A DNA stretch of 64,000 nt, from the NCBI RefSeq assembly GCF_000378505.1, contig NZ_KB899990.1:186001-250000 (forward strand), read 5' to 3'. This DNA comes from Modicisalibacter luteus DSM 23508 (lineage in GTDB: Bacteria > Pseudomonadota > Gammaproteobacteria > Pseudomonadales > Halomonadaceae). The first letter of the stretch is position 1. Each line of letters begins with the position of its first letter. A model generated the notes under the pieces. That model ran no database searches. It was given only the letters and a program-made list of their open reading frames with translations, and had not been told where the DNA came from. This document shows, piece after piece, positions 1 to 64,000 of the stretch. The translations under genes and the position numbers were made by a program.

Positions 1-1369
1 CGCTGAGCGCCTCCCAGTCCATGAGACCTGAGGGACGATGTCGGTGGCGTTCGCTGCGCCAGCGCCGGGTGCGGGTATCCAGTACGATTAGCCGAGGCGA
101 GGTGGGCAGAACGTATCCCCAGCCCTCGAAACGCAGCAATTCTCCGATGACCTGATCCTGACGCAGGGTTGGCAGGTAGCCGTCGATTCGTTCATCCAGC
201 AACTGACGCAACCGAGATAGGGGCGCAGCCAGCGTGTCGGGAGCGTTACCCCAGCCCTGAAACAGCAGATAGGCGAGTAAGGCATTGCCGATAATGCGAC
301 GCGAGAACGGATGGCCGTAGGCGCTTTCCTCCCAGGCGGCAGTCAAGTTCCAATCGTCGGTGACGTCATGGTCGTCGAATATCATCAACGTCGGAACCTG
401 GGCCAGCAGGCGGGCCGCGGCGGGCAGCTCGGCCACGAAGTCATCGATAATGTCGCGCTCGGCGGCGAAGCGTACGGCACATGTCTCGTCCAGCGGCGGG
501 GCCTGGCAATTGATCAGCCGCCACGGCTGCGGCGACCAGACCAGCAGGTACATGGCAACGACTTCGGCAAAGGTGATCAGGTGATTGGCGGCATTGGCCG
601 ATGTGAAGATGGGTTTCTCGACCCCGCCAAAAAAACGCTCTCGCAGCGCTTCGTTGGACTCGAATGCCGGAAGCAACTGCTCACGCCGATAATAGGTCGA
701 CTCGGCAGCGTAGAGTGCCTCGCTGTCCTCCACTACGGCGCCTTCCAGGCGTTCTCCAACCAGACCGAGGCGCCGGATCAACTCGTGAATGGCTGACAGC
801 ATGGGGCCGGCAACGTCGTCGGCGTAGATTTGATCTCCGGTCAATAGCAGCAGAGCGGGGCGTTCGGCGGCGTCGAGGCGCCGCTCTTCCAGCCAGGCAT
901 CGGCGCGTGCCAGGCCATCCTTTGAAACATGATGCGGTTTGCGACAGGAGCCATGCAGCAGGCTATCTAGTCTCGACTTGATCACAAAAGAAGGGTGTGT
1001 CTCGCCGGGATACAGAAGGTGCGGGGCCCAGGAAGCGATGCCCGTCTCTCTGCCTTGCTCACTGCGAATGAACAGGTCGTAACCGATCAGGACATCGCTT
1101 GCTAAAGGGGAGGTCAGCTCAATGTCGATGAGATAGACGTAGGCATGAGCACCCAGAGGAACGCACTCGCAGTGAGCATCGAGGGCGAAATGACGGGCAG
1201 ACTCGCTATCGGGATACAGCGCCATGCTCAACGACAGCTGACGGCTGGTGGCCAGCCAAAGCGCCATGCGGCCGGGTTCGATACGGCGCAATATGGGGCC
1301 GGCAAGTACGTCTGGCAGAGTATTAAGTGTCGCCATATTGTTGCCGGCGCTGAGCGGGGCGGTTTGCAT
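1..1369 (-). CDS. PhoD-like phosphatase (partial, C-terminus off the left edge)
   Basis: An open minus-strand frame runs without a stop from about 1369 to the window edge, giving about 456 residues and lacking the C-terminus. It carries motifs of the PhoD-like metallophosphatase family: HGSCRKPHH near residue 137, LLLTGDQIYADDV near 177 and FDDHDVTDDWN near 325, where the Asp and His residues would bind the metals. No signal peptide is visible, so a cytoplasmic or atypical location is possible. The start is uncertain: ATG at 1369 or 1336 (same frame), neither with a strong ribosome-binding site. The substrate cannot be inferred. Confidence 0.85.
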   Translation of the reverse strand, partial: MQTAPLSAGNNMATLNTLPDVLAGPILRRIEPGRMALWLATSRQLSLSMALYPDSESARHFALDAHCECVPLGAHAYVYLIDIELTSPLASDVLIGYDLFIRSEQGRETGIASWAPHLLYPGETHPSFVIKSRLDSLLHGSCRKPHHVSKDGLARADAWLEERRLDAAERPALLLLTGDQIYADDVAGPMLSAIHELIRRLGLVGERLEGAVVEDSEALYAAESTYYRREQLLPAFESNEALRERFFGGVEKPIFTSANAANHLITFAEVVAMYLLVWSPQPWRLINCQAPPLDETCAVRFAAERDIIDDFVAELPAAARLLAQVPTLMIFDDHDVTDDWNLTAAWEESAYGHPFSRRIIGNALLAYLLFQGWGNAPDTLAAPLSRLRQLLDERIDGYLPTLRQDQVIGELLRFEGWGYVLPTSPRLIVLDTRTRRWRSERHRHRPSGLMDWEALS

Positions 1370-1419
1370 AGGGTACGCAGCATAACCCGCCCCGCGAGAG
1401 TTGACCAAGAATCTGGCGG

Positions 1420-2088
1420 CTATGCGTCTGTATCGCGGGTACGCAGCGTGGGATCGCTCAGGCAGCTACTGACCTCGTCATCACTGGTCTGGCCAAATTC
1501 CACGTACCACTGACCGACGGCACGAAAGGGCTCCGGCGTCGCGACACACACGATCTCGTCGACATCGTTGGCTAAGCCTTCCAACGTCTCGCTGGGAGCA
1601 ACAGGAACAGCCAGGGTGCAATGCTTGGCGCCCAATTGGTTAACGGCCTGAATGGCGGCGCGCATACTCGCCCCCGTGGCAATGCCGTCATCGACCAGAA
1701 TGACTTCCTTGCCCTGCAAGTCTGGATAAGGGCGCTCGCCACGGTAGGCCAACTCGCGACGTGCCAGCTCACGATTCTCCTTGTCGATAACGGCCTGCAG
1801 GCTGTCTTCGTCAAGGCGCAGGCGCTGCAGCAGCGACTCATCCAGCACCGTGACACCGCCACTGGCAATGGCGCCCATCGCAAACTCTTCATGGCCTGGC
1901 ATGCCCAGCTTGCGCACCACCATGACGTCAAGCGGGGCGTCCAAGGCGCGGGCAACTTCCGCCGCCACCGGAACACCGCCTCGGGGTAGGGCCAGCACCA
2001 GTACGTTGTCCTGACCGGCGCGCGCTTTCAGCCGGTCGGCGAGCGCCTGGCCGGCCGCGCGACGATTGGTGAAAGGAACTTCCGACAT
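1420..2088 (-). CDS. Phosphoribosyltransferase-domain protein
   Basis: The protein is 222 residues and starts at ATG 2088, preceded by a clear AAGGAGG at 2094-2100; an upstream in-frame start at 2124 lacks such a site. It has the type I phosphoribosyltransferase fold signature, with the PRPP loop VILVDDGIATGAS near residue 130 and an N-terminal VLALPRGGVPVAAEVA segment. This is the stand-alone family often annotated only as phosphoribosyltransferase. No purine or pyrimidine specificity can be assigned. It lies 50 bp upstream of the PhoD-like gene on the same strand, so the two may be co-transcribed. Confidence 0.85.
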   Translation of the reverse strand: MSEVPFTNRRAAGQALADRLKARAGQDNVLVLALPRGGVPVAAEVARALDAPLDVMVVRKLGMPGHEEFAMGAIASGGVTVLDESLLQRLRLDEDSLQAVIDKENRELARRELAYRGERPYPDLQGKEVILVDDGIATGASMRAAIQAVNQLGAKHCTLAVPVAPSETLEGLANDVDEIVCVATPEPFRAVGQWYVEFGQTSDDEVSSCLSDPTLRTRDTDA

Positions 2089-2187
2089 CGTGACCTCCTT
2101 GTGGGCTCGGCAACGCTCCCACATGTTCGTATGTCATGTCCTAGTGCACAGCGTGGTCAGGGGCAGGGCTTTTTTCCAACCGGGCGT

Positions 2188-3177
2188 TCACGATGCCGCG
2201 CGCCGATAACGCAGGGATCGCTCGACGATGTCGCTGCCGGGGCAATACTCACCCTGGGCTGCGGCCAGCGCCCGTGCCAGCGTAAGGTCGGCGATACGGG
2301 CATGATCCTGCGGCAGCGAGTTGACCGGCAGGGGCAGGAAGTCGAGCAGGCGATCGTCACCGAAGGTCGCCAGGCGCAGAGGTTCAGGCAGACCGCCGTT
2401 TTCCAGCAGCACATCAAATGCGCCGTCGAGCAGGGTGTAGGAGGCTGTGACCAAGGCATCGGGCAGGCCATGCACATCGAGTAACTGACGCATCAGTGCC
2501 GCACCTTCGCTGCGATCATAGCGCTTGGCGGTCTGGATCAGCGGTGTGGCTTTCGTATCTGCCAGGGCCTGGCGAAATCCCTGGCGTCGTTCGCGGGTAA
2601 TCGAAAGCTCATCGACGGCATCGAACCAGGCGATACGCCGAACTTCCGGTGTCAGCACGGATCGGGTCAGCGCTTCGGCGGCGGCGGCGTTCTGGCTGAT
2701 GATGCAGACGAAACGTGTCGGGTCCAGTTTGCGGTCGATGGCGATGATCGGCAGCCCACCATTCATGATATCAACATAGAAGGGATCGTTCGGGGCCAGG
2801 CTGCTGGCGACGATCAACGCCTGGCATCGTTGGGCGCGTAGCGCCCTGGCCAGCTCGCGTTCGGTATCGGGATCGTCGTCCGAGCCGGCAATGAGCAGCT
2901 GATAGCCTTTTTCCCGGGCGCCGCGCTCCAGGCGCTTGGCCAGGCGGGCATAGCTGGCATTTTCCAGATCGGGGATGATCAGGCCCAGGGTGCGGCTCTG
3001 GCCACGTCGCAGTGCGGCGGCCTGGGCATCGACCCGGTAGTGGTGGCGCTCGACGACTGCCATGACGCGCTCCACCGTTTCGCGGCTAATGCGGCGTTCC
3101 GCGGCCTTGCCATTGATCACATAGCTGGCAGTGGTGCGCGAGACCCCGGCGAGGTGGGCGATTTCGGCAAGCGTCAT
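2188..3177 (-). CDS. fruR: LacI-family fructose repressor FruR/Cra
   Basis: The protein is 329 residues. Its N-terminal LacI helix-turn-helix (MTLAEIAHLAGVSRTTASYV, residues 1-20) is followed by a periplasmic-binding-protein-like effector domain with the LGLIIPDLEN entry segment. Length and the N-terminal region fit FruR/Cra, which senses fructose 1-phosphate in pseudomonads. It is divergent from fruBKA, and the 200-bp gap between them holds three FruR-like boxes. This supports local repression of the fructose PTS operon relieved by the product of FruA. A global Cra role cannot be judged from this window. Confidence 0.92.
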   Translation of the reverse strand: MTLAEIAHLAGVSRTTASYVINGKAAERRISRETVERVMAVVERHHYRVDAQAAALRRGQSRTLGLIIPDLENASYARLAKRLERGAREKGYQLLIAGSDDDPDTERELARALRAQRCQALIVASSLAPNDPFYVDIMNGGLPIIAIDRKLDPTRFVCIISQNAAAAEALTRSVLTPEVRRIAWFDAVDELSITRERRQGFRQALADTKATPLIQTAKRYDRSEGAALMRQLLDVHGLPDALVTASYTLLDGAFDVLLENGGLPEPLRLATFGDDRLLDFLPLPVNSLPQDHARIADLTLARALAAAQGEYCPGSDIVERSLRYRRAAS

Positions 3178-3290
3178 GGCGTTTCCTTGTATTACGGTGA
3201 GGCAGGTCTGGTTAAGTCATTCAATTCTACGGTAGCGCTGGGGAACGGTATCCCCTGCTAAGGTCGATGCTACTAGTGCTTGATTAATTG

Positions 3291-3352
3291 GCTGTCTCGT
3301 TTCAGCATTGCAATTAATTAAAGGTGACACGATTCAGCGTTCCGTTTCAATC
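3291..3352. promoter_or_regulatory. Three tandem FruR/Cra-like operator boxes
   Basis: Three related 16-mers lie in the fruR-fruB gap: GCTGTCTCGTTTCAGC (3291-3306), GGTGACACGATTCAGC (3323-3338) and GCGTTCCGTTTCAATC (3337-3352). All share a CGwTTCA core, matching in reverse complement the TGAAwCG half of the known Cra/FruR consensus. They sit 25-87 bp upstream of the fruB start codon, where they could block the promoter. The boxes are seen directly; binding by FruR is inferred from family knowledge and position. Confidence 0.65.
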
Positions 3353-3377
3353 GCTGGGAAGGCTGAAAGGAGGCTCC

Positions 3378-6254
3378 ATGCTCACGCTTCATCAGGACGA
3401 CGTCCTGCTCGATTGCCACGCATCCGACTGGCGAGACGCCCTGGACCAGGCCGCCGCGTCGCTGGCCGAGGCCGGCCGAGCCACGCCGGATTATCGCCAG
3501 GGACTGCATGACCGCGAGGCGCAGTCCTCGACTTACCTGGGCAACGCCATTGCCATTCCGCATGGCACGCCGGCCAGCCGTGACCAAGTGCTTAGCACCG
3601 GAGTGAGGGTGCTTCAGTTTCCCCAAGGGGTGGAATGGCACGACGGCAACCGTGTCCACGTGCTGGTCACTATTGCCGCCCAGAGTGACGAGCACCTGGA
3701 TATTCTGCGTGCCTTGACCCATGTCCTCGATCGAGAGGGTGTGCCGGAGCGTCTTGCCAAGGCCGGAACCCGCGCCGATGTCATCGCCGAGCTTTCCAAG
3801 GCCCCCGTGGTGGCCCGGGTCGATATAGACACCCTGTGTCTTAACTTCCCGGCCAAGGATCGCTTCGAATTGGCCCTGGCCGGCGCCGCACGGCTACGCC
3901 AGGCCGGTTGCGTCAACGCCGAGTTCGTTACCGCCATCGTCGAGCAGGAGCCGGTCGCACTGGGGCAGGGTCTATGGCTGGCCAGCAGCGCCCAGGGAGT
4001 GGCTACTCCGGCATTGTCACTGGCCACGCCCGAAGCAGCTTTCATCGGCCCGAAGGGGGCCGTTAACGGTGTTTTCTGCCTGGCCGCGCAGGGCGAAGCC
4101 CATCTCGGCTTGCTCGAGCGTATTGCCGAGCTACTCGACAGTGGCGATGGCGAAGCGCTGACTGATGCCGATGCCGCCACCGTGCTGGCACGCCTGGCTG
4201 GCGAGAGTGCCAGTGCCGAGACCGTACGTGTCCGTGTGCTCAATGCCCACGGTCTGCATGCGCGTCCAGCCAAACAACTGGTCCAGGTGGCACGCAATCA
4301 GGGCATGCCGATCAAGGTACGACTGCTCGAGGGAGGCGCCGAGACAGTGTCCGCCGCGAGCCTGACCAAGGTCATCGGCCTTGGCGCACGGCGCGGGCAG
4401 ACGCTGGTGTTCTCTGCCGAGGGCGACGGTGCCGTCGAGGCGCTGCAGGCAATGGTCGAGGCGGTACGTGGTGGGTTGGGGGAGAAGGTCACGCCGCTGG
4501 ACGAGCGCAGCGAGATCGAGGAATACCGCCCGGCCCCGGTCGAACTTGAGCCACTCGACGCCGATACCCCACATCCCGCTGTGCCGGCGGCGCCGGGGTT
4601 GGCCATCGGCACGGTCTTTGTCATGCGCACGCCGCGTTTCGAGTATCCTGAGCGTGCTCGCGATCTCGACGGGACGCGCGGCGGCGATGCCTCGGCGCAG
4701 AAGGCGCGGCTGGGGCACGCCTTGCAGGCTGCAGCCGAGCAGCTTGAGGCACTGATCCGGCGTGCGCAGGGCGGCGAGGTGGCGGAAATCCTCTCCATGC
4801 ATGAAGAGATGCTGGAAGACCCCGAGCTTCGCGAGTCTGCCCATGAAGGTATCGACGAAGGGTTGTCCGCCGAGGCGGCCTGGTGGCGTAGCGTGGACAC
4901 TGCCGCCCGTGCCCAGGAGATGCTTGCCGATCGGCTGCTGGCCGAGCGCGCCGCCGATTTACGTGATGTGGGACGGCGCGTACTGGGCATCCTGTGTGGC
5001 GTGGAGTTGCCGACACCGCCTGACACGCCCTATATCCTGGTCATGGACGATATCGGCCCGTCCGACGTGGCGCGTTTGGACACCGCCAAGGTTCGTGGCC
5101 TGCTCACTGCGCGTGGCGGGGCAACCTCGCATAGCGCAATCCTGGCACGAGCGCTGGGCATCCCCGCAGTGGTTGGCGCCGGCGAACGCATCATGACGCT
5201 GACCGACGGCACCGAGTTGATCCTCGATGGCGAGCGCGGTCGGGTGATTCCTGCACCAACGCGTGAGCGCTTGGATCGTGCTGAGCTGCGTCTCAAAGAG
5301 CACGAGGCGCGCCAGAAGGCGGCCTATGCCGCCCGCTTCGATGAGGGGCGCACGCGCGATGGGCACCGCGTCGAGGTTGCCGCTAACCTGGGCAACACCG
5401 CCCATGCCGCCGATGCCGTCGAGTACGGGGCCGAGGGCGTCGGCCTGCTGCGTACGGAGTTCGTGTTCATGGCGCATGCCGATGCACCGAACTTGGACAC
5501 CCAGATCGCCGAATATCGCGAAGCCATCGACGCGCTCGGTGGTCGGCCGCTGGTTGCGCGGACGCTGGACGTTGGCGGCGACAAGCCGCTCCCGTACTGG
5601 CCACTGCCCCAGGAGGATAATCCTTTCCTCGGCCTGCGCGGCATTCGCCTGGCGCTGACCCGACCCGATATTCTCGAGACCCAGCTGCGCGCATTGCTGA
5701 TCGCTGCCGGTGACAAGCCGCTGCGCATCATGCTGCCGATGGTCAAGGACATCGGCGAGTTCCGTGCAGCCAAGGCTATCCTCGACCGTCTGCAGCGTGA
5801 GATCCAGGCGCCGGACGTGCAACTCGGCGTAATGATCGAAATCCCGTCCTGCGCGCTGCTGGCGCCGAGCCTCGCCGAGGAGGTCGACTTCTTCTCCATC
5901 GGCACCAACGACCTGACCCAGTACACCCTGGCCATCGACCGTGGCCATCCCGAGCTTTCCGCGCAATCCGACGGCCTGCATCCGGCGGTGCTGCGATTGA
6001 TCCAGATGACCGTCATTGCCGCCCACGCCAAGGGCAAGTGGGTCGGCGTGTGCGGTGAGCTGGCCAGCGACGCTCAGGCGGTTCCGGTATTGGTCGGGCT
6101 GGGGGTCGATGAATTGTCTGTCTCGCTGCGCCAGGTGCCTATGGTCAAGGCACGTCTGCGCGAGTTCGACTTGTCCGAGGCGCGTCGTCAGGCCGAGCTG
6201 GCACTGGGACAGGCCACTGCAGAAGCCGTGCGTGAAGCTCTGGAGGCGCTGTAA
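3378..6254 (+). CDS. fruB: Fused fructose PTS phosphotransferase EIIA-HPr-EI
   Basis: The 958-residue multiphosphoryl transfer protein starts at ATG 3378 behind AAAGGAGG; an upstream in-frame start at 3324 has no comparable site. Domain order is EIIA-Fru (phospho-His62 in AIPHGT), HPr (His294 in GLHARPA) and enzyme I (His585 in GGATSHSAIL, with the C-terminal PEP-binding motifs IGTNDLTQYT and GVCGELASD). It moves phosphate from PEP through HPr to EIIA and on to FruA. All three active-site histidines are present, so the fusion should work without general PTS proteins. It overlaps fruK by one base (TAATG). Confidence 0.96.
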   Translation: MLTLHQDDVLLDCHASDWRDALDQAAASLAEAGRATPDYRQGLHDREAQSSTYLGNAIAIPHGTPASRDQVLSTGVRVLQFPQGVEWHDGNRVHVLVTIAAQSDEHLDILRALTHVLDREGVPERLAKAGTRADVIAELSKAPVVARVDIDTLCLNFPAKDRFELALAGAARLRQAGCVNAEFVTAIVEQEPVALGQGLWLASSAQGVATPALSLATPEAAFIGPKGAVNGVFCLAAQGEAHLGLLERIAELLDSGDGEALTDADAATVLARLAGESASAETVRVRVLNAHGLHARPAKQLVQVARNQGMPIKVRLLEGGAETVSAASLTKVIGLGARRGQTLVFSAEGDGAVEALQAMVEAVRGGLGEKVTPLDERSEIEEYRPAPVELEPLDADTPHPAVPAAPGLAIGTVFVMRTPRFEYPERARDLDGTRGGDASAQKARLGHALQAAAEQLEALIRRAQGGEVAEILSMHEEMLEDPELRESAHEGIDEGLSAEAAWWRSVDTAARAQEMLADRLLAERAADLRDVGRRVLGILCGVELPTPPDTPYILVMDDIGPSDVARLDTAKVRGLLTARGGATSHSAILARALGIPAVVGAGERIMTLTDGTELILDGERGRVIPAPTRERLDRAELRLKEHEARQKAAYAARFDEGRTRDGHRVEVAANLGNTAHAADAVEYGAEGVGLLRTEFVFMAHADAPNLDTQIAEYREAIDALGGRPLVARTLDVGGDKPLPYWPLPQEDNPFLGLRGIRLALTRPDILETQLRALLIAAGDKPLRIMLPMVKDIGEFRAAKAILDRLQREIQAPDVQLGVMIEIPSCALLAPSLAEEVDFFSIGTNDLTQYTLAIDRGHPELSAQSDGLHPAVLRLIQMTVIAAHAKGKWVGVCGELASDAQAVPVLVGLGVDELSVSLRQVPMVKARLREFDLSEARRQAELALGQATAEAVREALEAL

Positions 6255-7222
6255 TGGCCCGTATCCTGACGATCAGCCTCAATCCGGCGTTGGATTTGGC
6301 AGTCCGCCTGCCGCAGCTGGCCTTGGGCCACGTCAATCGTACCGAGTCGACGCGCCTGGATGCGGCGGGCAAGGGCGTCAACGTGGCCCGCGTTCTGGTG
6401 GCGCTGGGTCACGACGTGGTGGTTTCCGGTTTTCTCGGTGCGGCCAACGACGCTCCTTTCGTACGGGCCTTCGCCGATCTAGGCGTAACCGACAGCTTCC
6501 TGCGTGTACCCGGCGAGACCCGCATCAACGCCAAGGTAGCCGAGCATGACGGTCGGATTACCGATATCAACGGCCCGGGGCTGCAGGTAGGGGTAGAGGA
6601 GGTAGGGCAATTGCTCGATATCCTTGAGTCCCGCGCCAGCGACCTAAACCATCGCCTGGATGCCGTGGTCATCGCTGGCAGTCTGCCACCTGGTGTCACC
6701 GCCAATGACCTGGCCATGTTGATCGAATGTCTACAGCGGCATGGCCTGCCGGTATGGGTCGACACCAGTGGTCCGGCACTGCAGCGGGCCATCGAGACCC
6801 GGCCTACAGCTGTCAAACCCAACGAGCAGGAGCTCGCCCAGTGGGCGGGCGAGTCTCTGGACAGCGAGTCGGCCCGACTGCGTGCTGCCCGTCGCCTGCA
6901 TGCCGAAGGCGTCGACGAGGCACTGATTTCCGCGGGCGGTGAGGGTGTGCTGTGGGTCAGCCGGCGCGGGGCCTGGCTGGCCACGCCTCCAATAATGACG
7001 GTGGTGAGTACCGTCGGTGCGGGGGATACGCTGGTTGCCGGCATGCTGCATGGCGTACTGGAAGGTCTCGCGCCCGAGCGCGCCTTGCAACTGGCTACGG
7101 CGCTATCCGCCGAATCCGTGCGTCATGTCGGCGTGGGGGACCCAGCCGCGGCCGACTTCGATGATCTCCAACAACAGACGCATGTGCGTCGACTCGACGA
7201 TACCGCAGGGGAGCGCCCATGA
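6254..7222 (+). CDS. fruK: 1-phosphofructokinase
   Basis: The 322-residue PfkB-family kinase phosphorylates fructose 1-phosphate, made by FruA, to fructose 1,6-bisphosphate. Family motifs seen are the N-terminal ISLNPALDLAV, the substrate-loop GKGVNVARVL near residue 38 and the C-terminal GAGDTLVAG near residue 256 with the catalytic Asp. The start overlaps the fruB stop by one base and the end overlaps the fruA start by 4 bp, so translation is likely coupled. FruK also lowers the fructose 1-phosphate inducer of FruR. Confidence 0.96.
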   Translation: MARILTISLNPALDLAVRLPQLALGHVNRTESTRLDAAGKGVNVARVLVALGHDVVVSGFLGAANDAPFVRAFADLGVTDSFLRVPGETRINAKVAEHDGRITDINGPGLQVGVEEVGQLLDILESRASDLNHRLDAVVIAGSLPPGVTANDLAMLIECLQRHGLPVWVDTSGPALQRAIETRPTAVKPNEQELAQWAGESLDSESARLRAARRLHAEGVDEALISAGGEGVLWVSRRGAWLATPPIMTVVSTVGAGDTLVAGMLHGVLEGLAPERALQLATALSAESVRHVGVGDPAAADFDDLQQQTHVRRLDDTAGERP

Positions 7223-8976
7223 ATGTGATCCTGATTACCGCCTGCCCGAGTGGCATGGCCACGACCTTTCTTGCCGCCCGCCGTCTCGAGCAGGCCGCTC
7301 GCCGCCGTGGCTGGCAGCCGAGCGTGGAAATGCATGGTGAGCTCGAGCCGCCCAAACCGGTCAGCCAGGCCGACATCGATACGGCCGAGCTGATCGTCGT
7401 CGCCGCCGATCACGTGCCCGATCCGCAGCGCTTTGCCGGCAAGCGTCTGTTCCAGGCTTCTATCGCCCAGGCATTGCCGGATCCGGCCGGTTTCCTAGAC
7501 CGGGCCAACCGGGAGGCACGCGAGTACACCCCGCCGGCTGAGGCGCCCATTGCATCGGCCGAGGCTGCCGCGAACGCTGGTCAGAAGAGAATCGTTGCCG
7601 TCACGGCGTGCCCCACCGGGGTAGCGCATACCTTCATGGCAGCCGAGGCATTGGCCGAGGCCGGGCGTTCGCTGGGCCACCAGATCCGCGTCGAGACCCA
7701 GGGCTCCGTGGGGGCTCAGAACGAGCTCAGCGACGAGGAGATCCGTGACGCCGACGTGGTCATCCTGGCCTGCGATATCGAGGTCGACCCGACGCGTTTT
7801 GCGGGCAAGCGCATCTGGCGCACGTCCACCGGTAGCGCACTGAAGAAGCCCAAGCCGACCATCGAGGCGGCACTGGCCGAGGCCGAGGTTGAAAACCAGG
7901 GCGCGGCGTCCGGCGGGGGCGAGCGCAAGAAGAGCGTAAAGGAAAAAGGGGTTTACAAGCATCTGCTCACCGGCGTTTCGTTCATGCTGCCGATGGTGGT
8001 TGCAGGTGGCCTGCTGATCGCGCTGTCGTTCGTGTTCGGTATCGAAGCGTTCAAGGAAGAGGGCTCATTGGCCGCTGCATTGATGCAGATCGGCGGAGGC
8101 AGTGCCTTCAAGCTGATGATTCCGGTACTCGCCGGCTACATCGCCTATTCCATCGCTGACCGGCCGGGTATTGCGCCGGGCATGATCGGTGGCTGGCTCG
8201 CCGCGGACATCGGCTCGGGCTTCATCGGCGGTATCCTCGCCGGCTTCCTCGCCGGTTATACCGCCATGGTCGTAATCAAGTATTTCAAGCTGCCGGCAAG
8301 TGTCGAGTCGCTCAAGCCGATCCTGATCATTCCGCTGATCGCTAGCCTGGTGACAGGCCTGGTGATGATCTACATCGTCGGCGAGCCGGTGGCCGGCATT
8401 CTCGCGGCATTGACGACGTTTCTCGAGAACATGGGCTCGACCAACGCCGTGCTGCTCGGCATGCTGCTTGGCGCGATGATGTGTTTCGACCTCGGCGGGC
8501 CTGTCAACAAGGCCGCCTATACTTTCGGGGTCGGCCTGCTGGCTTCCGAAACCTACGCGCCCATGGCGGCGATCATGGCCGCTGGCATGGTACCGGCGCT
8601 GGGTATGGGAATAGCCAGTTTCGTGGCGCGCAAGAAGTTCTCCGAGCCGGAGCGTGAAGCGGGCAAGGCCTCGTTCGTATTGGGCCTGTGCTTCATCAGT
8701 GAAGGTGCTATCCCGTTTGCGGCGAAGGATCCGCTGCGCGTGATTCCCGCCAGCATGATCGGCGGGGCGGTGACCGGAGCACTATCCATGCTGTTTGGCG
8801 CTAAGCTGATGGCGCCGCATGGCGGCATCTTCGTACTGTTGATTCCCAACGCCATTACGCCGGTCATGCTCTACCTGCTGGCCATCGTCGCGGGATCGTT
8901 GATTACCGGACTGGGCTATGCCGCAATCAAGCGTCATGGCGAGGAAGTGGCCGTGGGAGCTACCAGTCAGGCCTGA
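7219..8976 (+). CDS. fruA: Fructose PTS transporter, EIIB'BC
   Basis: The 585-residue inner-membrane permease takes up fructose and phosphorylates it to fructose 1-phosphate. It has two EIIB-type domains, each with a cysteine in TACPxG (Cys9 and Cys131), then a charged linker and an EIIC domain with about ten hydrophobic segments from residue 250 on. By family, the second EIIB carries the phospho-cysteine (ACPTGVAHTF); the first is the B' copy, although it keeps its cysteine here. It is last in fruBKA and is followed directly by a strong terminator. Confidence 0.96.
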   Translation: MNVILITACPSGMATTFLAARRLEQAARRRGWQPSVEMHGELEPPKPVSQADIDTAELIVVAADHVPDPQRFAGKRLFQASIAQALPDPAGFLDRANREAREYTPPAEAPIASAEAAANAGQKRIVAVTACPTGVAHTFMAAEALAEAGRSLGHQIRVETQGSVGAQNELSDEEIRDADVVILACDIEVDPTRFAGKRIWRTSTGSALKKPKPTIEAALAEAEVENQGAASGGGERKKSVKEKGVYKHLLTGVSFMLPMVVAGGLLIALSFVFGIEAFKEEGSLAAALMQIGGGSAFKLMIPVLAGYIAYSIADRPGIAPGMIGGWLAADIGSGFIGGILAGFLAGYTAMVVIKYFKLPASVESLKPILIIPLIASLVTGLVMIYIVGEPVAGILAALTTFLENMGSTNAVLLGMLLGAMMCFDLGGPVNKAAYTFGVGLLASETYAPMAAIMAAGMVPALGMGIASFVARKKFSEPEREAGKASFVLGLCFISEGAIPFAAKDPLRVIPASMIGGAVTGALSMLFGAKLMAPHGGIFVLLIPNAITPVMLYLLAIVAGSLITGLGYAAIKRHGEEVAVGATSQA

Positions 8977-8996
8977 ACGGCGTGTCATGAGTCTTC

Positions 8997-9027
8997 AACG
9001 CCACCGGTATCCCGGTGGCGTTTTTTT
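8997..9027 (+). terminator. Rho-independent terminator of fruBKA
   Basis: A perfect stem, CGCCACCGG (8999-9007) pairing with CCGGTGGCG (9012-9020) around a TATC loop, extends by A-T pairs and is followed by a run of seven T. It lies 20 bp after the fruA stop. Confidence 0.93.
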
Positions 9028-9145
9028 ATTTGCCGTTATCCATCGGATAGTGAGGAGGCGCTGGCATTGCCGGCGGAGTTGGAGTAGTTTTTGCAGCCTT
9101 CATGGCATGGACCCTTACCCGGGCCCGTGTCCTTTTCGTCAGGCC

Positions 9146-9157
9146 CTACCCGGGTAG
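9146..9157. promoter_or_regulatory. Perfect 12-bp palindrome upstream of the ABM-domain gene
   Basis: CTACCCGGGTAG is a perfect palindrome 24 bp before the start codon at 9182. A partial copy of its core (TTACCCGGG) lies about 30 bp upstream. It could be an operator near the transcription start, but no regulator gene is adjacent. Confidence 0.3.
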
Positions 9158-9181
9158 TCGAAAGCGAACAGGAGATACACA

Positions 9182-9751
9182 ATGTCTGCCCAACCCGTCA
9201 CCCTGATGGTGGCGCGCCGCGTCGCCCGCGGACGCTATCGCGACTTCATGACTTGGCTCGACGAGGGCCGTGAACTGGCCTCCGACTTCGGCGGTTACCT
9301 AGGCTCCGGCGTGCTGGCGCCACCGCCCGGCGACGATGAGTACCAGATCGTTTTCCGTTTCGCCGATGACGCTGCGCTTGTTGCCTGGGAGCACTCCGCC
9401 TCCCGGCGGGCTTGGCTTGAGCGTGGATACGGACTATTCGAAGCGCCGCACGAACATCGCGCCACCGGGCTGGGAAGCTGGTTCCGCGATGGCCAGGGGC
9501 GCACACCGCCGCGCTGGAAGCAGGCAATCGCAATCTGGTTGGCGTTCTTCCCGGTGTCGCTGGCCTTTCAATGGCTGTTTGGCGATGCCCTGGCTGGCTT
9601 GCCCTTGGTGCCTCGCGTGCTGGCCAGTACGCTAATGCTGACGCCGGTCATGGTGTTCTTGTTCATCCCGCTATCGACGCGTCTACTGTCGCCCTGGTTG
9701 AATGCACCGGCTGACCGCCCACGCCGGATCATGCGCCAGCGCAGGGCATAG
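9182..9751 (+). CDS. ABM-domain protein with C-terminal membrane segments
   Basis: The 189-residue protein starts behind AACAGGAG. Residues 1-100 resemble the antibiotic-biosynthesis-monooxygenase (ABM) ferredoxin-like fold, with VTLMVARRVARGRYRDFMTW and FRFADDAALVAWEHS. Residues 115-175 hold two hydrophobic segments, so the ABM-like domain would be anchored at the inner membrane facing the cytoplasm. Membrane-anchored ABM proteins of this layout occur in proteobacteria with unknown substrate. It stands alone, with no operon partner. Confidence 0.75.
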   Translation: MSAQPVTLMVARRVARGRYRDFMTWLDEGRELASDFGGYLGSGVLAPPPGDDEYQIVFRFADDAALVAWEHSASRRAWLERGYGLFEAPHEHRATGLGSWFRDGQGRTPPRWKQAIAIWLAFFPVSLAFQWLFGDALAGLPLVPRVLASTLMLTPVMVFLFIPLSTRLLSPWLNAPADRPRRIMRQRRA

Positions 9752-9753
9752 CG

Positions 9754-9999
9754 CTAGTTTTCGAGGCCTGCAAGCAGAGCATCGATTTCGTTACATATCC
9801 AACGAGGTTCGAAATACTCCTGGATGACTTGTTCGGCGAAGCGCAGAAAGCCCAATGCGGCATAAGGAAGCCGGTGCTCGCGATGCAGGATTAACAGCCA
9901 ATAACAGGTGATCGGTTCCGGAGTGTCCAGATCGCGTAACGTCGGCTTTGGGGCAACGGCGGCTGTAGGATTTGTTATCAATACCAAGGCTGTGCACAA
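9754..9999 (-). pseudogene. LysR-type regulator remnant (C-terminal fragment)
   Basis: This roughly 80-codon minus-strand frame ends in a stretch typical of the C-terminus of LysR effector domains: RDLDTPEPITCYWLLILHRE, then AALGFLRFA. There is no helix-turn-helix, and the frame is closed upstream by a stop inside the start of the divergent sbtA gene. Only TTG or GTG codons without a ribosome-binding site could start it. The most likely reading is the relic of a LysR regulator that once sat divergently from the permease gene and lost about three quarters of its length. Confidence 0.6.
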
Positions 10000-10034
10000 T
10001 CTCGCCTGATTTTGATAAACCAGAAGAAACCTAA

Positions 10035-10973
10035 ATGCCTGACATCATTGTTATGTTTTTTTTGCTGGGCCTGGCTGCTGGCCTGGTTAAATCCAACCTG
10101 ACCATTCCCCGCGCCGCCTACGACACCCTCAGCCTATTGCTGATGCTGACGATAGGGCTCAAGGGGGGGATGGCGCTGTATGGCAACCTGAACTGGAACC
10201 TGGTTCCCGACCTCTTGGGTGTTGCTGCGTTGGGTGGCCTGATTCCGTTGGCGTTAGCACCGCTGCTTCGAAAGATGGTTCGTTTGAATGCCGCTGACAG
10301 CGCCAGCCTGGCCGCACATTATGGTTCCGTTAGTGCAGGAACCTTTGCCGTAGTGCTGGCCTATGTAGAAAGCAAGGGGTTAACAGCCGGGGCCGAGACG
10401 ACGTTGTATCTCGTGATGATGGAGCTTCCTGCGATCATGGTCGGCATTGCCCTGTACCGCCGATATCAGGGGGAGCGTAACAAGGAAGCAATCATGTCAG
10501 GGTTATGGCATGAGACCTTGACCAACCGCGGGGTGATTCTGCTTGCTGGCGGTGTGATTATCGGAACGCTCTATGGCCCGATGCAGGGAGCCTCAGTTAC
10601 CGACCTCTATACATCTGCGTTCCATGGTGTTCTGGCTCTGTTCCTGCTCGAGATGGGGCTGACGGCTGCTGAAACCCTACGACCATTGCCGTGGAAACAT
10701 TGGCGCTTGCTGACATTCGCATTGATGGCTCCGCCAGTTCTCGCTCTGACAGGTATCGTTATGGGTGCACTGCTCGGTTTGCCCGACGGCTCGATGCTGA
10801 TACTCGCCACTCTTACCGCAAGTGCATCGTACATTGCCGCTCCTGCGGCCATGCGAACGGCAGTTCCCGAGGCCAATATCGGCTTGGCAATGCTCGCTTC
10901 ACTGGGGGTTACGTTCCCGTTCAATGTGTTGGTTGGCATTCCGCTATACCACCAGTTCATTGCTTGGGTATGA
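10035..10973 (+). CDS. sbtA: SbtA-family sodium-dependent bicarbonate permease
   Basis: The 312-residue inner-membrane protein has about ten hydrophobic segments. It matches the SbtA/DUF897 family: the N-terminal FFLLGLAAGLVKSNLTIP segment, AYDTLSLLLMLTIGLKGG, AAHYGSVSAGTFAV near residue 95 and SASYIAAPAAMR near residue 260. Cyanobacterial SbtA imports bicarbonate with sodium and is gated by the PII-like protein SbtB; no SbtB gene is adjacent. The ribosome-binding site is weak (AGAAG). A LysR fragment lies divergently upstream. Bicarbonate as substrate is a family inference. Confidence 0.85.
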   Translation: MPDIIVMFFLLGLAAGLVKSNLTIPRAAYDTLSLLLMLTIGLKGGMALYGNLNWNLVPDLLGVAALGGLIPLALAPLLRKMVRLNAADSASLAAHYGSVSAGTFAVVLAYVESKGLTAGAETTLYLVMMELPAIMVGIALYRRYQGERNKEAIMSGLWHETLTNRGVILLAGGVIIGTLYGPMQGASVTDLYTSAFHGVLALFLLEMGLTAAETLRPLPWKHWRLLTFALMAPPVLALTGIVMGALLGLPDGSMLILATLTASASYIAAPAAMRTAVPEANIGLAMLASLGVTFPFNVLVGIPLYHQFIAWV

Positions 10974-11265
10974 CTGGCATTCCGTATCAAAGGGGCATGC
11001 AGGTAACGTGCCGGTAGCTTTCAGTGAGCCCCTGATGGCGGAGCTGGTTGAGCTCAACAACGGCTCCGCACATCTGAACTTCACGCATGGGGTCACTCGT
11101 CCAACGTGCAGTTATTCAGGACTACGACCAAAGAATGCTACGGTAAACCATCTGTAACTTGAAGGTTTCGCTACTCTCAAAGGTGGACTCGGTCATGACG
11201 GTGCGCGACATGTCGTGACCTCTCTGCCGGGTCTAAGAAGATCAACAACAGAGGAGCATGCCTTC
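10974..11265. other. Intergenic region upstream of exaC with inverted repeats
   Basis: No gene is recognised here. Before exaC it holds an imperfect inverted repeat, GGTCATGAC (11191-11199) and GTCGTGACC (11212-11220), and nested in it the perfect palindrome CGACATGTCG (11206-11215). These are possible activator or repressor sites for exaC. No clear sigma-54 or sigma-70 promoter could be called by eye. Confidence 0.4.
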
Positions 11266-12786
11266 ATGATCTATGCCAATCCCGGCAGTGCCGACGCCAT
11301 CGTCAGTTTCGAGAAGCGTTACGGCAACTACATCGGTGGTGAGTTCGTCGCGCCGGTCAAGGGCCAGTATTTCGAGAACATCAGCCCGGTCAATGGCGAG
11401 GTGATCTGTGAGATTCCTCGTTCGACTGCCGAGGACATCGACCTGGCACTGGATGCTGCGCACAAGGCGGCTCCGGCCTGGGGCCGGACATCGGCTCAGG
11501 AGCGCAGCAATATCCTGCTAAAGATCGCCGATCGCATCGAACAGAACCTGGAGATGCTTGCCGTTGCCGAGACCTGGGATAACGGCAAGGCGGTGCGTGA
11601 AACGCTGAATGCCGACATTCCGCTGGCCGTCGATCACTTCCGCTATTTTGCGGGGTGTATCCGCGCCCAGGAGGGTACGGCGGCGGACATCGATGCCAAC
11701 ACCGTGGCCTACCATTTTCATGAACCGCTTGGCGTAGTGGGCCAGATCATTCCCTGGAACTTTCCGATCCTGATGGCATGCTGGAAGCTTGGTCCGGCAC
11801 TGGCCGCGGGCAATTGTGTAGTACTCAAGCCCGCCGAACAGACCCCAGCGTCAATCCTCAAGGTTGTCGAACTGATCGGCGACCTGTTGCCGCCTGGCGT
11901 GCTGAATATCGTCAACGGCTACGGTGCCGAGGCCGGACAAGCGCTGGCTACCAGCAAGCGAATCGCCAAGATTGCCTTTACCGGGTCCACGCCTGTGGGG
12001 TCGCACATCCTCAAGTGCGCAGCTGAAAACATCATCCCGTCGACCGTCGAGCTGGGTGGCAAGTCCCCCAACATCTACTTCGCCGATATCCTCAACGCCG
12101 AGCCGGAATTCATCGACAAGGCAGCGGAAGGCATGGTGCTGGCCTTCTTCAACCAGGGTGAAGTTTGTACCTGTCCGTCACGTGCGTTGATTCAGGAAAG
12201 CATGTACGACGCTTTCATGTCGCGTGTACTCGAGCGCACCAAGCTCATCAAGCGCGGCAATCCGCTGGATACCGATGTTCAGGTCGGGGCCCAGGCGTCT
12301 CAGGAACAGTACGATAAAATCATGTCCTACATGGATGTGGCGCGTGAAGAAGGGGCCGAGTTCCTGACCGGGGGAGGCAAGGAAAGCTTCGATCCTGCCT
12401 ACGACAAAGGCTTCTATATCCAACCGACGCTGCTCAAGGGCAACAACAAGATGCGCGTCTTCCAGGAAGAGATCTTCGGACCGGTAGTCGCCGTCACCAC
12501 CTTCAAGGACGAGGCGGAAGCGCTGGCGATTGCCAACGATACCGAGTTTGGACTTGGCGCTGGCGTGTGGACCCGGGACATCAATCTCGCCTTCCGCATG
12601 GGACGGGGCATCCAGGCCGGCCGCGTATGGACCAACTGCTACCACCAGTATCCGGCACATGCCGCCTTCGGGGGTTACAAGAAGTCGGGGGTCGGTCGCG
12701 AAACCCACAAGATGGCGCTGGAGCATTACCAGCAGACCAAGAACCTATTGGTGAGTTATGACACCAATCCGCTTGGGTTCTTCTAA
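11266..12786 (+). CDS. exaC: NAD-dependent aldehyde dehydrogenase, ExaC/AcoD type
   Basis: The 506-residue enzyme oxidises acetaldehyde and similar aldehydes to acids. The start is ATG 11266 behind AGAGGAG; a GTG start 17 codons upstream is less likely. Motifs seen are [12 protein letters not shown] (NAD site), FTGSTPVG, the general-base Glu262 in VELGGKSPN and the nucleophile Cys301 in [11 protein letters not shown]. The double-cysteine CTC context is typical of the ExaC/AcoD/AldB subgroup, whose length also fits. It is monocistronic here, ending in a convergent hairpin. Confidence 0.88.
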
Positions 12787-12840
12787 GCCACTCATGATTG
12801 GCCTCGAGTCAATCATGTCTTGAGCTGTTCTTGACTACGA

Positions 12841-12868
12841 TGGGGCATACGATACTTCGTATGCCCCA
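12841..12868. terminator. Convergent 12-bp hairpin after exaC
   Basis: TGGGGCATACGA pairs perfectly with TCGTATGCCCCA around a 4-base loop, between the converging exaC and flavoprotein genes. There is no long T run on either side, so termination efficiency is uncertain. Confidence 0.65.
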
Positions 12869-12890
12869 CTTCGTTTCTGGCCTTTCTCGG

Positions 12891-13799
12891 CTATCGGTGC
12901 TGTAGCCGGTTGTGAATTGCAGTCGCGGCAATGGCGGCCTGCCCGGTAGCGACGGTGATCTGACTCAGTCGGTTGGTCATGTCGCCGGCAGCATAGAGCC
13001 CTTCGACCCCGGTCTGCATGTGCTCGTCGACGATCAGATAGTCATCCGAATTGCGTCGAGCCCCGAGTCCACGGCTAAGGTCGCTCCGCACCCGAGTGCC
13101 AAGCGCACAATAGAGCACATCGAAGGTATATGTGCGGCCATCCACCATATGAACATGAATAAGCTGCTGGTCGTCGGTCGAGAGGCGCTGGATGAGACCC
13201 TGGACCAGTGAAATATCCTCGTTCGCCAACTGATCTGTCGCACGCTGATCAAGGAAGGCGCCATTGTCGATGTCGATCATCGTCAGGTTGGCGCTGAAGC
13301 GCTTGATGAAAACTGACTCACGCACGCCGTGCTCGTTTCGAGCGATGATACCGATGCATTCATTGCTGAACTCGAAGCCGTCGCAGATAGGGCAGTAACG
13401 AATCAATCCCTGCTCCTTGACCGCCTGGAAGCCCTCCAGCTCAGGGTCGATATCGACTACACCTGTAGCCAGCAGGACTGTGCGGGCGTGGATAACCTCG
13501 CTATCAGTATGGGCGAGGAACAAACCGTCTTCCGTGCGCTGCAGTCGCAGTACGGTTCCCGAACTCACGCTGCCACCGTTGACCCGAAGTTGCGTTCGCA
13601 ACTGATCCAACAACTCGTTGCCTCCGATGCCATCCGGATAGCCGGGATAATTGTGGCTACAGGGAATAAGCGAGGCACGACTGTAACCTGCATCGATGAT
13701 ACGAATCGTCCGGTAGAAGCGGCTCAGATTGATGCCTGCCGTCAAACCGGCCGGGCCGGCTCCAATGATAAGGCAATCGAGCAAGGTGTCGTCATCCAT
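12891..13799 (-). CDS. Thioredoxin-reductase-like FAD/NAD(P) oxidoreductase
   Basis: The 302-residue protein starts at ATG 13799 behind CTGGAG; upstream in-frame starts have no good site. It has the N-terminal FAD-binding [11 protein letters not shown], a redox-active pair Cys136-Cys139 in YCPICDG (the position of the CxxC in thioredoxin reductase) and the C-terminal [13 protein letters not shown] motif. The NAD(P) loop region reads [13 protein letters not shown] rather than the canonical GxGxxA of thioredoxin reductase, so cofactor and partner may differ. No thioredoxin gene is adjacent. Confidence 0.8.
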
Positions 13800-14071
13800 G
13801 AAGGCTCCAGCGTCGAATGAAGAAAAGAATAGGCGGTTATTTGCAGCATAGCTGTGCATGCAATGGAACAGAGGATTTTACGGAGAGATCCGCACAGAAA
13901 TTATAGATGTTTTCTATCAATATGGCGTTATTAATGAATTGATTAATAACGTGACCAGCAGTTATCGCACTATGACCAAGTCAAACAGAATATAGTGCAT
14001 ATCGCCGGGTACCCTGCAGGGATGATAAGCTGATATACAGCAGTAATAACCGATGAACAGGATGTGGCGGA

Positions 14072-14830
14072 ATGGAATCAGCTAGGGATAAGCGCCAGTT
14101 CTTGCAGAAACCGTATGACTTCCTATTTTGGCTGGGGCGGCATGAGTTGCCGGTCCTGCTTTGCGTCCTCATTGTCTCGGGCGGTTTCTGGGGCTTCGTT
14201 GAGCTGGCCGATACGGTCATGGAAGGTGAGACACGAAACCTCGACGAAAGGTTATTGCTGGCCTTTCGTACTGCCACGGACCTGTCGGATCCGATCGGTC
14301 CAGGCTGGGCCGAAGAAATGGGACGCGACTTTACTGCACTGGGCGGTGTGGCCGTGCTAGTCATCATCTCTACATTTTCGCTGGGGTACCTGTTACTTTC
14401 ACGTTATTACCATGCAGCGCTGTTCATGCTGGTATCGGTAAGCGGTGGATGGTTGATGAGTACGCTGCTGAAGATGGGCTTCGATCGGCCCCGACCCGAC
14501 CTGGTCTCGCACGGTTCAATCGTATATACCGCGAGCTTTCCCAGCGGCCATTCGATGATGGCGGCCGTCACCTACCTGACTCTGGCAGCGCTGCTGATCC
14601 GCATGCAGCCGAAGCGCCGATTGAAAGCCTACCTACTTCTGGTAGCGATCCTGATTACAGTGCTGGTGGGGATCAGTCGTGTCTATCTGGGCGTCCACTG
14701 GCCCACCGATGTGCTGGCTGGCTGGACGGCAGGCGCGGCATGGGCTTCGCTATGCTGGATCGTCGCGCGCTGGATGCAGAAACGGGGCGCCGTGGAGCAA
14801 AGCGTTGGCGATGATAACGCTGTACAGTAG
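14072..14830 (+). CDS. PAP2-family membrane phosphatase
   Basis: The 252-residue inner-membrane protein has the three PAP2 signature motifs in order: KMGFDRPRPD near residue 135, FPSGHSM near 155 and SRVYLGVHWPTDVLAG near 205. The conserved Arg, Ser-Gly-His and Arg/His-Asp residues are all present. About six hydrophobic segments are seen. Such enzymes dephosphorylate undecaprenyl pyrophosphate, phosphatidylglycerol phosphate or similar lipids; the exact substrate cannot be told. The peptidoglycan carboxypeptidase gene lies next, on the same strand. Confidence 0.9.
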   Translation: MESARDKRQFLQKPYDFLFWLGRHELPVLLCVLIVSGGFWGFVELADTVMEGETRNLDERLLLAFRTATDLSDPIGPGWAEEMGRDFTALGGVAVLVIISTFSLGYLLLSRYYHAALFMLVSVSGGWLMSTLLKMGFDRPRPDLVSHGSIVYTASFPSGHSMMAAVTYLTLAALLIRMQPKRRLKAYLLLVAILITVLVGISRVYLGVHWPTDVLAGWTAGAAWASLCWIVARWMQKRGAVEQSVGDDNAVQ

Positions 14831-14964
14831 CCGTATCGCTCGCCAATAATAACGATAAAAATCGGCGTTAACCGACTCTTTGCTCACCGATAGCCAGGGT
14901 AGACTTACTGAAATTGTATTTTTTTGATTAATACCAATATAACTAATATTCGCAGGGAACGATC

Positions 14965-16260
14965 ATGGCGCCTAATCCTTCTATCGCCACGCCGCGCAGC
15001 CACGTGGTGTTTATTTTCTGTATGCTCGTTTCTGGCTTGTCGCTGTTTGCTTCGCAAGTGCAGGCCAATCCACGATACGCCTCCATCGTTATCGATGCCC
15101 AGAGTGGCGAAGTATTATCCTCCGAACATGCCGATGCCGCGCGTTACCCTGCGTCATTAACCAAGATGATGACGCTTTACCTCTTGTTCGAGGCAGTCGA
15201 AAGCGGGCGGTTGACGATGGAATCCCAACTGCCGGTATCGGCGCATGCCGCCGCTCAGCCACCTTCCAAGCTCTGGGTACGACCCGGGCAGACGATTGCC
15301 GTCGAGGAGGCGATCCTGGCCTTGGTCGTTCGCTCGGCGAACGACGTCGCGGCGGTGGTGGCAGAGAGCCTGGCAGGCTCCGAGCGAGCATTTGCCGAAC
15401 GCATGACTGCCAAGGCCAGGGCAATGGGAATGACCTCGACCACGTTCCGCAATGCCTCGGGCTTGCCGGACGACGCGCAAGTGACCACAGCCCGGGACAT
15501 GGCCACGCTATCCATGCATCTGATGCGTGACTTTCCTCGGTTTTACGGCTATTTCTCGCGCACGCACTTTGCCTATCGAGGCAAGACCTACAAGGGGCAC
15601 AATCGACTGTTGGATGATTATACCGGTGCCGATGGTCTAAAGACCGGTTATATCCGGGCGTCGGGTTTCAACGTGGCGACCTCGGCGGTACGAGACGGAC
15701 GCCGCATCGTCTCGGTCGTCATGGGTGGCTTTACTGCAAAGTCACGCGATGCCCATATGGCGGATCTTCTCGACAGGGGCTTCGTAAGGGCGTCCCTATT
15801 GACCCGTGGCGATTGGATCGCCAAGACAGATGTATTCGGTACTGGCGAAGCGATCGCGTTGGCCGCAGCGCCGAAAGCCCGCAGCGTGGCAGCAACGGTG
15901 GCACGCCCATCCGCTCCGGCCGCTGCCGAGGCTGCCGCCGTGGCCCAGGGGGATGCTCAGGACGATCCGATTCGTACCCTGATGGCCAGCATGGATCATC
16001 CCGATACGACTGGCTGGATGGTTCAGGTAGGTGCTTTCAGTAACCGCGATGGCGCACAGGTCCGTGCCAATCAGGCGGCGACCGCGCTGAGAAGTGAGCT
16101 CACCAATACGCGTGTCTCGGTGGTACCTGCCGACGGCGCGCGTCAAATGTATCGTGCTCGCCTGATCGATCTGGAAGAGGAGCAGGCGCGCCGCTCCTGC
16201 CAACAGCTGGCCAGCCAAGGTATGGATTGTGTGGTGTTGCGTGCCGGGGTAGGAGGCTGA
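14965..16260 (+). CDS. D-alanyl-D-alanine carboxypeptidase with SPOR domain
   Basis: The 431-residue penicillin-binding protein (S11 peptidase) has a signal peptide at residues 1-34. The three active-site motifs are SLTK (Ser64, Lys67), SAN (Ser124) and KTG (Lys226). It trims the terminal D-Ala of peptidoglycan pentapeptides in the periplasm. A low-complexity Ala/Pro linker near residues 300-325 leads to a C-terminal SPOR domain (WMVQVGAFSN near residue 351), which binds denuded glycan at the septum. The SPOR tail makes it longer than E. coli PBP5 and suggests a division-site role. Confidence 0.92.
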   Translation: MAPNPSIATPRSHVVFIFCMLVSGLSLFASQVQANPRYASIVIDAQSGEVLSSEHADAARYPASLTKMMTLYLLFEAVESGRLTMESQLPVSAHAAAQPPSKLWVRPGQTIAVEEAILALVVRSANDVAAVVAESLAGSERAFAERMTAKARAMGMTSTTFRNASGLPDDAQVTTARDMATLSMHLMRDFPRFYGYFSRTHFAYRGKTYKGHNRLLDDYTGADGLKTGYIRASGFNVATSAVRDGRRIVSVVMGGFTAKSRDAHMADLLDRGFVRASLLTRGDWIAKTDVFGTGEAIALAAAPKARSVAATVARPSAPAAAEAAAVAQGDAQDDPIRTLMASMDHPDTTGWMVQVGAFSNRDGAQVRANQAATALRSELTNTRVSVVPADGARQMYRARLIDLEEEQARRSCQQLASQGMDCVVLRAGVGG

Positions 16261-16296
16261 AAACGGCCGCACTCCGACATGGCCGCTGCCTTTTAT

Positions 16297-16327
16297 CGCC
16301 ATCGCCCCGCTCTGCGGGGCGATGGCG
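16297..16327. terminator. 14-bp perfect hairpin after the carboxypeptidase gene
   Basis: CGCCATCGCCCCGC pairs fully with GCGGGGCGATGGCG around a TCT loop, 36 bp after the stop. T is sparse downstream (TTATAG), so this could terminate or stabilise the transcript 3' end. Confidence 0.7.
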
Positions 16328-16400
16328 TTATAGCTATTAAAAACGACACGGTACGCCGTCTACATGGTATAGCTAGCGCATACATAAAGAAGATGGCGCC

Positions 16401-17279
16401 ATGACGGTCATTTATCCTCTGTTGTACATGCTCGGCGGCCTGGTTGTCGGCCGGTTTATACCCAGTGCGAGGACAGGGCTATCGGCTATCCTCACCCGGA
16501 TACTCATTCCCTTTGTCATCGCCTATAACCTGCTGACCTACCAGGCTGGCACGGCACTGCTCGCCATTTTCTGTTTCATTTTCTGCGGCGTGCTGTTTCT
16601 CCTCGGGCAGGTCTTCTGGCGGGACAAGTTGCGATCACTGACGTTCAGTTATCTCAATATTGGATGGTTGGGCTTGCCGTTAGCCATCGCCATTTTCGGT
16701 GACGCCGCCAGCCGGATCATTATTGCGGCCTACATCGGCGGGTCGGTTTTCGGCAATATCGCCTGTGTGTTGGCCATGCAGGACGAGGCCAGTGGGCGAG
16801 ACATGATTCGCAACACAGTGTCCTCGCCACCGGTGTTGGCCGTCTTCTCGGGCCTGCTTCTGCATATGTCGCCGTTCGATCTGGCTGACGCTTCCTGGCT
16901 GGCGGTGGCCTATGAACTGGCCAAGCAGCTCATGACGATTGCCGGGATGTGCACGCTCGGCATCTGGCTATATTGTTCCAAAATGACATTGGCCAGCTTG
17001 CGGGCAGCCGTGCCGGTGTCGCTGTTGCGGGCTGGTCTGGGGGCAATGATCGTCGGGATGTTCGTCTGGGGCTGCAGTGAACTGGGGATCGAGTTGATCG
17101 CCTCTAATGTGGCGGTACTGTTCATTCTGCCTTTACTCCCCCCAGCAGCGAATACCGTGGTACTGGAAACCTATTATCGAGGCACCGGTAGGTCCGCACA
17201 GGCCATAGCTAGCGGCACCTTGGTGTCACTGGTGCTGTTATCGCTATTCGCTGCAGCTGTGTTGCTATTGCGTCCCTGA
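16401..17279 (+). CDS. AEC-family (auxin efflux carrier-like) permease
   Basis: The 292-residue inner-membrane protein has about ten hydrophobic segments and a two-fold layout. Fits to the AEC family are the LTRILIPFVIAYNLLTYQ opening, YLNIGWLGLPLAIAIFGD near residue 85 and the C-terminal LPPAANTVVLETYY. Members export or exchange organic anions such as malate; no substrate is indicated here. It is followed after 22 bp by the DUF523 gene, so the two may share a transcript. Confidence 0.8.
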   Translation: MTVIYPLLYMLGGLVVGRFIPSARTGLSAILTRILIPFVIAYNLLTYQAGTALLAIFCFIFCGVLFLLGQVFWRDKLRSLTFSYLNIGWLGLPLAIAIFGDAASRIIIAAYIGGSVFGNIACVLAMQDEASGRDMIRNTVSSPPVLAVFSGLLLHMSPFDLADASWLAVAYELAKQLMTIAGMCTLGIWLYCSKMTLASLRAAVPVSLLRAGLGAMIVGMFVWGCSELGIELIASNVAVLFILPLLPPAANTVVLETYYRGTGRSAQAIASGTLVSLVLLSLFAAAVLLLRP

Positions 17280-17301
17280 TTGAGAACCGGAGGAAAAATC
17301 C

Positions 17302-17760
17302 ATGCTTTTGGTCAGTGCGTGTTTGGCTGGATTGAATGTCAGATACGACGCATCGAACAAGCTGGATGAAACAGTGCGCCGGCTCGTTGCCGAGGGTAGA
17401 GCAATCATGGTGTGTCCGGAAATGCTCGGTGGCCTTACAACACCGCGCGAGCCCGCAGAGATCGTGGGCGGCCATGGACAGGATGTTCTTGATGGAACTG
17501 CCAGGGTCATGACGCAATCAGGTATTGATGTAACAGCGGCCTTTCTCGAAGGAGCCTATCGCACCCTGGAGAAGGCGCAGTCGCTGAAGGCGACCAAGGT
17601 TGTGCTCAAGGAATACAGCCCCTCATGCGGCAGTTCTCTGATCTATGATGGTCGTTTCGATGGCAAGGCTGTGGCGGGGAACGGCGTTACTGCCGCCTTG
17701 CTGCAACGACACGGTATCCAAGTCATTTCCGAACGGCAATTGGCATGTCACGTCCCATGA
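17302..17760 (+). CDS. DUF523 protein
   Basis: The 152-residue protein starts behind a strong CGGAGGA. It carries the DUF523 hallmarks: VSACLAGLNVRYD at the N-terminus, VCPEMLGGL near residue 37 and LKEYSPSCGSS near residue 100, with three conserved cysteines that could bind a metal or cluster. The biochemical function of the family is not established. It lies in tandem with the AEC permease. Confidence 0.85.
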   Translation: MLLVSACLAGLNVRYDASNKLDETVRRLVAEGRAIMVCPEMLGGLTTPREPAEIVGGHGQDVLDGTARVMTQSGIDVTAAFLEGAYRTLEKAQSLKATKVVLKEYSPSCGSSLIYDGRFDGKAVAGNGVTAALLQRHGIQVISERQLACHVP

Positions 17761-17972
17761 ATTTAGCGGGGACCGGCGACGTTACCAGGCACTTCTCCTA
17801 CAGATTTCCGCAATGTGAGCTCTAAGATTCTGGGGATGGTTTCAGCGCTTCTTCCGAGGCTGCAAGGCGCCTTGGCTTGAGCGTTGCTCCTATCGTCTCG
17901 TGCAGTCGCTGTTGAGTTGGTCGGCGACCGAGTTGGGGCTGTCGACGTCGCTGGACGCCGTGAGCGTGACGG
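17761..17972. other. Intergenic region with a possible gene relic
   Basis: On the plus strand a start-less frame of about 60 codons runs from about 17820 to the TGA near 18004 and overlaps the 3' end of the oxidase gene. It encodes a Trp/Phe/Arg-rich opening (FWGWFQRFFRG) and ends in WTPPDESRR. I do not recognise it. It could be the tail of a lost gene or chance. Confidence 0.25.
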
Positions 17973-19388
17973 TTATGTGGACTCCTCCTGACGAGAGCAG
18001 GCGATGAAAGGTAGCACTTTGTGCCGATTGAGCAGCCCCTTGGGATCGAGGGCCTGCTTGAGCGTATGCATCAGCGCGATTTCCTCGGGACTTCGGCACA
18101 GGGCGAGGTAGTCGCGCTTTTCGAGACCGATACCATGCTCGGCCGAGACCGAGCCTCCCAAGGCGGCCAACGGGCCGTACACCAGTCGCTCGACGGCCTG
18201 TCGGGTGTCGGCATCGTCACTGCCGGCGTTGATGGAGAGATGCAGATTGCCATCGCCGATATGGCCGAACACAACCAGGCGGCTACCGGGGCGGACTGCC
18301 GCAAGTTCGCATTCAAGTGTCTCGACATAGCCCGGCATGCTGCCGATGGGCAGGCTGACATCGAAGGCGAACAAAGGGCGCAAGGCCTGGATCAACCCCT
18401 CGATATCCTCGCGGATCGCCCACAGGGCCTGACGCTGCGCGCCTGAGTGAGCCATCACCGCATCACTTACCCAGCCCGCCTCGAAAAAGTCTTTCAGGGC
18501 TGCGCTGAACAATTGTTCGTCGTGTTGCTGATCGATCCCCTGAGCCTCAACGAGGAGATAATAGGGCGAGTCGGCAGAAAGCGGTGGCGTATGGCGACCG
18601 AGTTCTTCGGTCAGTAGGCGATAATGCGATTGCCACATGACCTCGCAGGCGGTGAGGTTGGCGCCCAGCCGTTGCCGCAGACCATTGAGGATGCTCGTCA
18701 ACGCCTCGAAGCCTGGTACGGCGAGCAGTGCCGTGTTTTCGCTGGTAGTGGGACGTTGCAGTCGCAATACGGCACGGGTCACGATACCCAAGGTACCCTC
18801 ACTGCCGATGAAGAGCTGCTTGACGTCATAGCCGGCATTGTTCTTGAGCATGCGGTTGAGCGAACTGATGACGGTACCGTCGGCGAGCACCGCCTCCAGG
18901 CCAAGCACGTGCTGGCGCATCATGCCGTGGCGGATTACCCGGTTGCCGCCGGCGTTGGTCGAGATATTGCCGCCGATGGTGCACGACCCCCGGGCGCCGA
19001 GATCGAGCGGAAAATGCCAGCCCTGTGACGCGGCAGCCTGCTGTACAATTTCCAGAGGCGCCCCGGCCTGGACCGTCAAGGTACCATCCAACGGGTCCAG
19101 GGTTTCCACTGCCGTCATGCGCTCCAGTGAAATCACCAATTCGTCCCGGCCGGCCTGACCGCCGTGGACCAATCCGGTCATGCCGCCCTGGGTCACGACC
19201 GGCTGGCCTGCGGCATGGCAACAGCGCATCACTGCAGCAAGCTGCTGGGTGTCGGTCGGTCTCACAATGGCAGTGGCGCGACAGGGGGCGCCGCTAAGCC
19301 AGTCGTTGATGCGCTGGCCGACGGCCTCACCACGGATGAGTCCGCTGGGGTCGACAATGGCTTGGATGTCGGTCAATAACGCGTCCAT
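17973..19388 (-). CDS. FAD-linked oxidase, GlcD / D-2-hydroxyacid dehydrogenase type
   Basis: The 471-residue protein has an N-terminal PCMH-type FAD domain (QGGMTGLVHGG near residue 65, GNISTNAGGNRVIRHGMMR near 140) and a C-terminal FAD-linked oxidase domain with GHIGDGNLHLS near 378 and SAEHGIGLEKRDYL near 420. These match D-lactate, glycolate and D-2-hydroxyglutarate dehydrogenases, which pass electrons to quinone or an ETF. ATG 19388 is chosen over a TTG one codon upstream. It lies downstream of the ABC importer on the same strand, so it may oxidise an imported or derived 2-hydroxyacid; that link is inference. Confidence 0.85.
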   Translation of the reverse strand: MDALLTDIQAIVDPSGLIRGEAVGQRINDWLSGAPCRATAIVRPTDTQQLAAVMRCCHAAGQPVVTQGGMTGLVHGGQAGRDELVISLERMTAVETLDPLDGTLTVQAGAPLEIVQQAAASQGWHFPLDLGARGSCTIGGNISTNAGGNRVIRHGMMRQHVLGLEAVLADGTVISSLNRMLKNNAGYDVKQLFIGSEGTLGIVTRAVLRLQRPTTSENTALLAVPGFEALTSILNGLRQRLGANLTACEVMWQSHYRLLTEELGRHTPPLSADSPYYLLVEAQGIDQQHDEQLFSAALKDFFEAGWVSDAVMAHSGAQRQALWAIREDIEGLIQALRPLFAFDVSLPIGSMPGYVETLECELAAVRPGSRLVVFGHIGDGNLHLSINAGSDDADTRQAVERLVYGPLAALGGSVSAEHGIGLEKRDYLALCRSPEEIALMHTLKQALDPKGLLNRHKVLPFIACSRQEEST

Positions 19389-19417
19389 CAATGTCCTTTA
19401 CCTGTTAGGCAGCCGCA

Positions 19418-19501
19418 ACACCGCGGCCGCTACACCGCGGCCGCTACACCGCGGCCGCTACACCGCGGCCGCTACACCGCGGCCGCTACACCGCGGCCGC
19501 T
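19418..19501. repeat. Six tandem copies of a 14-bp GC-rich repeat
   Basis: The unit ACACCGCGGCCGCT is repeated six times without a mismatch over 84 bp, each copy holding a NotI and a SacII site. It lies between the ABC ATPase and the FAD oxidase genes and contains the ATPase stop codon. Because 14 is not a multiple of 3, copy-number change would not keep the frame, but a stop is met early in any case. Confidence 0.97.
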
Positions 19502-21102
19502 TCATGGGCGCGGCCGGGTATCGCGTCGAGCAGCTCGCGAGTGTAGGCCTCACGGGGGGAGAGGAAGACTTCCTGTGCTGTGCCCTGTTCGACGATGCGC
19601 CCGTGCTGCATCACGATGATTCGATCACAGACCTGTGCGGCTACCCGCAGGTCATGGGTGATGAACAGCAGCGACAGCGATAGCTTCCGTTTAAGGTCCT
19701 CGAGCAGTTCCAGGATCTGAGCCTGGATCGATACATCCAGGGCGGACACGGCTTCATCGGCGACGATCAGCTCGGGGTTCAGGGCCAGGGCGCGGGCGAT
19801 ACCGATACGCTGGCGCTGGCCGCCGGAGAATTCGTGGGGAAAGCGCTCGGCAGCAGCGGCCCCCAGCCCCACCAGGTCGAGCAGGTCGCCGGCTTGCTTG
19901 AGGGCCTCCTGGCGTGGCACGCCATTGGCTATCGGGCCCTGGGCGATGGCCAGGCCGACCCGGGTTCGCGGGTTGAGCGAGGCGTAGGGGTCCTGGAATA
20001 CCATCTGTACCCGCTTGCGTTCGCGACGCAGGGCATCACCCTTGAGAGCGCTCAGGTTGACGCCATCGAGCAGCAGCTCGCCGCTATCGGGGCGTTCGAG
20101 ACGGACCACGCAACGGCCCATGGTCGATTTGCCGGAGCCGGATTCACCCACGATTCCTACGGTCTCGCCGCGGTCGAGCGTGAACGACACGTCATTCAGC
20201 GCAACGACTTCACGCGAGGGCTTGAACAGGCCGCCACGCGAGCGGAATACCTTGTTGAGCTGGCGCACCTCGAGCAGGGGGGCGGGATCGCGGACGTCGC
20301 GTGCAGGGGGCACGGCATTGCTGGGAATGGCGTCAATGAGCGAGCGGGTATATTCGTGTTGTGGGTTGCCCAATATGTCGCTGGCCAGCCCCAACTCGAC
20401 GACCTTACCTAGCCGCATGACACAAACGCGGGTGGCGATCTCGGCCACCACGCCGAAGTCGTGGGTGATGAACATCACTGCCATGTTGCGGCGCTGCTGA
20501 AGATCGCGGATCAACTCGAGAATCTGTGCCTGGGTGGTCACGTCCAGCGCCGTGGTGGGCTCGTCGGCGATCAGCAATTCCGGCTCCAAGGCCAAGGCCA
20601 TGGCGATCATCACGCGCTGGCGCTGGCCGCCTGACAGCTCGAAGGGGTAGGCGCGAATCGCTTTTTCGGGCTGCGGAATGCCGACTTCCTCTAGCAGCGA
20701 CAAGGCTTTTTGCTGGCGCTCCTTGGCGTTATATAACCCGTGGGCCTCGAAGACTTCGGCAATCTGGTCGCCGGCCCGCATCAGCGGATTCAGCGCCGTC
20801 ATCGGCTCTTGGAAGATCATTCCGATGCGCAGGCCTCGAAGCTCCCGGTGGCGCTTTTCATCGAGTTTCAACAGGTCTTCGCCGTGGAACAGGATCTCAC
20901 CATCCGTTGGCCGAACCCCTTTGGGCAGCAGACCCATCACTGCGTTGGCGGCCATCGACTTGCCGGAGCCGGACTCGCCGACCACGCACATGATCTCGCC
21001 TTTAGCGACATCATAGGTGACATTTTCAGCCGCATAGCGCCGATCGGCCCCCTTGGGTAGTGCCAGGGTCAGGTTGCGAATGCTCAGTACGGTATCGGTC
21101 AT
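19486..21102 (-). CDS. Peptide-type ABC transporter, fused double ATPase
   Basis: The 538-residue protein has two complete nucleotide-binding domains, equal to DppD plus DppF (or YejF) in one chain. Each half has a Walker A GESGSGKS, an LSGGQRQR- or FSGGQRQR-type signature and a Walker B ([24 protein letters not shown]). The first half carries the oligopeptide-type C-terminal extension near residue 270. It powers the importer made by the two upstream permease genes. Its last codons and stop (EAAAV then TAG) run into the 14-bp repeat array, so the C-terminus may vary between strains. Confidence 0.94.
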
Positions 21103-21111
21103 GAGGTTCCC

Positions 21112-21948
21112 CTACTGGCGTTCACGGGCAAGCTTGGGATTCAGGGCATCATCGAGCCCTTCGCCGACCAGATTCAGGGCCAGCACGGTGAGCAGGATCG
21201 CCATGCCCGGGAAGAAGCTCAGCCACCAGGCCTGACGAATCACCGTGCGTGCCGCGCCGATCATGTATCCCCAGGACATCACGTTGGGGTCGCCCAGGCC
21301 CAGGAATGACAGCGCCGATTCCAGCAGGATTGCCGTAGCCACCATCAGCGAGGCCAACACGATGATCGGTGAAAGGGTGTTGGGCAGGATTTGCTTCAGA
21401 ATGATGGTGGTGTTGCCCTGTCCGACGAGCCGTGCCGCCTCGACGTATTCCCGGTTTCGCAGCGACATGAACTCGGCTCGTACCAGGCGCGCCACGGGGG
21501 GCCAGCTGACGATGGCGATGGCAAGCACAATGGAGGTCACGCTGGGCTGCATGATGGCGACGAGCACGATCGCCAGCGCGAAGTTGGGAATGGTCTGGAA
21601 GAATTCGGTGAAGCGCATTAGGGCATCGTCGACCAGCCCACCGTAATAGCCGGCCACGGCCCCCAGTGGCACGCCGATTATCAGTGCCACGCTGGTCGAC
21701 ACCAGACCGATCAACAACGATACCCAGGCGCCATGCATCAGCCCGGCGGCGACGTTGCGGCCCATGGTATCGGTGCCCAGCACGAAGCCGTCGACTTCGA
21801 AAGGGGGCAGGAAGGGGCGCTGCACCATGCGCCAGGGCGACTCGGGAAAGAGAAGCGGTGCCAATATTGCCATGGCAATGATCAGGGCCAGAATGATGAG
21901 TCCGATCAGTGCGCCACGGTTTTGTGCGAAGCGGGCAAAAAAGCTCAT
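21112..21948 (-). CDS. Peptide-type ABC transporter permease (DppC-like)
   Basis: The 278-residue inner-membrane protein has about six hydrophobic segments. It shows the DppC/OppC pattern: N-terminal segment, then GTDTMGRNVAAGLMHGAW and the cytoplasmic EAA loop near residue 180 (EAARLVGQGNTTIILKQILP), which contacts the ATPase. The start overlaps the upstream permease stop by 4 bp, and the ATPase gene starts 9 bp after its stop. Substrate is unknown; the family covers peptides, opines and some sugars. Confidence 0.93.
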   Translation of the reverse strand: MSFFARFAQNRGALIGLIILALIIAMAILAPLLFPESPWRMVQRPFLPPFEVDGFVLGTDTMGRNVAAGLMHGAWVSLLIGLVSTSVALIIGVPLGAVAGYYGGLVDDALMRFTEFFQTIPNFALAIVLVAIMQPSVTSIVLAIAIVSWPPVARLVRAEFMSLRNREYVEAARLVGQGNTTIILKQILPNTLSPIIVLASLMVATAILLESALSFLGLGDPNVMSWGYMIGAARTVIRQAWWLSFFPGMAILLTVLALNLVGEGLDDALNPKLARERQ

Positions 21949-22922
21949 GACGCCTCCTTGATACGCGGATCGGCGAGGCGATAGACCAGGTCGGTAAAAA
22001 TGTTGAAGACGATGACCAGTGCGGCGGAGAAGAAGAATATGCCGAGGAGAAGATTGTAGTCACGCTGCATCAGTGCCTCGTACATCAACCGTCCGATGCC
22101 CGGCCAAGCGAACACGGTTTCGGTAAGAATGGCACCACCGACCATTTGCCCGGCTTGCAGGCCGGCCAGGGTGATGATCGGTAGCAGGGCATTGCGCAGG
22201 ATGTGTCGGCGCTGGATCACGCGGTCTTTGAGTCCCTTGGCGCGGGCCGTTTTGACGTAGTCCTGCTGGCTGGCCTCGAGCATCGAGGCGCGGGTCATGC
22301 GGGTGTAAATAGCCATGAAGAACAGTGCCAGGGTCGATGCCGGCAATATCAGGTGCTTGGCGACATCCAGGATATGGGCCATGCCGGTATAGTGTGCACC
22401 CACGGTGAACATTCCGTAGGCGGGCAGCCAGTCGAGATAGACCGAGAACAGCAATACCGCCATGAGCGCGACCCAGAACAGCGGGGTGGCATAAAAGACC
22501 AGAGCCAGAGCCATGATCACCGAGCCTGAAATCTTCTTGACCCGGGCGGCTGCCATGGAGCCGGCGAAAATGCCCAGTGCCAGCGACAGCACGAATGCGG
22601 TACCGGTCAACAGCAGGGTGGCGGGGAGGCGCTCCAGGATCAGGTCGAGCACTGGCATCTGTTGCCGGTAGGAATAGCCAAAATCGAGCGTGGCAATCCC
22701 CGAAACATAATGCCAAAGCTGGACGTATAACGGCTGGTCGAGCCCAAACTGTTCACGCAACTGGCGCAGGAATGCCTCATCCGTGGCACCGGCCTCGCCG
22801 GCCAGGATAGCCGCGGGATCCCCGGGCGCCAGTTGGATCAGGAAAAAGTTGAATACAATAATCAGGAACAAGACGATCACGGCCTTGAGCAGCCGCATCG
22901 CGATCAGGCGAGCATAAACCAT
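21945..22922 (-). CDS. Peptide-type ABC transporter permease (DppB-like)
   Basis: The 325-residue inner-membrane protein has the DppB/OppB N-terminal motif (FLIQLAPGDPAAI near residue 27), a periplasmic loop and the EAA-like segment DYVKTARAKGLKDRVIQRRH near residue 225, followed by GAILTETVFAWPGIG. It forms the translocation channel with the DppC-like partner, with which it overlaps by 4 bp. A hairpin separates it from the binding-protein gene upstream. Confidence 0.93.
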   Translation of the reverse strand: MVYARLIAMRLLKAVIVLFLIIVFNFFLIQLAPGDPAAILAGEAGATDEAFLRQLREQFGLDQPLYVQLWHYVSGIATLDFGYSYRQQMPVLDLILERLPATLLLTGTAFVLSLALGIFAGSMAAARVKKISGSVIMALALVFYATPLFWVALMAVLLFSVYLDWLPAYGMFTVGAHYTGMAHILDVAKHLILPASTLALFFMAIYTRMTRASMLEASQQDYVKTARAKGLKDRVIQRRHILRNALLPIITLAGLQAGQMVGGAILTETVFAWPGIGRLMYEALMQRDYNLLLGIFFFSAALVIVFNIFTDLVYRLADPRIKEAS

Positions 22923-22950
22923 GCGATAAACCTCGAAACCCTACCGAAAC

Positions 22951-22980
22951 CACGGAGAGGCGCTTGTGCGCCCCTCCGTG
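22951..22980 (-). terminator. Intercistronic hairpin between binding protein and permeases
   Basis: CACGGAGAGGCGC and GCGCCCCTCCGTG form a 13-bp stem with one mismatch around TTGT, 5 bp after the binding-protein stop. There is no T run. As in many importer operons, it probably stabilises or partly terminates the message so the binding protein is made in excess. Confidence 0.65.
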
Positions 22981-22985
22981 ACGGA

Positions 22986-24536
22986 TCATTTCTCGATCCA
23001 GGCGTCCTTGAAGCCGTCGTTAACGCCGACGCCTGAAGTCACCAGGTTTTTGATATTGCAGCGGTAAATAGTGGGGAAGCCGAGTTCGAGCAGCCAGCCG
23101 ACGGGAACATCCTCATGCAGGATCTCCTGCACCTCGTGGTAGAGCGCCTCGCGCTTCGCTTCAGGGTAGGCCGTAGCCGCTTCGTTGAACAATTCGTCGA
23201 CGCGCTCGTTTTCATAGCCTTCGACGTTATTCCAGGGCGAGCCTTTCTCGATATTGCTGGAGAGATAGGTCCGCGAGATACCCAGGGCGGGATCGCCGTA
23301 CTGGTAAAGGTAGGTAAATGCCAGGTCGTAGTCCCACTCGCCCAGGCGCTGGTTCCAGCCGCCTACGTCAGTGGCTTCGGTACGCACGTTGATGCCGACT
23401 TCGGAAAGGTTCTGCTTGACGGCTTCGGCCCAGCGGGTCCAAGTCTCGCCATAGGGTAGCGGCAGCAGCGTCACTTCCTCGCCGTCGTAGCCCATTTCGT
23501 CGAGCAGTTCGCGTGCCTTCTCTGGGTCGTGGTCGTAGGGCTCGAGATCTTCGTTCTGGAACTTGGCATTGGAACCGAAGGCTGACAGCGGCACGTTACC
23601 GAGGCCATTCCACAGTACATCGCGGGCGAACTCGCGGTCCATGGCGTACATGACCGCCTGCCGGAAGCGCTTGTCGGCTGTGGGACCTTCACGGTTGTTC
23701 ATCCAGAGCATGGCGAAGGGGCTGAAATACTCGTGGCCCTCCTGGGTCATACAAGTATTTTCCATCTCGGCCAGGCGCGGCACATCGAAATTCTCGACCG
23801 TGCCATAAGGCAGGACATCGACCGTACCGTTTTCATATGCCACGGCGCGGGAGGCACCATCCGGTATAATGTGCCAGTTCACGCCATCGAGATAGGGAAG
23901 CCCCTCTTCGTAGTAATCCTCATTCTTGACCAGCTCGATCACCGTGCCGCGGTCCCAGTTCTCGAACTTGAACGGCCCGGTGCCGACAGGCTGATTGTTG
24001 GCCTCGTTGTCGCGGAACTCGGTGCCCTCGTAGATGTGCTTGGGCACCATGGTGAAAGTGCCCGCCTCGAACGAGAGTAGGAACGGTCCGAATGGCTGCT
24101 TGAGCGTAAACACTACGGTGTGATCGTCCGTGGCCTCGATGCTTTCGACATGCTGGAGCACGGCACGGGCGCTGGGGTTAAGATCGCGATGGAAAACATC
24201 GGCCGAGAACACCACGTCCTCGGCAGTGAACGGTTCGCCGTCGTGCCAGGTCACCCCTTTGCGCAGGTGGAAGGTATAGGTCAGCCCATCATCGCTCTCT
24301 TCCCAGGATTCCGCGAGTTGGGGTATGGGATTGAGGTCGGTGTCGTAGCGTAGAAGCCCTTCGTAGATATTGCCGGCCACGGTGCGGGTCGGGGCATTCT
24401 GGATCATGCCCAGTACCAGGCCGGGCGGTTCCGGCTGGATAATGGTATCGATGACGCCGCCGGGTTGCGGATCGGCCATGGCGGGAAGGGTGGCTAGGCC
24501 ACACGCGGCGACTGCACAGGCGAGAGGTGCTTTCAT
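22986..24536 (-). CDS. ABC transporter periplasmic substrate-binding protein (family 5)
   Basis: The 516-residue protein has a signal peptide cleaved near residue 21 (ATLPAMADP). It shows family 5 solute-binding features: NIYEGLLRYDTDLNPIPQLA near residue 58, TYTFHLRKGVTWHDGEPFTA near 90 and VGTGPFKFENWD near 185. It would capture a peptide or similar ligand in the periplasm for the downstream DppBC-like permeases. Ligand identity is unknown. The gene is first in the operon and divergent from the GntR regulator, whose gap holds candidate operators. Confidence 0.93.
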   Translation of the reverse strand: MKAPLACAVAACGLATLPAMADPQPGGVIDTIIQPEPPGLVLGMIQNAPTRTVAGNIYEGLLRYDTDLNPIPQLAESWEESDDGLTYTFHLRKGVTWHDGEPFTAEDVVFSADVFHRDLNPSARAVLQHVESIEATDDHTVVFTLKQPFGPFLLSFEAGTFTMVPKHIYEGTEFRDNEANNQPVGTGPFKFENWDRGTVIELVKNEDYYEEGLPYLDGVNWHIIPDGASRAVAYENGTVDVLPYGTVENFDVPRLAEMENTCMTQEGHEYFSPFAMLWMNNREGPTADKRFRQAVMYAMDREFARDVLWNGLGNVPLSAFGSNAKFQNEDLEPYDHDPEKARELLDEMGYDGEEVTLLPLPYGETWTRWAEAVKQNLSEVGINVRTEATDVGGWNQRLGEWDYDLAFTYLYQYGDPALGISRTYLSSNIEKGSPWNNVEGYENERVDELFNEAATAYPEAKREALYHEVQEILHEDVPVGWLLELGFPTIYRCNIKNLVTSGVGVNDGFKDAWIEK

Positions 24537-24669
24537 TGTACTCTTCTTTTCCGTTGTTCTTGGAGTTGCTTGCCGGCTAGAAGGACTTCAGTGCCTGGAA
24601 GTACCTTGGCAGTGCCGGCAGCGTTCGTGATGAAGAAGACATTTTGACCATAGCAGCGCTTGACAAAGC

Positions 24670-24744
24670 TGTCGACAGTCGACATTGGCAGTCGACAAAC
24701 AGAAAAACGCCGCTTAGTGTTGATAAATGAGCCAAAAACAACAC
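24670..24744. promoter_or_regulatory. Candidate GntR operators in the divergent promoter region
   Basis: TGTCGACAGTCGACA (24670-24684) is a 7-bp inverted repeat around a central A. A third copy of its arm, AGTCGACA, follows at 24690-24697. A second, looser inverted repeat GTGTTG/CAACAC spans 24717-24744. They lie between the divergent binding-protein and GntR genes, where an autoregulated GntR repressor would act. Binding is inferred from position. Confidence 0.5.
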
Positions 24745-24770
24745 AGGGCAGCAAAGGCAGCGCGAACCTC

Positions 24771-25460
24771 ATGGATGCCAAGCGCGGTGTGACTTTACCC
24801 AACTTGCGTCAGCGCAATCTGGTTGACCAGGTGGCCGACGTGCTGACTGAGGCCATCATTGACCGTCGCTTCAAGCCGGGTGAGCGCTTATCCGAAATGC
24901 AGCTCTCCCGAGATATGGGAATCAGCCGTGCGCCTCTGCGCGAGGCGGCCCGTCTCCTCGAAAGCCGTGGTTTTCTGGTGTCGCGTCCTGGGCGGGGGTT
25001 TTTCGTTCGTGAACTGGACCGCGCTGACTTGGCCGATGTGTTCGACCTTCGCCTGTGCCTCGAACGTCATGCTTTCCGCCTTCTGGTTGCGTCCTTTTCT
25101 CCCGAGATGCATATGACCTTGAATCGTCAGGTGGAAGTCATGTGCGACGTGGCCAGGGATAGCGAGGACAATCGCAAAATCGAAGAAGATATACGCTTTC
25201 ATCGCATGATCTTCGAGATGGCGGGTAACAGTCGCCTGCTAAAGACGTTCAACGATCTCGCCCATGAGTTACGGCTTTGCATGGCGTTGATAGGGATCAC
25301 TCATTCCGACCCCGGCAGCATCTCCACCAGCCACTGGCGCCTGATCGAGGCCTTGGCTAGCGGCGATCCTGCCCGCTGCGAGGCGGCCGTCGACTACCAC
25401 ATCGGCATCGCTAGGCATTATATACTCCAAGGCATCAGCGATCCGCAGGGAACGCCTTGA
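24771..25460 (+). CDS. GntR/FadR-family (FCD) transcriptional regulator
   Basis: From ATG 24771 the protein is 229 residues; a TTG at 24660 would add 37 unlikely residues. The N-terminal winged helix-turn-helix reads LVDQVADVLTEAIIDRRFKPG, SEMQLSRDMGISRAPLREA and ESRGFLVSRPGRGFFV. The C-terminal FCD domain has helix residues of the metal/ligand site (DLRLCLERHAFRLL, and FHRMIFEMAGN near residue 145). It is divergent from the peptide-type ABC operon and probably controls it, with an organic acid or the transported substrate as effector. Confidence 0.85.
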   Translation: MDAKRGVTLPNLRQRNLVDQVADVLTEAIIDRRFKPGERLSEMQLSRDMGISRAPLREAARLLESRGFLVSRPGRGFFVRELDRADLADVFDLRLCLERHAFRLLVASFSPEMHMTLNRQVEVMCDVARDSEDNRKIEEDIRFHRMIFEMAGNSRLLKTFNDLAHELRLCMALIGITHSDPGSISTSHWRLIEALASGDPARCEAAVDYHIGIARHYILQGISDPQGTP

Positions 25461-25598
25461 TACGGCATCCCTGAGTCAGAGCAGGTAAGAAAGGAGCCTG
25501 TCCAGGCGAACATGCCTACGAGAGCCGATCATTCTGGAGGACACGTAATGTTGTGGCTTCCAGTGCTGTCAGGCCATCGTACGATTCAAGGCTTGGGT

Positions 25599-26195
25599 CT
25601 AAACCAAGCCATAAAGTACGAATCCAAGAGTTACCGCAGTGGCGATGAAAGCCAGCAATGCCAGCAAGCCATCATTAGCCATGAGAGAAAGACCAAACAG
25701 AGTGAGGGCCAACCCTGCCCCATTAGCAGTAAAGGGCACTACCTCCATTGGTGGCATGGAAAGTGCTATGACAATACATACAGCAGCAATGGCATAGATA
25801 CCTGCTCCATGGGTGAACGTCGTCAGGCGTGGCCTAAGGAAACGGTCGATAAATCGCGCGGGTGGGCGCATCCACTTCAAGGCCTTGCCGAGCTTGTCTT
25901 GCGACACAGAACGCTTGAGCAGCGAATGTGGCAACCAGAAGAATTCACGGCGGATAAGTAACTGGCCGGCTACAATCAATACGAATAGCGCCATGATTGT
26001 AGGTACGCCCGGAATATCACCAACGATTGGCATTACGGTAATAATACCGGCCACTAATAGAAGCGGACCAAACGATCTGCGCCCAACTTCTGATACGACA
26101 TCGCCGACCGAGACTTGATCGCCCTTGTGCTTCTCGGCTTGGCTGATCCGTTCCAGCATTTGCTCCAGGTCGGCAGGTTCTTGCCGCTCGCTCAT
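25599..26195 (-). CDS. ExoD-family membrane protein
   Basis: The 198-residue protein has a charged N-terminus, then SFGPLLLVAGIITVMPIVGDIPGVP near residue 41, the ExoD-family hallmark, and about four to five further hydrophobic segments. ExoD was named for exopolysaccharide synthesis in rhizobia, but its biochemical role is unclear and may concern alkali or ion homeostasis. It is not linked to polysaccharide genes here. It stands alone with about 320 bp of non-coding DNA upstream. Confidence 0.8.
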   Translation of the reverse strand: MSERQEPADLEQMLERISQAEKHKGDQVSVGDVVSEVGRRSFGPLLLVAGIITVMPIVGDIPGVPTIMALFVLIVAGQLLIRREFFWLPHSLLKRSVSQDKLGKALKWMRPPARFIDRFLRPRLTTFTHGAGIYAIAAVCIVIALSMPPMEVVPFTANGAGLALTLFGLSLMANDGLLALLAFIATAVTLGFVLYGLV

Positions 26196-26518
26196 AGACT
26201 ACACCACTTGAGATTGCGCCGACTCGTACCCTCAGATCGAGATACCTCGGCTTCAGGATTGTAAACACAGGGGGTGTCTTGGTTTTACCAAACTTGGCTA
26301 TCCATCACTCGTCCCCCTATGGAATAGGTTAAGGGTGGCAGAGATACATCAATATGCCAGAGGTTTGGCGAAGGAAGAGCGGAAAAGGCATCTGGTCATA
26401 GACAACGCAGGTTAAGCCAGAAGAACGGAAATCCAGACGGAACCCAAGTAGCAAACGGCGTCTCAAATGCCTTGGCCAGGCATGAAGACAAGCAATGTGA
26501 TTCTCCCCATAGTCAGGG
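26196..26518. other. Intergenic region between patatin and ExoD genes
   Basis: About 320 bp between two minus-strand genes. Short frames in it have no family resemblance and no ribosome-binding sites. No clear terminator was seen for the patatin gene. It should hold the exoD promoter. Confidence 0.4.
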
Positions 26519-27640
26519 TTACGCCGAATCAATGCTGGCGTTCTCAGTTTCGTTTCCATTGAAAGCATGCACGGCGAACTCACCCGGGGCAGCACGCTGG
26601 GAGCCCAGGGTCTCCAGGGCTTGAATCATATCCGAGCGACCAGCTTTCCATCGTTCGGTCAGGGAAGGGCGTGAGAAATCGAAAGCCCTCATTTCGGTAT
26701 CGTTAGGCACGCCAGCGTGGCTGAGCATGAGCAGCGTGGTCGCACCTTCGGTTTGTGCTGCTTCCGCCAAGGCTGTCGCCAGGCTGGGATCTCCTCGCTG
26801 ATGTTCCGGAATTCGGCTGCCAAGTAGCCGCAACTGGCGACGCAACTCGTGGCGTTGACGCAGATATTGCAGTGCGCTCCAGCTCTGGGCCGAAAGGAGC
26901 AATTCCAATTGCCGGTCCATCGCTTGCCCAACGGTCCTGAAGTCGGGCCCAAGGCGTCGAAACAGATCCAGTGCAACGCACAACCGGTCATCCGCAACCG
27001 GCTCGTCCAAGGCAGCCTCTAGTGGGAGATTTGAGGCCATGCCTCCATCCACCACGACTCGATCATTGATGCGTGTCGGTGGGAAAAAGGGAATAAATCC
27101 GCAACTCGCCAACAAATGATCAACCTCGATTGTCGTCTTGGCAGTATCGAAACGCACCTCCTCTCCGCTGTTGGCATCCACAGCCACGATGACCAGCCTT
27201 GTCTGTCCATCATTCAGCCGATCAAAATCGACCGCCTGCTCCAGGGTTTTGCGCAAGGGCGCGAGGTCGTAGAGGCCGGTATCGGTGGGCATTCCAGGTA
27301 ACATTGACAAGGCGCCTGGAAAGCGTGCGCGATAGAAGGCAGGACTGCCGAGGAAAAGACTCTGCAGCGCACGTGTCCGTTTACTGTCCCACGTGGTTGG
27401 CCAGGTTGGCCGAAAAGCCCAGGGCCCGTCTTGCGCTGCGGCATCCCAGAAGCTGCGAAGGACGCTGACACGTTTTTCCGGAGGATTGCCGGCGATTAGT
27501 GCCGCGTTGACCGCTCCGGTAGAGACAGCAAAGATTTTATCGGCGTGAAAGCCTCTTTCGTGCAGCGTTTCATAAGCGCCGCCCTGATAGGCGCCGAGAG
27601 CGTTTCCCCCTGACAAGATCAGTGTAATGTGCTCAGCCAT
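26519..27640 (-). CDS. Patatin-like phospholipase
   Basis: The 373-residue protein starts at ATG 27640, seven bases after GGAG; ATG 27670 lacks such a site. The N-terminal oxyanion region reads LSGGNALGAYQGGA, the nucleophile elbow is AVSTGAVNAALIAG (Ser near residue 41) and the catalytic Asp lies in VDGGMASNLPLEA near residue 205. The family elbow is GxSxG; here the first Gly is Ala, and the Arg of the oxyanion loop is Leu. The Ser-Asp dyad is kept, so it is probably an active lipid acyl hydrolase. There is no signal peptide. Confidence 0.85.
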   Translation of the reverse strand: MAEHITLILSGGNALGAYQGGAYETLHERGFHADKIFAVSTGAVNAALIAGNPPEKRVSVLRSFWDAAAQDGPWAFRPTWPTTWDSKRTRALQSLFLGSPAFYRARFPGALSMLPGMPTDTGLYDLAPLRKTLEQAVDFDRLNDGQTRLVIVAVDANSGEEVRFDTAKTTIEVDHLLASCGFIPFFPPTRINDRVVVDGGMASNLPLEAALDEPVADDRLCVALDLFRRLGPDFRTVGQAMDRQLELLLSAQSWSALQYLRQRHELRRQLRLLGSRIPEHQRGDPSLATALAEAAQTEGATTLLMLSHAGVPNDTEMRAFDFSRPSLTERWKAGRSDMIQALETLGSQRAAPGEFAVHAFNGNETENASIDSA

Positions 27641-28001
27641 TTGATCTCCAAGTCTGATCCCTGCATCCATAAACAGGCACAGCTTTCCTGCTTTGCCTGT
27701 CGGTGTGGTCTCGAAAGATAGCTCTGCATAGATAGTGTAGTTGATTGAAAAAATCGAGCAGGAATAAAGTTAGAGTTAGCTAATTAAAGTAAGTTTAAAA
27801 ATTATGGTTGTGCTTCTATAGTAAATCGCTAACCGAGGGTAAGGCGGCGCTTGTATATAAAAGGATCTAAAGGCACCGTAAGGCTGGGGTATAAAATCTT
27901 CATCCATGTGCTGTAAGTTTTCCATTTGTCTGAATTTTTCTGGAAATATACTCAGCATTATCAGTGACGGTCGAGTCATTCGGTTATCTGGAGACATGAG
28001 C
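27641..28001. other. AT-rich divergent intergenic region
   Basis: About 360 bp, markedly AT-rich from about 27700 to 27960 compared with the flanking genes, between the divergent patatin and DUF4126 genes. It should contain both promoters. No gene or strong repeat was recognised. Confidence 0.45.
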
Positions 28002-28532
28002 ATGAAAAGGTCGAGCAGTCTGTTATGGGGCGCGTTGGCCCTTGGGGCGGTAGCCGGCATGCGTAGTATGCTCGCGCCAACGATGACCAGCCGGGCTCTC
28101 GCCAAGCACCCGGATGCCAATAATGCCGACGAGCCCGCCCGTACGCTGGCAGCGCAGCAAACGCGCTACTTGCTAATACCGCTGGCAGTCGGTGAACTGG
28201 TAGGCGACAAGTTGCCCTTCGCTCCGGATCGTACGATCAGTGCCTCCATGATGGTGCGTGCAGTATCGGGCGGAATGACCGCAGCGGCTCTTGCCAGTGC
28301 ACGGCGGCAACCGATTCTGCTCCCGGCGCTGGCAGGTGCAACGGCCGCCTGCGTGTCGGCGAAAGTCGGTGCCAGTTTGCGTAGCCGCTACGGCAGTTTC
28401 GGGCCATTCACCAATGCGGCGTTGGGGATCACTGAGGACTGTCTGGCCCTTGCCATAGGTAGCGCTGGATTGCAGCGCGCCTTGGGCGAGATGAGTGGTT
28501 CGGGCAGGGAGGCTCACGCATACGGGGTGTAG
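28002..28532 (+). CDS. DUF4126-like membrane protein
   Basis: From ATG 28002, eight bases after GGAG, the protein is 176 residues; ATG 27996 and far-upstream starts fit less well. It is rich in Ala/Gly with several moderately hydrophobic helices. The sequence GAVAGMRSMLAPTM near residue 14, GELVGDKLPFAPDRT near 68 and VSGGMTAAAL near 90 resemble the DUF4126 family of small membrane proteins. No function is established. It has no operon partner. Confidence 0.65.
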   Translation: MKRSSSLLWGALALGAVAGMRSMLAPTMTSRALAKHPDANNADEPARTLAAQQTRYLLIPLAVGELVGDKLPFAPDRTISASMMVRAVSGGMTAAALASARRQPILLPALAGATAACVSAKVGASLRSRYGSFGPFTNAALGITEDCLALAIGSAGLQRALGEMSGSGREAHAYGV

Positions 28533-28922
28533 CGACAGGGGGGGCATCTGCGGTAGCAATGTTAACGAACCAGAGTGAACCGGAATCTATGGAATGAATG
28601 ATGCACGTGGTTTTTGCCACAGGAGGTTACAAATATAAGAATGAAAATTAAACGCCGTCATCTTTAAGGTGAATGTCAAAATCATCTATTTTTCATTACT
28701 AAACGCATGAAACAACAAGGAGCCTGGTTTCAGACGATCTGGATCGGGCAAGAGAGTTCCCGACTATGTATCCTCTCCAGCGGAAGGGGCGTTCAATTCG
28801 TGCTGTTCCCTCGCCTCTGGAATTATCGTAATGGATGCTAGGCCAAATTCGCTTCGCGTAGCTAACGTCTCGACTACCCTGAAGATGGAGCAAAGCTATC
28901 TTTCATCGCTTCCATAGAGGGT
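28533..28922. other. Intergenic region upstream of the deacetylase gene
   Basis: About 390 bp with no supported gene. The short minus-strand frames here have no ribosome-binding site. No clear operator was found. Confidence 0.4.
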
Positions 28923-30032
28923 TTGCTTTTGATCGGTGAGCGCGATGTACTCGTCATTCACGACGAACGTATGCTGGCACATCGGCCTAACGCCGAGGAG
29001 CCTTTCCAGCCCGGAAAACTGGATAGCCGTGTACAGGCGATTCTCGGAGGGCTTTTCGAAGGCGCCGTGATCAAGTGGAGCTACCCGGAGCATCCAGGAC
29101 GGTTACAGGCTATTACCGACTTATTGATGCGCGAGCCCGTGCCCGGCGTTCGTTATGAGACGGGCAGGCCTGCCACAGAAGACCAGCTTGGCAGGGTGCA
29201 CATCACCTCTTACGTCGAGAATATCTATGCTCTGCGTGGTAAGCAGGCATGGCTGGATGTCGATACCACCGCGGTTTCTCCAGGCAGTGTCGCTGCCGCC
29301 GAAGTGGCTGCGGGCTCGGCCATTGCTGCGGTCGAGGCGGTCATGGAGGGGCGTGCCGGCAGCGCTTTCGCCCTTTGTCGCCCCCCGGGCCATCATGCGG
29401 ATTCGGTACGTGCGCGAGGCTTCTGCCTGTTCAATAACGTTGCGGTGGCTGCAGCCCATGCCCAAGCTGAGCTTGGCTGCGAGCGGGTATTGATCATCGA
29501 CTGGGATGTCCATCATGGTAATGGAACCCAGGACATTTTCTGGGCTTCGCCAAATGTACTGTTCTTCGATACTCATCGAGCAGCGCCCTTCTATCCGGGC
29601 TCCGGTAACAAGGAAGAGATCGGCGTGGGCTTGGGTGAGGGGCTGACCGTTAACGTGCCCCTACCGGCCGGTTGCGGCGACCCGACGCTGGTCAGGGCTT
29701 ACCGCGAGATACTGGTTCCAGCGGTGGAGTGGTTCAAGCCGGATCTGATCCTGGTCTCTGCGGGCTTCGACATGCACCGTCTGGATCTATGCATGAACTT
29801 GAGCTATAGCGGCTTTGGCGCACTGACGGGCATCGTACAGGAGTTGGCGGATAAGCATTGTGGCGGGCGTTTAGCCATGGTGCTGGAAGGTGGCTACCAT
29901 CTTGAATCATTGGCGCGCGGGGTCCGGACCGTTCTGGAGGTCCTGGCGGGTGGGGATCCTCCTGAAATCGAAGAGCCAGGCATTAGCGATGTAGTTAGCT
30001 TGGCTGATTTTCACCGTGACGCGTTTCGATGA
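28923..30032 (+). CDS. Histone-deacetylase-family (class II) amidohydrolase
   Basis: The frame gives up to 369 residues and has no ATG before 28971, so it probably starts at TTG 28929 (AGAGGG seven bases upstream) or TTG 28923. HDAC motifs are complete: CRPPGHHA near residue 155, DWDVHHGNGTQ near 195 with the zinc Asp and His, SAGFDMH near 280 with the third zinc ligand, and the catalytic-site EGGYH near 320. Bacterial members deacetylate polyamines, acetoin-related substrates or proteins; the substrate here is unknown. It stands alone. Confidence 0.9.
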   Translation: MLLIGERDVLVIHDERMLAHRPNAEEPFQPGKLDSRVQAILGGLFEGAVIKWSYPEHPGRLQAITDLLMREPVPGVRYETGRPATEDQLGRVHITSYVENIYALRGKQAWLDVDTTAVSPGSVAAAEVAAGSAIAAVEAVMEGRAGSAFALCRPPGHHADSVRARGFCLFNNVAVAAAHAQAELGCERVLIIDWDVHHGNGTQDIFWASPNVLFFDTHRAAPFYPGSGNKEEIGVGLGEGLTVNVPLPAGCGDPTLVRAYREILVPAVEWFKPDLILVSAGFDMHRLDLCMNLSYSGFGALTGIVQELADKHCGGRLAMVLEGGYHLESLARGVRTVLEVLAGGDPPEIEEPGISDVVSLADFHRDAFR

Positions 30033-30175
30033 ACCGGCGGTGATTCTGGTGCGCAATATATTCGGTATCGGGCGGCCACCCATCGTGGCTTTCCAAGGAA
30101 AGGCGCGGCATCAGGGAGGACGCTTTCTGAGCCTTTTCATGCTGTCGAGACGAGCAAGTCAATGACGTCGCTCAT

Positions 30176-30212
30176 GGCTCACCCTCGGCATTCTGTTGGC
30201 CAAGGGTGAGCC
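30176..30212. terminator. Convergent hairpin after the deacetylase gene
   Basis: GGCTCACCCT (30176-30185) pairs with AGGGTGAGCC (30203-30212), with an inner GGC/GCC-capable loop. It lies between converging genes and could serve both. Confidence 0.55.
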
Positions 30213-30232
30213 GCCCATGCCAAGCAGATACA

Positions 30233-30457
30233 TCAGTCGTCGTTAATAGTCATAACACGAGTCTCGCCGGTGAGCACTTCTTCCCAGGCCTGGTCGAGGG
30301 TGTAGCCCTGACAAGCGTTGATCGTGTCGAGTACCTCGACAGCATGCTGCAGGGAGTGGCCGCTGGCTTTCAGGGCAATCACCACCTTGGCAAGGTCCTG
30401 CTTGCTGAAGGTGCTGGCGATAAGGTCGGCTTGCTGGGTCAGTTGGGTGCAGTTCAT
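30233..30457 (-). CDS. Small protein of unknown function
   Basis: From ATG 30457, behind GAGGATGG, this encodes 74 residues; an in-frame start at 30481 is also possible. The product is acidic and helical (SFSKQDLAKVV-type helices, one Cys pair at residues 3 and about 48) without signal peptide or membrane segment. I do not recognise it. The inverted repeat CAAGGT/ACCTTG (30473-30491) lies just upstream and may be a regulatory site. Being real is supported by the ribosome-binding site and the placement before a convergent hairpin. Confidence 0.5.
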   Translation of the reverse strand: MNCTQLTQQADLIASTFSKQDLAKVVIALKASGHSLQHAVEVLDTINACQGYTLDQAWEEVLTGETRVMTINDD

Positions 30458-30491
30458 GGTTCCATCCTCTTGCAAGGTCATTATTACCTTG

Positions 30492-30879
30492 GGAAATACC
30501 GTTTGGGCTGTCTCCGATGACTTCTGGTGCCTTGGCTGCATGCCGGGCCGGGTAGGCCTTCAGGGCTGCACTGCCGCAGGGTCATAAGCGTTCCAAGACC
30601 TTCGCTCCTGGCGCCTGGATCAAAAAACCTATGGCGCTCAGGTTGTAGCCGGGCATCAGGTCAGTGTACCTGGGTAGCGATACCCTGCCTTGCGCCGTGA
30701 TTTCACTATGGGCCAGGGCGAGACGTCCTACAAAGCGCCATTAGATGCATGGGCCGTTGTAGGTTAACTACACCGAGTGTATGCAACGACAGGGCAGGTA
30801 GCGGCACTACGGAAGGTGGCGCTGATGAACTGATATTCAATCCGGACTTGCAGTGTGGCCAGACCCAAGCCGGCCTTGG
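30492..30879. other. Intergenic region between ccdA-like gene and small ORF
   Basis: About 390 bp with no supported gene. It should hold the promoter of the small minus-strand gene. No terminator with a T run was recognised after the CcdA-like gene. Confidence 0.35.
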
Positions 30880-31602
30880 CTACCCCAGCGTTGCCAGGGA
30901 AGGAAACAAATCAACCATAACGCTGGATAAGCGGGTCATGGTCCCTGAAACGATGGCTATTCCCATAAGAATCAGGATTGTGCCGGCAATCGGACGGGTA
31001 TAGGCGCTCCATTTGCCAAGTTTCTTGCTATGGCGGCTGAGGCTGTTGATGCAGAGCGTACTTGCCAGAAAGGGCAGTGCCATTCCGGCAGAGTACATGC
31101 CCAGATAGATCATACCGTGCTGTGCATTGGCAGCATTGGAGGTGGCCATCAGAATCGCACCGAGGATGGGGCCGATACAGGGCGTCCAGCCGATAGCGAA
31201 TGCTATGCCAAACGCCGTAGCCGACAGGGGGGAACCCCCTTGGAATCTGGGATTGAACTGCAGAGTGCGCTGGAAGACTGGCAGATTGAGCAGGCCCGTC
31301 ATGAAGATCCCCAGCAAGATGACAACCGAGCCTGTAATCCAGTTGAGTTCCTGGCGGTAGCCACGCAGGAGTTGACTGAGCGAACTGGCGCCTAGCCCTA
31401 ATATAATGAATACCAGCGTAAAGCCTGTCACAAAGAAGACACTGAGTATCAGCGCTTCGACCTTCTTGTCCCGTTTGTTGACGCTGCCGCCAGTGACGAC
31501 AGAAAGATAGCCCGGCAGGAGTGGCAACGTGCAGGGAGAGAAGAAGGAGATCAACCCTCCAGCAAAAGCGCCAACCAAACCAATAGACGAGAGCGAGTCC
31601 AA
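30880..31602 (-). CDS. CcdA/DsbD-like transmembrane thiol-electron carrier (copy 1)
   Basis: The start is probably TTG 31602 behind AGGAAG, giving 240 residues that align end to end with the second copy at 40897. Longer forms to 31695 would add a non-homologous stretch. It has six hydrophobic segments, Cys24 in FFSPCTLPLLPGYL and a second Cys in IGWTPCIGPILGAIL, the redox pair that carries electrons across the inner membrane from cytoplasmic thioredoxin. It lies at the edge of the copper island, divergent from the peroxiredoxin gene. Confidence 0.88.
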   Translation of the reverse strand: MDSLSSIGLVGAFAGGLISFFSPCTLPLLPGYLSVVTGGSVNKRDKKVEALILSVFFVTGFTLVFIILGLGASSLSQLLRGYRQELNWITGSVVILLGIFMTGLLNLPVFQRTLQFNPRFQGGSPLSATAFGIAFAIGWTPCIGPILGAILMATSNAANAQHGMIYLGMYSAGMALPFLASTLCINSLSRHSKKLGKWSAYTRPIAGTILILMGIAIVSGTMTRLSSVMVDLFPSLATLG

Positions 31603-31747
31603 GCTACGACTTCCTGAGCAATGGGGAAATGCGCATCGGCCGAGCGAAATGGCTAATGGCTGCATACGCACGCTAGCATAAGACCTAAGCTCCACCCGGA
31701 GGTCAAGGGTCCCTTGGTTGCAAGGATGCTAAGCGCTGAAGGAGGGG

Positions 31748-31778
31748 TTGACCTTAAAGTTCACTTTAAGGCTATCGT
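31748..31778 (+). promoter_or_regulatory. MerR-type promoter of the peroxiredoxin-merR-copA operon
   Basis: A -35 TTGACC (31748-31753) and -10 TATCGT (31773-31778) are 19 bp apart, the long spacing typical of MerR-activated promoters. Between them lies the dyad CCTTAAAG-TTCA-CTTTAAGG (31752-31771). An almost identical promoter precedes the Met-rich gene at 38217. It is 40 bp upstream of the peroxiredoxin start. Confidence 0.85.
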
Positions 31779-31817
31779 AGGCAATGCATCATCCAACCCC
31801 AACGTAAGGATAGCGTG

Positions 31818-32450
31818 ATGACATTGCAGCTTGGAGAAGTAGCGCCCGATTTTACGGTGGCGTCCACGGAAGGCACCGTTAGCTTCCACGAGTGGCTTGG
31901 TGATAGTTGGGCCGTACTGTTTTCCCACCCGGCCGATTATACCCCTGTCTGCACGACAGAGCTTGGCGCATTTGCCAAGCGTAAGAGCGAGTTCGACAAG
32001 CGTGGCGCCAAGCTGATCGGCGTTTCCGTCGACCCACTGGAATCACATACCGGCTGGGCCAAGGATATCGAGACTACCCAAGGTGCGTCCCTCAACTATC
32101 CGCTACTGGCTGACGATGACCGAGTGGTTGCAGAGCTTTACGGGATGATTCATCCCAAGGCCGATCCCAAGGTGACAGTGCGCACCGTGTTCATCATCGA
32201 CCCCAGCAAGAAGATACGCCTGATGTTGACTTACCCGCCCAGCACCGGGCGCAACGTCGATGAGATTCTGCGTGTTATCGACTCACTTCAGCTGACCGAC
32301 ACGCACAAGGTGGCCACTCCCGTCGACTGGCAGAACGGCGAAGACGTCATTATCGTTCCCTCCCTCTCGGACGAGGAAGCCAAAGAGCGCTTTCCTGAGG
32401 GCTGGGATGAGCAGACACCGTATCTGCGTGTGGTACGCCAGCCCAGATAA
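31818..32450 (+). CDS. 1-Cys peroxiredoxin (Prx6 type)
   Basis: The 210-residue protein starts at ATG 31818, eight bases after AAGGA. The peroxidatic Cys45 lies in HPADYTPVCTTELG and is the only cysteine in the protein, so a resolving thiol must come from a partner. The long C-terminal domain with NGEDVIIVPSLSDEEA is that of the Prx6 subgroup. It reduces peroxides in the cytoplasm. Being first in the MerR-controlled copA operon suggests it handles copper-induced oxidative stress. Confidence 0.92.
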   Translation: MTLQLGEVAPDFTVASTEGTVSFHEWLGDSWAVLFSHPADYTPVCTTELGAFAKRKSEFDKRGAKLIGVSVDPLESHTGWAKDIETTQGASLNYPLLADDDRVVAELYGMIHPKADPKVTVRTVFIIDPSKKIRLMLTYPPSTGRNVDEILRVIDSLQLTDTHKVATPVDWQNGEDVIIVPSLSDEEAKERFPEGWDEQTPYLRVVRQPR

Positions 32451-32514
32451 CTTGACGAGTCGTTAGGTGGCTCAGTTGTACTGGGCCGCCCACAGTTTCG
32501 CTGAGGACATACTG

Positions 32515-32919
32515 ATGAAAACCTACAGTATCGGGCAGCTGGCCGAGCGCTGCGGCATTGCCCCTCAGGCAATTCGCTATTACGAGCAAGAGCAGCTCAT
32601 GCCGAAACCCCAGCGAACGGAGTCAAACTATCGCCGCTACCCCGAGGAGCATGTGGCTAGGTTGCAGTTCATTCTTGAGGCCAAGCAATGGGGTTTTACA
32701 CTCGACGAAATTCGCGAGTTGCTGATCCTGCAGGATGCCAACGGTGACCGGGCACAAGCCAAGCGGATTGCCGAAGAGAAGTTGACCAAAATTCGAGAAC
32801 AGATCAAACACCTTTCAAGAATCGAGTCGGTGCTTACGAAAACGCTCTCAGAGTGTTCCGGTGAGGGGCCCATGCAGGAAGGGTGTCCCATTGTCGAAGC
32901 GATCACTGACGGCAAGTAA
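32515..32919 (+). CDS. MerR-family metal-responsive regulator
   Basis: The 134-residue protein starts at ATG 32515, eight bases after GAGG. It has the MerR winged helix (YSIGQLAERCGIAPQAIRYYE), the dimer helix, and a C-terminal loop CSGEGPMQEGC placed like the metal-binding loops of CueR and ZntR. Of the ZntR-type ligands, only the C-terminal loop cysteines are evident. It lies between the peroxiredoxin and copA, so it most likely activates its own operon through the dyad at 31752-31771. A Cu(I)-class ion is likely from context. Confidence 0.88.
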   Translation: MKTYSIGQLAERCGIAPQAIRYYEQEQLMPKPQRTESNYRRYPEEHVARLQFILEAKQWGFTLDEIRELLILQDANGDRAQAKRIAEEKLTKIREQIKHLSRIESVLTKTLSECSGEGPMQEGCPIVEAITDGK

Positions 32920-33004
32920 GCCTCTCTATCCAGCCTTCTGGCCTGGCGGAACGATCGCCAGCCATCTGAGCCTTCTCAATGAGCGATGCTGTCAGGAGTT
33001 CTGC

Positions 33005-35494
33005 ATGGCCGAGCGTGTCGATATCATCATACGGGGAATGTCCTGTGCCTCTTGCGTCGGACGTGTGGAACGCGCCCTCATGAAGCAGCCGGGCGTTTCT
33101 GATGCGCAAGTGAATCTTGCGACCGAAAAGGCTACGGTTGTCTTCGAAGAGCGTGCCAACCCCAGCCAAATAGCCCATGCCGTTGAAGAGGCCGGCTACC
33201 AGCCGGTAATCGAAACCGCGGAGATTCCTATTATCGGGATGACCTGCGGTTCCTGTGTCTCGCGGGTTGAGCGCACCATCGAGAAGCTGCCAGGCATTAT
33301 CCAGTCCAGTGTGAACCTCACTACGCAAAAGGCATTCGTGCGTTTCCTGCCTGATGCGGTGACACTACCGCGCATCCAGCATGCCATTCGCGATGCCGGC
33401 TATGAGCCGCAGGATCAGACTGAGAACGCGCAGACCGAGCGAGAGGATCGGGAAGGTATCCAGCTTCGCAACAAGGTGCTGATTGCGGCTGCATTCACGA
33501 TTCCTGTCGTGATTATTGCCATGGGCAAGATGATTCCTGCGCTGGAAGCAATCTTCACCAGCATCATGCCGCACCGTGGTTGGATGGGCATCGAGTGGTT
33601 GCTGACTACCCCGGTCCAGTTCTATGCCGGGGCCCGCTTCTATCGGGCAGGCTTCGCGGAACTGCGACATGCGAACCCGGGGATGAACAGCCTGGTCATG
33701 ATCGGTTCGAGTGCCGCCTATTTCTATTCTGTGGCTGCACTCCTGATTCCCGGCTTTTTCCCGGCGGGGACCGCCGAGAGCTACTTCGAGGCGGCCGCGG
33801 TCATCGTTACCCTCATTCTACTGGGTCGCTACTTCGAGCATGTTGCCAAGGGCCGCACCTCCGAGGCGATCAAGAAGCTTCTGCAGCTACAGGCAAAGAC
33901 GGCCCGCGTTATCCGCGGCAATGACATGGTTGAAGTGCTGATCGAGGCCGTTGTTCCGGGAGACCGTATCCAGACTCGTCCAGGTGAACGTATCCCCGTC
34001 GATGGCATCGTCGAGGAGGGACACTCCTATGTCGATGAATCGATGATCAGCGGCGAGCCGGTGCCGGTTGCCAAGCAGAAAGATAGTGAGGTAGTTGGCG
34101 GAACGATCAACAAGAACGGGGCGCTGACGTTCCGTGCTGTCCGGGTCGGTACTGACACGGTGTTGTCGCAAATCGTCAAGATGGTGGAATCGGCCCAGGC
34201 GGAAAAGCCGCCGATCCAGAAGCTGGCCGACAAGATTGCTGGAATCTTCGTGCCGGTCGTACTCGTGATTGCAATGATCACGTTTGCTGTGTGGCTCGGT
34301 TTCGGCCCAACGCCCGCGCTGGCTTTCGCTTTTGTCACTACAGTCAGCGTGCTGTTGATTGCCTGTCCCTGTGCCATGGGCCTGGCGACGCCTACCGCAA
34401 TCATGGTGGGGACTGGAAAAGGGGCCGAGATGGGAGTGCTGTTTCGTAAAGGGGCAGCACTGGAGACGCTGGCCAAGGTAGACACGATCGTATTGGATAA
34501 GACCGGCACGTTGACGAGGGGACGCCCCGAACTGACGGACTTCGTTGTGCTCGAAGGGCAAGAGAATGAAGTGCTCCGATGGGTCGCCGCAGTCGAAGCG
34601 CAAAGTGAGCATCCTATTGCCGAAGCGATTGTACGTGGCGCCCAAGGTCGGGGCCTGGACCTGCCATCCATCAGCCGCTTCCAGGCTGAGCCTGGTTTTG
34701 GCATCGAAGCCGAGGTCGACGGCCATAAGCTCAATGTGGGAGCTGACCGTTATATGAGCCTGCTTGGCATTGAGCTAGGCAAGGCGGAAGGGCGTGCCGT
34801 GGCGCTTGCCAGAGAGGCCAAGAGCCCGCTGTACGCAGCAATCGATGGCAAGCTTGCAGCTATTATTGCTGTTGCCGACCCGCTCAAGGAGGGCTCGGTT
34901 GAGGCTATCGAGTCACTCAAGGCACAGGGCCTGAATGTGGCCATGCTGACCGGCGATAACCGCGCCACGGCCAAGGCTATCGCCAGGCAGGTGGGGATTC
35001 AGCAGGTGCTCGCCGAAGTGTTGCCGGATCAGAAGGCAAATGAGATCAAGCGGCTGCAGGCTGAAGGCCACAACACCGCATTCGTTGGCGATGGTATCAA
35101 CGATGCGCCGGCATTGGCGCAGGCTAACGTAGGCATTGCTATTGGCACGGGTACCGATATTGCGATTGAGGCCGGTGACGTCGTGCTCATGCGTGGCGAT
35201 CTGAGAGGCATCGTCAATGCCACGGCACTGTCCAAGCGCACCCGCAGGACGATTCTTTCCAACTTTGCCTGGGCTTATGGCTACAACGTGGCACTGATTC
35301 CGGTAGCGGCAGGTGCGTTGTATCCGTTCACCGGCTTCCTGCTCAACCCGATATTGGCGGCAGCGGCCATGAGCCTTTCCAGTATCTTCGTTCTGGCAAA
35401 TTCGCTACGACTGCGTCGCTTTCAGCCAAACAGCCCTAGGCTCCCAACAGGACCTAGGCCTGGCTCTCAAGCAAGGCAGGTGCGTCATGCCTGA
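33005..35494 (+). CDS. copA: Cu(I)-exporting P1B-type ATPase
   Basis: The 829-residue pump starts at ATG 33005, seven bases after AGGAG. Two N-terminal heavy-metal domains carry GMSCASC (Cys14, Cys17) and GMTCGSC (Cys81, Cys84). Eight membrane segments, the CPC ion site (Cys454-Cys456), phosphorylated Asp498 in DKTGT, the HP motif in SEHPIAEA and GDGINDAPAL are all present. The GYN in the seventh and MSLSS in the eighth segment mark Cu(I)/Ag(I) specificity. It exports copper from the cytoplasm to the periplasm, where the downstream redox proteins would act. Confidence 0.95.
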   Translation: MAERVDIIIRGMSCASCVGRVERALMKQPGVSDAQVNLATEKATVVFEERANPSQIAHAVEEAGYQPVIETAEIPIIGMTCGSCVSRVERTIEKLPGIIQSSVNLTTQKAFVRFLPDAVTLPRIQHAIRDAGYEPQDQTENAQTEREDREGIQLRNKVLIAAAFTIPVVIIAMGKMIPALEAIFTSIMPHRGWMGIEWLLTTPVQFYAGARFYRAGFAELRHANPGMNSLVMIGSSAAYFYSVAALLIPGFFPAGTAESYFEAAAVIVTLILLGRYFEHVAKGRTSEAIKKLLQLQAKTARVIRGNDMVEVLIEAVVPGDRIQTRPGERIPVDGIVEEGHSYVDESMISGEPVPVAKQKDSEVVGGTINKNGALTFRAVRVGTDTVLSQIVKMVESAQAEKPPIQKLADKIAGIFVPVVLVIAMITFAVWLGFGPTPALAFAFVTTVSVLLIACPCAMGLATPTAIMVGTGKGAEMGVLFRKGAALETLAKVDTIVLDKTGTLTRGRPELTDFVVLEGQENEVLRWVAAVEAQSEHPIAEAIVRGAQGRGLDLPSISRFQAEPGFGIEAEVDGHKLNVGADRYMSLLGIELGKAEGRAVALAREAKSPLYAAIDGKLAAIIAVADPLKEGSVEAIESLKAQGLNVAMLTGDNRATAKAIARQVGIQQVLAEVLPDQKANEIKRLQAEGHNTAFVGDGINDAPALAQANVGIAIGTGTDIAIEAGDVVLMRGDLRGIVNATALSKRTRRTILSNFAWAYGYNVALIPVAAGALYPFTGFLLNPILAAAAMSLSSIFVLANSLRLRRFQPNSPRLPTGPRPGSQARQVRHA

Positions 35495-35564
35495 ACAGCA
35501 ACAATGGAGTGCCTACCAAGGGCACTCATCACTGAAGTGACATTTTGAATCCGCGAGGCTATGC

Positions 35565-36104
35565 GTGAAACGCCGACTGCTGTTGCTGTTGCCTTTACTC
35601 ATCTTCCTGGGGCTGGGTTTCTTCTTCTACCGTGGTCTGGCGATGGATCCCAGTGCTCGTGATTCGGCGCTGCTGTCCCAGGAGTTTCCCACCTTTACAT
35701 TGTCAACGCTGGAAGATCCTGACGCTCGCGTCGATGAGTCGCTATTGCGGGGAGAAGTCACGTTGGTCAATGTCTGGGCCGAGTGGTGTCCTACCTGCAA
35801 GGAAGAGATGCCTCAGCTGCTAATGCTGGCCGAGCGTGGCGTCAGGCTGGTCGGTATCAATTACAAGGATACCCGGACCAAGGGGCGGGAATTTCTCGAC
35901 ACGTTCGGCAATCCTTTCGAAGTCAACATCTTCGATCCCAATGGCGACTTGGGCTTCGATCTTGGTGTATATGGCGTGCCAGAAACTTTTCTCGTCGACG
36001 CCGATGGGATCATTCACTACAAGCATACCGGGTATATCACCCCAGACGATGTCGAGAAGGTTATGCAGGAAGTTGAAAGAAGCGTTCGAGATTCGACAGG
36101 TTAA
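35565..36104 (+). CDS. Membrane-anchored TlpA/DsbE-type thioredoxin (copy 1)
   Basis: The 179-residue protein starts at GTG 35565 behind CGAGG; a nearby ATG is out of frame. An N-terminal anchor (residues 4-25) leads to a periplasmic thioredoxin fold with Cys75-Cys78 in EWCPTCKEE and the cis-Pro in YGVPETFLVD. The DsbE/CcmG family reduces periplasmic disulfides using electrons from CcdA or DsbD. No cytochrome c maturation genes are near. It sits after copA, so its target may be a copper-handling thiol protein. Confidence 0.88.
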   Translation: MKRRLLLLLPLLIFLGLGFFFYRGLAMDPSARDSALLSQEFPTFTLSTLEDPDARVDESLLRGEVTLVNVWAEWCPTCKEEMPQLLMLAERGVRLVGINYKDTRTKGREFLDTFGNPFEVNIFDPNGDLGFDLGVYGVPETFLVDADGIIHYKHTGYITPDDVEKVMQEVERSVRDSTG

Positions 36105-36238
36105 AGGCCACTCCGCTAGCGAGATTGATGCGCACCATGCTCAGCGATAGAGCGCTCTTGGTGCTGTATTCATACCGTATCCCCTCCCAAGCATAAGCCC
36201 TGCGATCAATGGGCAAGCTAATCTAAAAGGTAGGATTC

Positions 36239-37051
36239 ATGCTTCAGTATCCTTCGATCGACCCTGTAGCCATCGCTGTCGGGCCGGTGCAGGTCCATTG
36301 GTACGGCCTCATGTACGTGATCGGGTTGATAGCCGCCTGGTGGCTAGGGCGTCGTCGGGCCTCCCGCATCGGGTTGAGTCATGATGACATCGGTGACCTG
36401 ATCTTCTACGGTGCGCTCGGCATCATTGTAGGAGGTCGTGTTGGCTACGTCCTGGTCTACGGTTTTGAACAGTGGCTTGCCAATCCCATGTGGCTATTCA
36501 AGATTTGGGAAGGGGGAATGAGTTTCCATGGCGGTCTAGTTGGTGTACTGGCTGCAGCCTGGTTGTTTGCACGCAAACACCGGCTGGCTTTCTTTCAGCT
36601 GACTGACTTCATAGCACCATTAGTACCGATCGGCCTGGGCGCCGGGCGTATCGGGAATTTTATCAATCACGAATTGCCTGGCCGTGTTAGCGATGTGCCT
36701 TGGGCGATGGTATGGCCTCCCATGATGGGGTTGGGAGCAGAACCACGCCACCCTTCTGCGCTGTATGAGTTCGCTCTGGAGGGCATCGTCATGTTCATTA
36801 TCTTGTGGTGGTTTTCCAGCCGACCACGTCAGCGTGGCATGACATCCGGCCTGTTCTTGTTGCTCTACGGTGTTTTCCGCTTTGCCGTGGAGTTTGTGCG
36901 CCAACCGGACCCCCAGTTGGGGTTCATTGCTTTTGATTGGCTGACCATGGGGCAACTGCTGAGTTTACCCATGATTGCCGTCGGCTTGATCTTGATGGCC
37001 TGGGCTAGAAACCAGCCGGTAGATGATGCAAGCAAGGTAGTTACCTCATGA
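36239..37051 (+). CDS. lgt: Prolipoprotein diacylglyceryl transferase
   Basis: The 270-residue inner-membrane enzyme transfers diacylglyceryl from phosphatidylglycerol to lipobox cysteines. It has about seven hydrophobic segments, [10 protein letters not shown] near residue 21, the essential HGG motif (MSFHGGLVG near 96) and the Lgt signature [18 protein letters not shown] near residue 135. Its stop overlaps the DsbD-like gene start (ATGA), so the two are coupled. An lgt inside a metal island is probably an accessory copy; whether another exists cannot be seen here. Confidence 0.92.
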
Positions 37052-37566
37052 GAACGCACCTAAGAAAGTATCTTCTTTCCTTCATCATTGTGCTGGCTGC
37101 ATTTACCCAAACATATGCTAGCGAGACTCTGCCGCTGGGCAGTGGCAAGGCCCAGAGCTCCGAGCCCCTTTTCCTGGGCAAGTTTCTCCCGGTTAAAGAA
37201 GCCTTCCAGGCCAGGGCATGGCGAAGCGATGGAAGGCTATTCGTTGGGTTTAAGAATGCCCCCGGCTACTATCTGCATCGACACCAGTTTGCATTAGAAA
37301 GCCGCGACCCTTCAGTCAGTTTCGGCGAGTTGGAAGTTCCCCCGGGGGAGCCTGTCGATCACCCACAACTGGGCAAGATACACGTCTTCTATGACAAGGT
37401 CGTGCTCAGTGCTCCTATCGCCTCGGAAAGCGAGGATATTGGCCCGTTGACCACAATGGTGACGTTTCAGGGTTGTTCGGACGAAGGGCTCTGCTACCCA
37501 CAAGCTCAAACAGAGCTGCAGGCATTCGCTGGCTCCGCTCCTGCCACTTTTGCCTCGGGCCAATAA
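37048..37566 (+). CDS. Stand-alone DsbD N-terminal (alpha) domain protein
   Basis: The 172-residue protein has a signal peptide (residues 1-25). It then matches the immunoglobulin-like alpha domain of Dsb[11 protein letters not shown] near residue 71, [17 protein letters not shown] near 105 and a C-terminal [15 protein letters not shown] with the redox pair. In E. coli DsbD this domain receives electrons from the C-terminal thioredoxin domain and passes them to DsbC, DsbG or CcmG. Here it lacks the membrane and thioredoxin domains, which are encoded by other genes in the island. Confidence 0.88.
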
Positions 37567-37703
37567 CTACTGGGACTTGTGTGAGAGCCTATGGCCTTTA
37601 TAACGCCTCATGTCAGCTCCTATCGGTTGCAGGGCCAGTATCCGGGGCAGTGTTGACTCGCAATGCTGGCTCTACCGATAAGTGCTGCCTACGTCGGGAA
37701 GAG

Positions 37704-38120
37704 CTAAACAATGACAGGTTGAGACAAGTCGTCTAGGAGCCGGCTGACGAGATGGCCAGTAGGCAAGCCATCTGGAATATCCTGCCAAGACTCCATAGCC
37801 TGATCCATTCGCCTGGACAACGCCTGCAGTTCTTGAATGCGCGCATGGATCTGGGGAAGTTGTTCAGCCAAGGTAGCGTAAGTGTTGGGGCTGGGAGTGC
37901 CTTCCTGCATGGCCTCGGCTAGCAGGCCTCTAATTTCCCCAAGGCTGAAGCCCAGCATGCGGAAGCACTGAATAAAGCATAGCTTCCTAACTGACTCGCT
38001 GTCGTAGAGTTGATAACCATTTTGGGGATCACGATGCGGCCGTAACAAACCCTCACGTGTGTAATAGCGCACGGTTTCCGCCGTTACCCCGCCTACCTGG
38101 GCGAGTTCGCTGACTTTCAT
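37704..38120 (-). CDS. MerR-family regulator without C-terminal cysteines
   Basis: The 138-residue protein starts at ATG 38120 behind a strong GGGGAGG. The winged helix reads KVSELAQVGGVTAETVRYY and is followed by a dimerisation helix. Its only cysteines lie in KLCFIQCFRM near residue 50; the C-terminal tail ends in DLSQPVIV with no metal loop. It is divergent from the operon at 38455, whose promoter lies 100 bp away and has a MerR dyad. It may sense something other than a metal, or work beside the first MerR. Confidence 0.85.
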   Translation of the reverse strand: MKVSELAQVGGVTAETVRYYTREGLLRPHRDPQNGYQLYDSESVRKLCFIQCFRMLGFSLGEIRGLLAEAMQEGTPSPNTYATLAEQLPQIHARIQELQALSRRMDQAMESWQDIPDGLPTGHLVSRLLDDLSQPVIV

Positions 38121-38454
38121 ATGTGGCCTCCCCTGCACTGAAACCCGAAAAGTTTAGAAGGCTCGGGCCACCCCAAGGTCAAGAGGTGTTGGGTAGAAAG
38201 CGCAGGAAAGAAAGGCTTGACCTTAAAGTTACCTTTAAGGATATGGTTCATTGAAGACATGGTGGCTTGGAAAGGTGTATAGCCAATGGGTTGGCCCTTG
38301 ACCTACAGCTAGGCCATAGGTTCTAGAGTAATTCTGCTGGACTGGTAAGCGTGCACCGCCAAGAGTCACAGCCCAACAACTCTAGGCACTACACGGCGCC
38401 AAGACAGCAACATGTGAAAAACATAGCTTCGAGTCCGATACGAGGGACAACATC
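38121..38454. other. Divergent control region with long leader
   Basis: About 330 bp between the second merR and the Met-rich gene. It contains the MerR promoter and then about 200 bp of leader with no gene recognised. Confidence 0.5.
38217..38247 (+). promoter_or_regulatory. MerR-type promoter of the Met-rich/SCO1 operon
   Basis: The -35 TTGACC (38217-38222) and -10 TATGGT (38242-38247) are 19 bp apart and enclose the dyad CCTTAAAG-TTAC-CTTTAAGG (38221-38240). Arms and spacing equal those of the promoter at 31748. About 208 bp of untranslated leader separates it from the first gene at 38455. Confidence 0.85.
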
Positions 38455-38727
38455 ATGCGAAAGATACGCAACGTAATGCTCACCGCTGCCGTTATCACTG
38501 TGGGCACCTTCGGTGCAGGTTCTCTCTTCGCGCAGGAAAACGCGCAAAAAGAAGAGGCACAGCCCAACGGCATGCAAGGCAACATGATGGGCGAGGGCAA
38601 CATGATGGGTGAGGGCGGCATGCATGGAAACATGATGGGACAGATGCATTCCATGATGGAAAAGTGCAGTGCCATGATGGAGACGATGCAGCAGAAGCAG
38701 GCTGAAGAAGCCAAGACTAGCGTTTAA
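38455..38727 (+). CDS. Small secreted Met-rich, probable copper-binding protein
   Basis: The 90-residue protein has a signal peptide cleaved near residue 26 (GSLFAQ). The mature part contains repeated NMMGEG/NMMG units, MHG and MHS motifs, and one Cys in MEKCSAMMETM. At least 16 methionines in about 64 residues, plus His, is typical of periplasmic Cu(I)-binding proteins. It is the first gene after the second MerR promoter. It belongs to no named family that I recognise. Confidence 0.8.
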   Translation: MRKIRNVMLTAAVITVGTFGAGSLFAQENAQKEEAQPNGMQGNMMGEGNMMGEGGMHGNMMGQMHSMMEKCSAMMETMQQKQAEEAKTSV

Positions 38728-38734
38728 CACGCAA

Positions 38735-38766
38735 GAGGCTGCGCCATTGCGGTCTGGAGCAGCCTC
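38735..38766 (+). terminator. Intercistronic hairpin after the Met-rich gene
   Basis: GAGGCTGC (38735-38742) pairs with GCAGCCTC (38759-38766), followed by CTTTC. It lies between the Met-rich gene and SCO1 and could make the first gene more abundant by partial termination or 3' protection. Confidence 0.5.
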
Positions 38767-38798
38767 CTTTCACGCTTGGCCAAGCCGAGGAGACATAT

Positions 38799-39506
38799 AT
38801 GAGTCAAAAACGGTGTTTTCCGTTATTCGCTCTCTTTATTTTTGTCAGCTCTCCTTTGCTTGCTCACTCGCTTCAGGATGCCGAAAAAGCAATCCAAAAG
38901 CAGGAGAATTACGTACAGTTCGTTGACCGCCCAGCCCCGGAATTTTCCTTGGCTGATTCCCGCGGTAACATAGTTTCCTTAACGAATTTTCAGGATAAGG
39001 TCGTCGTACTCAACTTTATCTATACGCGATGCGCAAACGCATGTCCTCTGCATATGAACTTGCTTGCTGAGGTACAAGACCAGATTAGCGATGCGGACTT
39101 GCAGGACAACGTCGAGTTTATCACGGTTGCGACAGACACCGAAGATACCGAAGGCACACGCACCCGTTTGCAAGCCTATGTTAAGAATTTCGAGCTAGAA
39201 CCTGCCAATTGGCATTTTCTTTACCGTAATGAAACAGAGATTGCCGGAACGACGCGTCAAATTGCCGAGTCTTATGGGCTCAGGTTCGACCCTGTCGCTG
39301 ACGGTGTTCAGGCCCATGGTGTCGTTACGCATGTTATTGATCAGTCAGGGCAAATGCGGGCACGTTTCCATGGCCTTAAGTTTGAGCCGGAGCACTTGGT
39401 TTCTTACGCCAAGGTATTGGTAAAAGGCCCGGACTCCTTGTCCTATGGCGTTTGGGATAAGGTGCGTCACTATCTCGAGAATATGTCTATTTCGCTATCT
39501 AGTTAG
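38799..39506 (+). CDS. SCO1/SenC-family copper chaperone-like protein
   Basis: The 235-residue protein starts behind CGAGGAG and has a signal peptide (residues 1-22). The thioredoxin-like fold holds the copper-binding Cys78 and Cys82 in TRCANACPLH and the third ligand His near residue 173 in VVTHVIDQ. Classical SCO1 delivers copper to cytochrome oxidase CuA or keeps its cysteines reduced. Here no oxidase genes are near, so a role in copper defence or thiol reduction is more likely. Confidence 0.9.
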   Translation: MSQKRCFPLFALFIFVSSPLLAHSLQDAEKAIQKQENYVQFVDRPAPEFSLADSRGNIVSLTNFQDKVVVLNFIYTRCANACPLHMNLLAEVQDQISDADLQDNVEFITVATDTEDTEGTRTRLQAYVKNFELEPANWHFLYRNETEIAGTTRQIAESYGLRFDPVADGVQAHGVVTHVIDQSGQMRARFHGLKFEPEHLVSYAKVLVKGPDSLSYGVWDKVRHYLENMSISLSS

Positions 39507-39542
39507 CGTTGGACAAGTATTAAAACCGTTAGAGAGTTATCA

Positions 39543-39983
39543 ATGAAACACTTCAAAAAACTGGCTTTTACTGCCTTGATGGTTTTTCCCCTGTCGGGTC
39601 TTGCTGCAGAGATGTCGGCTACTCTCTACAAAAATCCGAACTGCGGATGCTGTGCCGGGCATGCCGAGTATCTTAAAGAAAACGGCTTCGATGTCGAGGT
39701 TGTAGAAACCAACGACTTGTCAAAGATTAAGGCGGAGCACAATGTTCCTGAAAAGCTTTATGGTTGTCACTCTACGCTGATCGATAACTATGCCTTCGAA
39801 GGGCATGTCAATGTCGAAAGCATCCAGCAGGTGCTGGAAGAGAAGCCTTTCATCAAAGGCTTGAGCGTACCCGGAATGCCCCTGGGATCACCGGGCATGG
39901 GAGGCGAAAAACAAGGTCCTATCGAAGTCTATACTTTGGCCTTTCAGCCAACCGATTCGCCTGAAGTTTACGCTACCTACTAA
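39543..39983 (+). CDS. DUF411 / CopG-like periplasmic copper protein
   Basis: The 146-residue protein has a signal peptide cleaved near residue 22 (GLAA). The DUF411 motif KNPNCGCCAGH holds Cys34, Cys36 and Cys37, followed by YGCHSTLID (Cys74, His75), EGHVNVESI near residue 88 and the Met-rich GMPLGSPGMGG. The family includes CopG of copper-resistance loci, described as binding a multinuclear copper cluster through such cysteines. It is third in the second MerR operon. Confidence 0.88.
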   Translation: MKHFKKLAFTALMVFPLSGLAAEMSATLYKNPNCGCCAGHAEYLKENGFDVEVVETNDLSKIKAEHNVPEKLYGCHSTLIDNYAFEGHVNVESIQQVLEEKPFIKGLSVPGMPLGSPGMGGEKQGPIEVYTLAFQPTDSPEVYATY

Positions 39984-40001
39984 CGCTAGCAATGGACAGC
40001 T

Positions 40002-40565
40002 ATGAGACTGGTTTCTTTCAAGCGAACCGTGGCAATCATGTGTCTGATGGCTGTGGCATCAACCGCTGTTGCCAGCCCCCCCCAAGGCGTCGGCCCACAA
40101 GGGTTCATGATTTGGGAAAGCCCACGCGACTTGCCTGAGTTGGCTTTCGAAGATGGCAAGGGTAAGCCACTGACCCTTGCCGATTTCCAGGGCCGGACAG
40201 TGCTGTTAAACATCTGGGCGACATGGTGCGGCCCCTGCCGTGAAGAAATGCCAACGCTGGATGCATTACAGGCTGCGTTGAGCGGGGAGGACTTCGAGGT
40301 TGTCGCCCTGTCGATCGATCGCAAGGGGATCGAGGTCGTACAGGATTTTTATGAAGACGTGGGTATCGAGCACCTTCGCCAATATATCGACACCACCGGC
40401 ATGGCCGGGGCCCAACTTGGGGCTGTGGGAATTCCGACGACGTTATTGATAGACCCCCATGGGAACGAGATCGGGCGCCTAGTAGGGGCAACAGAATGGG
40501 ACAGCCCGGAAATGACCGAGTTTCTCAAAGAAACCATTCGACTTTCGAAAGAGGCATCACTATGA
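40002..40565 (+). CDS. TlpA-type periplasmic thioredoxin (copy 2)
   Basis: The 187-residue protein has a signal peptide or anchor (residues 8-25) and a TlpA thioredoxin domain with Cys76-Cys79 in TWCGPCREE and the cis-Pro in GIPTTLLIDP. TlpA-like proteins reduce SCO1-type copper chaperones and other periplasmic disulfides. It lies between the DUF411 gene and the second CcdA, its likely electron donor. The stop overlaps the next start (ATGA). Confidence 0.9.
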   Translation: MRLVSFKRTVAIMCLMAVASTAVASPPQGVGPQGFMIWESPRDLPELAFEDGKGKPLTLADFQGRTVLLNIWATWCGPCREEMPTLDALQAALSGEDFEVVALSIDRKGIEVVQDFYEDVGIEHLRQYIDTTGMAGAQLGAVGIPTTLLIDPHGNEIGRLVGATEWDSPEMTEFLKETIRLSKEASL

Positions 40566-40882
40566 ACTGCTGTGGCGGAAACAAATCTAATCAAGGTCAA
40601 GAGCACTCGGGGTTGAAAAGCTTGGTGTCAGGCCCGCGTCGCTTGTGGATCCTGGGTGCTGTAATCGTGGCCGGTGGCCTCGCCATGGGGTGGGATCAAC
40701 TGGTCATACTTGGCATTGCCCCGATGCTGGTGACTCTCTTGCCGTGTCTGCTCATGTGTGGAGTGATGTGCCTGATGAACTGCAAGAAGGACAAGAAAGA
40801 CGAGTCTGCTACAAAGAGTGAAGCGGTAACGCAGCAGGCCCACGCTGAGGGGGCTCCTGCATCCTCCAAGGAAACGGTCTAG
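40562..40882 (+). CDS. Small Cys/Met-rich membrane protein
   Basis: From ATG 40562, overlapping the TlpA stop, the product is 106 residues. It starts with MNCCGG, has two hydrophobic segments (about residues 30-47 and 48-75), and the second segment is packed with Cys and Met (LLPCLLMCGVMCLMNC), followed by a Lys/Asp-rich tail. It loosely recalls the small DUF2933 membrane proteins of metal-resistance loci. A role in moving or binding Cu(I) in the membrane is an inference from composition and context. Confidence 0.7.
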   Translation: MNCCGGNKSNQGQEHSGLKSLVSGPRRLWILGAVIVAGGLAMGWDQLVILGIAPMLVTLLPCLLMCGVMCLMNCKKDKKDESATKSEAVTQQAHAEGAPASSKETV

Positions 40883-40896
40883 CACACAGCTGAAGC

Positions 40897-41640
40897 ATGC
40901 TCGAAGTCGCCAACATTGGCCTGCTGACGGCGTTTCTAGCAGGCCTGATCTCTTTTGTCTCTCCTTGTGTCCTGCCACTGGTGCCCGGCTACCTCTCCTT
41001 CGTGGCCGGGCGCTCGCTGGGTCAGATTCAGGAGGCGAATCGGCATGAGCGACTCAGGGTACTGACCCAGTCGATATGGTTCGTGCTTGGGTTCTCCACG
41101 ATATTTCTAATTCTGGGAGCCAGCGCCACGGCTATTGGTCGCTTACTCCTGACCTACCGTCAGGAAGCGAACCTAATAGGCGGCGTCATTGTTATCCTGT
41201 TTGGAACATTGATGACCGGCATGCTTCCGCTGCAGTGGCTGCAACGGGAGTGGCGCTTCATAGGAAGGCTCAAGGATGAAGGTGGCGGTCCCGGCGCAGC
41301 TTATCTGCTAGGCGTCGCTTTCGCGTTCGGCTGGACGCCCTGTATCGGCCCTATTCTGGGCGCTATCCTTACCGTTAGCGCTTCGACAGCTAACGTCTCT
41401 AGTGGCTTGGCGCTTCTCGCTGTTTATTCGCTGGGCCTTGGTATTCCTTTTCTTCTCACGGCCATCTCGCTTGATCGATTCCTTCAGCATCAAAAGCTTT
41501 TGCGTCGCTGGGGGCGGCCCATGCATATCATGGCGGGCCTCATCATGGTAGGCATGGGTGGTTTGATGGTCACCGGACAGCTGACCGCGTTGTCCTACTG
41601 GCTCTTGGCGACATTCCCTGCACTAGGCTCCATTGGTTGA
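40897..41640 (+). CDS. CcdA/DsbD-like transmembrane thiol-electron carrier (copy 2)
   Basis: The 247-residue inner-membrane protein has six hydrophobic segments, Cys24 in FVSPCVLPLVPGYL and a second redox Cys in FGWTPCIGPILGAIL. It aligns with copy 1 at 30880 along its length. It would carry electrons from cytoplasmic thioredoxin to the periplasmic TlpA/DsbE and DsbD-alpha proteins of the island. It lies 14 bp after the Cys-rich membrane protein gene. Confidence 0.92.
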   Translation: MLEVANIGLLTAFLAGLISFVSPCVLPLVPGYLSFVAGRSLGQIQEANRHERLRVLTQSIWFVLGFSTIFLILGASATAIGRLLLTYRQEANLIGGVIVILFGTLMTGMLPLQWLQREWRFIGRLKDEGGGPGAAYLLGVAFAFGWTPCIGPILGAILTVSASTANVSSGLALLAVYSLGLGIPFLLTAISLDRFLQHQKLLRRWGRPMHIMAGLIMVGMGGLMVTGQLTALSYWLLATFPALGSIG

Positions 41641-41659
41641 CATACTTCAAGGACATTTT

Positions 41660-42526
41660 ATGCGCAAAACAGTGAACCACTTCTTACGTGCCGTATCGTT
41701 GGCAGGTTTCGCGATGGCCAGCCTGAGCGCAGCGGGTGGGGTGATGGCTGCCGAGACAGTGCTTCCTTCGCTGAGTTATGACCAGGCAGGCAATCGGTTG
41801 CTCAAAGTGGAGGACAACGGGCTTTCGCAGAGCGAGAACGGTGGCAAGACTTGGCAGGAAATCGCTCTACCGGCTGTCGCAGAGAAGGGAACGTTAATGA
41901 CGGCGGCTGCGACGGCAGAGGACGGTAATGTGCTTTATATTGCCGGCCCCGTTATTGGGGTGCAGCGTAGCGAAGACAATGGTGAATCCTGGCAAGCCCT
42001 TAACGATGGCTTGCCCAGCCAGAACGCCATTGCCCTTGCGGTTCATCGTAATCAGCCGGAAACGCTGTATACCGTGATAGCTGACGATGGACTCTATCAG
42101 AGCGATGACGCTGGCAAGACGTGGAAGAAAATGGACAGCGGACCGACCCAGACCATACGGCGCCTCGTACACTCCGATATGGAAGGCAGCATGCAAACCG
42201 GTTGGCTCTATGCAGTTTCTGACGATGCTGTACGCCTCTCCATGGACTGTTTCTGTGGGTGGCGCCTGAGCGGTGATCTCGATGCTGGCAAGGTCTATGA
42301 CGTGACATACGACGTCAATGCACCTCAACAGGTTTTCGTGAGTGCAGAGCAGGGCCTGTTCCGTAGCGATAATGGCGGCCAACAATGGCAGCCGGTAGCC
42401 AGTGAGGGCGAAGATAAAGTGGCGCTGGCCCTGACACCAGAGGGAACGCTCTATGCCTTGGATGCAGAAGGCGAACTCATGCGCAGCGAAGATCAGGGCG
42501 AAACCTGGACAGAATCCGATGAGTAA
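41660..42526 (+). CDS. Secreted BNR/Asp-box repeat protein
   Basis: From ATG 41660, behind AAGGACA, the protein is 288 residues with a signal peptide cleaved near residue 31 (GVMAAE). At least five Asp-box motifs follow: SENGGKTW, SEDNGESW, SDDAGKTW, SDNGGQQW and SEDQGETW. These mark a six- or seven-bladed beta-propeller of the sialidase/sortilin/Ycf48 kind. A Cys pair, MDCFCGW, sits near residue 195. Similar propellers occur in metal islands with unknown role; sialidase activity is unlikely. It is last in the operon. Confidence 0.82.
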   Translation: MRKTVNHFLRAVSLAGFAMASLSAAGGVMAAETVLPSLSYDQAGNRLLKVEDNGLSQSENGGKTWQEIALPAVAEKGTLMTAAATAEDGNVLYIAGPVIGVQRSEDNGESWQALNDGLPSQNAIALAVHRNQPETLYTVIADDGLYQSDDAGKTWKKMDSGPTQTIRRLVHSDMEGSMQTGWLYAVSDDAVRLSMDCFCGWRLSGDLDAGKVYDVTYDVNAPQQVFVSAEQGLFRSDNGGQQWQPVASEGEDKVALALTPEGTLYALDAEGELMRSEDQGETWTESDE

Positions 42527-42790
42527 CATCGGAGCGCTTATCGCTATGTGGCTTCTGCTTACAGCTAACGCGAAGATCCGCTAGCTTGCCGTCGCGCGGC
42601 CCAAGGGTTCACTCCCAAAGTTGCTGAGCGGCTTAGTGCCGGGTTTGTCGGCGGGGTACCATCCTCGGGGCTGGCATCTTCTGAGAAGGGGGACGAGCCA
42701 AACTCAAGGACTGCCTGCCGCGTTACTCAAGGCGTCATGCCAGGCCGAGCCAGGCGCGCAATACGCGAATAGCACGGTCGAGATAAGAAA
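42527..42790. other. Intergenic region after the copper island
   Basis: About 260 bp with no supported gene between the BNR gene and the pair of hairpins. Short plus-strand frames lack ribosome-binding sites and family resemblance. Confidence 0.4.
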
Positions 42791-42817
42791 CTGCCCACCG
42801 GAGATACCGGTGGGCAG
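42791..42817 (+). terminator. Hairpin 1 between the copper island and betT
   Basis: CTGCCCACCGG pairs perfectly with CCGGTGGGCAG around AGATA. It is followed by TCAGTTTG, a weak T run on the plus strand. Confidence 0.7.
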
Positions 42818-42835
42818 TCAGTTTGCAAACCCAAA

Positions 42836-42861
42836 GACGCCCACCGCATGCGGTGGGCGTC
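42836..42861 (-). terminator. Hairpin 2, overlapping the end of betT region
   Basis: GACGCCCACCGCA and TGCGGTGGGCGTC form a perfect 26-bp palindrome, 5 bp beyond the betT stop. On the minus strand it is followed by TTTGGGTTTGC. It shares the CCCACCG core with hairpin 1. Confidence 0.7.
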
Positions 42862-42865
42862 TGCG

Positions 42866-44920
42866 TCAGGCCGGGGGGTGGTAACTATCGTCCGGCATGC
42901 TCGTATTGCCGGGGGCTTCCCGGTTCATGTGCAGGAAGTTCAAGTGACGTTCGTATTGGTCGAGGATATCCTCGATCACCTGCTCCTTGGTGTAGCCCAT
43001 CAGGTCGTAGCCCTGGCTACCTTCCAGCAGGTAAACCTCCAGACGGTAGTAGTCGGCATTTGAATGCTGGGCACGGATCGCGAATGAGGGCGTCGAGAAC
43101 CGGCGCGGCCATAGCTGATAAGTGAAGTCCTGCTCATCGGCGAGCGGAGCGCTCAACGCCAAGTGTTCATTATCGCCTTCACCCTCGTGAATGCTGGCCT
43201 CCACGCCCTGTTGAGAGAGAGCCTGACGGACGTCCTGCATTGCTGGTTTGGCCACCTCATCCATGAACCGGCGAGTCTGGCGATGGCTCGGGAAGCTCAT
43301 GGCGCGTGATAGGCGCTGCGTCCAGCTCCGCTGGCCACGCTCGACATTGGTGGAGCGGCTCGACAGGCTACCGGCCAGGCTGGCGCGATGACTGTCCTCC
43401 TTGATGCCTTCGACCTTCAGCGCCTTCAAAAGGCCTGCCATGACGAAGAACAGCACGATGGAGAAGGGCAGACCGGTGATCACTACCGCGCTCTGCAAGG
43501 CGGACAATCCCCCTGCCATCAACAGGGCCAACGTCAGTACGCCGATCACCATGGCCCACAGGATACGCATCCAGATTGGGGCGTCGCGATTGACGTCCTT
43601 GAGGATCGAGGTGAAGTTCGAAAGGACCAATGCTCCCGAGTCGCCCGACGTCACGAAGAACACGATGGCCAGAATTGTCACCACCAGCGTGGTTACCCCT
43701 GTCCATGGCAGGTTTTCCAGGAACAGGTAGATGGAGGACTCCGGCGTATTCATCGCTACCTCGCCAAACTCGGAGGCGCCCTGCATCACCAGATCAATAG
43801 CGCTGTTACCCATGATCGACATCCACGCCATCATGAAGGCGAGCGGCAGTATCAGCGTGCCAGCAACGAACTCACGGATGGTACGGCCGCGCGAGATGCG
43901 TGCCAGGAACAGGCCGACAAACGGGCCCCAGGCAATCCACCAGGCCCAGAAGAAGATCGTCCAACCATTGAGCCAGTCAGTGGGGGGATCGAAAGCATAG
44001 GTATTCATCGACAGGTCAATGAAGTTCGAAAAATAGTCACCGATGTTCATGACCAGCGCATTGAGCAGGAACAACGTCTTGCCGGTGAAGAGCACGAACA
44101 GCAACAGCACCAGGGCCAGCAGCATGTTGAACTCGGACAGGCGACGTATGCCTTTCTCGACCCCGGTCACTGCAGACACGGTGGCGAAGAACACGATCAT
44201 GATGACCAGGACTGCCTGGATCATGGTGTTCTCCGGAATATCGAACATATAGTTAAGTCCGAAATTCAGCTGGATAACGCCAATGCCCAGGCTGGTGGCG
44301 ATGCCGAATACGGTCCCCAGCACGGCGGCGATATCCACGGCATGACCGATAGGCCCCTCGATACGCTTACCGAAGATCGGGTAGAGCGCCGAACGTATGG
44401 TCAACGGCAGGTTATGCCGATAGCTGAAGAAGGCTAGCGACATGCCGACCAAGGTATAAATACCCCAGCCCGACAGCCCCCAATGCAGAAAGGTCAGCTC
44501 CATGGCATGGCGTGCCGCGGCCACGGTGTTCGGCTCGCCGGTGGGCGGTGCCAGGAACTGGGTCACCGGCTCGGCGATGCAAAAGAATAGCAGGTCGATG
44601 CCGATGCCGGCGGAGAACAGCATGGCGGCCCAGGAGGCCATGTTGAAGTCGGGCTTTGACTGCTCTGGGCCCAGCTTGATCTTGCCGAAGCGAGAAAGCC
44701 CGATACCGATCACAAAGACCAGATAGGCCACGACAGCAACGAAGTAGTACCAGCCAAAGGTGTTCGAGATCCAGCCCAGAACGCCATATATGACGCTACT
44801 GGCTGACTCGGTGAAGAACATGGTCCATAAGGCAAACACCACAATCCCGGTCACTGATCCGTAGAACACGACGGGATTGAGGCGGTCGTTATGGACCTCC
44901 TCATTGGGTTGCGAAGTCAT
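42866..44920 (-). CDS. betT: BCCT-family choline/betaine transporter BetT
   Basis: From ATG 44920 the protein is 684 residues. It has twelve hydrophobic segments and the BCCT core: LHWGLSGWGIYTLVGMSLAF near residue 155, FFWAWWIAWGPFVGLFLARI near 320 with the Trp-rich motif, and VVTILAIVFFVTSGDSGALV near 420. A long cytoplasmic C-terminal tail of about 170 residues, ending in a DQYERHLNFLHM segment, is like E. coli BetT, whose tail senses osmolarity. It imports choline by proton or sodium symport for glycine betaine synthesis. A BetI-like box lies upstream. Confidence 0.9.
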   Translation of the reverse strand: MTSQPNEEVHNDRLNPVVFYGSVTGIVVFALWTMFFTESASSVIYGVLGWISNTFGWYYFVAVVAYLVFVIGIGLSRFGKIKLGPEQSKPDFNMASWAAMLFSAGIGIDLLFFCIAEPVTQFLAPPTGEPNTVAAARHAMELTFLHWGLSGWGIYTLVGMSLAFFSYRHNLPLTIRSALYPIFGKRIEGPIGHAVDIAAVLGTVFGIATSLGIGVIQLNFGLNYMFDIPENTMIQAVLVIMIVFFATVSAVTGVEKGIRRLSEFNMLLALVLLLFVLFTGKTLFLLNALVMNIGDYFSNFIDLSMNTYAFDPPTDWLNGWTIFFWAWWIAWGPFVGLFLARISRGRTIREFVAGTLILPLAFMMAWMSIMGNSAIDLVMQGASEFGEVAMNTPESSIYLFLENLPWTGVTTLVVTILAIVFFVTSGDSGALVLSNFTSILKDVNRDAPIWMRILWAMVIGVLTLALLMAGGLSALQSAVVITGLPFSIVLFFVMAGLLKALKVEGIKEDSHRASLAGSLSSRSTNVERGQRSWTQRLSRAMSFPSHRQTRRFMDEVAKPAMQDVRQALSQQGVEASIHEGEGDNEHLALSAPLADEQDFTYQLWPRRFSTPSFAIRAQHSNADYYRLEVYLLEGSQGYDLMGYTKEQVIEDILDQYERHLNFLHMNREAPGNTSMPDDSYHPPA

Positions 44921-45268
44921 AGAAGCCCCGTTTGTTGGTGAACACAGCAGTGTCATCAGCGTTACGGTGTGACGTCCTGTCGGCCCCTTACCTTCTAACA
45001 GCTTTTACTGACGACCACCCGATAGACGATGCTGAATAGGCGGTCATGAGGAAAAGCTGATCCGAAGTGAACTCCGAGGCAACGATCATGCGCACGCGGA
45101 GTGGAGCTTGGCGATAACGGCTGAGCGAAACGTAAATTTATTTTTGATTGAACGTTTAATAAAAATACGCCATTCGAGGCAGTAATTCAACTGGGGCTTT
45201 CCCGAAAGAAGTGCAGTGAAGGTCGGTGTCACCGAGCGTAGTGTCGAGGGAAAATGTCGACGAGACCC
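44921..45268. other. betT upstream region
   Basis: About 350 bp with no gene, containing the BetI-like box at 45147-45160 and AT-rich promoter-like sequence near it. It ends at the terminator of the Spy-like gene. Confidence 0.5.
45147..45160. promoter_or_regulatory. BetI-like operator upstream of betT
   Basis: ATTGAACGTTTAAT differs by one base from the perfect inverted repeat ATTGAACGTTCAAT, which matches what is known of BetI sites in choline-betaine loci. It lies 227 bp upstream of the betT start in an AT-rich stretch. Choline-relieved repression by BetI would fit a choline carrier. Confidence 0.6.
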
Positions 45269-45294
45269 AAAAAAATGCCCATCCGAAGATGGGC
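45269..45294 (-). terminator. Rho-independent terminator of the efflux/Spy operon
   Basis: On the minus strand GCCCATC-TTCG-GATGGGC (45294-45277) is followed by a T run (A run at 45269-45275). It lies 26 bp after the Spy-like stop and ends the five-gene unit. Confidence 0.92.
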
Positions 45295-45319
45295 AACGAA
45301 GGTGAACGGTAAGGAGTGA

Positions 45320-46000
45320 TCAGGCTTCGCCGGGGCCAGGCTGGTGGCGGGGCGTTGGCATCAACTGGTCGAACACTGCCATCTGCTCGTCACTCAGGAC
45401 GTCGCCCATGGCTTGGCGATGCTGTTTCCGCAGGGCCTGGAAGGCCTCGCGCTTGGCCGTACGAGTGTCGAAAGACTGGTCGCGAAGTGCCTTGGCCTCG
45501 GCCATGAATTGCTCGCGCGCGTTGGCCAGTTCGGTACGCTGTGCGTCGCTCAGCCCCCAGCTGGTGTAAAGGGAGTCGATGAGGTCAACCATGCGCTTAT
45601 GCGGCATCCTGGCGCCGTGACCGTGATCCTTGTTCCGCTTGCCATGATCGAAGCCTGGTCCGCGGTCGGAATCGGGACCGGGGTGTTGCATGGCATGCAG
45701 TGCCTTCAACTGGTCTTCATCGAGAATCTCGGCCAGGCGCTGCTCATGCTGTTTGCGCAGGGCTTGGCGCTGATCGCGGTATTCCTGCTGGGCCTGCTTG
45801 AAAGCGTCGCGCTGGCTGTCATCCAGATTCCAGCTATCGAACAGGGCTTCCACACGGTCATGCGGCCCGAAGGGCTGGGCCAGGTGGGACTCAGCCTTTG
45901 ACGCGTGCGGGGCGTCACTAGGCGAGGCGCTGGCCAGCTGAATGGTACCGGCGGAAAGCAGCGCGGCCAGGAGCAGGGCGGAAGATGTCGGTCGTTTCAT
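45320..46000 (-). CDS. Spy/CpxP-like periplasmic chaperone, tandem LTxxQ repeat
   Basis: The 226-residue protein has a signal peptide cleaved near residue 26 (LASASP). The mature part holds two related helical units, each with a DSWNLDDSQRDAF- or TSWGLSDAQRTEL-type LTxxQ segment, an RKQHEQRLAEIL- or RKQHRQAMGDVL-type helix and a D/EDQL or DEQM end. A His/Gly/Asp-rich linker (HGKRNKDHGHG) joins them and could bind metal. Spy and CpxP are about 160 residues with one such unit per chain, so this looks like a tandem fusion of the dimer. It ends the BaeSR-like operon. Confidence 0.82.
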   Translation of the reverse strand: MKRPTSSALLLAALLSAGTIQLASASPSDAPHASKAESHLAQPFGPHDRVEALFDSWNLDDSQRDAFKQAQQEYRDQRQALRKQHEQRLAEILDEDQLKALHAMQHPGPDSDRGPGFDHGKRNKDHGHGARMPHKRMVDLIDSLYTSWGLSDAQRTELANAREQFMAEAKALRDQSFDTRTAKREAFQALRKQHRQAMGDVLSDEQMAVFDQLMPTPRHQPGPGEA

Positions 46001-46115
46001 GACGGTGTCTCCTTTGAGTGGACACTGTCAGTATCGACGGGGGGCGTGCAGGAAAGGTGAAGCGAATCGACAGACTTTGCGTATTGGCGTGCACATTGTG
46101 TGCACGCTGGCTACC

Positions 46116-46820
46116 TCACTCCTCGGGCTGGTATTTATAGCCCACGCCATAAACCGAGCGAATGATCTCCCGATCGGGCCATATATCGGCTATCTTGCGG
46201 CGCAATTTCTTGACGTGACTGTCTACAGTGCGTTCGGAAACGATGCGGTGATCCCGATACATATGATCCATCAACTGATCCCGGGAAAAGATTCGTCCCG
46301 GTGAGGCCATCATTACCTTGAGCAACTGGAACTCGACGGCGGTCAGTTCAATGTCTCGCCCGTCGGCCAGCGCACGCCAGCCATCGTGATCAAGGGTCAG
46401 CTGATTTAAAGACCCGCTCTGCTGGGGTTCCTGCTCGGGAGCGCGAGCACGGCGCAACACGGCCTTGACCCTGGCGACCACCTCGCGCGGGCTGAACGGC
46501 TTGCAGATATAGTCGTCGGCACCCAGCTCCAATCCGAGCAGGCGGTCGACCTCCTCGACACGGGCCGTCAGCATAATGACGGGCAGGGTAGGCCACTGCT
46601 GACGAATCTGCCGACACAGGCTCAGTCCATCGGTGCCGGGCAACATCAGATCCAGCAGCACCAGTACCGGCTGGGTGCCTTCGGATCGGTCCTGCAACCA
46701 TGGCATGACGTCGTCGCCATGGGCGAGGTGATGGGGTATGTAGCCGTTGCCGGACAGGTAATCGGCAATCACGCGGGCGATCTTTGGTTCGTCTTCTACG
46801 ATCAGAATGTGCTCACTCAC
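46116..46820 (-). CDS. OmpR-family response regulator (BaeR-like)
   Basis: The 234-residue protein starts at GTG 46820 behind AGGAGAA. The receiver domain has Asp10-Glu11, phospho-acceptor Asp57 (LLDLMLPGTDG) and a conserved Lys in YICKPFSP. The C-terminal winged helix (ELTAVEFQLLKVM near residue 160, VDSHVKKLRRKI near 205) binds DNA. Length and motifs match BaeR. It lies 10 bp after its kinase gene and would control envelope-stress genes, including the adjacent pump and Spy-like gene. Confidence 0.92.
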   Translation of the reverse strand: MSEHILIVEDEPKIARVIADYLSGNGYIPHHLAHGDDVMPWLQDRSEGTQPVLVLLDLMLPGTDGLSLCRQIRQQWPTLPVIMLTARVEEVDRLLGLELGADDYICKPFSPREVVARVKAVLRRARAPEQEPQQSGSLNQLTLDHDGWRALADGRDIELTAVEFQLLKVMMASPGRIFSRDQLMDHMYRDHRIVSERTVDSHVKKLRRKIADIWPDREIIRSVYGVGYKYQPEE

Positions 46821-46830
46821 TTCGGTTCTC

Positions 46831-48264
46831 CTATTCCCCTGTCAGGGGGAATTTCAGCGTCCAGCATAGGCCGCCCAGTGTCGAGTGCGATACCTGCATG
46901 TCGCCCCCGTGGGCCCGGACCAACGCCATCGCGATGGATAGTCCCAGCCCGCTTCCCCCAAGGCGGCGGTTACGCGAGGCCTCGACCCGGTAAAGACGCT
47001 CGGTCAGGCGAGGAAGTTCATCGTCTTCGACACCCGGTGCACTATCTTCCCAGCGAATACGCACCTGGTGACCAATCACGTCCAGGCTGACCCGCAAATG
47101 TCCCGGCGCATCGGTATAGGCGCGGGTATTGCCTAGCAGATTATTCCATAGCTGATGCAGGCGCTGCAGGTCGCCCCTGACGGGCGCGGGGCCGTGCATG
47201 GTCAGGTCGAGAGTGATGCCGGCGCCTTCCAGCCAGCCGCGAGCATCTTCCAAACGTTCACCAAGTGCCTTGGCAAGGTCCAGATTTTCCAGGCGTACGT
47301 CCAAAGCGCCGGCATCGCTTTGCGCGAGTAGACGCAAGTCCTGAACCAGTCGCTCCAACTGGCCGACCTCCTGAGCCAAAGAGCCCAGGCTGTCGGCATC
47401 CAAGGGGCGGATTCCGTCTTGCATCGCTTCGATTTCGCCATGCAGTACGGCCAATGGGGTGCGTAGCTCGTGGGCGATATCCGCTACCCAGCGTTGGCGA
47501 GCCTGACGGTTGGCTTCCAGCGTCTCGGCCAGAACATTGAAATCATGGGCCAAGCGTGAGAGTTCATCATGGCCTCGTTCGGCAAGACGCACGCTGTAGT
47601 CACCTTCGGTCAGGCGACGAGTCGCCAGTGCCATGCCCCGCGTGCGCCGGCCCAGCCACCAGCTCAGCACACCGGCCAGCAACAAGGACGCCAGCGCCAG
47701 AGAACCCACAATGATCGACAGGTTGCGCTGCTGGCGTTCGATAAAAATGCGGTCCATGCGGGCCATGAGTTCGCGCGGGGGCCGGTAGACCAGCTCGCCG
47801 ACCTGTTGACCCTGGCTGACGATAGGCAGGATGCGTAGCGGATCGTGCCGTCCACGCTCGCGAGTTCGGGCATCGTCATCATCGCGGCGCGGCGGACCGA
47901 TGACCACATTACCTTGGGCATCACGTACCTGAAAGTCACGCGGATCGCCGAGTTGCCGCTGAAGGCCCGGTGGCGGTCGCTCCCGGTCGGGCCAGAGCTG
48001 GCGATGAACCAGCCGGAACCAGGCCCGCTCGTTATCCTGTAGCCACTGCCAGCCGCCACGCGCTGACCACTCTTCTCCCAGTGCGGTAGCCAGTGTCTCG
48101 GCACGCTGGGTCTGTGCGCGTTCCAGATAGTCGATGAATCCCTGGTCCAGGCTGCGCGAAACGAACAGAAAGATCAGGGCGCTGGTCAGCACGTTGACGA
48201 TCAGGATCGTCGCGAACAACTTGAGTCCAAGTCGCGACACAGCAGGCTTGGCAAAACGCGTCAT
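46831..48264 (-). CDS. Sensor histidine kinase (BaeS-like)
   Basis: The 477-residue inner-membrane kinase has a membrane segment at residues 13-35, a periplasmic domain of about 150 residues rich in Arg/Asp (PPRRDDDDARTRERGR), a second segment near 185-208, a HAMP domain, the H box with phospho-His265 in DIAHELRTPL, and an ATPase domain with LWNNLLGNTRAY and RLGGSGLGLSIAM. The layout matches BaeS and CpxA. Its start overlaps the RND gene stop (ATGA), so it is co-translated with the pump. Confidence 0.92.
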   Translation of the reverse strand: MTRFAKPAVSRLGLKLFATILIVNVLTSALIFLFVSRSLDQGFIDYLERAQTQRAETLATALGEEWSARGGWQWLQDNERAWFRLVHRQLWPDRERPPPGLQRQLGDPRDFQVRDAQGNVVIGPPRRDDDDARTRERGRHDPLRILPIVSQGQQVGELVYRPPRELMARMDRIFIERQQRNLSIIVGSLALASLLLAGVLSWWLGRRTRGMALATRRLTEGDYSVRLAERGHDELSRLAHDFNVLAETLEANRQARQRWVADIAHELRTPLAVLHGEIEAMQDGIRPLDADSLGSLAQEVGQLERLVQDLRLLAQSDAGALDVRLENLDLAKALGERLEDARGWLEGAGITLDLTMHGPAPVRGDLQRLHQLWNNLLGNTRAYTDAPGHLRVSLDVIGHQVRIRWEDSAPGVEDDELPRLTERLYRVEASRNRRLGGSGLGLSIAMALVRAHGGDMQVSHSTLGGLCWTLKFPLTGE

Positions 48265-51200
48265 GAGGCCTCCGTGGCTGGTGCGGTTGTTAGCCCCAGG
48301 CGTGATCGCAGGTTTTCGAGTATCAGATACAGGCAGGGCACCAGAATGAGTAGAATCAGCGTGGCGAACAGAATGCCGAAGCCCAGCGAAACTGCCATGG
48401 GAATGATGAAGCGTGCCTGTCGCGACGTCTCGAAGATCATCGGTGCCAATCCCAGGAAGGTGGTCAGCGTCGTCATCATGATCGGCCGCAGACGACGGGT
48501 CGCGGCGGCAACGATCGCTTCACGCGGGCCCATCCCTTCGCGCCGGCGTCGATTGGCGTAGTCGATCAACACCAAGGCATCGTTGATCACTACACCCGAT
48601 AGCGCCAGCATGCCCAGCAGGCTGATCACCGATAGCCCGAAGCCCATCAACATGTGCCCAATGACGGCGCCGATAATACCGAACGGAATCGCCGCCATCA
48701 CCAGCAATGGCTGAAGGTAGCTGCGGAAGGGGATCGCCAGCAGTGCATACAGCACCGCCAGGGTCAGCCACATGGCGGTCTTCAGTGCGGCGAGATTGTC
48801 TGCAGTTTCCTCCTGTCGGCCACCGGCGCCGATATCCAGGCCTGGGTAGCGCTGTCGTAGTTCCGGATAGACGTCTGTCTGCAGGGTATTGATGATGCGG
48901 TTGATCTGCGGCCCGTCGGCGACATCGGCGGTAACGTTGATGACGCGCCGCCCATCGATGCGCGTCAGTTCGGCGGAAGCGCGTCCGGCCACGATCTCAG
49001 CTACCCGCGACAGCGGCACTTCGGCACCTTCGGGTGTCACGACTGGCAAACGCCCCAGCTCGCTAAGGCTGTCGCGATCCTCCGGTGGCAGGCGCACTTC
49101 GACACTGACAACGCTGGTACCGTGCTGCTGTTCCAACGCCGTGGCGCCTTGAAGTGGCCCGCGCAGCTGGGCGGCCAGCTCGGTGCCCGTCAGGCCGAGG
49201 GCGCGTCCTTCTGGGGACAGGCGGATCGACAGCTGAGGCTTGCCGTTGGCGATCCCGCTGTCGATCTCGGTGACGCCATCAAAGCCATTGAGACTACTGG
49301 CGAGCGCCGTTGCGGCGTCTTCCAGCACGGCGCTCTGCGAATGCGACAGGCGGATGGTGAGCGCGGCGCCACTGCCCGGTCCGCGCGCATCGGCCTCGAA
49401 ACGGATCGACTGTACATCGTTCAGCTCCCCGCTTAGCTGACGCCATTCACGCGCTACGCGGGAAGGCGGCCAGGTGGCCAAACTCTCGGGTGCCAGATCG
49501 AGGCGGACTTCCAGACTATCCCCGCTCAGACGCGTGCTTGTGCTCTCAATGACTGGCCCGTCGTCACGCTCGGCAAGCCGTTGAGCGCTGGCCAACAGGA
49601 CATCACGTACTGCCCGGTCCTCGGCGATCGGGCTGCCTGCCGGCAGGGTCACGCTGGCCTGCACGCGATCGGACTCCACGCGCGGCATCAGCGAGAATCC
49701 CAGCCGACCGCTCATGGCGTAAGCCAGCGCGACGCAGAGAATCGCCACGCCGATGGCCACGGTGAGGCCGCGCTGATCCAGCGTGCGCTGCAGAAAGGGC
49801 TCGAAGGAACGGTGCGTAAAGCGGTGCAGACCACCCTGCATGTAAAGGCGCACTCGCTCCAGCGGGCGCTGCCAGGCGGGCACGGTGCTTCGCTCACGGC
49901 TATGCGCCAAGTGGGCAGGCAGAATGAACAGGGCTTCCAGCCAGGACACTAGAAACACCGTGACCACTACCAGCGGTACAACAGCCATGATCATGCCCAG
50001 AAAACCCGGCAAGTAGAGCAGTGGCAGAAAGGCGACGATGTTCGAGAGCACGGCAAAGCTGATCGGCACGGCGATCTCGCGTGCACCGCGGACTGCAGCC
50101 TCACGTACCGAATGCCCTTGCTCACGGTAGGCGTAGATGTTCTCACCGACCATGATGGCATCATCGACGACGATGCCCAGCGCGATGATGAAGGCAAACA
50201 TCGACATCATGTTGATAGAGACACCCATCCAAGGCAGGAACAGCAGGGCCCCGAGAAAGGCAGTGGGGATGCCGAGGGTGACCCAGAACGCCAGGCGAGC
50301 TTCGAGGAATAGCGCCATTAGCACTAATACCAGGGCCAGACCCATCCAGGCGTTCTTGAGCAGCAGGTCGAGACGTTCGCGGTAAATTTCCGAGCTGTCC
50401 CAGCCCAGCGTCAGCGATACGCCTTCCGGCAGATCGGCACGCAGCCGATCGAGTTCGCCGCGCACGGTCTCGGAAATGCCCAACGGTGTCTGGTTGCCGA
50501 CCTGATAAATGTCCAATGTCAGGCCGGGCTCGCCATTGAACAGCACTTCGCGATCGCTCTCGGCCAAGCCCTCACGCACTTTGGCGATGTCTCCAAGGCG
50601 AATCACGCCACCGTTGGTGGCACTGCGTACCGGCAAATCGGCAAACGCCTGAGCGCCCTCGCGGCGCCCCTGGTAGCGAATCAACCACTCGCTGTCACGG
50701 GTATCGAGACTACCACCGGCCAGATCCAGCGCTTCGCCGGCGATCAGCGAGGCCAGGTCAGCATGGCTGAGCCCGTAGCGCCGAATGGCCTCTTCGTCGA
50801 GCAGGACCTGTATTTCGCGCTCACGGTTACCGGATAGTTCTACCTTGGTGATGTCAGTGCCCGACATCAGTTCGGTACGGACCTGTTCGCCCAGTTTGCT
50901 GAGGGTCAGGTCATCCACATTGCCGTGTAACTGCAGTTCAAGCACCCCTCGCGAACGGCCCGCCAGGCTGAAGCGGGGTGGGTCGGCAGCATCGGGAAAG
51001 GTGGTAATGGAGTCTATGGCCTGCTGAATCTCCTGATAGACGCGCATGATGTCGACGCCGTCCAATAGATCGACCTGCACGCTGCCACTACCCTCACTGG
51101 CGGTAGAAGTGATTTCGTCGATCCCCTCGATGTCGGCCAGTTCGGCCTCGATAGCCAGCAAGAGGCTCTGTTCGACTTCTTCGGGGGTTGCGCCGGAATA

Positions 51201-51359
51201 GCTGACACTGATCGCTACCGATTCCAGCGTGAAATCAGGGAAGACTTCTTTCTTGATATGCAGGCTGGCCAGTAGCCCGCCGATCAACAGCGCCAGCATC
51301 AGCAGATTCGGTGCCACGCCATGGCGGGTCATCCAGGCGATCGGGCCATGGCGCATCAT
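48261..51359 (-). CDS. RND-family efflux pump, inner-membrane subunit
   Basis: The 1032-residue proton-driven pump has an N-terminal membrane segment (PNLLMLALLIGGLL), a large periplasmic loop starting KKEVFPDFTLESV, segments 2-6 with the proton-relay pair in LGIVVDDAIMVGENIY near residue 400, a second periplasmic loop and segments 8-12 with LSGVVINDALVLIDYAN near 950. It belongs to the group with short adaptors near CzcA/AcrB relatives; metal versus drug specificity cannot be told. It overlaps the adaptor gene before it and the kinase gene after it by 4 bp each. No outer-membrane factor is in the operon. Confidence 0.93.
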   Translation of the reverse strand: MMRHGPIAWMTRHGVAPNLLMLALLIGGLLASLHIKKEVFPDFTLESVAISVSYSGATPEEVEQSLLLAIEAELADIEGIDEITSTASEGSGSVQVDLLDGVDIMRVYQEIQQAIDSITTFPDAADPPRFSLAGRSRGVLELQLHGNVDDLTLSKLGEQVRTELMSGTDITKVELSGNREREIQVLLDEEAIRRYGLSHADLASLIAGEALDLAGGSLDTRDSEWLIRYQGRREGAQAFADLPVRSATNGGVIRLGDIAKVREGLAESDREVLFNGEPGLTLDIYQVGNQTPLGISETVRGELDRLRADLPEGVSLTLGWDSSEIYRERLDLLLKNAWMGLALVLVLMALFLEARLAFWVTLGIPTAFLGALLFLPWMGVSINMMSMFAFIIALGIVVDDAIMVGENIYAYREQGHSVREAAVRGAREIAVPISFAVLSNIVAFLPLLYLPGFLGMIMAVVPLVVVTVFLVSWLEALFILPAHLAHSRERSTVPAWQRPLERVRLYMQGGLHRFTHRSFEPFLQRTLDQRGLTVAIGVAILCVALAYAMSGRLGFSLMPRVESDRVQASVTLPAGSPIAEDRAVRDVLLASAQRLAERDDGPVIESTSTRLSGDSLEVRLDLAPESLATWPPSRVAREWRQLSGELNDVQSIRFEADARGPGSGAALTIRLSHSQSAVLEDAATALASSLNGFDGVTEIDSGIANGKPQLSIRLSPEGRALGLTGTELAAQLRGPLQGATALEQQHGTSVVSVEVRLPPEDRDSLSELGRLPVVTPEGAEVPLSRVAEIVAGRASAELTRIDGRRVINVTADVADGPQINRIINTLQTDVYPELRQRYPGLDIGAGGRQEETADNLAALKTAMWLTLAVLYALLAIPFRSYLQPLLVMAAIPFGIIGAVIGHMLMGFGLSVISLLGMLALSGVVINDALVLIDYANRRRREGMGPREAIVAAATRRLRPIMMTTLTTFLGLAPMIFETSRQARFIIPMAVSLGFGILFATLILLILVPCLYLILENLRSRLGLTTAPATEAS

Positions 51360-52663
51360 GAGCGAGCCCCCTCGGTGTGCGGGGCCGCGTTGCCGGGTGT
51401 GTTGCCTTTCGCTGGAGGAAGGGGGGCTGTAGTGGCGGTACCGGTATCCTGGGCATCGCCAATGACACGTAGCTGCATGCCTTCTCTCGCCTGAGCGAGA
51501 TTGCTGACAATGATACGTTGGCCTGATGTCAGAGCCGAGCTGTCGGCGTCGAGCAGGGCGCGTTCCTCGCCACGATAGATCACGTTGACATTGCGTATCT
51601 GCAGGCGCCCGTCTTCATCAGCGATCCAGACCCGGCTGTCGTCGCGTAGGGCCAGCGTTGGCAGCGCGATCAGGCCATCCTGGGGTGTGGCCTCGAAGGT
51701 GGCATTGACCACGTCGCCCAAGCGCAATGCCGGTGCGTCGCTTTCCAATGCCAATGGATCATCGACACGTACCAGTACCTGGGCCAACAGGCCGCTCTCT
51801 TCAAGATCGGGAAGCACCGAAAATACCTTGCCCTCACGGTACACGCCATCAGGCCAGCCTCGGCTGGTCAGGCGAACGCTGGCACCGGGAGAGCCGTCTT
51901 CGCCGGTGTCCAGCCAAGTCAGTTCCTCGCTGGGCAGCGAGACGCGAACCCAGAAGTGTTCCACGTCGACCAGGCTGAGTACGGCGGTGTTGGCGGAAAT
52001 CTCGCTGCCCGGGCCAGCCAGGCGCTCCTGAATCATGGCCCGGTAGGGAGCCTTGATCTGAGTACGCGATAGGTCGAGTTGTGCCGACTCGAGATCCACT
52101 TCAGCACTATCCACGGTGGCCTGTGCCACTTTCAATTGGGGTTCACGCAGCACCAGGGCACGTCGTTCGGCGGATAGCTGGCGTCCAAAGGATTCATATT
52201 CACTCCGAGCGCGAATCTGTTCGGCACGTTCAATGGCCAGGTTGGCTTCGGCCTGGTCGAGGGCGGCCTGGGCGCTGCGTACCGCCAACTGATAATCGCT
52301 GACATCCAGGGTAGCCAGCGGGGCACCATCCTCGACCACACGGCCCGGCTCGGCGGCATCGCTGAAGTCGACCAGACGTCCGCCCACCTGAGCGGCGATA
52401 TCAGTCTGCCGGGCGGCAATGACTCTGCCATAGCCTTGGATGTCGGGCGCAACGGCGCCGGTTTCGGGGCGGATGACCTCGACACTCGGGGCGGGCGAGG
52501 CTGGTGCGGCGCGGCGCTCGACGCGGGGAGGCTGACTGATCAGCCAGTAACCGATGCCGATGCCCAGTGCGATAACCAACAGGGCCGCGAGCGCACCCCA
52601 GTGGCTACGGCCTGCCTGCTGGCGCAATGAGACGGAAAGACAAGGCGTGTGACGTACGGACAT
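51356..52663 (-). CDS. RND efflux periplasmic adaptor (membrane fusion protein)
   Basis: The 435-residue protein has an N-terminal anchor (residues 22-42), a lipoyl half-motif (GYGRVIAARQTDIAAQVGGR near residue 77), a long alpha-helical hairpin rich in Ala/Glu (AVRSAQAALDQAEANLAIERA), the second lipoyl half (LSRTQIKAPYRAMI) and beta-barrel domains. It bridges the RND pump to an outer-membrane channel encoded elsewhere. It is the first gene of the pump-BaeSR-Spy unit, so the operon promoter lies just upstream near 52664-52805. Confidence 0.92.
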   Translation of the reverse strand: MSVRHTPCLSVSLRQQAGRSHWGALAALLVIALGIGIGYWLISQPPRVERRAAPASPAPSVEVIRPETGAVAPDIQGYGRVIAARQTDIAAQVGGRLVDFSDAAEPGRVVEDGAPLATLDVSDYQLAVRSAQAALDQAEANLAIERAEQIRARSEYESFGRQLSAERRALVLREPQLKVAQATVDSAEVDLESAQLDLSRTQIKAPYRAMIQERLAGPGSEISANTAVLSLVDVEHFWVRVSLPSEELTWLDTGEDGSPGASVRLTSRGWPDGVYREGKVFSVLPDLEESGLLAQVLVRVDDPLALESDAPALRLGDVVNATFEATPQDGLIALPTLALRDDSRVWIADEDGRLQIRNVNVIYRGEERALLDADSSALTSGQRIIVSNLAQAREGMQLRVIGDAQDTGTATTAPLPPAKGNTPGNAAPHTEGARS

Positions 52664-52805
52664 GCGTGGGCTCGTTGTTCCAGTGAGTCAGGCCACTATC
52701 GGACAACGCCATGCAGGGATTGCTCATGAAATGTGCAAGAAACGTGCAATCTATGATGGGCGGCCGCGCTGTCGACATGCCGGCAGTGTTGCGTAGAAAG
52801 CAAGG

Positions 52806-53732
52806 TTAGAGCGTCAGCAGCAAAAGGATCAGCGGCGGCGACAGTAACGAGAGAATGAAGCCACTGACCACGGCAATGGGCACGCAGGCGACTCCGCCAT
52901 GCTGTTGGATGACCGGCAGTGTGAAATCCATTGAGGTTGCACCGCCATAGCCGATGGCCAGCGGGGTGGCACGATGGATGACCAAAGGGATTAGTAGAAA
53001 GGCCAGCAACTCGCGAGCCAGGTCGTTGAAGAATGCCACACCGCCGAGTACCGGACCGAGCTGATCGCCGATCAGAATGCCCGATAGCGAATACCAGCCG
53101 AAGCCGGCCGCCATGGCCAAACCTTCGTTCCAGCGCAGGCCGAGTAGCGGGGCGGCGAGAAGGCCGGCAAACAGCGAACTCACCGCGACCGTCGAAGCGA
53201 TGGCCAGGCCATGACGATTGAGCAATATCTGCTTGAGTGGCATGCCCGAGTTGCGCAGTTGGCAGCCAATCAACGCGAGCAAGGCATAGAGCACCCATTC
53301 GGCGAGTCGTTCGGCGTAGGTCGGCGCCGCACCCAGGCCAAGCCTGAAAAGCATTACGCCGAGCAACACGCCCAGCGCCACGACGCCAGCCAGTTGCAAT
53401 GAGCCCTGCAGGGCAGCCAGCTTGCTGGTCGGGGCGTTGGCGACCACTCTCGACTGGCCGACATGCAAGCGGCTGCGGCGCGACAGCCATAGCAGCGCCA
53501 CCACGTTGACCGGGGTAATGACCAGAAACAGCAACGCGGCCTGGCCACCCATGCGCGCCAGTTCTTCGCCAAGATTGTCCAGGCCGGTCAGGCTGACACC
53601 CATCAGGCCGAGGATGGCGTACACCGAAAGATTGACGCCACGATTGATGACCGTCTGCAGGCGCTTGTCGTGTATCGGAACCAGGTAGCCCAGTACCAGG
53701 GGCAGCAGAATCAGTAGCAGACCGGAGAACAT
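52806..53732 (-). CDS. lysO: LysO-family lysine exporter
   Basis: The 308-residue inner-membrane protein starts behind AAGGAGCG. It has about eight hydrophobic segments and LysO (YbjE, DUF340) motifs: FGWYSLSGILIGDQLGP near residue 215, NDLARELLAFLLIPL near 238 and YGGATSMDFTLPVIQ near 260. LysO exports L-lysine and toxic analogues such as thialysine. In E. coli it is ArgP-controlled; no ArgP gene is adjacent here. It is transcribed toward the efflux operon without overlap. Confidence 0.92.
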   Translation of the reverse strand: MFSGLLLILLPLVLGYLVPIHDKRLQTVINRGVNLSVYAILGLMGVSLTGLDNLGEELARMGGQAALLFLVITPVNVVALLWLSRRSRLHVGQSRVVANAPTSKLAALQGSLQLAGVVALGVLLGVMLFRLGLGAAPTYAERLAEWVLYALLALIGCQLRNSGMPLKQILLNRHGLAIASTVAVSSLFAGLLAAPLLGLRWNEGLAMAAGFGWYSLSGILIGDQLGPVLGGVAFFNDLARELLAFLLIPLVIHRATPLAIGYGGATSMDFTLPVIQQHGGVACVPIAVVSGFILSLLSPPLILLLLTL

Positions 53733-53818
53733 CCTCGCTCCTTGAAGGAAAAGAGCGTTACTTTAGCGTCCGCTGGGTGCAACTGTCAGAAAGTTCTGTT
53801 GATGCCCCATCATGAGGA

Positions 53819-54526
53819 CTAATCGTCTGCAGTAAGGGCCAGCCTGGTCAGAGTGAGCCGGCTTGTAGTTTCACCGTCACGCTGGTACTCCATGCCTAGC
53901 AACAGGCCAGGGATGTCGGCATGAAATGTCATGATCAGGTGCCGGTCACGCTTCCTGGGGTCCCAGGCGTCGATGCGTATGCCGGGGAAGGCACCGACGG
54001 GTAGCGTGACGTCGGGATGTGCCACGATTCGATAGTCGAGTGTTTCTTCATCGCCCTTGTGATCGAGATAACGAATCGTGCATGGCGATACTTGAGGATG
54101 CGTGCATCGCGCCGAACGCACCTGGCGGGACAGCTCGAAGAGAGCAGCCTGACGATCGGGAAGGGCGCGCATGTCCTCGGCCGACAGGCTGTAACGTTTG
54201 CCAAGCCCCAGCATTCGGTAACCACTGACGAACTGCAGGGGGTCGATCGTCTTCTCCTGCACACGAAAGCGGCTTCGTTCGCTGCCTTCAGCGATAGCGA
54301 TGGCCACCTGCATCTCGCTTTCCCAGGTTGCCCCGTGCTTCGAGAGCGTATGGCTGATGGTGGCTTCCGGCCAGCCGTCGATGCGCAGCGCATAACTGGC
54401 CTGGAACGGTGTCGGGCTGGCATGGGCCAGGCTCGACAGTGTCAAGCATGCCATCAATAGCAGCCATGGGCCGATGGTTCGAAACAGGTCTTGAGCCAAT
54501 AAGAATCGGCATTGCGGGCGGGCCAT
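53819..54526 (-). CDS. DUF3108 secreted protein
   Basis: The 235-residue protein starts behind AGGAGTGA. A long N-region with a hydrophobic segment (residues 17-36, ending LAHASP) is a signal peptide. The remainder has the DUF3108 layout: FQASYALRIDGWPEATISH opening, QFVSGYRMLGLG near residue 100, HPDVTLPVGAFPGIRIDAW near 170 and a C-terminal LLLGMEYQRDGE. These beta-rich periplasmic proteins have no assigned function. It is 86 bp upstream of lysO on the same strand. Confidence 0.82.
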   Translation of the reverse strand: MARPQCRFLLAQDLFRTIGPWLLLMACLTLSSLAHASPTPFQASYALRIDGWPEATISHTLSKHGATWESEMQVAIAIAEGSERSRFRVQEKTIDPLQFVSGYRMLGLGKRYSLSAEDMRALPDRQAALFELSRQVRSARCTHPQVSPCTIRYLDHKGDEETLDYRIVAHPDVTLPVGAFPGIRIDAWDPRKRDRHLIMTFHADIPGLLLGMEYQRDGETTSRLTLTRLALTADD

Positions 54527-54687
54527 GACTAGTCACTCCTGGCAGAAGCTAACAGGGGGTATCGAGATGCCCTGAGTAGGACGCCGGTGCGTTGAGAACG
54601 TTCCGTGCGCGTACATTGGCAACCCACTACGCTGCATGTGCGAGCCGTTTCGCTTACCGCTTACCTTCCCACCTGGAGATTTCTGTC

Positions 54688-55248
54688 ATGGCCAAGCTAC
54701 TGCTGCTAGCCGGCGACTTCGTCGAAGATTACGAGATCATGGTGCCGTTCCAGGCCCTGCAAGCCATGGGGCATGAGTTGCATGCCATCTGTCCTGACAA
54801 GCGCGAGGGGGAGAGCGTCAGGACGGCCATTCATGACTTTGAAGGTGACCAGACCTACAGTGAAAAACCGGGGCATAACTTTGCGCTCAACGCCACTTTC
54901 GCCGACATCGATCCTGGCGCTTACGATGCGCTGGTCGTGCCGGGCGGACGGGCGCCGGAGTATCTGCGCCTTGATGAGCGAGTACTGGAGGTCGTGCGCC
55001 ATTTCATGACCAGCGACAAGCCGGTCGCGGCGATTTGCCATGGCGCGCAACTGCTAGCCGCTGCGGTGTCGCTCGAAGGGCGGCGTGTCTCGGCCTATCC
55101 CGCATGTGCTCCCGAGGTACGTCTGGCGGGGGCCAGCTTCGTCGATCTCGAGGTAACCCAGGCGGTGACCTGCGGCAAGCTGGTTACCGCGCCGGCTTGG
55201 CCGGCCCATCCGGAATGGCTCAGACAGTTTCACGCTTTGCTGTCATAA
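54688..55248 (+). CDS. DJ-1/PfpI-family protein
   Basis: From ATG 54688, behind CTGGAGA, the protein is 186 residues. It shows the DJ-1/PfpI fold: [21 protein letters not shown] at the N-terminus with the conserved Glu, [15 protein letters not shown] near residue 90, and the nucleophile elbow [12 protein letters not shown] near residue 116 with its reactive Cys followed by His. Members act as glyoxalases, deglycases or stress hydrolases; the conserved Cys-His supports catalysis. It stands alone, divergent from DUF3108. Confidence 0.9.
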
Positions 55249-55829
55249 AGCGTTTGCTCTTGAAACAAGGCAGCATATGGCCCGGGTCGGCGAGCTCGGG
55301 TCATTTTTTGCAAGCACGCACGATGATACGAAGTGAGAGCCGGAAATAGAGGCGTGGGTAAAAGCGAGGGAGCGAAGAAAACGCTGAATAACGCGCATAA
55401 AAAATTGGACCGCAGAGCGGTCCAAGGTACGCAGGGAACTGAAGGGTACTGCTGGGCCAAAGCCCCAGGCAACAAAAGGGAAAGTTGATTGCCTGTCTGT
55501 CCTAGTATATAGCGAATTAGGTGCCAGTTTTTTATAAACCCTTTTATTTCAGTGCCTTGTGGTTGGTGTTGGTTGGCCGGCTTTACCATGGCCTCTCAAA
55601 TGGCTGCGACCAGGTGTCCGTTATGTTCCTATTTTGCGACAGTAAAACACCGTTTTCGTAAAAGTTAATACAAATCAAAAGCTTGCTGTGTATGCTCATG
55701 GAGACACGTGAAGCTTGGCGTTCTCTATGAAGCGACACTTGGCGACGTGACTATGCTGGGCGCTAGGCGCGCCCGTTGCTGTTGTTAACGAGCGCAACGC
55801 CTATCCGTTCAGATATGGCGTTACGTACA
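55249..55829. other. Long intergenic region between PfpI and yejK
   Basis: About 580 bp. The left half holds the candidate small RNA and its terminator. The right half (55510-55829) is AT-rich with no gene recognised; it contains a short inverted stretch near 55780-55825 that could end yejK transcription. Confidence 0.5.
55399..55509 (-). ncRNA. Candidate small RNA (about 100 nt)
   Basis: On the minus strand a -10 TATACT (55509-55504) is followed about 100 nt later by a textbook terminator: TTGGACCGC-AGA-type stem (55425-55405) and a run of six T (A at 55399-55404). Between them the sequence folds into CAGGCAA/TTGCCTG, CTGGG/CCCAG and GTAC/GTAC stems. No open frame with a ribosome-binding site fills the interval. 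I cannot match it to a named RNA. The -35 is weak, so an activator or upstream leader origin is possible. Confidence 0.55.
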
Positions 55830-56834
55830 CTACTCTTTGCGACGTTTGATCTGATCGCGTAGTGCGGGCGGAACCTTATGAATGGTTAGTTTGTCGTTTT
55901 CCTCATCGTACTCGACCTGCGAGCCGAGCAGGTGGGTATCGAAGCTTACCGAAAGCCCGCCGGCACGCCCGGCAAAACGGCGGAACTGATGGAGGGTGCG
56001 CTTGTCGGGCGGAATTTCCGATGACAAGCCGTAATCCTTGTTGCGAATGTAGTCGTAGAACGCCTTGGGCTGGCTCTCGTCGACCAGCTCGGAAAGTTCG
56101 TCCAGCGTGATCGGCTGACCGCTTCGCGCCTGATTGCTGGCATAGTCGATCAATGTTTCGGTCTTCTCGCGGGCTTGCTCCTCGGCAAAGTCCTCGCTCT
56201 CGACATAGTCGCTAAAAGCCTTGAGTAGCGTGCGCGTCTCGCCGGAGGCGTCGATACCCTCCTCGTGGCCGATGAAATCCCGGAAATAGTCGGCGATGCG
56301 TTTACCGCCCTTGCCCTTGATGAACGAAATATACTGTCGTGAAGGATCCTCGCGCCGCCAGTCGGACAGATCGATACGTGCCGCCAGGTGAAGTTGTCCC
56401 ATATCCAACTGGCGCGCCGGGGCGACATCCAGGGACTCGGTGACACTGACGCCCTCGCTATGGTGGAGCAGGGCAATGGCCAGGTAGTCGCTCTCGCCGT
56501 GGCGATAGTGAACGAAGAGGACATGACCACCCACCGAAAGGTTGTTGCCTTCCATCAACGTTTTCAAATGCTCCGCGGCCTGACGGCTGAAGGCAACGAA
56601 GTCCTTCTCGCCATCCAGGTAGTGGGCAAGCCACACGCTGAACGGGTAGGTCTCGGCATCGGCATTGAAAAAGCCCCAGCTCTTGGGCTTGCCGTTATAG
56701 CTGTCGTTCAGCGACTCCAGCAGGTCTTCCAGCGCCGGCGTAACGGCCAATTCACTGTCCCGGCCATGCAGAGTCGCTGGCTGGCCGTCGGGTTGCTTGT
56801 CGATGAGGTGAACGATGCTGTGCAGTATCGGCAT
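55830..56834 (-). CDS. yejK: Nucleoid-associated protein YejK
   Basis: The 334-residue protein matches the YejK/NdpA family over its length: [13 protein letters not shown] start, [20 protein letters not shown] near residue 62, [22 protein letters not shown] near 102, [19 protein letters not shown] near 172 and the C-terminal [15 protein letters not shown]. It binds the nucleoid and is cytoplasmic. E. coli yejK is followed by yejL, which is not seen here. Its C-terminus is basic (IKRRKE). Confidence 0.93.
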
Positions 56835-56957
56835 GAAACGCTCGGGTACAGGTCTGTGGATGGGAGGACTGGCGGGGGAAATAGCACGTTTGCGGCGTCA
56901 AGACAAAGCCGACCCCCGGGGATCGGCTATCGGATTCCTGTCTCACCGACTATGGCT

Positions 56958-57887
56958 TCAGTAGCCGGCCTGTGGGTCGATGGTCTCGACGGGGTCGCCG
57001 TTCTCCATGGCGCGGATCAGCTCGGCGACCTGATCGGCAGCGTCGCGCACAGGCGTTGGTGCTGCCATATGCGGCGTGATCAGTACGCGAGGATGTGACC
57101 AGAGCGGACTGTTGGCTGGCAGGGGTTCTTCGGGAAAGGCATCCAGCAGGGCTCCACGCAGCCGGCCTTCCTCGGGCCCGTCGCCCAGCGCCTCGAGCAG
57201 GGCAGCTTCATCGACCAACGTGCCGCGCCCGGGATTGACCAGACTGGCGCCAGCGGGCAGTTGCGCCAAGGTGTCAGCATTGATGATATGGCGCGTACTG
57301 GGTGTGTCCGGTAACAAAGTGACCAGTGTATTGACTGCGCCAAGCAGCGACGCCAGGCCATCGTCACCATGGTGGCAGGTCACGCCATCAAGGGCCTTGG
57401 GCGAGCGACTCCAGCCATGCACGGGAAATCCGTCATCGGCCAGTGTACAGGCTACATGGGCGCCAATCGCCCCCAGACCCAGAATGCCTACCGGCCAGTC
57501 AGCCTTGTCGGTCAGCGGGCGTTCGCGCCACTGCGCATCGGTTTGCTGGATTCGATAGCGGTCGAAATCGCGCTGGAAATGCAGCACGCCATAGCGGACA
57601 TAGTCGGCCATTAGGGGCCCCATGCCGGCATCACGCAGTTTGACGATCGGCACATCGCGGGGCAGGCCGGGGTTGTTGAGCAGCGCATCGACTCCGGCCC
57701 CCAAGTTAACGATGCCCTTCAGGTGGGGATGGTTCTCCAGCAAGGATTCCGGCGGCTTCCAGACTGCCAGATAATCCACAGGGGTACCGCTGTCGTCGCT
57801 GCTGGTGACGATCTCGGCGTCGGGCAAACGTTGTGCCAAGGCCTCGCGCCAGGTCTCGGCCTCGTCGATGTGGACCAGTACGCGCAT
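56958..57887 (-). CDS. ghrA: Glyoxylate/hydroxypyruvate reductase A
   Basis: The 309-residue NAD(P)H-dependent enzyme reduces glyoxylate and hydroxypyruvate. It has the D-2-hydroxyacid dehydrogenase layout: NAD loop GILGLGAIGAHVA near residue 135, active-site Arg in LVNPGRGTLVDE near 222, Glu in AFPEEPLP near 253 and His in PHMAAPT near 271. GhrA-type features are the short N-terminal domain and the C-terminal ending. It starts 25 bp after the enuR stop behind TAGGAGAA, so the two are probably co-transcribed. Confidence 0.92.
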   Translation of the reverse strand: MRVLVHIDEAETWREALAQRLPDAEIVTSSDDSGTPVDYLAVWKPPESLLENHPHLKGIVNLGAGVDALLNNPGLPRDVPIVKLRDAGMGPLMADYVRYGVLHFQRDFDRYRIQQTDAQWRERPLTDKADWPVGILGLGAIGAHVACTLADDGFPVHGWSRSPKALDGVTCHHGDDGLASLLGAVNTLVTLLPDTPSTRHIINADTLAQLPAGASLVNPGRGTLVDEAALLEALGDGPEEGRLRGALLDAFPEEPLPANSPLWSHPRVLITPHMAAPTPVRDAADQVAELIRAMENGDPVETIDPQAGY

Positions 57888-57912
57888 CTCTCTTCTCCTA
57901 ACGACTTTAGAA

Positions 57913-59319
57913 TCAGTAAACGATCTGCAGCATGGGGGGCGGCGCCTCGTTCAGCAAGCGCGCCAGGGTTTCCAGACCCCACCTTAATCGAGCCATTTCC
58001 GCCTCTGCCCCTAGGCTGAGGCGGACTCGGCGTGGTGGCGGTGATTGATCGACCATGAACGGCTGGGCCGTGGTGATCGACAAGCCTTCACGTTCGGCCT
58101 GTTGTTGGAGTTCTTCGGCACGCCAGGCCGAGGGCAGCGCTAGCCAGACATGCAGGCTGGAGTCGCGCGCGCTGAACTCGTGGCCGTGCAGGCAGTGGGC
58201 CGCCAGCTGCTGGCGCTCGGCGAGCAGTTGGCGCTGTTCGCTGGCCATGGCGTTTACGGTGCCATCGCTCAGCCATAGGTTGGCGAGTTCGAAGACCAGC
58301 GGCGTCGCCATCCAGCTGGTAGCTCGCAAACGAGGCAAGGTATGGTGTAACTGACTATGCGGTACGCTCAGGTAACCGGCTCGCAGGCCCGGGACGGTCA
58401 CCTTGGTCAGGCTGGTGACGTGAAAGCTCTGGCGTGGCAGCCGGGCAGTCAGCGGCGTCAGGCCGGGGGGCTCGAGCAGGGCCTGAACGTCATCCTCGAT
58501 CAGCCATACGCCATGCCGGGCGATGACTGCCGCCACGGCATCGCGCCGGGCCTGGCTCATGGTCGCCCCGGTGGGGTTGAGCTGGGTCGGCGTCAGGCAC
58601 ACGGCCCGTGGCTGGAAGCGCCGGCAAGCAGCGTCCAGCGCCTCGGGGACAACGCCTTCGGCATCAATGGTCACGCCGCGTAATTGAAAGCCCAGCGTAC
58701 GCGACAGGGCGATCAGGCCATGATCGGTCAATGCTTCGGTCAGCACCACATCGCCATGCTGGACCACGGTGGCGATTGCTAGCATCAGGCCATGGGCGGC
58801 GCCGTTGCACAGAATGCGGGTCTCAGCATCGCCGGGAACACCCAGAGTGTCTTGCAGCCAGACGTTGGCGCGCTCACGCTGATAGGGCAACCCGGCGATG
58901 GGGCGACAGGCGGCGATTACATCAGGCGATGCATGGTCGGCGAGTTCGGCCAAGGCCTCGCGAAAGCGCAGGTGGTGGGTAGGCAGGCACACCGGGTGGG
59001 CGATGGACAGGTCGACCAGCGGCGCCTCCGGGCGTGGCTCTCCGCCACGCAAGTATTCGGATTCTCGAGCGTCATCGAGGATATTGATCCACGTTCCACT
59101 ACCCACCCGGGCCTGGACCAGCCCCATCTTTTCGGCTTGGGCATAGGCCCGCGATACCGTCTGCACGCTGACGCCCAGCGCCTCGGCCAGCTGTCGGTGT
59201 GGAGGAAGGCGTGTCCCCGGCGTCAGCTCGCCCTGGCGGATCGCCTCGGATAAGGCACGCGCAATGGCCAAGTACTTGGGGCCCTGCGGTGAAAGGTAGG
59301 GCGTGAGGTCAATTGTCAT
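57913..59319 (-). CDS. enuR: MocR-type PLP-dependent regulator, EnuR-like
   Basis: The 468-residue protein has a GntR winged helix (LAEALGVSVQTVSRAYAQAEK near residue 45) fused to an aminotransferase-like domain with the PLP Lys306 in TSLTKVTVPG and the NPTG-like motif QLNPTGATMS. It is divergent from doeA, the position of EnuR, the ectoine-utilisation repressor that senses ectoine breakdown products through PLP. The assignment rests on this context and size. Its start codon lies in one copy of a 9-bp repeat also found in the shared promoter region. Confidence 0.85.
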   Translation of the reverse strand: MTIDLTPYLSPQGPKYLAIARALSEAIRQGELTPGTRLPPHRQLAEALGVSVQTVSRAYAQAEKMGLVQARVGSGTWINILDDARESEYLRGGEPRPEAPLVDLSIAHPVCLPTHHLRFREALAELADHASPDVIAACRPIAGLPYQRERANVWLQDTLGVPGDAETRILCNGAAHGLMLAIATVVQHGDVVLTEALTDHGLIALSRTLGFQLRGVTIDAEGVVPEALDAACRRFQPRAVCLTPTQLNPTGATMSQARRDAVAAVIARHGVWLIEDDVQALLEPPGLTPLTARLPRQSFHVTSLTKVTVPGLRAGYLSVPHSQLHHTLPRLRATSWMATPLVFELANLWLSDGTVNAMASEQRQLLAERQQLAAHCLHGHEFSARDSSLHVWLALPSAWRAEELQQQAEREGLSITTAQPFMVDQSPPPRRVRLSLGAEAEMARLRWGLETLARLLNEAPPPMLQIVY

Positions 59320-59424
59320 GATTCAATAAAGCCTTTGACGGCCGACTCTGCGTTGGTGCTAGTATCAGCATCAGGACATTGGCAGGCAATTGTCATGGTT
59401 TCAATCTTTCATGATCATGACAAT
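59312..59424. promoter_or_regulatory. Three copies of ATTGTCATG in the enuR-doeA region
   Basis: ATTGTCATG occurs at 59312-59320 (over the enuR start codon) and 59389-59397, and inverted as CATGACAAT at 59416-59424. The last two form an inverted repeat with an 18-bp spacer. They flank a weak -35/-10 pair, TTGACG (59335) and TAGTAT (59360). They are candidate operators for EnuR or DoeX. Confidence 0.5.
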
Positions 59425-59527
59425 GTTAGTGTTCATTAACCATCAGGTTTCCAAAATAGCGGTCCGACTTCCCTCGCAGGCGTGCGAGCGGTCGGTTTTT
59501 GCGATTTTCATTCTGGGGCGAGGCCGA

Positions 59528-60727
59528 ATGATCAAGGTTTCCCTGCCGTTCACGCGTGAAGAATATGCCCAGCGCCTGATGAAGGTACGCACGGCGATGG
59601 CCAGTCGGGGCATCGACGTACTGGTTGTCAGCGACCCGTCCAACATGGCTTGGCTGACCGGCTATGATGGTTGGTCCTTCTACGTTCACCAATGCGTACT
59701 GCTGGGTCTGGAAGGGGAGCCGGTATGGTATGGACGGCGCCAGGACAGTAACGGTGCCCTGCGCACCTGCTGGATCGACCCCGATAACATTACCTACTAC
59801 CCCGACTATTATGTCCAGAATCCGGACATGCACCCCATGGAGTATCTGGCTCAGTCGATCATGCCCGATCGCGGTTGGCATACTGGGGTCGTGGGCCTTG
59901 AAATGGACAACTACTATTTTTCCGCCAAGGCCTATCAGAGCCTGGTCAGGGAACTGCCGCACGCCCGCTTCCAGGACGCCAACGCGCTGGTCAATTGGTG
60001 CCGGGCGATCAAGTCGCCCCAGGAAATCGCCTATATGCGGGTTGCTGCGCGTATCGTCGAGGGCATGCATTCGCGAATTCTCGAGATGATCGAACCCGGT
60101 CTGCCCAAGAGCCGCCTGGTGTCGGAAATCTACCGTGTGGGAATCGAGGGCTGCACCGACGAGGCGGGGGTTCCTCTGGGCGGCGACTACCCTGCGATCG
60201 TGCCGTTGCTGCCGACCGGCTCCGATGCTGCTGCGCCGCATCTGACCTGGGATGACACGCCATTTCGTGAAGGTGAGGGGACCTTCTTCGAGATCGCCGG
60301 CTGCTTCAAGCGCTATCACGCCCCCCTGTCGCGTACCGTATTCCTGGGGCGCCCGCCCAAGGAATTCGTCCGTGGCGAGTCAGCCCTGCTCGAGGGGATC
60401 GAGAACGGCCTGGCCGTGGCCAAGCCCGGCAACCGCTGTGCAGACATCGCCATGGCACTCGGTGCGGCGATGGATAAATACGGCTTCGACCGGGGTGGGG
60501 CGCGTTGCGGCTATCCCATTGGTATCAGTTACCCGCCGGACTGGGGCGAGCGCACCATGAGCCTGCGTCCCTCCGACGAGACGATTCTCGAGCCGGGCAT
60601 GACCTTTCATTTCATGCCGGGCATGTGGATGGACGATTGGGGACTCGAGATCACCGAAAGCATCCTGATCACCGATACCGGTGCCGAGACATTGACCAAC
60701 TTTCCGCGTCAGCTATTCGTCAAATGA
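59528..60727 (+). CDS. doeA: Ectoine hydrolase DoeA
   Basis: From ATG 59528, behind CGAGG, the protein is 399 residues, the size expected of DoeA; upstream starts to 59390 would add 46 non-homologous residues. It has the M24 (creatinase/aminopeptidase P-like) two-domain layout: N-terminal LVVSDPSNMAWLTGYDGWSFY, then EIAYMRVAARIVEGMH near residue 170 and the C-terminal GMTFHFMPGMW and GLEITESILIT. DoeA opens the ectoine ring to N-acetyl-diaminobutyrate. Operon order with doeB and doeX supports the name. Confidence 0.93.
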   Translation: MIKVSLPFTREEYAQRLMKVRTAMASRGIDVLVVSDPSNMAWLTGYDGWSFYVHQCVLLGLEGEPVWYGRRQDSNGALRTCWIDPDNITYYPDYYVQNPDMHPMEYLAQSIMPDRGWHTGVVGLEMDNYYFSAKAYQSLVRELPHARFQDANALVNWCRAIKSPQEIAYMRVAARIVEGMHSRILEMIEPGLPKSRLVSEIYRVGIEGCTDEAGVPLGGDYPAIVPLLPTGSDAAAPHLTWDDTPFREGEGTFFEIAGCFKRYHAPLSRTVFLGRPPKEFVRGESALLEGIENGLAVAKPGNRCADIAMALGAAMDKYGFDRGGARCGYPIGISYPPDWGERTMSLRPSDETILEPGMTFHFMPGMWMDDWGLEITESILITDTGAETLTNFPRQLFVK

Positions 60728-60760
60728 GTCGGCTGTTTGCCGAACGACAGGAGCCGCACC

Positions 60761-61774
60761 ATGAGCAAGCGACCCAGCCCAATTTCCGCCACCGTCGATT
60801 TCGAAGCCGATGGCGTGCAGCACGGCTTCCTCAAATTGCCGATTTCCAACGATGAGTCCGCCTGGGGCGCGGTGATGATCCCGATCACCGTTGTCAAGAA
60901 TGGCGAAGGCCCCAGCGCGCTACTCACCGGGGGCAATCATGGCGACGAATACGAGGGAATCACCGCGCTTCTCAAACTGGCCAATACCCTCAAGGCAGAA
61001 GATGTGCATGGTCGCGTGATCATCGTGCCGATGATGAACGTGCCGGCAGCCCAGGTGGGTCGGCGGACGTCACCAATGGATGGCGGCAACCTCAACCGCA
61101 GTTTTCCCGGCGATCCCAACGGTACCGTTACCGAGCAGATCGCCGATTACTTCACACGCTATCTGGTGCCGTTGGTTGATGTGGTTCTCGATCTGCACTC
61201 TGGGGGGCGGACGCTGGACATCATACCGTTCGCGGCCTCGCACCTGCTCGACAACAAGGATCAGCAGCGCCAGGCGCTGGAAGGCGCCAAAGCGTTCGGC
61301 GCACCCACTGCAATGATGATGTTCGAACTCGATGCCGCGCGGCTGTTCGATACTGCCGTGGAAAGCCAGGGCAAGATCTTCGTGGCCACCGAACTGGGCG
61401 GTGGCGGTACCACCACACCCGAACGGATGGAGATCGCCGAGCGTGGTGTACGCAATTTCCTGATCCACTACGGGTTGATCGATGGCGAACTGGAAGGTCC
61501 CGGTCAGCCCCAGGTCTATGTCGATATGCCCGATGCCTCCTGCTATGTGCAGAGTGAGCACACCGGCCTGCTCGAACTGAGTGTGACGCTCGGTGAGATG
61601 GTCGCCAAGGGCGACGTGATCGCGCGTGTCTACGACATGACCCGCACCGGTGCGATGCCTGTGGAATACCATGCCCAGCGTAGCGGTGTACTGGTGGCCC
61701 GACGTTTCCCGTCTCAGGTCAACATGGGCGATACCATTGCAGTGATTGCCGAAGTCGTCGACTCGCTGGACTGA
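60761..61774 (+). CDS. doeB: N-acetyl-L-2,4-diaminobutyrate deacetylase DoeB
   Basis: From ATG 60761, behind AGGAGCC, the protein is 337 residues. It belongs to the succinylglutamate desuccinylase/aspartoacylase family, with zinc ligands in GGNHGDEYEG near residue 57 and DLHSGG near 146. It removes acetate from the DoeA product to give diaminobutyrate. It follows doeA by 33 bp and precedes doeX by 5 bp. A C-terminal biotinyl-like barrel (GELVAKGDVIARV pattern near 285) is typical of the family. Confidence 0.93.
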   Translation: MSKRPSPISATVDFEADGVQHGFLKLPISNDESAWGAVMIPITVVKNGEGPSALLTGGNHGDEYEGITALLKLANTLKAEDVHGRVIIVPMMNVPAAQVGRRTSPMDGGNLNRSFPGDPNGTVTEQIADYFTRYLVPLVDVVLDLHSGGRTLDIIPFAASHLLDNKDQQRQALEGAKAFGAPTAMMMFELDAARLFDTAVESQGKIFVATELGGGGTTTPERMEIAERGVRNFLIHYGLIDGELEGPGQPQVYVDMPDASCYVQSEHTGLLELSVTLGEMVAKGDVIARVYDMTRTGAMPVEYHAQRSGVLVARRFPSQVNMGDTIAVIAEVVDSLD

Positions 61775-61779
61775 AATCC

Positions 61780-62250
61780 ATGAAGCTTGACCGCTACGAT
61801 TTCAGAATATTGGAAATTCTGGCCAAGGACGGCCGGATCACCAAGTCGCGTCTGGCCGAGGCGATCAATCTCTCGGTCAGTCCGTGCTGGGAACGTGTGC
61901 GGCGTCTGGAGAAGGCCGGCATCATCGAAGGCTATACGGCACGCATCAATTCGCGCGTGCTGCTTAAGCTGACCCCGGTATGGATGCAGATCGAGCTCAA
62001 GCAGCACAATGCCGAGAGTTTTTCGCGATTCGAGCAGGCCGTACGTGACACGCCCGAGGTCACCGAATGTGTGGCGGTGGGTGGGGGCGTCGATTACCTG
62101 GTCAAGGTCGAGGCCGAGTCTATTGACGCCTACCAGCGCCTGATCGACGACTGGTTGATCTCCGATCTCGGTATCGAGCGTTATTTCACCTACATCGTGA
62201 CAAAGACCGTTAAACAGCAGTCGCCGCCGCTGGGGTTCGATGCGGAGTGA
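61780..62250 (+). CDS. doeX: Lrp/AsnC-family regulator DoeX
   Basis: The 156-residue protein has an N-terminal helix-turn-helix (RITKSRLAEAINLSVSPCWERV near residue 19) and a C-terminal RAM effector-binding domain (VAVGGGVDYLVKVEAES near residue 96). It starts 5 bp after the doeB stop. In Halomonas elongata DoeX is encoded in the doeABX cluster and is thought to regulate ectoine turnover. Effector is unknown. Confidence 0.92.
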   Translation: MKLDRYDFRILEILAKDGRITKSRLAEAINLSVSPCWERVRRLEKAGIIEGYTARINSRVLLKLTPVWMQIELKQHNAESFSRFEQAVRDTPEVTECVAVGGGVDYLVKVEAESIDAYQRLIDDWLISDLGIERYFTYIVTKTVKQQSPPLGFDAE

Positions 62251-62333
62251 ATGCCGTGTCGCGTCTATTCCGGGTTGGCGCCTCCGCACTTTCGGCCGTA
62301 AGCTGATACGAAGACCGCGTCAATGGATCTGTC

Positions 62334-63140
62334 ATGTCTCTTGGTTCCTCTCCTCCCATTATCGAGTCAGCTGCTTCCGATGAGGAGGCCGCTCGGCTCT
62401 GTTATGAAGACCAACGTCAGCGCCCGCTGCGTGAATTCGAAGGTCCCAGCGAGCTGCCGATCACGCTGATCCTCAATGACACGGCCATGGCTACCCTGTT
62501 GGCCACACCCGAATCTCTTGAGGCGTTGGCCATCGGCCATGCCTATACGGCGGGGTGGATCGAGCGATACGAGCAGATCGAGCGGCTGGAGCGTTCGCGT
62601 CTGCGGCACGGCTTGGCCATTCGCATGACAGTCCCCCCACGCTTGGCTGCCCAGGCCGCCGAGCATGCTCCGCGTGAGGCTTCAGTCTCGAGTTGTGGTG
62701 CGTGTGGCGCAGCGGAAGAGGCTCAGATCATGGCGGGTCTGGTGCGGCTGCGGACCGTACCACCGTTATCTCCTGTCGCATTGCAGCGTGGTCTGGCACT
62801 GCTAAAGGATCATTCCCGCCGTGGCCAGCATTGCGCGCTGGGGTTGGACGATTCCGGAGAGGTAATGTCGGTAGGCGTGGACATCGGGCGTCACAATGCC
62901 CTCGATCGTGTCATCGGCGACAGCCTGCGCAGTGGAGAATGGCCCCGAGCGGTACTGCTTTCCAGTCGTTGTAGCCTGGAATTGGTCCAGAAAACCGTGC
63001 GTGCGGGAATTACCACCCTGGCAACCCTGTCTTCCCCGTCAGCGATGGCGGTTGAGGTTGCCCGTGCCTGCGACCTCAACTTGATCTGCTGTCACCGAGG
63101 CAGCCGACTCGAGTTGCTGAGCGGCCAGGCGCCTGACTGA
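62334..63140 (+). CDS. fdhD: Formate dehydrogenase sulfurtransferase FdhD
   Basis: The 268-residue protein shows FdhD features: LILNDTAMATLLATPESLEALAIG-like segment near residue 45, the essential Cys121-Cys124 in SSCGACGAAEE, GQHCALGLDDSGEV near 165 and a C-terminal RSGxxx-like VQKTVRAGITTLATLSSPSA. FdhD moves sulfur from IscS to the molybdenum cofactor before its insertion in formate dehydrogenase. No formate dehydrogenase gene is in the window. Its place between doeX and a semialdehyde dehydrogenase seems to have no pathway link. Confidence 0.9.
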   Translation: MSLGSSPPIIESAASDEEAARLCYEDQRQRPLREFEGPSELPITLILNDTAMATLLATPESLEALAIGHAYTAGWIERYEQIERLERSRLRHGLAIRMTVPPRLAAQAAEHAPREASVSSCGACGAAEEAQIMAGLVRLRTVPPLSPVALQRGLALLKDHSRRGQHCALGLDDSGEVMSVGVDIGRHNALDRVIGDSLRSGEWPRAVLLSSRCSLELVQKTVRAGITTLATLSSPSAMAVEVARACDLNLICCHRGSRLELLSGQAPD

Positions 63141-63323
63141 GGCACTCGGCGGTGCCACCCCTCATGAGGCCAGGCCCACAGAAAATTCTTCATCGCCAGT
63201 GCCCAACTCCAAAAAAAACCGGGCTTCCGCCCTGAGGGGACAAAAAGTCTCCGTTGCGTAGAGCGCGTACCCTGAACATCAAGACAAGCCGATAACGGTG
63301 TCTGTGTTTCAGGGAGGTGCAGC

Positions 63324-64000
63324 ATGAAGCTCAACGATCCGCGTCTATTTCGCCAGTATGCCTACATCGACGGCAAGTGGACCCATGGTGACGGCGGTCG
63401 CGAAGAGGCCGTGATCGATCCGGCGACCGAAGAAACGCTGGGCCACATTCCGCTGCTCGAGTCGCATCAGATCCGTGCCGCGGTGGAAGCTGCCGATCAG
63501 GCATTCGTACAGTGGCGTGCATTGCGGGCCGACGAGCGTTGCGAACGGCTGCTCGCCTGGTATGACCTGCTACAGGCCAACCGCGAGGACTTGGCCATCA
63601 TCATGACCCTGGAGCAGGGCAAGCCGTTGCCGGACGCACGGGGCGAGGTCGAGTATGGTGCCAGTTTCGTGCGTTGGTTTGCCGAAGAAGGCAAGCGCAC
63701 CTTTGGGCAGACCATTCCCAGCCACATCCCCAATGCGGCGTTGGGCACCATCAAGGAGCCGGTCGGCGTCGCTGCGCTGATCACGCCTTGGAACTTTCCG
63801 CTGGCAATGATCACCCGTAAGGCCGCCGCGGCGATGGCCGCCGGCTGTACCGTGGTCGTCAAGCCGGCCAGCGAGACCCCGTTCTCTGCGCTGGCGCTGG
63901 CCGAGCTGGCCGAGCGTGCGGGAATTCCCGCTGGCGTATTCAATGTGGTGCTGGGCGATGCGGCACAGGTTTCCGACGTGTTGTGCCATGAGGACCGCGT
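63324..64000 (+). CDS. Semialdehyde dehydrogenase, GabD/DoeC-like (partial, 3' end off the window)
   Basis: The first 225 residues are present, starting behind GGGAGG. They show an aldehyde dehydrogenase opening with QYAYIDGKW, EAADQAFVQWRAL, EQGKPLPDARGEVEYGASFVRWF and the NAD-site PWNFPLAMITRKAAAAMAAG, all typical of NAD(P)-dependent succinate-semialdehyde dehydrogenases (GabD). In Halomonas, aspartate-semialdehyde dehydrogenase DoeC belongs to the same family and is encoded near doeABX, so this may be doeC. The catalytic Cys lies beyond the edge. Confidence 0.88.
   Translation, partial: MKLNDPRLFRQYAYIDGKWTHGDGGREEAVIDPATEETLGHIPLLESHQIRAAVEAADQAFVQWRALRADERCERLLAWYDLLQANREDLAIIMTLEQGKPLPDARGEVEYGASFVRWFAEEGKRTFGQTIPSHIPNAALGTIKEPVGVAALITPWNFPLAMITRKAAAAMAAGCTVVVKPASETPFSALALAELAERAGIPAGVFNVVLGDAAQVSDVLCHEDR

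Follow-up and report, generated by a model that had tools for sequence, protein, structure and literature searches.

The island lies in a 64,000-nucleotide stretch of the genome of the salt-loving bacterium Modicisalibacter luteus DSM 23508 (NZ_KB899990.1, positions 186,001 to 250,000 of the forward strand), which is called the window below. As shown in Table 1, it combines copper proteins, thiol-redox proteins, two MerR-family regulators and an Lgt. The first-pass annotation had described a DsbD pathway split into separate proteins and interleaved with CopA, SCO1, a DUF411/CopG-like protein, a Met-rich peptide and a Cys-rich membrane peptide. The Pfam searches bore out the named families, although that list lacked the peroxiredoxin and Lgt genes. 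The Cys-rich membrane peptide, referred to as CysM, is also present, but its start is most likely at 40562 instead of 40496. The Rfam search gave 0 matches.

Table 1. Genes and predicted regulatory sites of the island, in window coordinates.
Feature	Position	Strand	Description and models
CcdA1	30880..31695	-	stand-alone DsbD_TM membrane thiol-electron transporter (predicted), divergent from peroxiredoxin gene; PF02683
MerR-type operator/promoter 1 (predicted)	31748..31775	+	TTGACC, 19-bp spacer with dyad, then TATCGT
Peroxiredoxin	31815..32450	+	AhpC/TSA with 1-cysPrx_C; PF00578, PF10417
MerR1	32515..32919	+	metal-type MerR regulator; PF13411, PF09278
CopA	33005..35494	+	Cu(I) P1B-type ATPase, two HMA domains; TIGR01511
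DsbE	35565..36104	+	DsbE/CcmG-type membrane-anchored thioredoxin, WCPTC; TIGR00385, Redoxin
Lgt	36239..37051	+	prolipoprotein diacylglyceryl transferase; TIGR00544
DsbD alpha domain	37048..37566	+	free-standing N-terminal domain, 172 aa; PF11412
MerR2	37704..38138	-	MerR-family regulator; PF13411
MerR-type operator/promoter 2 (predicted)	38217..38244	+	motif identical to that of operator 1
Met-rich small peptide	38455..38727	+	hydrophobic N-terminus; matches no Pfam/NCBIfam family
SCO	38799..39506	+	SCO1/SenC-like, CxxxC and distal His; PF02630
CopG (DUF411)	39543..39983	+	periplasmic copper protein, CxCC and distal Cys; PF04214
TlpA	40002..40565	+	periplasmic thioredoxin, WCGPC; PF08534
CysM	40562..40882	+	Cys-rich membrane peptide, PC-x3-C-x3-C core; no named family
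CcdA2	40897..41640	+	stand-alone DsbD_TM membrane thiol-electron transporter (predicted); PF02683
Beta-propeller	41660..42526	+	BNR/YCF48-like, invariant CFC motif; PF15902, PF14870

The alpha domain is a free protein, as had been claimed, with 78.4 bits for Pfam DsbD_N (cut-off 25). It carries the cysteine pair C143/C149, its N-terminus looks like a signal peptide by eye, and the profile of its family matches the solved nDsbD chains 1jpe and 3pfu with E about 7e-29. The claim that the membrane part is present twice was likewise confirmed, since CcdA1 and CcdA2 match DsbD_TM with 73.6 and 71.3 bits (cut-off 27.1); C55 and C173 of CcdA1 lie within CcdA motifs assigned by eye, and C24 and C149 of CcdA2 are invariant in the alignment. 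The two proposed thioredoxin parts exist as DsbE, with 167.6 bits for TIGR00385 (cut-off 123.15) and a paralogue in the ccm operon on contig C1 (G000:C1), and as TlpA, whose closest NCBIfam model is the rhizobial TlpA at 165.2 bits, below the cut-off of 230. However, both are of the Redoxin/AhpC-TSA type, and their equivalence to the gamma part of DsbD did not hold. No island protein scanned with Pfam matched the gamma domain, Thioredoxin_7, which is present in both fused DsbDs of the same genome. In addition, the DsbD_2 membrane gene, which stands directly behind the alpha gene in 17/20 relatives' loci, is absent from the window copy. A literal split of DsbD is therefore not what the island contains.

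CcdA2 sits in the copper-linked part of the CcdA tree, where the labels require 6 changes versus 25.4 when shuffled. The assignment of CcdA2 as an ordinary ccdA was rejected, because the CysM-linked CcdA2s all fall outside the branch of 44 chromosomal-type proteins; these CcdA2s are not monophyletic, and the window CcdA1 sits on a long, unsure branch. Elsewhere in the genome, a chromosomal run consists of DsbD, a partial Lgt-like/TlpA fusion and a DsbG/C-type protein. A fourth DsbD_N match (C1, 781-aa frame) was rejected as ScsB, because it has no DsbD_TM match and looks like another kind of protein.

The same MerR-type operator motif, TTGACCTTAAAGTTnnCTTTAAGGnTAT, written from the two window sites themselves, occurs at 31748 and 38217. 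With at most 3 mismatches, it was matched in 0/100 shuffles and nowhere in 826,676 control bases. The copy on the MerR2/Met-rich side was found in 20/20 relatives' loci and that on the CcdA1 side in 13/13 loci holding CcdA1, which agrees with the proposal of two MerR promoters. None of the 12 non-Halomonadaceae loci scanned for the operator contained it, so that the shared control is so far a feature of the Halomonadaceae. A generic promoter scan was uninformative (4 found, 6.6 expected). MerR2 is without the C-terminal Cys loop, and only C58 is invariant among its 15 members. MerR1 has the loop C114-x9-C124, with both cysteines invariant in 13 members, and scores about equally for the ZntR, MerR and CueR equivalogs of NCBIfam, below all three cut-offs. 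Since no metal-specific cut-off is passed, copper is only the presumed inducer.

The undecided score of MerR1 would also suit a broad defence against soft metals (Hg, Ag, Au, Cd) or oxidants, to which some surroundings also point: CcdA1 and the peroxiredoxin stand beside a mer operon on the THAF12 plasmid, and the KO116 island is adjoined by cadR and a cation transporter. However, CopA passes the Cu-ATPase subfamily cut-off (TIGR01511, 621 bits, cut-off 397), the DUF411 protein is CopG-like, and copC and copD lie near the locus of genome G091, which makes this broader function quite improbable. CopA falls below the narrower CopA equivalog NF007952 (719.8 versus a cut-off of 1316). CopG, with 72.6 bits and an invariant CxCC, aligns to the solved DUF411 chain 6wis with E 6.5e-19, and its Met pair is assigned by alignment only. 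The name CopG for the DUF411 protein is used in the available parts of PMC7558416 and PMC8456105, and a tetranuclear Cu cluster bound by CopG is stated in that of PMC7558416. SCO scores 51.6 bits, and its C78 and C82 are invariant in 8 members; it occurs in only 10/20 relatives' loci and is missing from the other 10. A relative of the Met-rich peptide is found in 19/20 loci and the peroxiredoxin gene in 11/20, the window peroxiredoxin having no strong hydrophobic segment in the hydropathy profile. C197 and C199 of the beta-propeller are invariant in an alignment of 15 members.

The free DsbD_N occurs in at least 20/201 Halomonadaceae genomes, and the gene order is conserved across 20 relatives' loci and also on Halomonas plasmids, where IS genes flank the copies. 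These counts overstate independence because several loci are near-copies of each other (the alpha proteins of L072 to L075 are near-identical), and they are lowered by contig ends, which cut at least 5/20 loci; because their contigs are equally long, L087 and L006 (HAL1) were treated as one plasmid, and L100 and G096 as one genome. CysM was found in 19/20 Halomonadaceae genomes with the free DsbD_N versus 6/181 without it. This co-occurrence, together with the fixed order and the shared operators, led us to reject a chance cluster. CcdA1 is present in 13/20 loci, and DsbG (15/20), cytochrome c (18/20) and the beta-propeller belong to the locus context in relatives. The window copy is without their 42-aa peptide, DsbG, TVP38, DsbD_2 and cytochrome c, and profiles of ScsC, DsbG and multicopper oxidase had no match at window positions 25001-46000. 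No description of this gene set was found among open-licence PMC papers, as judged from titles and the beginnings of abstracts.

No intact alpha gene is present in 6/25 Halomonadaceae genomes with CysM: it is broken in G051, G083, G110 and G043, whereas G091 and G119 lack it altogether. All 6 loci retain CysM and 5/6 retain DUF411, which indicates that the alpha domain is dispensable. Such decay, the parts missing from the window copy and the IS genes beside plasmid copies would fit a resistance patchwork assembled through mobility, in which no thiol relay works and the alpha domain is a decaying leftover; the alpha gene of G114, beside a transposase-like frame, also looks cut at its start by eye. 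Nevertheless, the gene order is fixed, the operators are paired and the Cys pairs are intact. In KO116, the stop codon of the alpha gene directly abuts the DsbD_2 start. In G091, the place behind Lgt is taken instead by another redox set, consisting of a redoxin, a CcdA-like membrane protein and a pyridine-nucleotide disulphide oxidoreductase. A mere patchwork is therefore rather unlikely. In L006/L087, the DsbD_2 gene is split over two frames.

Outside the Halomonadaceae, the alpha domain was found in 0/76 CcdA2 loci and 0/11 CysM loci, with L097 as the exception among the copper modules scanned. It is not unique to the island, as it also stands alone in the Gammaproteobacteria L091, L092, L093 and L096, near groEL, cutA, aroQ or accBC genes (neighbours named by eye). 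Matches on Pseudomonas plasmids were rejected as free alpha domains because they are 573-aa proteins.

CysM has no Pfam or NCBIfam match, and W44, G51, P54, P61, C62, M65, C66 and C70 are invariant in its 19 members. The set of CopG, CysM, TlpA, SCO and CcdA2, without the alpha domain, recurs in alpha- and gammaproteobacteria. CysM is present in 16/76 CcdA2 loci outside the Halomonadaceae; these 16 hold TlpA in 16, DUF411 in 14, SCO in 13 and multicopper oxidase in 13 cases, compared with 2, 4, 1 and 0 in the 60 loci without CysM. The 16 wider modules also hold a c-type cytochrome (11/16) and ScsC (6/16), where the ScsC and TM173 profiles were built from two sequences each, L097 among them. 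With CysM as the anchor outside the Halomonadaceae, TlpA was found in only 4/11 and CcdA2 in 3/11 loci, although contig ends truncate some of these, and the thiol relay is thus not an obligate partner. The proposal of a recurrent module accordingly holds within the Halomonadaceae, where co-conservation is strong, whereas other proteobacteria share only part of the set.

The multicopper oxidases and cytochromes of the wider modules, and the cytochrome c of the relatives, raise the possibility that SCO, DsbE, TlpA and CcdA, joined in relatives by cytochrome c and multicopper oxidase, metallate and fold respiratory or laccase-type enzymes and serve cuproenzyme assembly instead of detoxification; in other systems, SCO and TlpA act in oxidase assembly, according to the available part of PMC6696091. 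However, no oxidase or multicopper oxidase was found among the island proteins scanned or, for the latter, with the profile used above. On C1, a ccm locus supplies its own CcmG and CcmF, a DsbD_2 of the same genome stands beside FixS/CcoS, and CopA and the metal-type MerR point to export. Cuproenzyme assembly is therefore an unlikely function.

Among known systems, ScsABCD (suppressor of copper sensitivity) of Salmonella, Proteus and Caulobacter likewise ties a DsbD-alpha domain, a CcdA-type membrane step and thioredoxin partners to copper. The copper linkage of the island lies in CopA, CopG and SCO, as judged from sequence. The likeness extends in relatives to DsbG, or to an ScsC with a copper-resistance N-domain beside CcdA2 in Mesorhizobium L106. 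However, ScsB is one alpha-beta-gamma protein (available part of PMC8900818), whereas the island has a 172-aa alpha protein, separate CcdAs and no Thioredoxin_7 gamma in the proteins scanned, and the window copy holds neither ScsC nor DsbG in the range given above. DsbD with DsbC/DsbG and CcmG shares the alpha family and its Cys pair, and the CcmG-type DsbE is a likely client; in DsbD, three parts are fused, whereas the proteins of the island are encoded separately and linked to copper. The CcdA/CcmG thiol relay also uses a stand-alone DsbD_TM protein with two membrane cysteines, of which the island has two copies, but no ccm genes are among the island proteins scanned. In the TlpA-ScoI relay of Bradyrhizobium, ScoI is reduced by TlpA (available part of PMC6696091), and TlpA and SCO likewise share one gene cluster here. 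That relay serves oxidase assembly, whereas the TlpA described here, which is below the rhizobial cut-off, belongs to an efflux island that also encodes CopG and CysM. CopG/CutG loci (cutFOG, cop islands) combine DUF411 with CopA or multicopper oxidase, and CcdA, TlpA, CysM and Lgt are not named as companions in the available parts of PMC8456105 and PMC7558416.

The island Lgt meets its equivalog model (272.5 bits, cut-off 118.9) and is the second full-length Lgt of the genome, the other copy being at C2:51247. The lgt gene adjoins the alpha gene in 19/20 relatives' loci, and a further Lgt exists beside the copper-locus copy in 10/10 other genomes tested. Copper mimics Lgt depletion, according to the available part of PMC6538781. 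No lipobox protein was noticed by eye among the island proteins.

Taken together, the island is probably a mobile copper-defence island of the Halomonadaceae in reduced form, combining copper export, periplasmic thiol reduction and rescue of lipobox cysteines. A rise in cytoplasmic copper would open both operators, most likely through MerR1, so that Cu(I) export by CopA and production of the envelope proteins would start simultaneously. In the periplasm, copper would bind or oxidise protein thiols. CcdA1 and CcdA2 may then draw electrons from thioredoxin in the cytoplasm and pass them to TlpA, to DsbE and possibly to the free alpha domain, and these could restore the reduced state of the copper-binding cysteines in SCO and CopG, and of DsbG in the relatives having it. 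The extra Lgt may help lipoprotein maturation to continue despite competition from copper for the lipobox cysteine. It is possible, and here only tentatively suggested, that the island is a dedicated copper-thiol maintenance operon, in which one metal-controlled regulon joins the efflux pump with a periplasmic thiol-repair set, the second Lgt keeps lipobox cysteines acylated under copper, CysM is a new membrane Cys peptide working with CopG, and the free alpha domain, as an exchangeable adaptor, connects membrane reductases with their clients, either isomerases or copper proteins.

For the most part, copper harms the envelope through thiol chemistry, whereas descriptions of resistance loci usually centre on pumps and oxidases. 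CysM represents a still unnamed family that accompanies CopG in both alpha- and gammaproteobacteria, and the island is a natural setting in which a block of Lgt by copper can be tested. The arrangement points to joint selection of the pump with thiol repair and lipoprotein maturation.

The gene families of the copper island were verified by profile search with Pfam and NCBIfam, which bore out the parts named in the first-pass annotation (alpha domain, CcdA, CopA, SCO, DUF411 and TlpA/DsbE proteins) and added two members it had missed, Lgt and a peroxiredoxin. Solved structures of nDsbD are matched by the alpha-domain profile (1jpe, E 6.7e-29), and the DUF411 protein aligns with the solved chain 6wis, a DUF411 chain identified as CopG in PMC7558416 and PMC8456105. 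Close downstream of the island (45320-48264) lies an LTXXQ (Spy/CpxP-like) periplasmic protein beside an apparent two-component system.

Order of the island features, left to right, in window coordinates
Feature	Position	Strand
CcdA1	30880..31695	minus
Operator motif, site 1	31748	
Peroxiredoxin		plus
MerR1	32515..32919	plus
CopA		plus
DsbE		plus
Lgt		plus
Free DsbD alpha domain	37048..37566	plus
MerR2	37704..38138	minus
Operator motif, site 2	38217	
Met-rich peptide		
SCO		
CopG/DUF411		
TlpA		
CysM (Cys-rich membrane peptide)	40562..40882	
CcdA2	40897..41640	
BNR/YCF48-like beta-propeller		

The co-conservation that the first-pass annotation had proposed as a check is borne out within the Halomonadaceae by shared genomes, gene order and operators. 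A free DsbD_N (alpha-domain) protein was found in at least 20 of 201 genomes; its 21 loci encode frames 169 to 187 aa long, each of which outscores the first fused protein listed. CysM is present in 25 of the 201 genomes and accompanies free DsbD_N in 19, the sole exception among the DsbD_N holders being G113, which is cut by a contig end; the Fisher p of 1.7e-20 for this co-occurrence is too small, given the relatedness of the genomes and transfer among them. The usual order is CcdA1, peroxiredoxin, MerR1, CopA, a 42-aa peptide, DsbG, TVP38, DsbE, Lgt, alpha domain and DsbD_2, then MerR2, followed by the Met-rich peptide, SCO (or none), DUF411, TlpA, CysM, CcdA2, the YCF48-like protein and cytochrome c. 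Among the 20 loci of relatives, which come from 19 genomes and include losses at contig ends, Lgt, DUF411, TlpA, CysM, CcdA2 and MerR2 are each present in 19, DsbE, the YCF48-like protein and cytochrome c in 18, DsbD_2 in 17, CopA in 16, DsbG and MerR1 in 15, CcdA1 in 13, peroxiredoxin in 11 and SCO in 10. Plasmids of Halomonas KO116 and HAL1 hold the island with IS genes adjoining, from which we infer a mobile island, of which the window carries a reduced version. The copy on Vreelandella sulfidaeris plasmid AP019515 is split into many frames throughout, perhaps by decay or sequencing error.

The motif TTGACCTTAAAGTTnnCTTTAAGGnTAT was derived from the same two window sites at which it occurs, and none of 100 window shuffles matched it with 3 mismatches permitted. 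Its hexamers are separated by 19 bp, the gap found in MerR promoters. A copy is present on the MerR2/Met-rich side in all 20 loci of relatives and beside CcdA1 in all 13 that hold this gene; 826,676 bases of control loci gave no match with up to 3 mismatches. MerR1 is the likelier controller of both operators, because its C114-x9-C124 loop is invariant while MerR2 is without this Cys loop, and because one relative (L076) with no MerR2 match keeps both operators. The scores of MerR1 lie below all three sensor cut-offs (ZntR, 114.6 against 143; MerR, 114.4 against 150.85; CueR, 106.9 against 147.4), which leaves copper as a putative inducer.

The island had been read as a DsbD pathway split into separate proteins. 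This holds in part: separate alpha and membrane proteins are present, but Thioredoxin_7, the family of the DsbD gamma domain, had no match among the island proteins scanned, and DsbE and TlpA are Redoxin/AhpC-TSA proteins. The same genome encodes two fused DsbDs, each with DsbD_N, DsbD_TM and a Thioredoxin_7 gamma domain, and its only two stand-alone DsbD_TM matches both lie in the island. A fourth DsbD_N match of this genome (G000:C1:393855) sits at the C-terminus of a long protein that lacks DsbD_TM. In KO116, the alpha stop codon abuts the start codon of a gene that carries the annotation sulfite exporter TauE/SafE and that Pfam assigns to DsbD_2 (184 bits); a relative of this gene stands directly behind the alpha gene in 17 of the 20 loci. 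The window island is without this gene, and the one DsbD_2 elsewhere in its genome, apart from weaker matches within the fused DsbDs, neighbors FixS/CcoS and a P-type ATPase.

The alpha domain itself is not indispensable to the island. Its gene is broken into two frames in three genomes (G051, G083 and G110) and truncated in G043, and the stretches of G091 and G119 that were covered contained no copy. Behind Lgt, G091 carries a redoxin, a pyridine-nucleotide disulphide oxidoreductase and, between them, a membrane protein that resembles CcdA by hhalign (probability 85) but matches nothing in Pfam; we read this set as one thiol-electron supply swapped for another; this supports a role of the slot behind Lgt, not of the alpha domain. 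The G091 locus continues with copC and copD (L182:10725-11979). In other Gammaproteobacteria, free DsbD_N genes occur in a chromosomal setting unlike the island, near groEL, cutA, aroQ or accBC (L091, L092, L093, L096), and those of L092 and L096 are adjoined by a TlpA-like gene.

Neither Pfam nor NCBIfam gave CysM a family match with a sensible score. Across 19 members W, G and P are kept, as is the core P-C-x2-M-C-x3-C, and the hydropathy profile is high over a long span, roughly residues 30 to 75, which is read as two membrane segments. Counting the window's genome in both, CysM occurs in 6 of 369 Gammaproteobacteria and, phylum-wide, in 9 of 398 genomes. Its 11 further loci (9 genomes), some of them short contigs, hold DUF411 in 10, TlpA and peroxiredoxin in 4 each and CcdA2 in 3; two have Lgt, and none has the alpha domain. 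CysM and CopG thus form the firmest pair, and the thiol relay is a frequent, non-obligate partner. In one gammaproteobacterial genus (G371 and G478, L191-L194), CopG-CysM adjoin a peroxiredoxin, and one genome has three CysM copies.

With CcdA2 as the anchor, the best 80 loci of named genomes were reduced to 76 by removing four from Halomonadaceae, and CysM lay within about 9 kb in 16.

Genes near CcdA2 in the 76 loci outside Halomonadaceae
Gene	With CysM (n = 16)	Without CysM (n = 60)
TlpA	16	2
DUF411	14	4
DsbE-like	14	2
SCO	13	1
Multicopper oxidase	13	0
Cytochrome c	11	0
CopA	10	9
TM173	10	1
ScsC	6	3
YCF48-like	2	0
Alpha domain	0	0
Lgt	0	1

The 16 loci with CysM belong to alpha- and gammaproteobacteria, including Mesorhizobium, Martelella, Roseovarius, Sulfitobacter, Granulosicoccus and an Acidiferrobacteraceae MAG. 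Several Roseobacter loci are nearly identical to one another. In one Mesorhizobium locus CcdA2 is adjoined by an ScsC that bears the ScsC_N copper-resistance domain. Two betaproteobacterial loci (L109, L110) combine CcdA2, DUF411 and a DsbE-like protein without CysM, and a gammaproteobacterial contig (L097) holds a free alpha domain, a partial TlpA, a DsbA/ScsC-like protein, CysM and CcdA2. In the CcdA tree, the CysM-linked CcdA2s fall outside a branch of 44 chromosomal-type CcdAs and do not form one clade.

The island Lgt scores above the NCBIfam equivalog cut-off, and a second full copy lies on contig C2 of the same genome. All 10 other genomes tested (eight Halomonadaceae and two from CysM loci L190 and L193) have at least one Lgt beyond that of the copper locus, G047 having three in all. 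In E. coli, copper is reported to mirror Lgt depletion, which the authors ascribe to copper acting on the lipobox cysteine (PMC6538781 and PMC6593411); an additional Lgt encoded with copper genes would fit such an action. The placement of Lgt beside DsbE may instead have a structural rather than an enzymatic reason, because in two TlpA proteins of the window's genome the thioredoxin is joined to a partial Lgt-like membrane part, one on C4 between DsbD and a DsbG/C-type protein (L203:3453-6918) and one on C15 (L204:2295-3092). Cation-efflux modules next to or near island pieces carry lspA and lnt (L071:439-5075; plasmid THAF12, L011:2917-4664), and with the island lgt all three lipoprotein maturation steps occur on metal elements.

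Judged by title and the start of the abstract, no open-licence paper found describes this gene set. In its proposed working, the island would resemble the Scs system and the TlpA-ScoI relay as set out in PMC8900818 and PMC6696091, respectively, and it is filed under neither. On balance, we favor its reading as a copper island in which Cu(I) export is joined to the upkeep of periplasmic thiols, which is somewhat probable as a whole and less so in its single steps.
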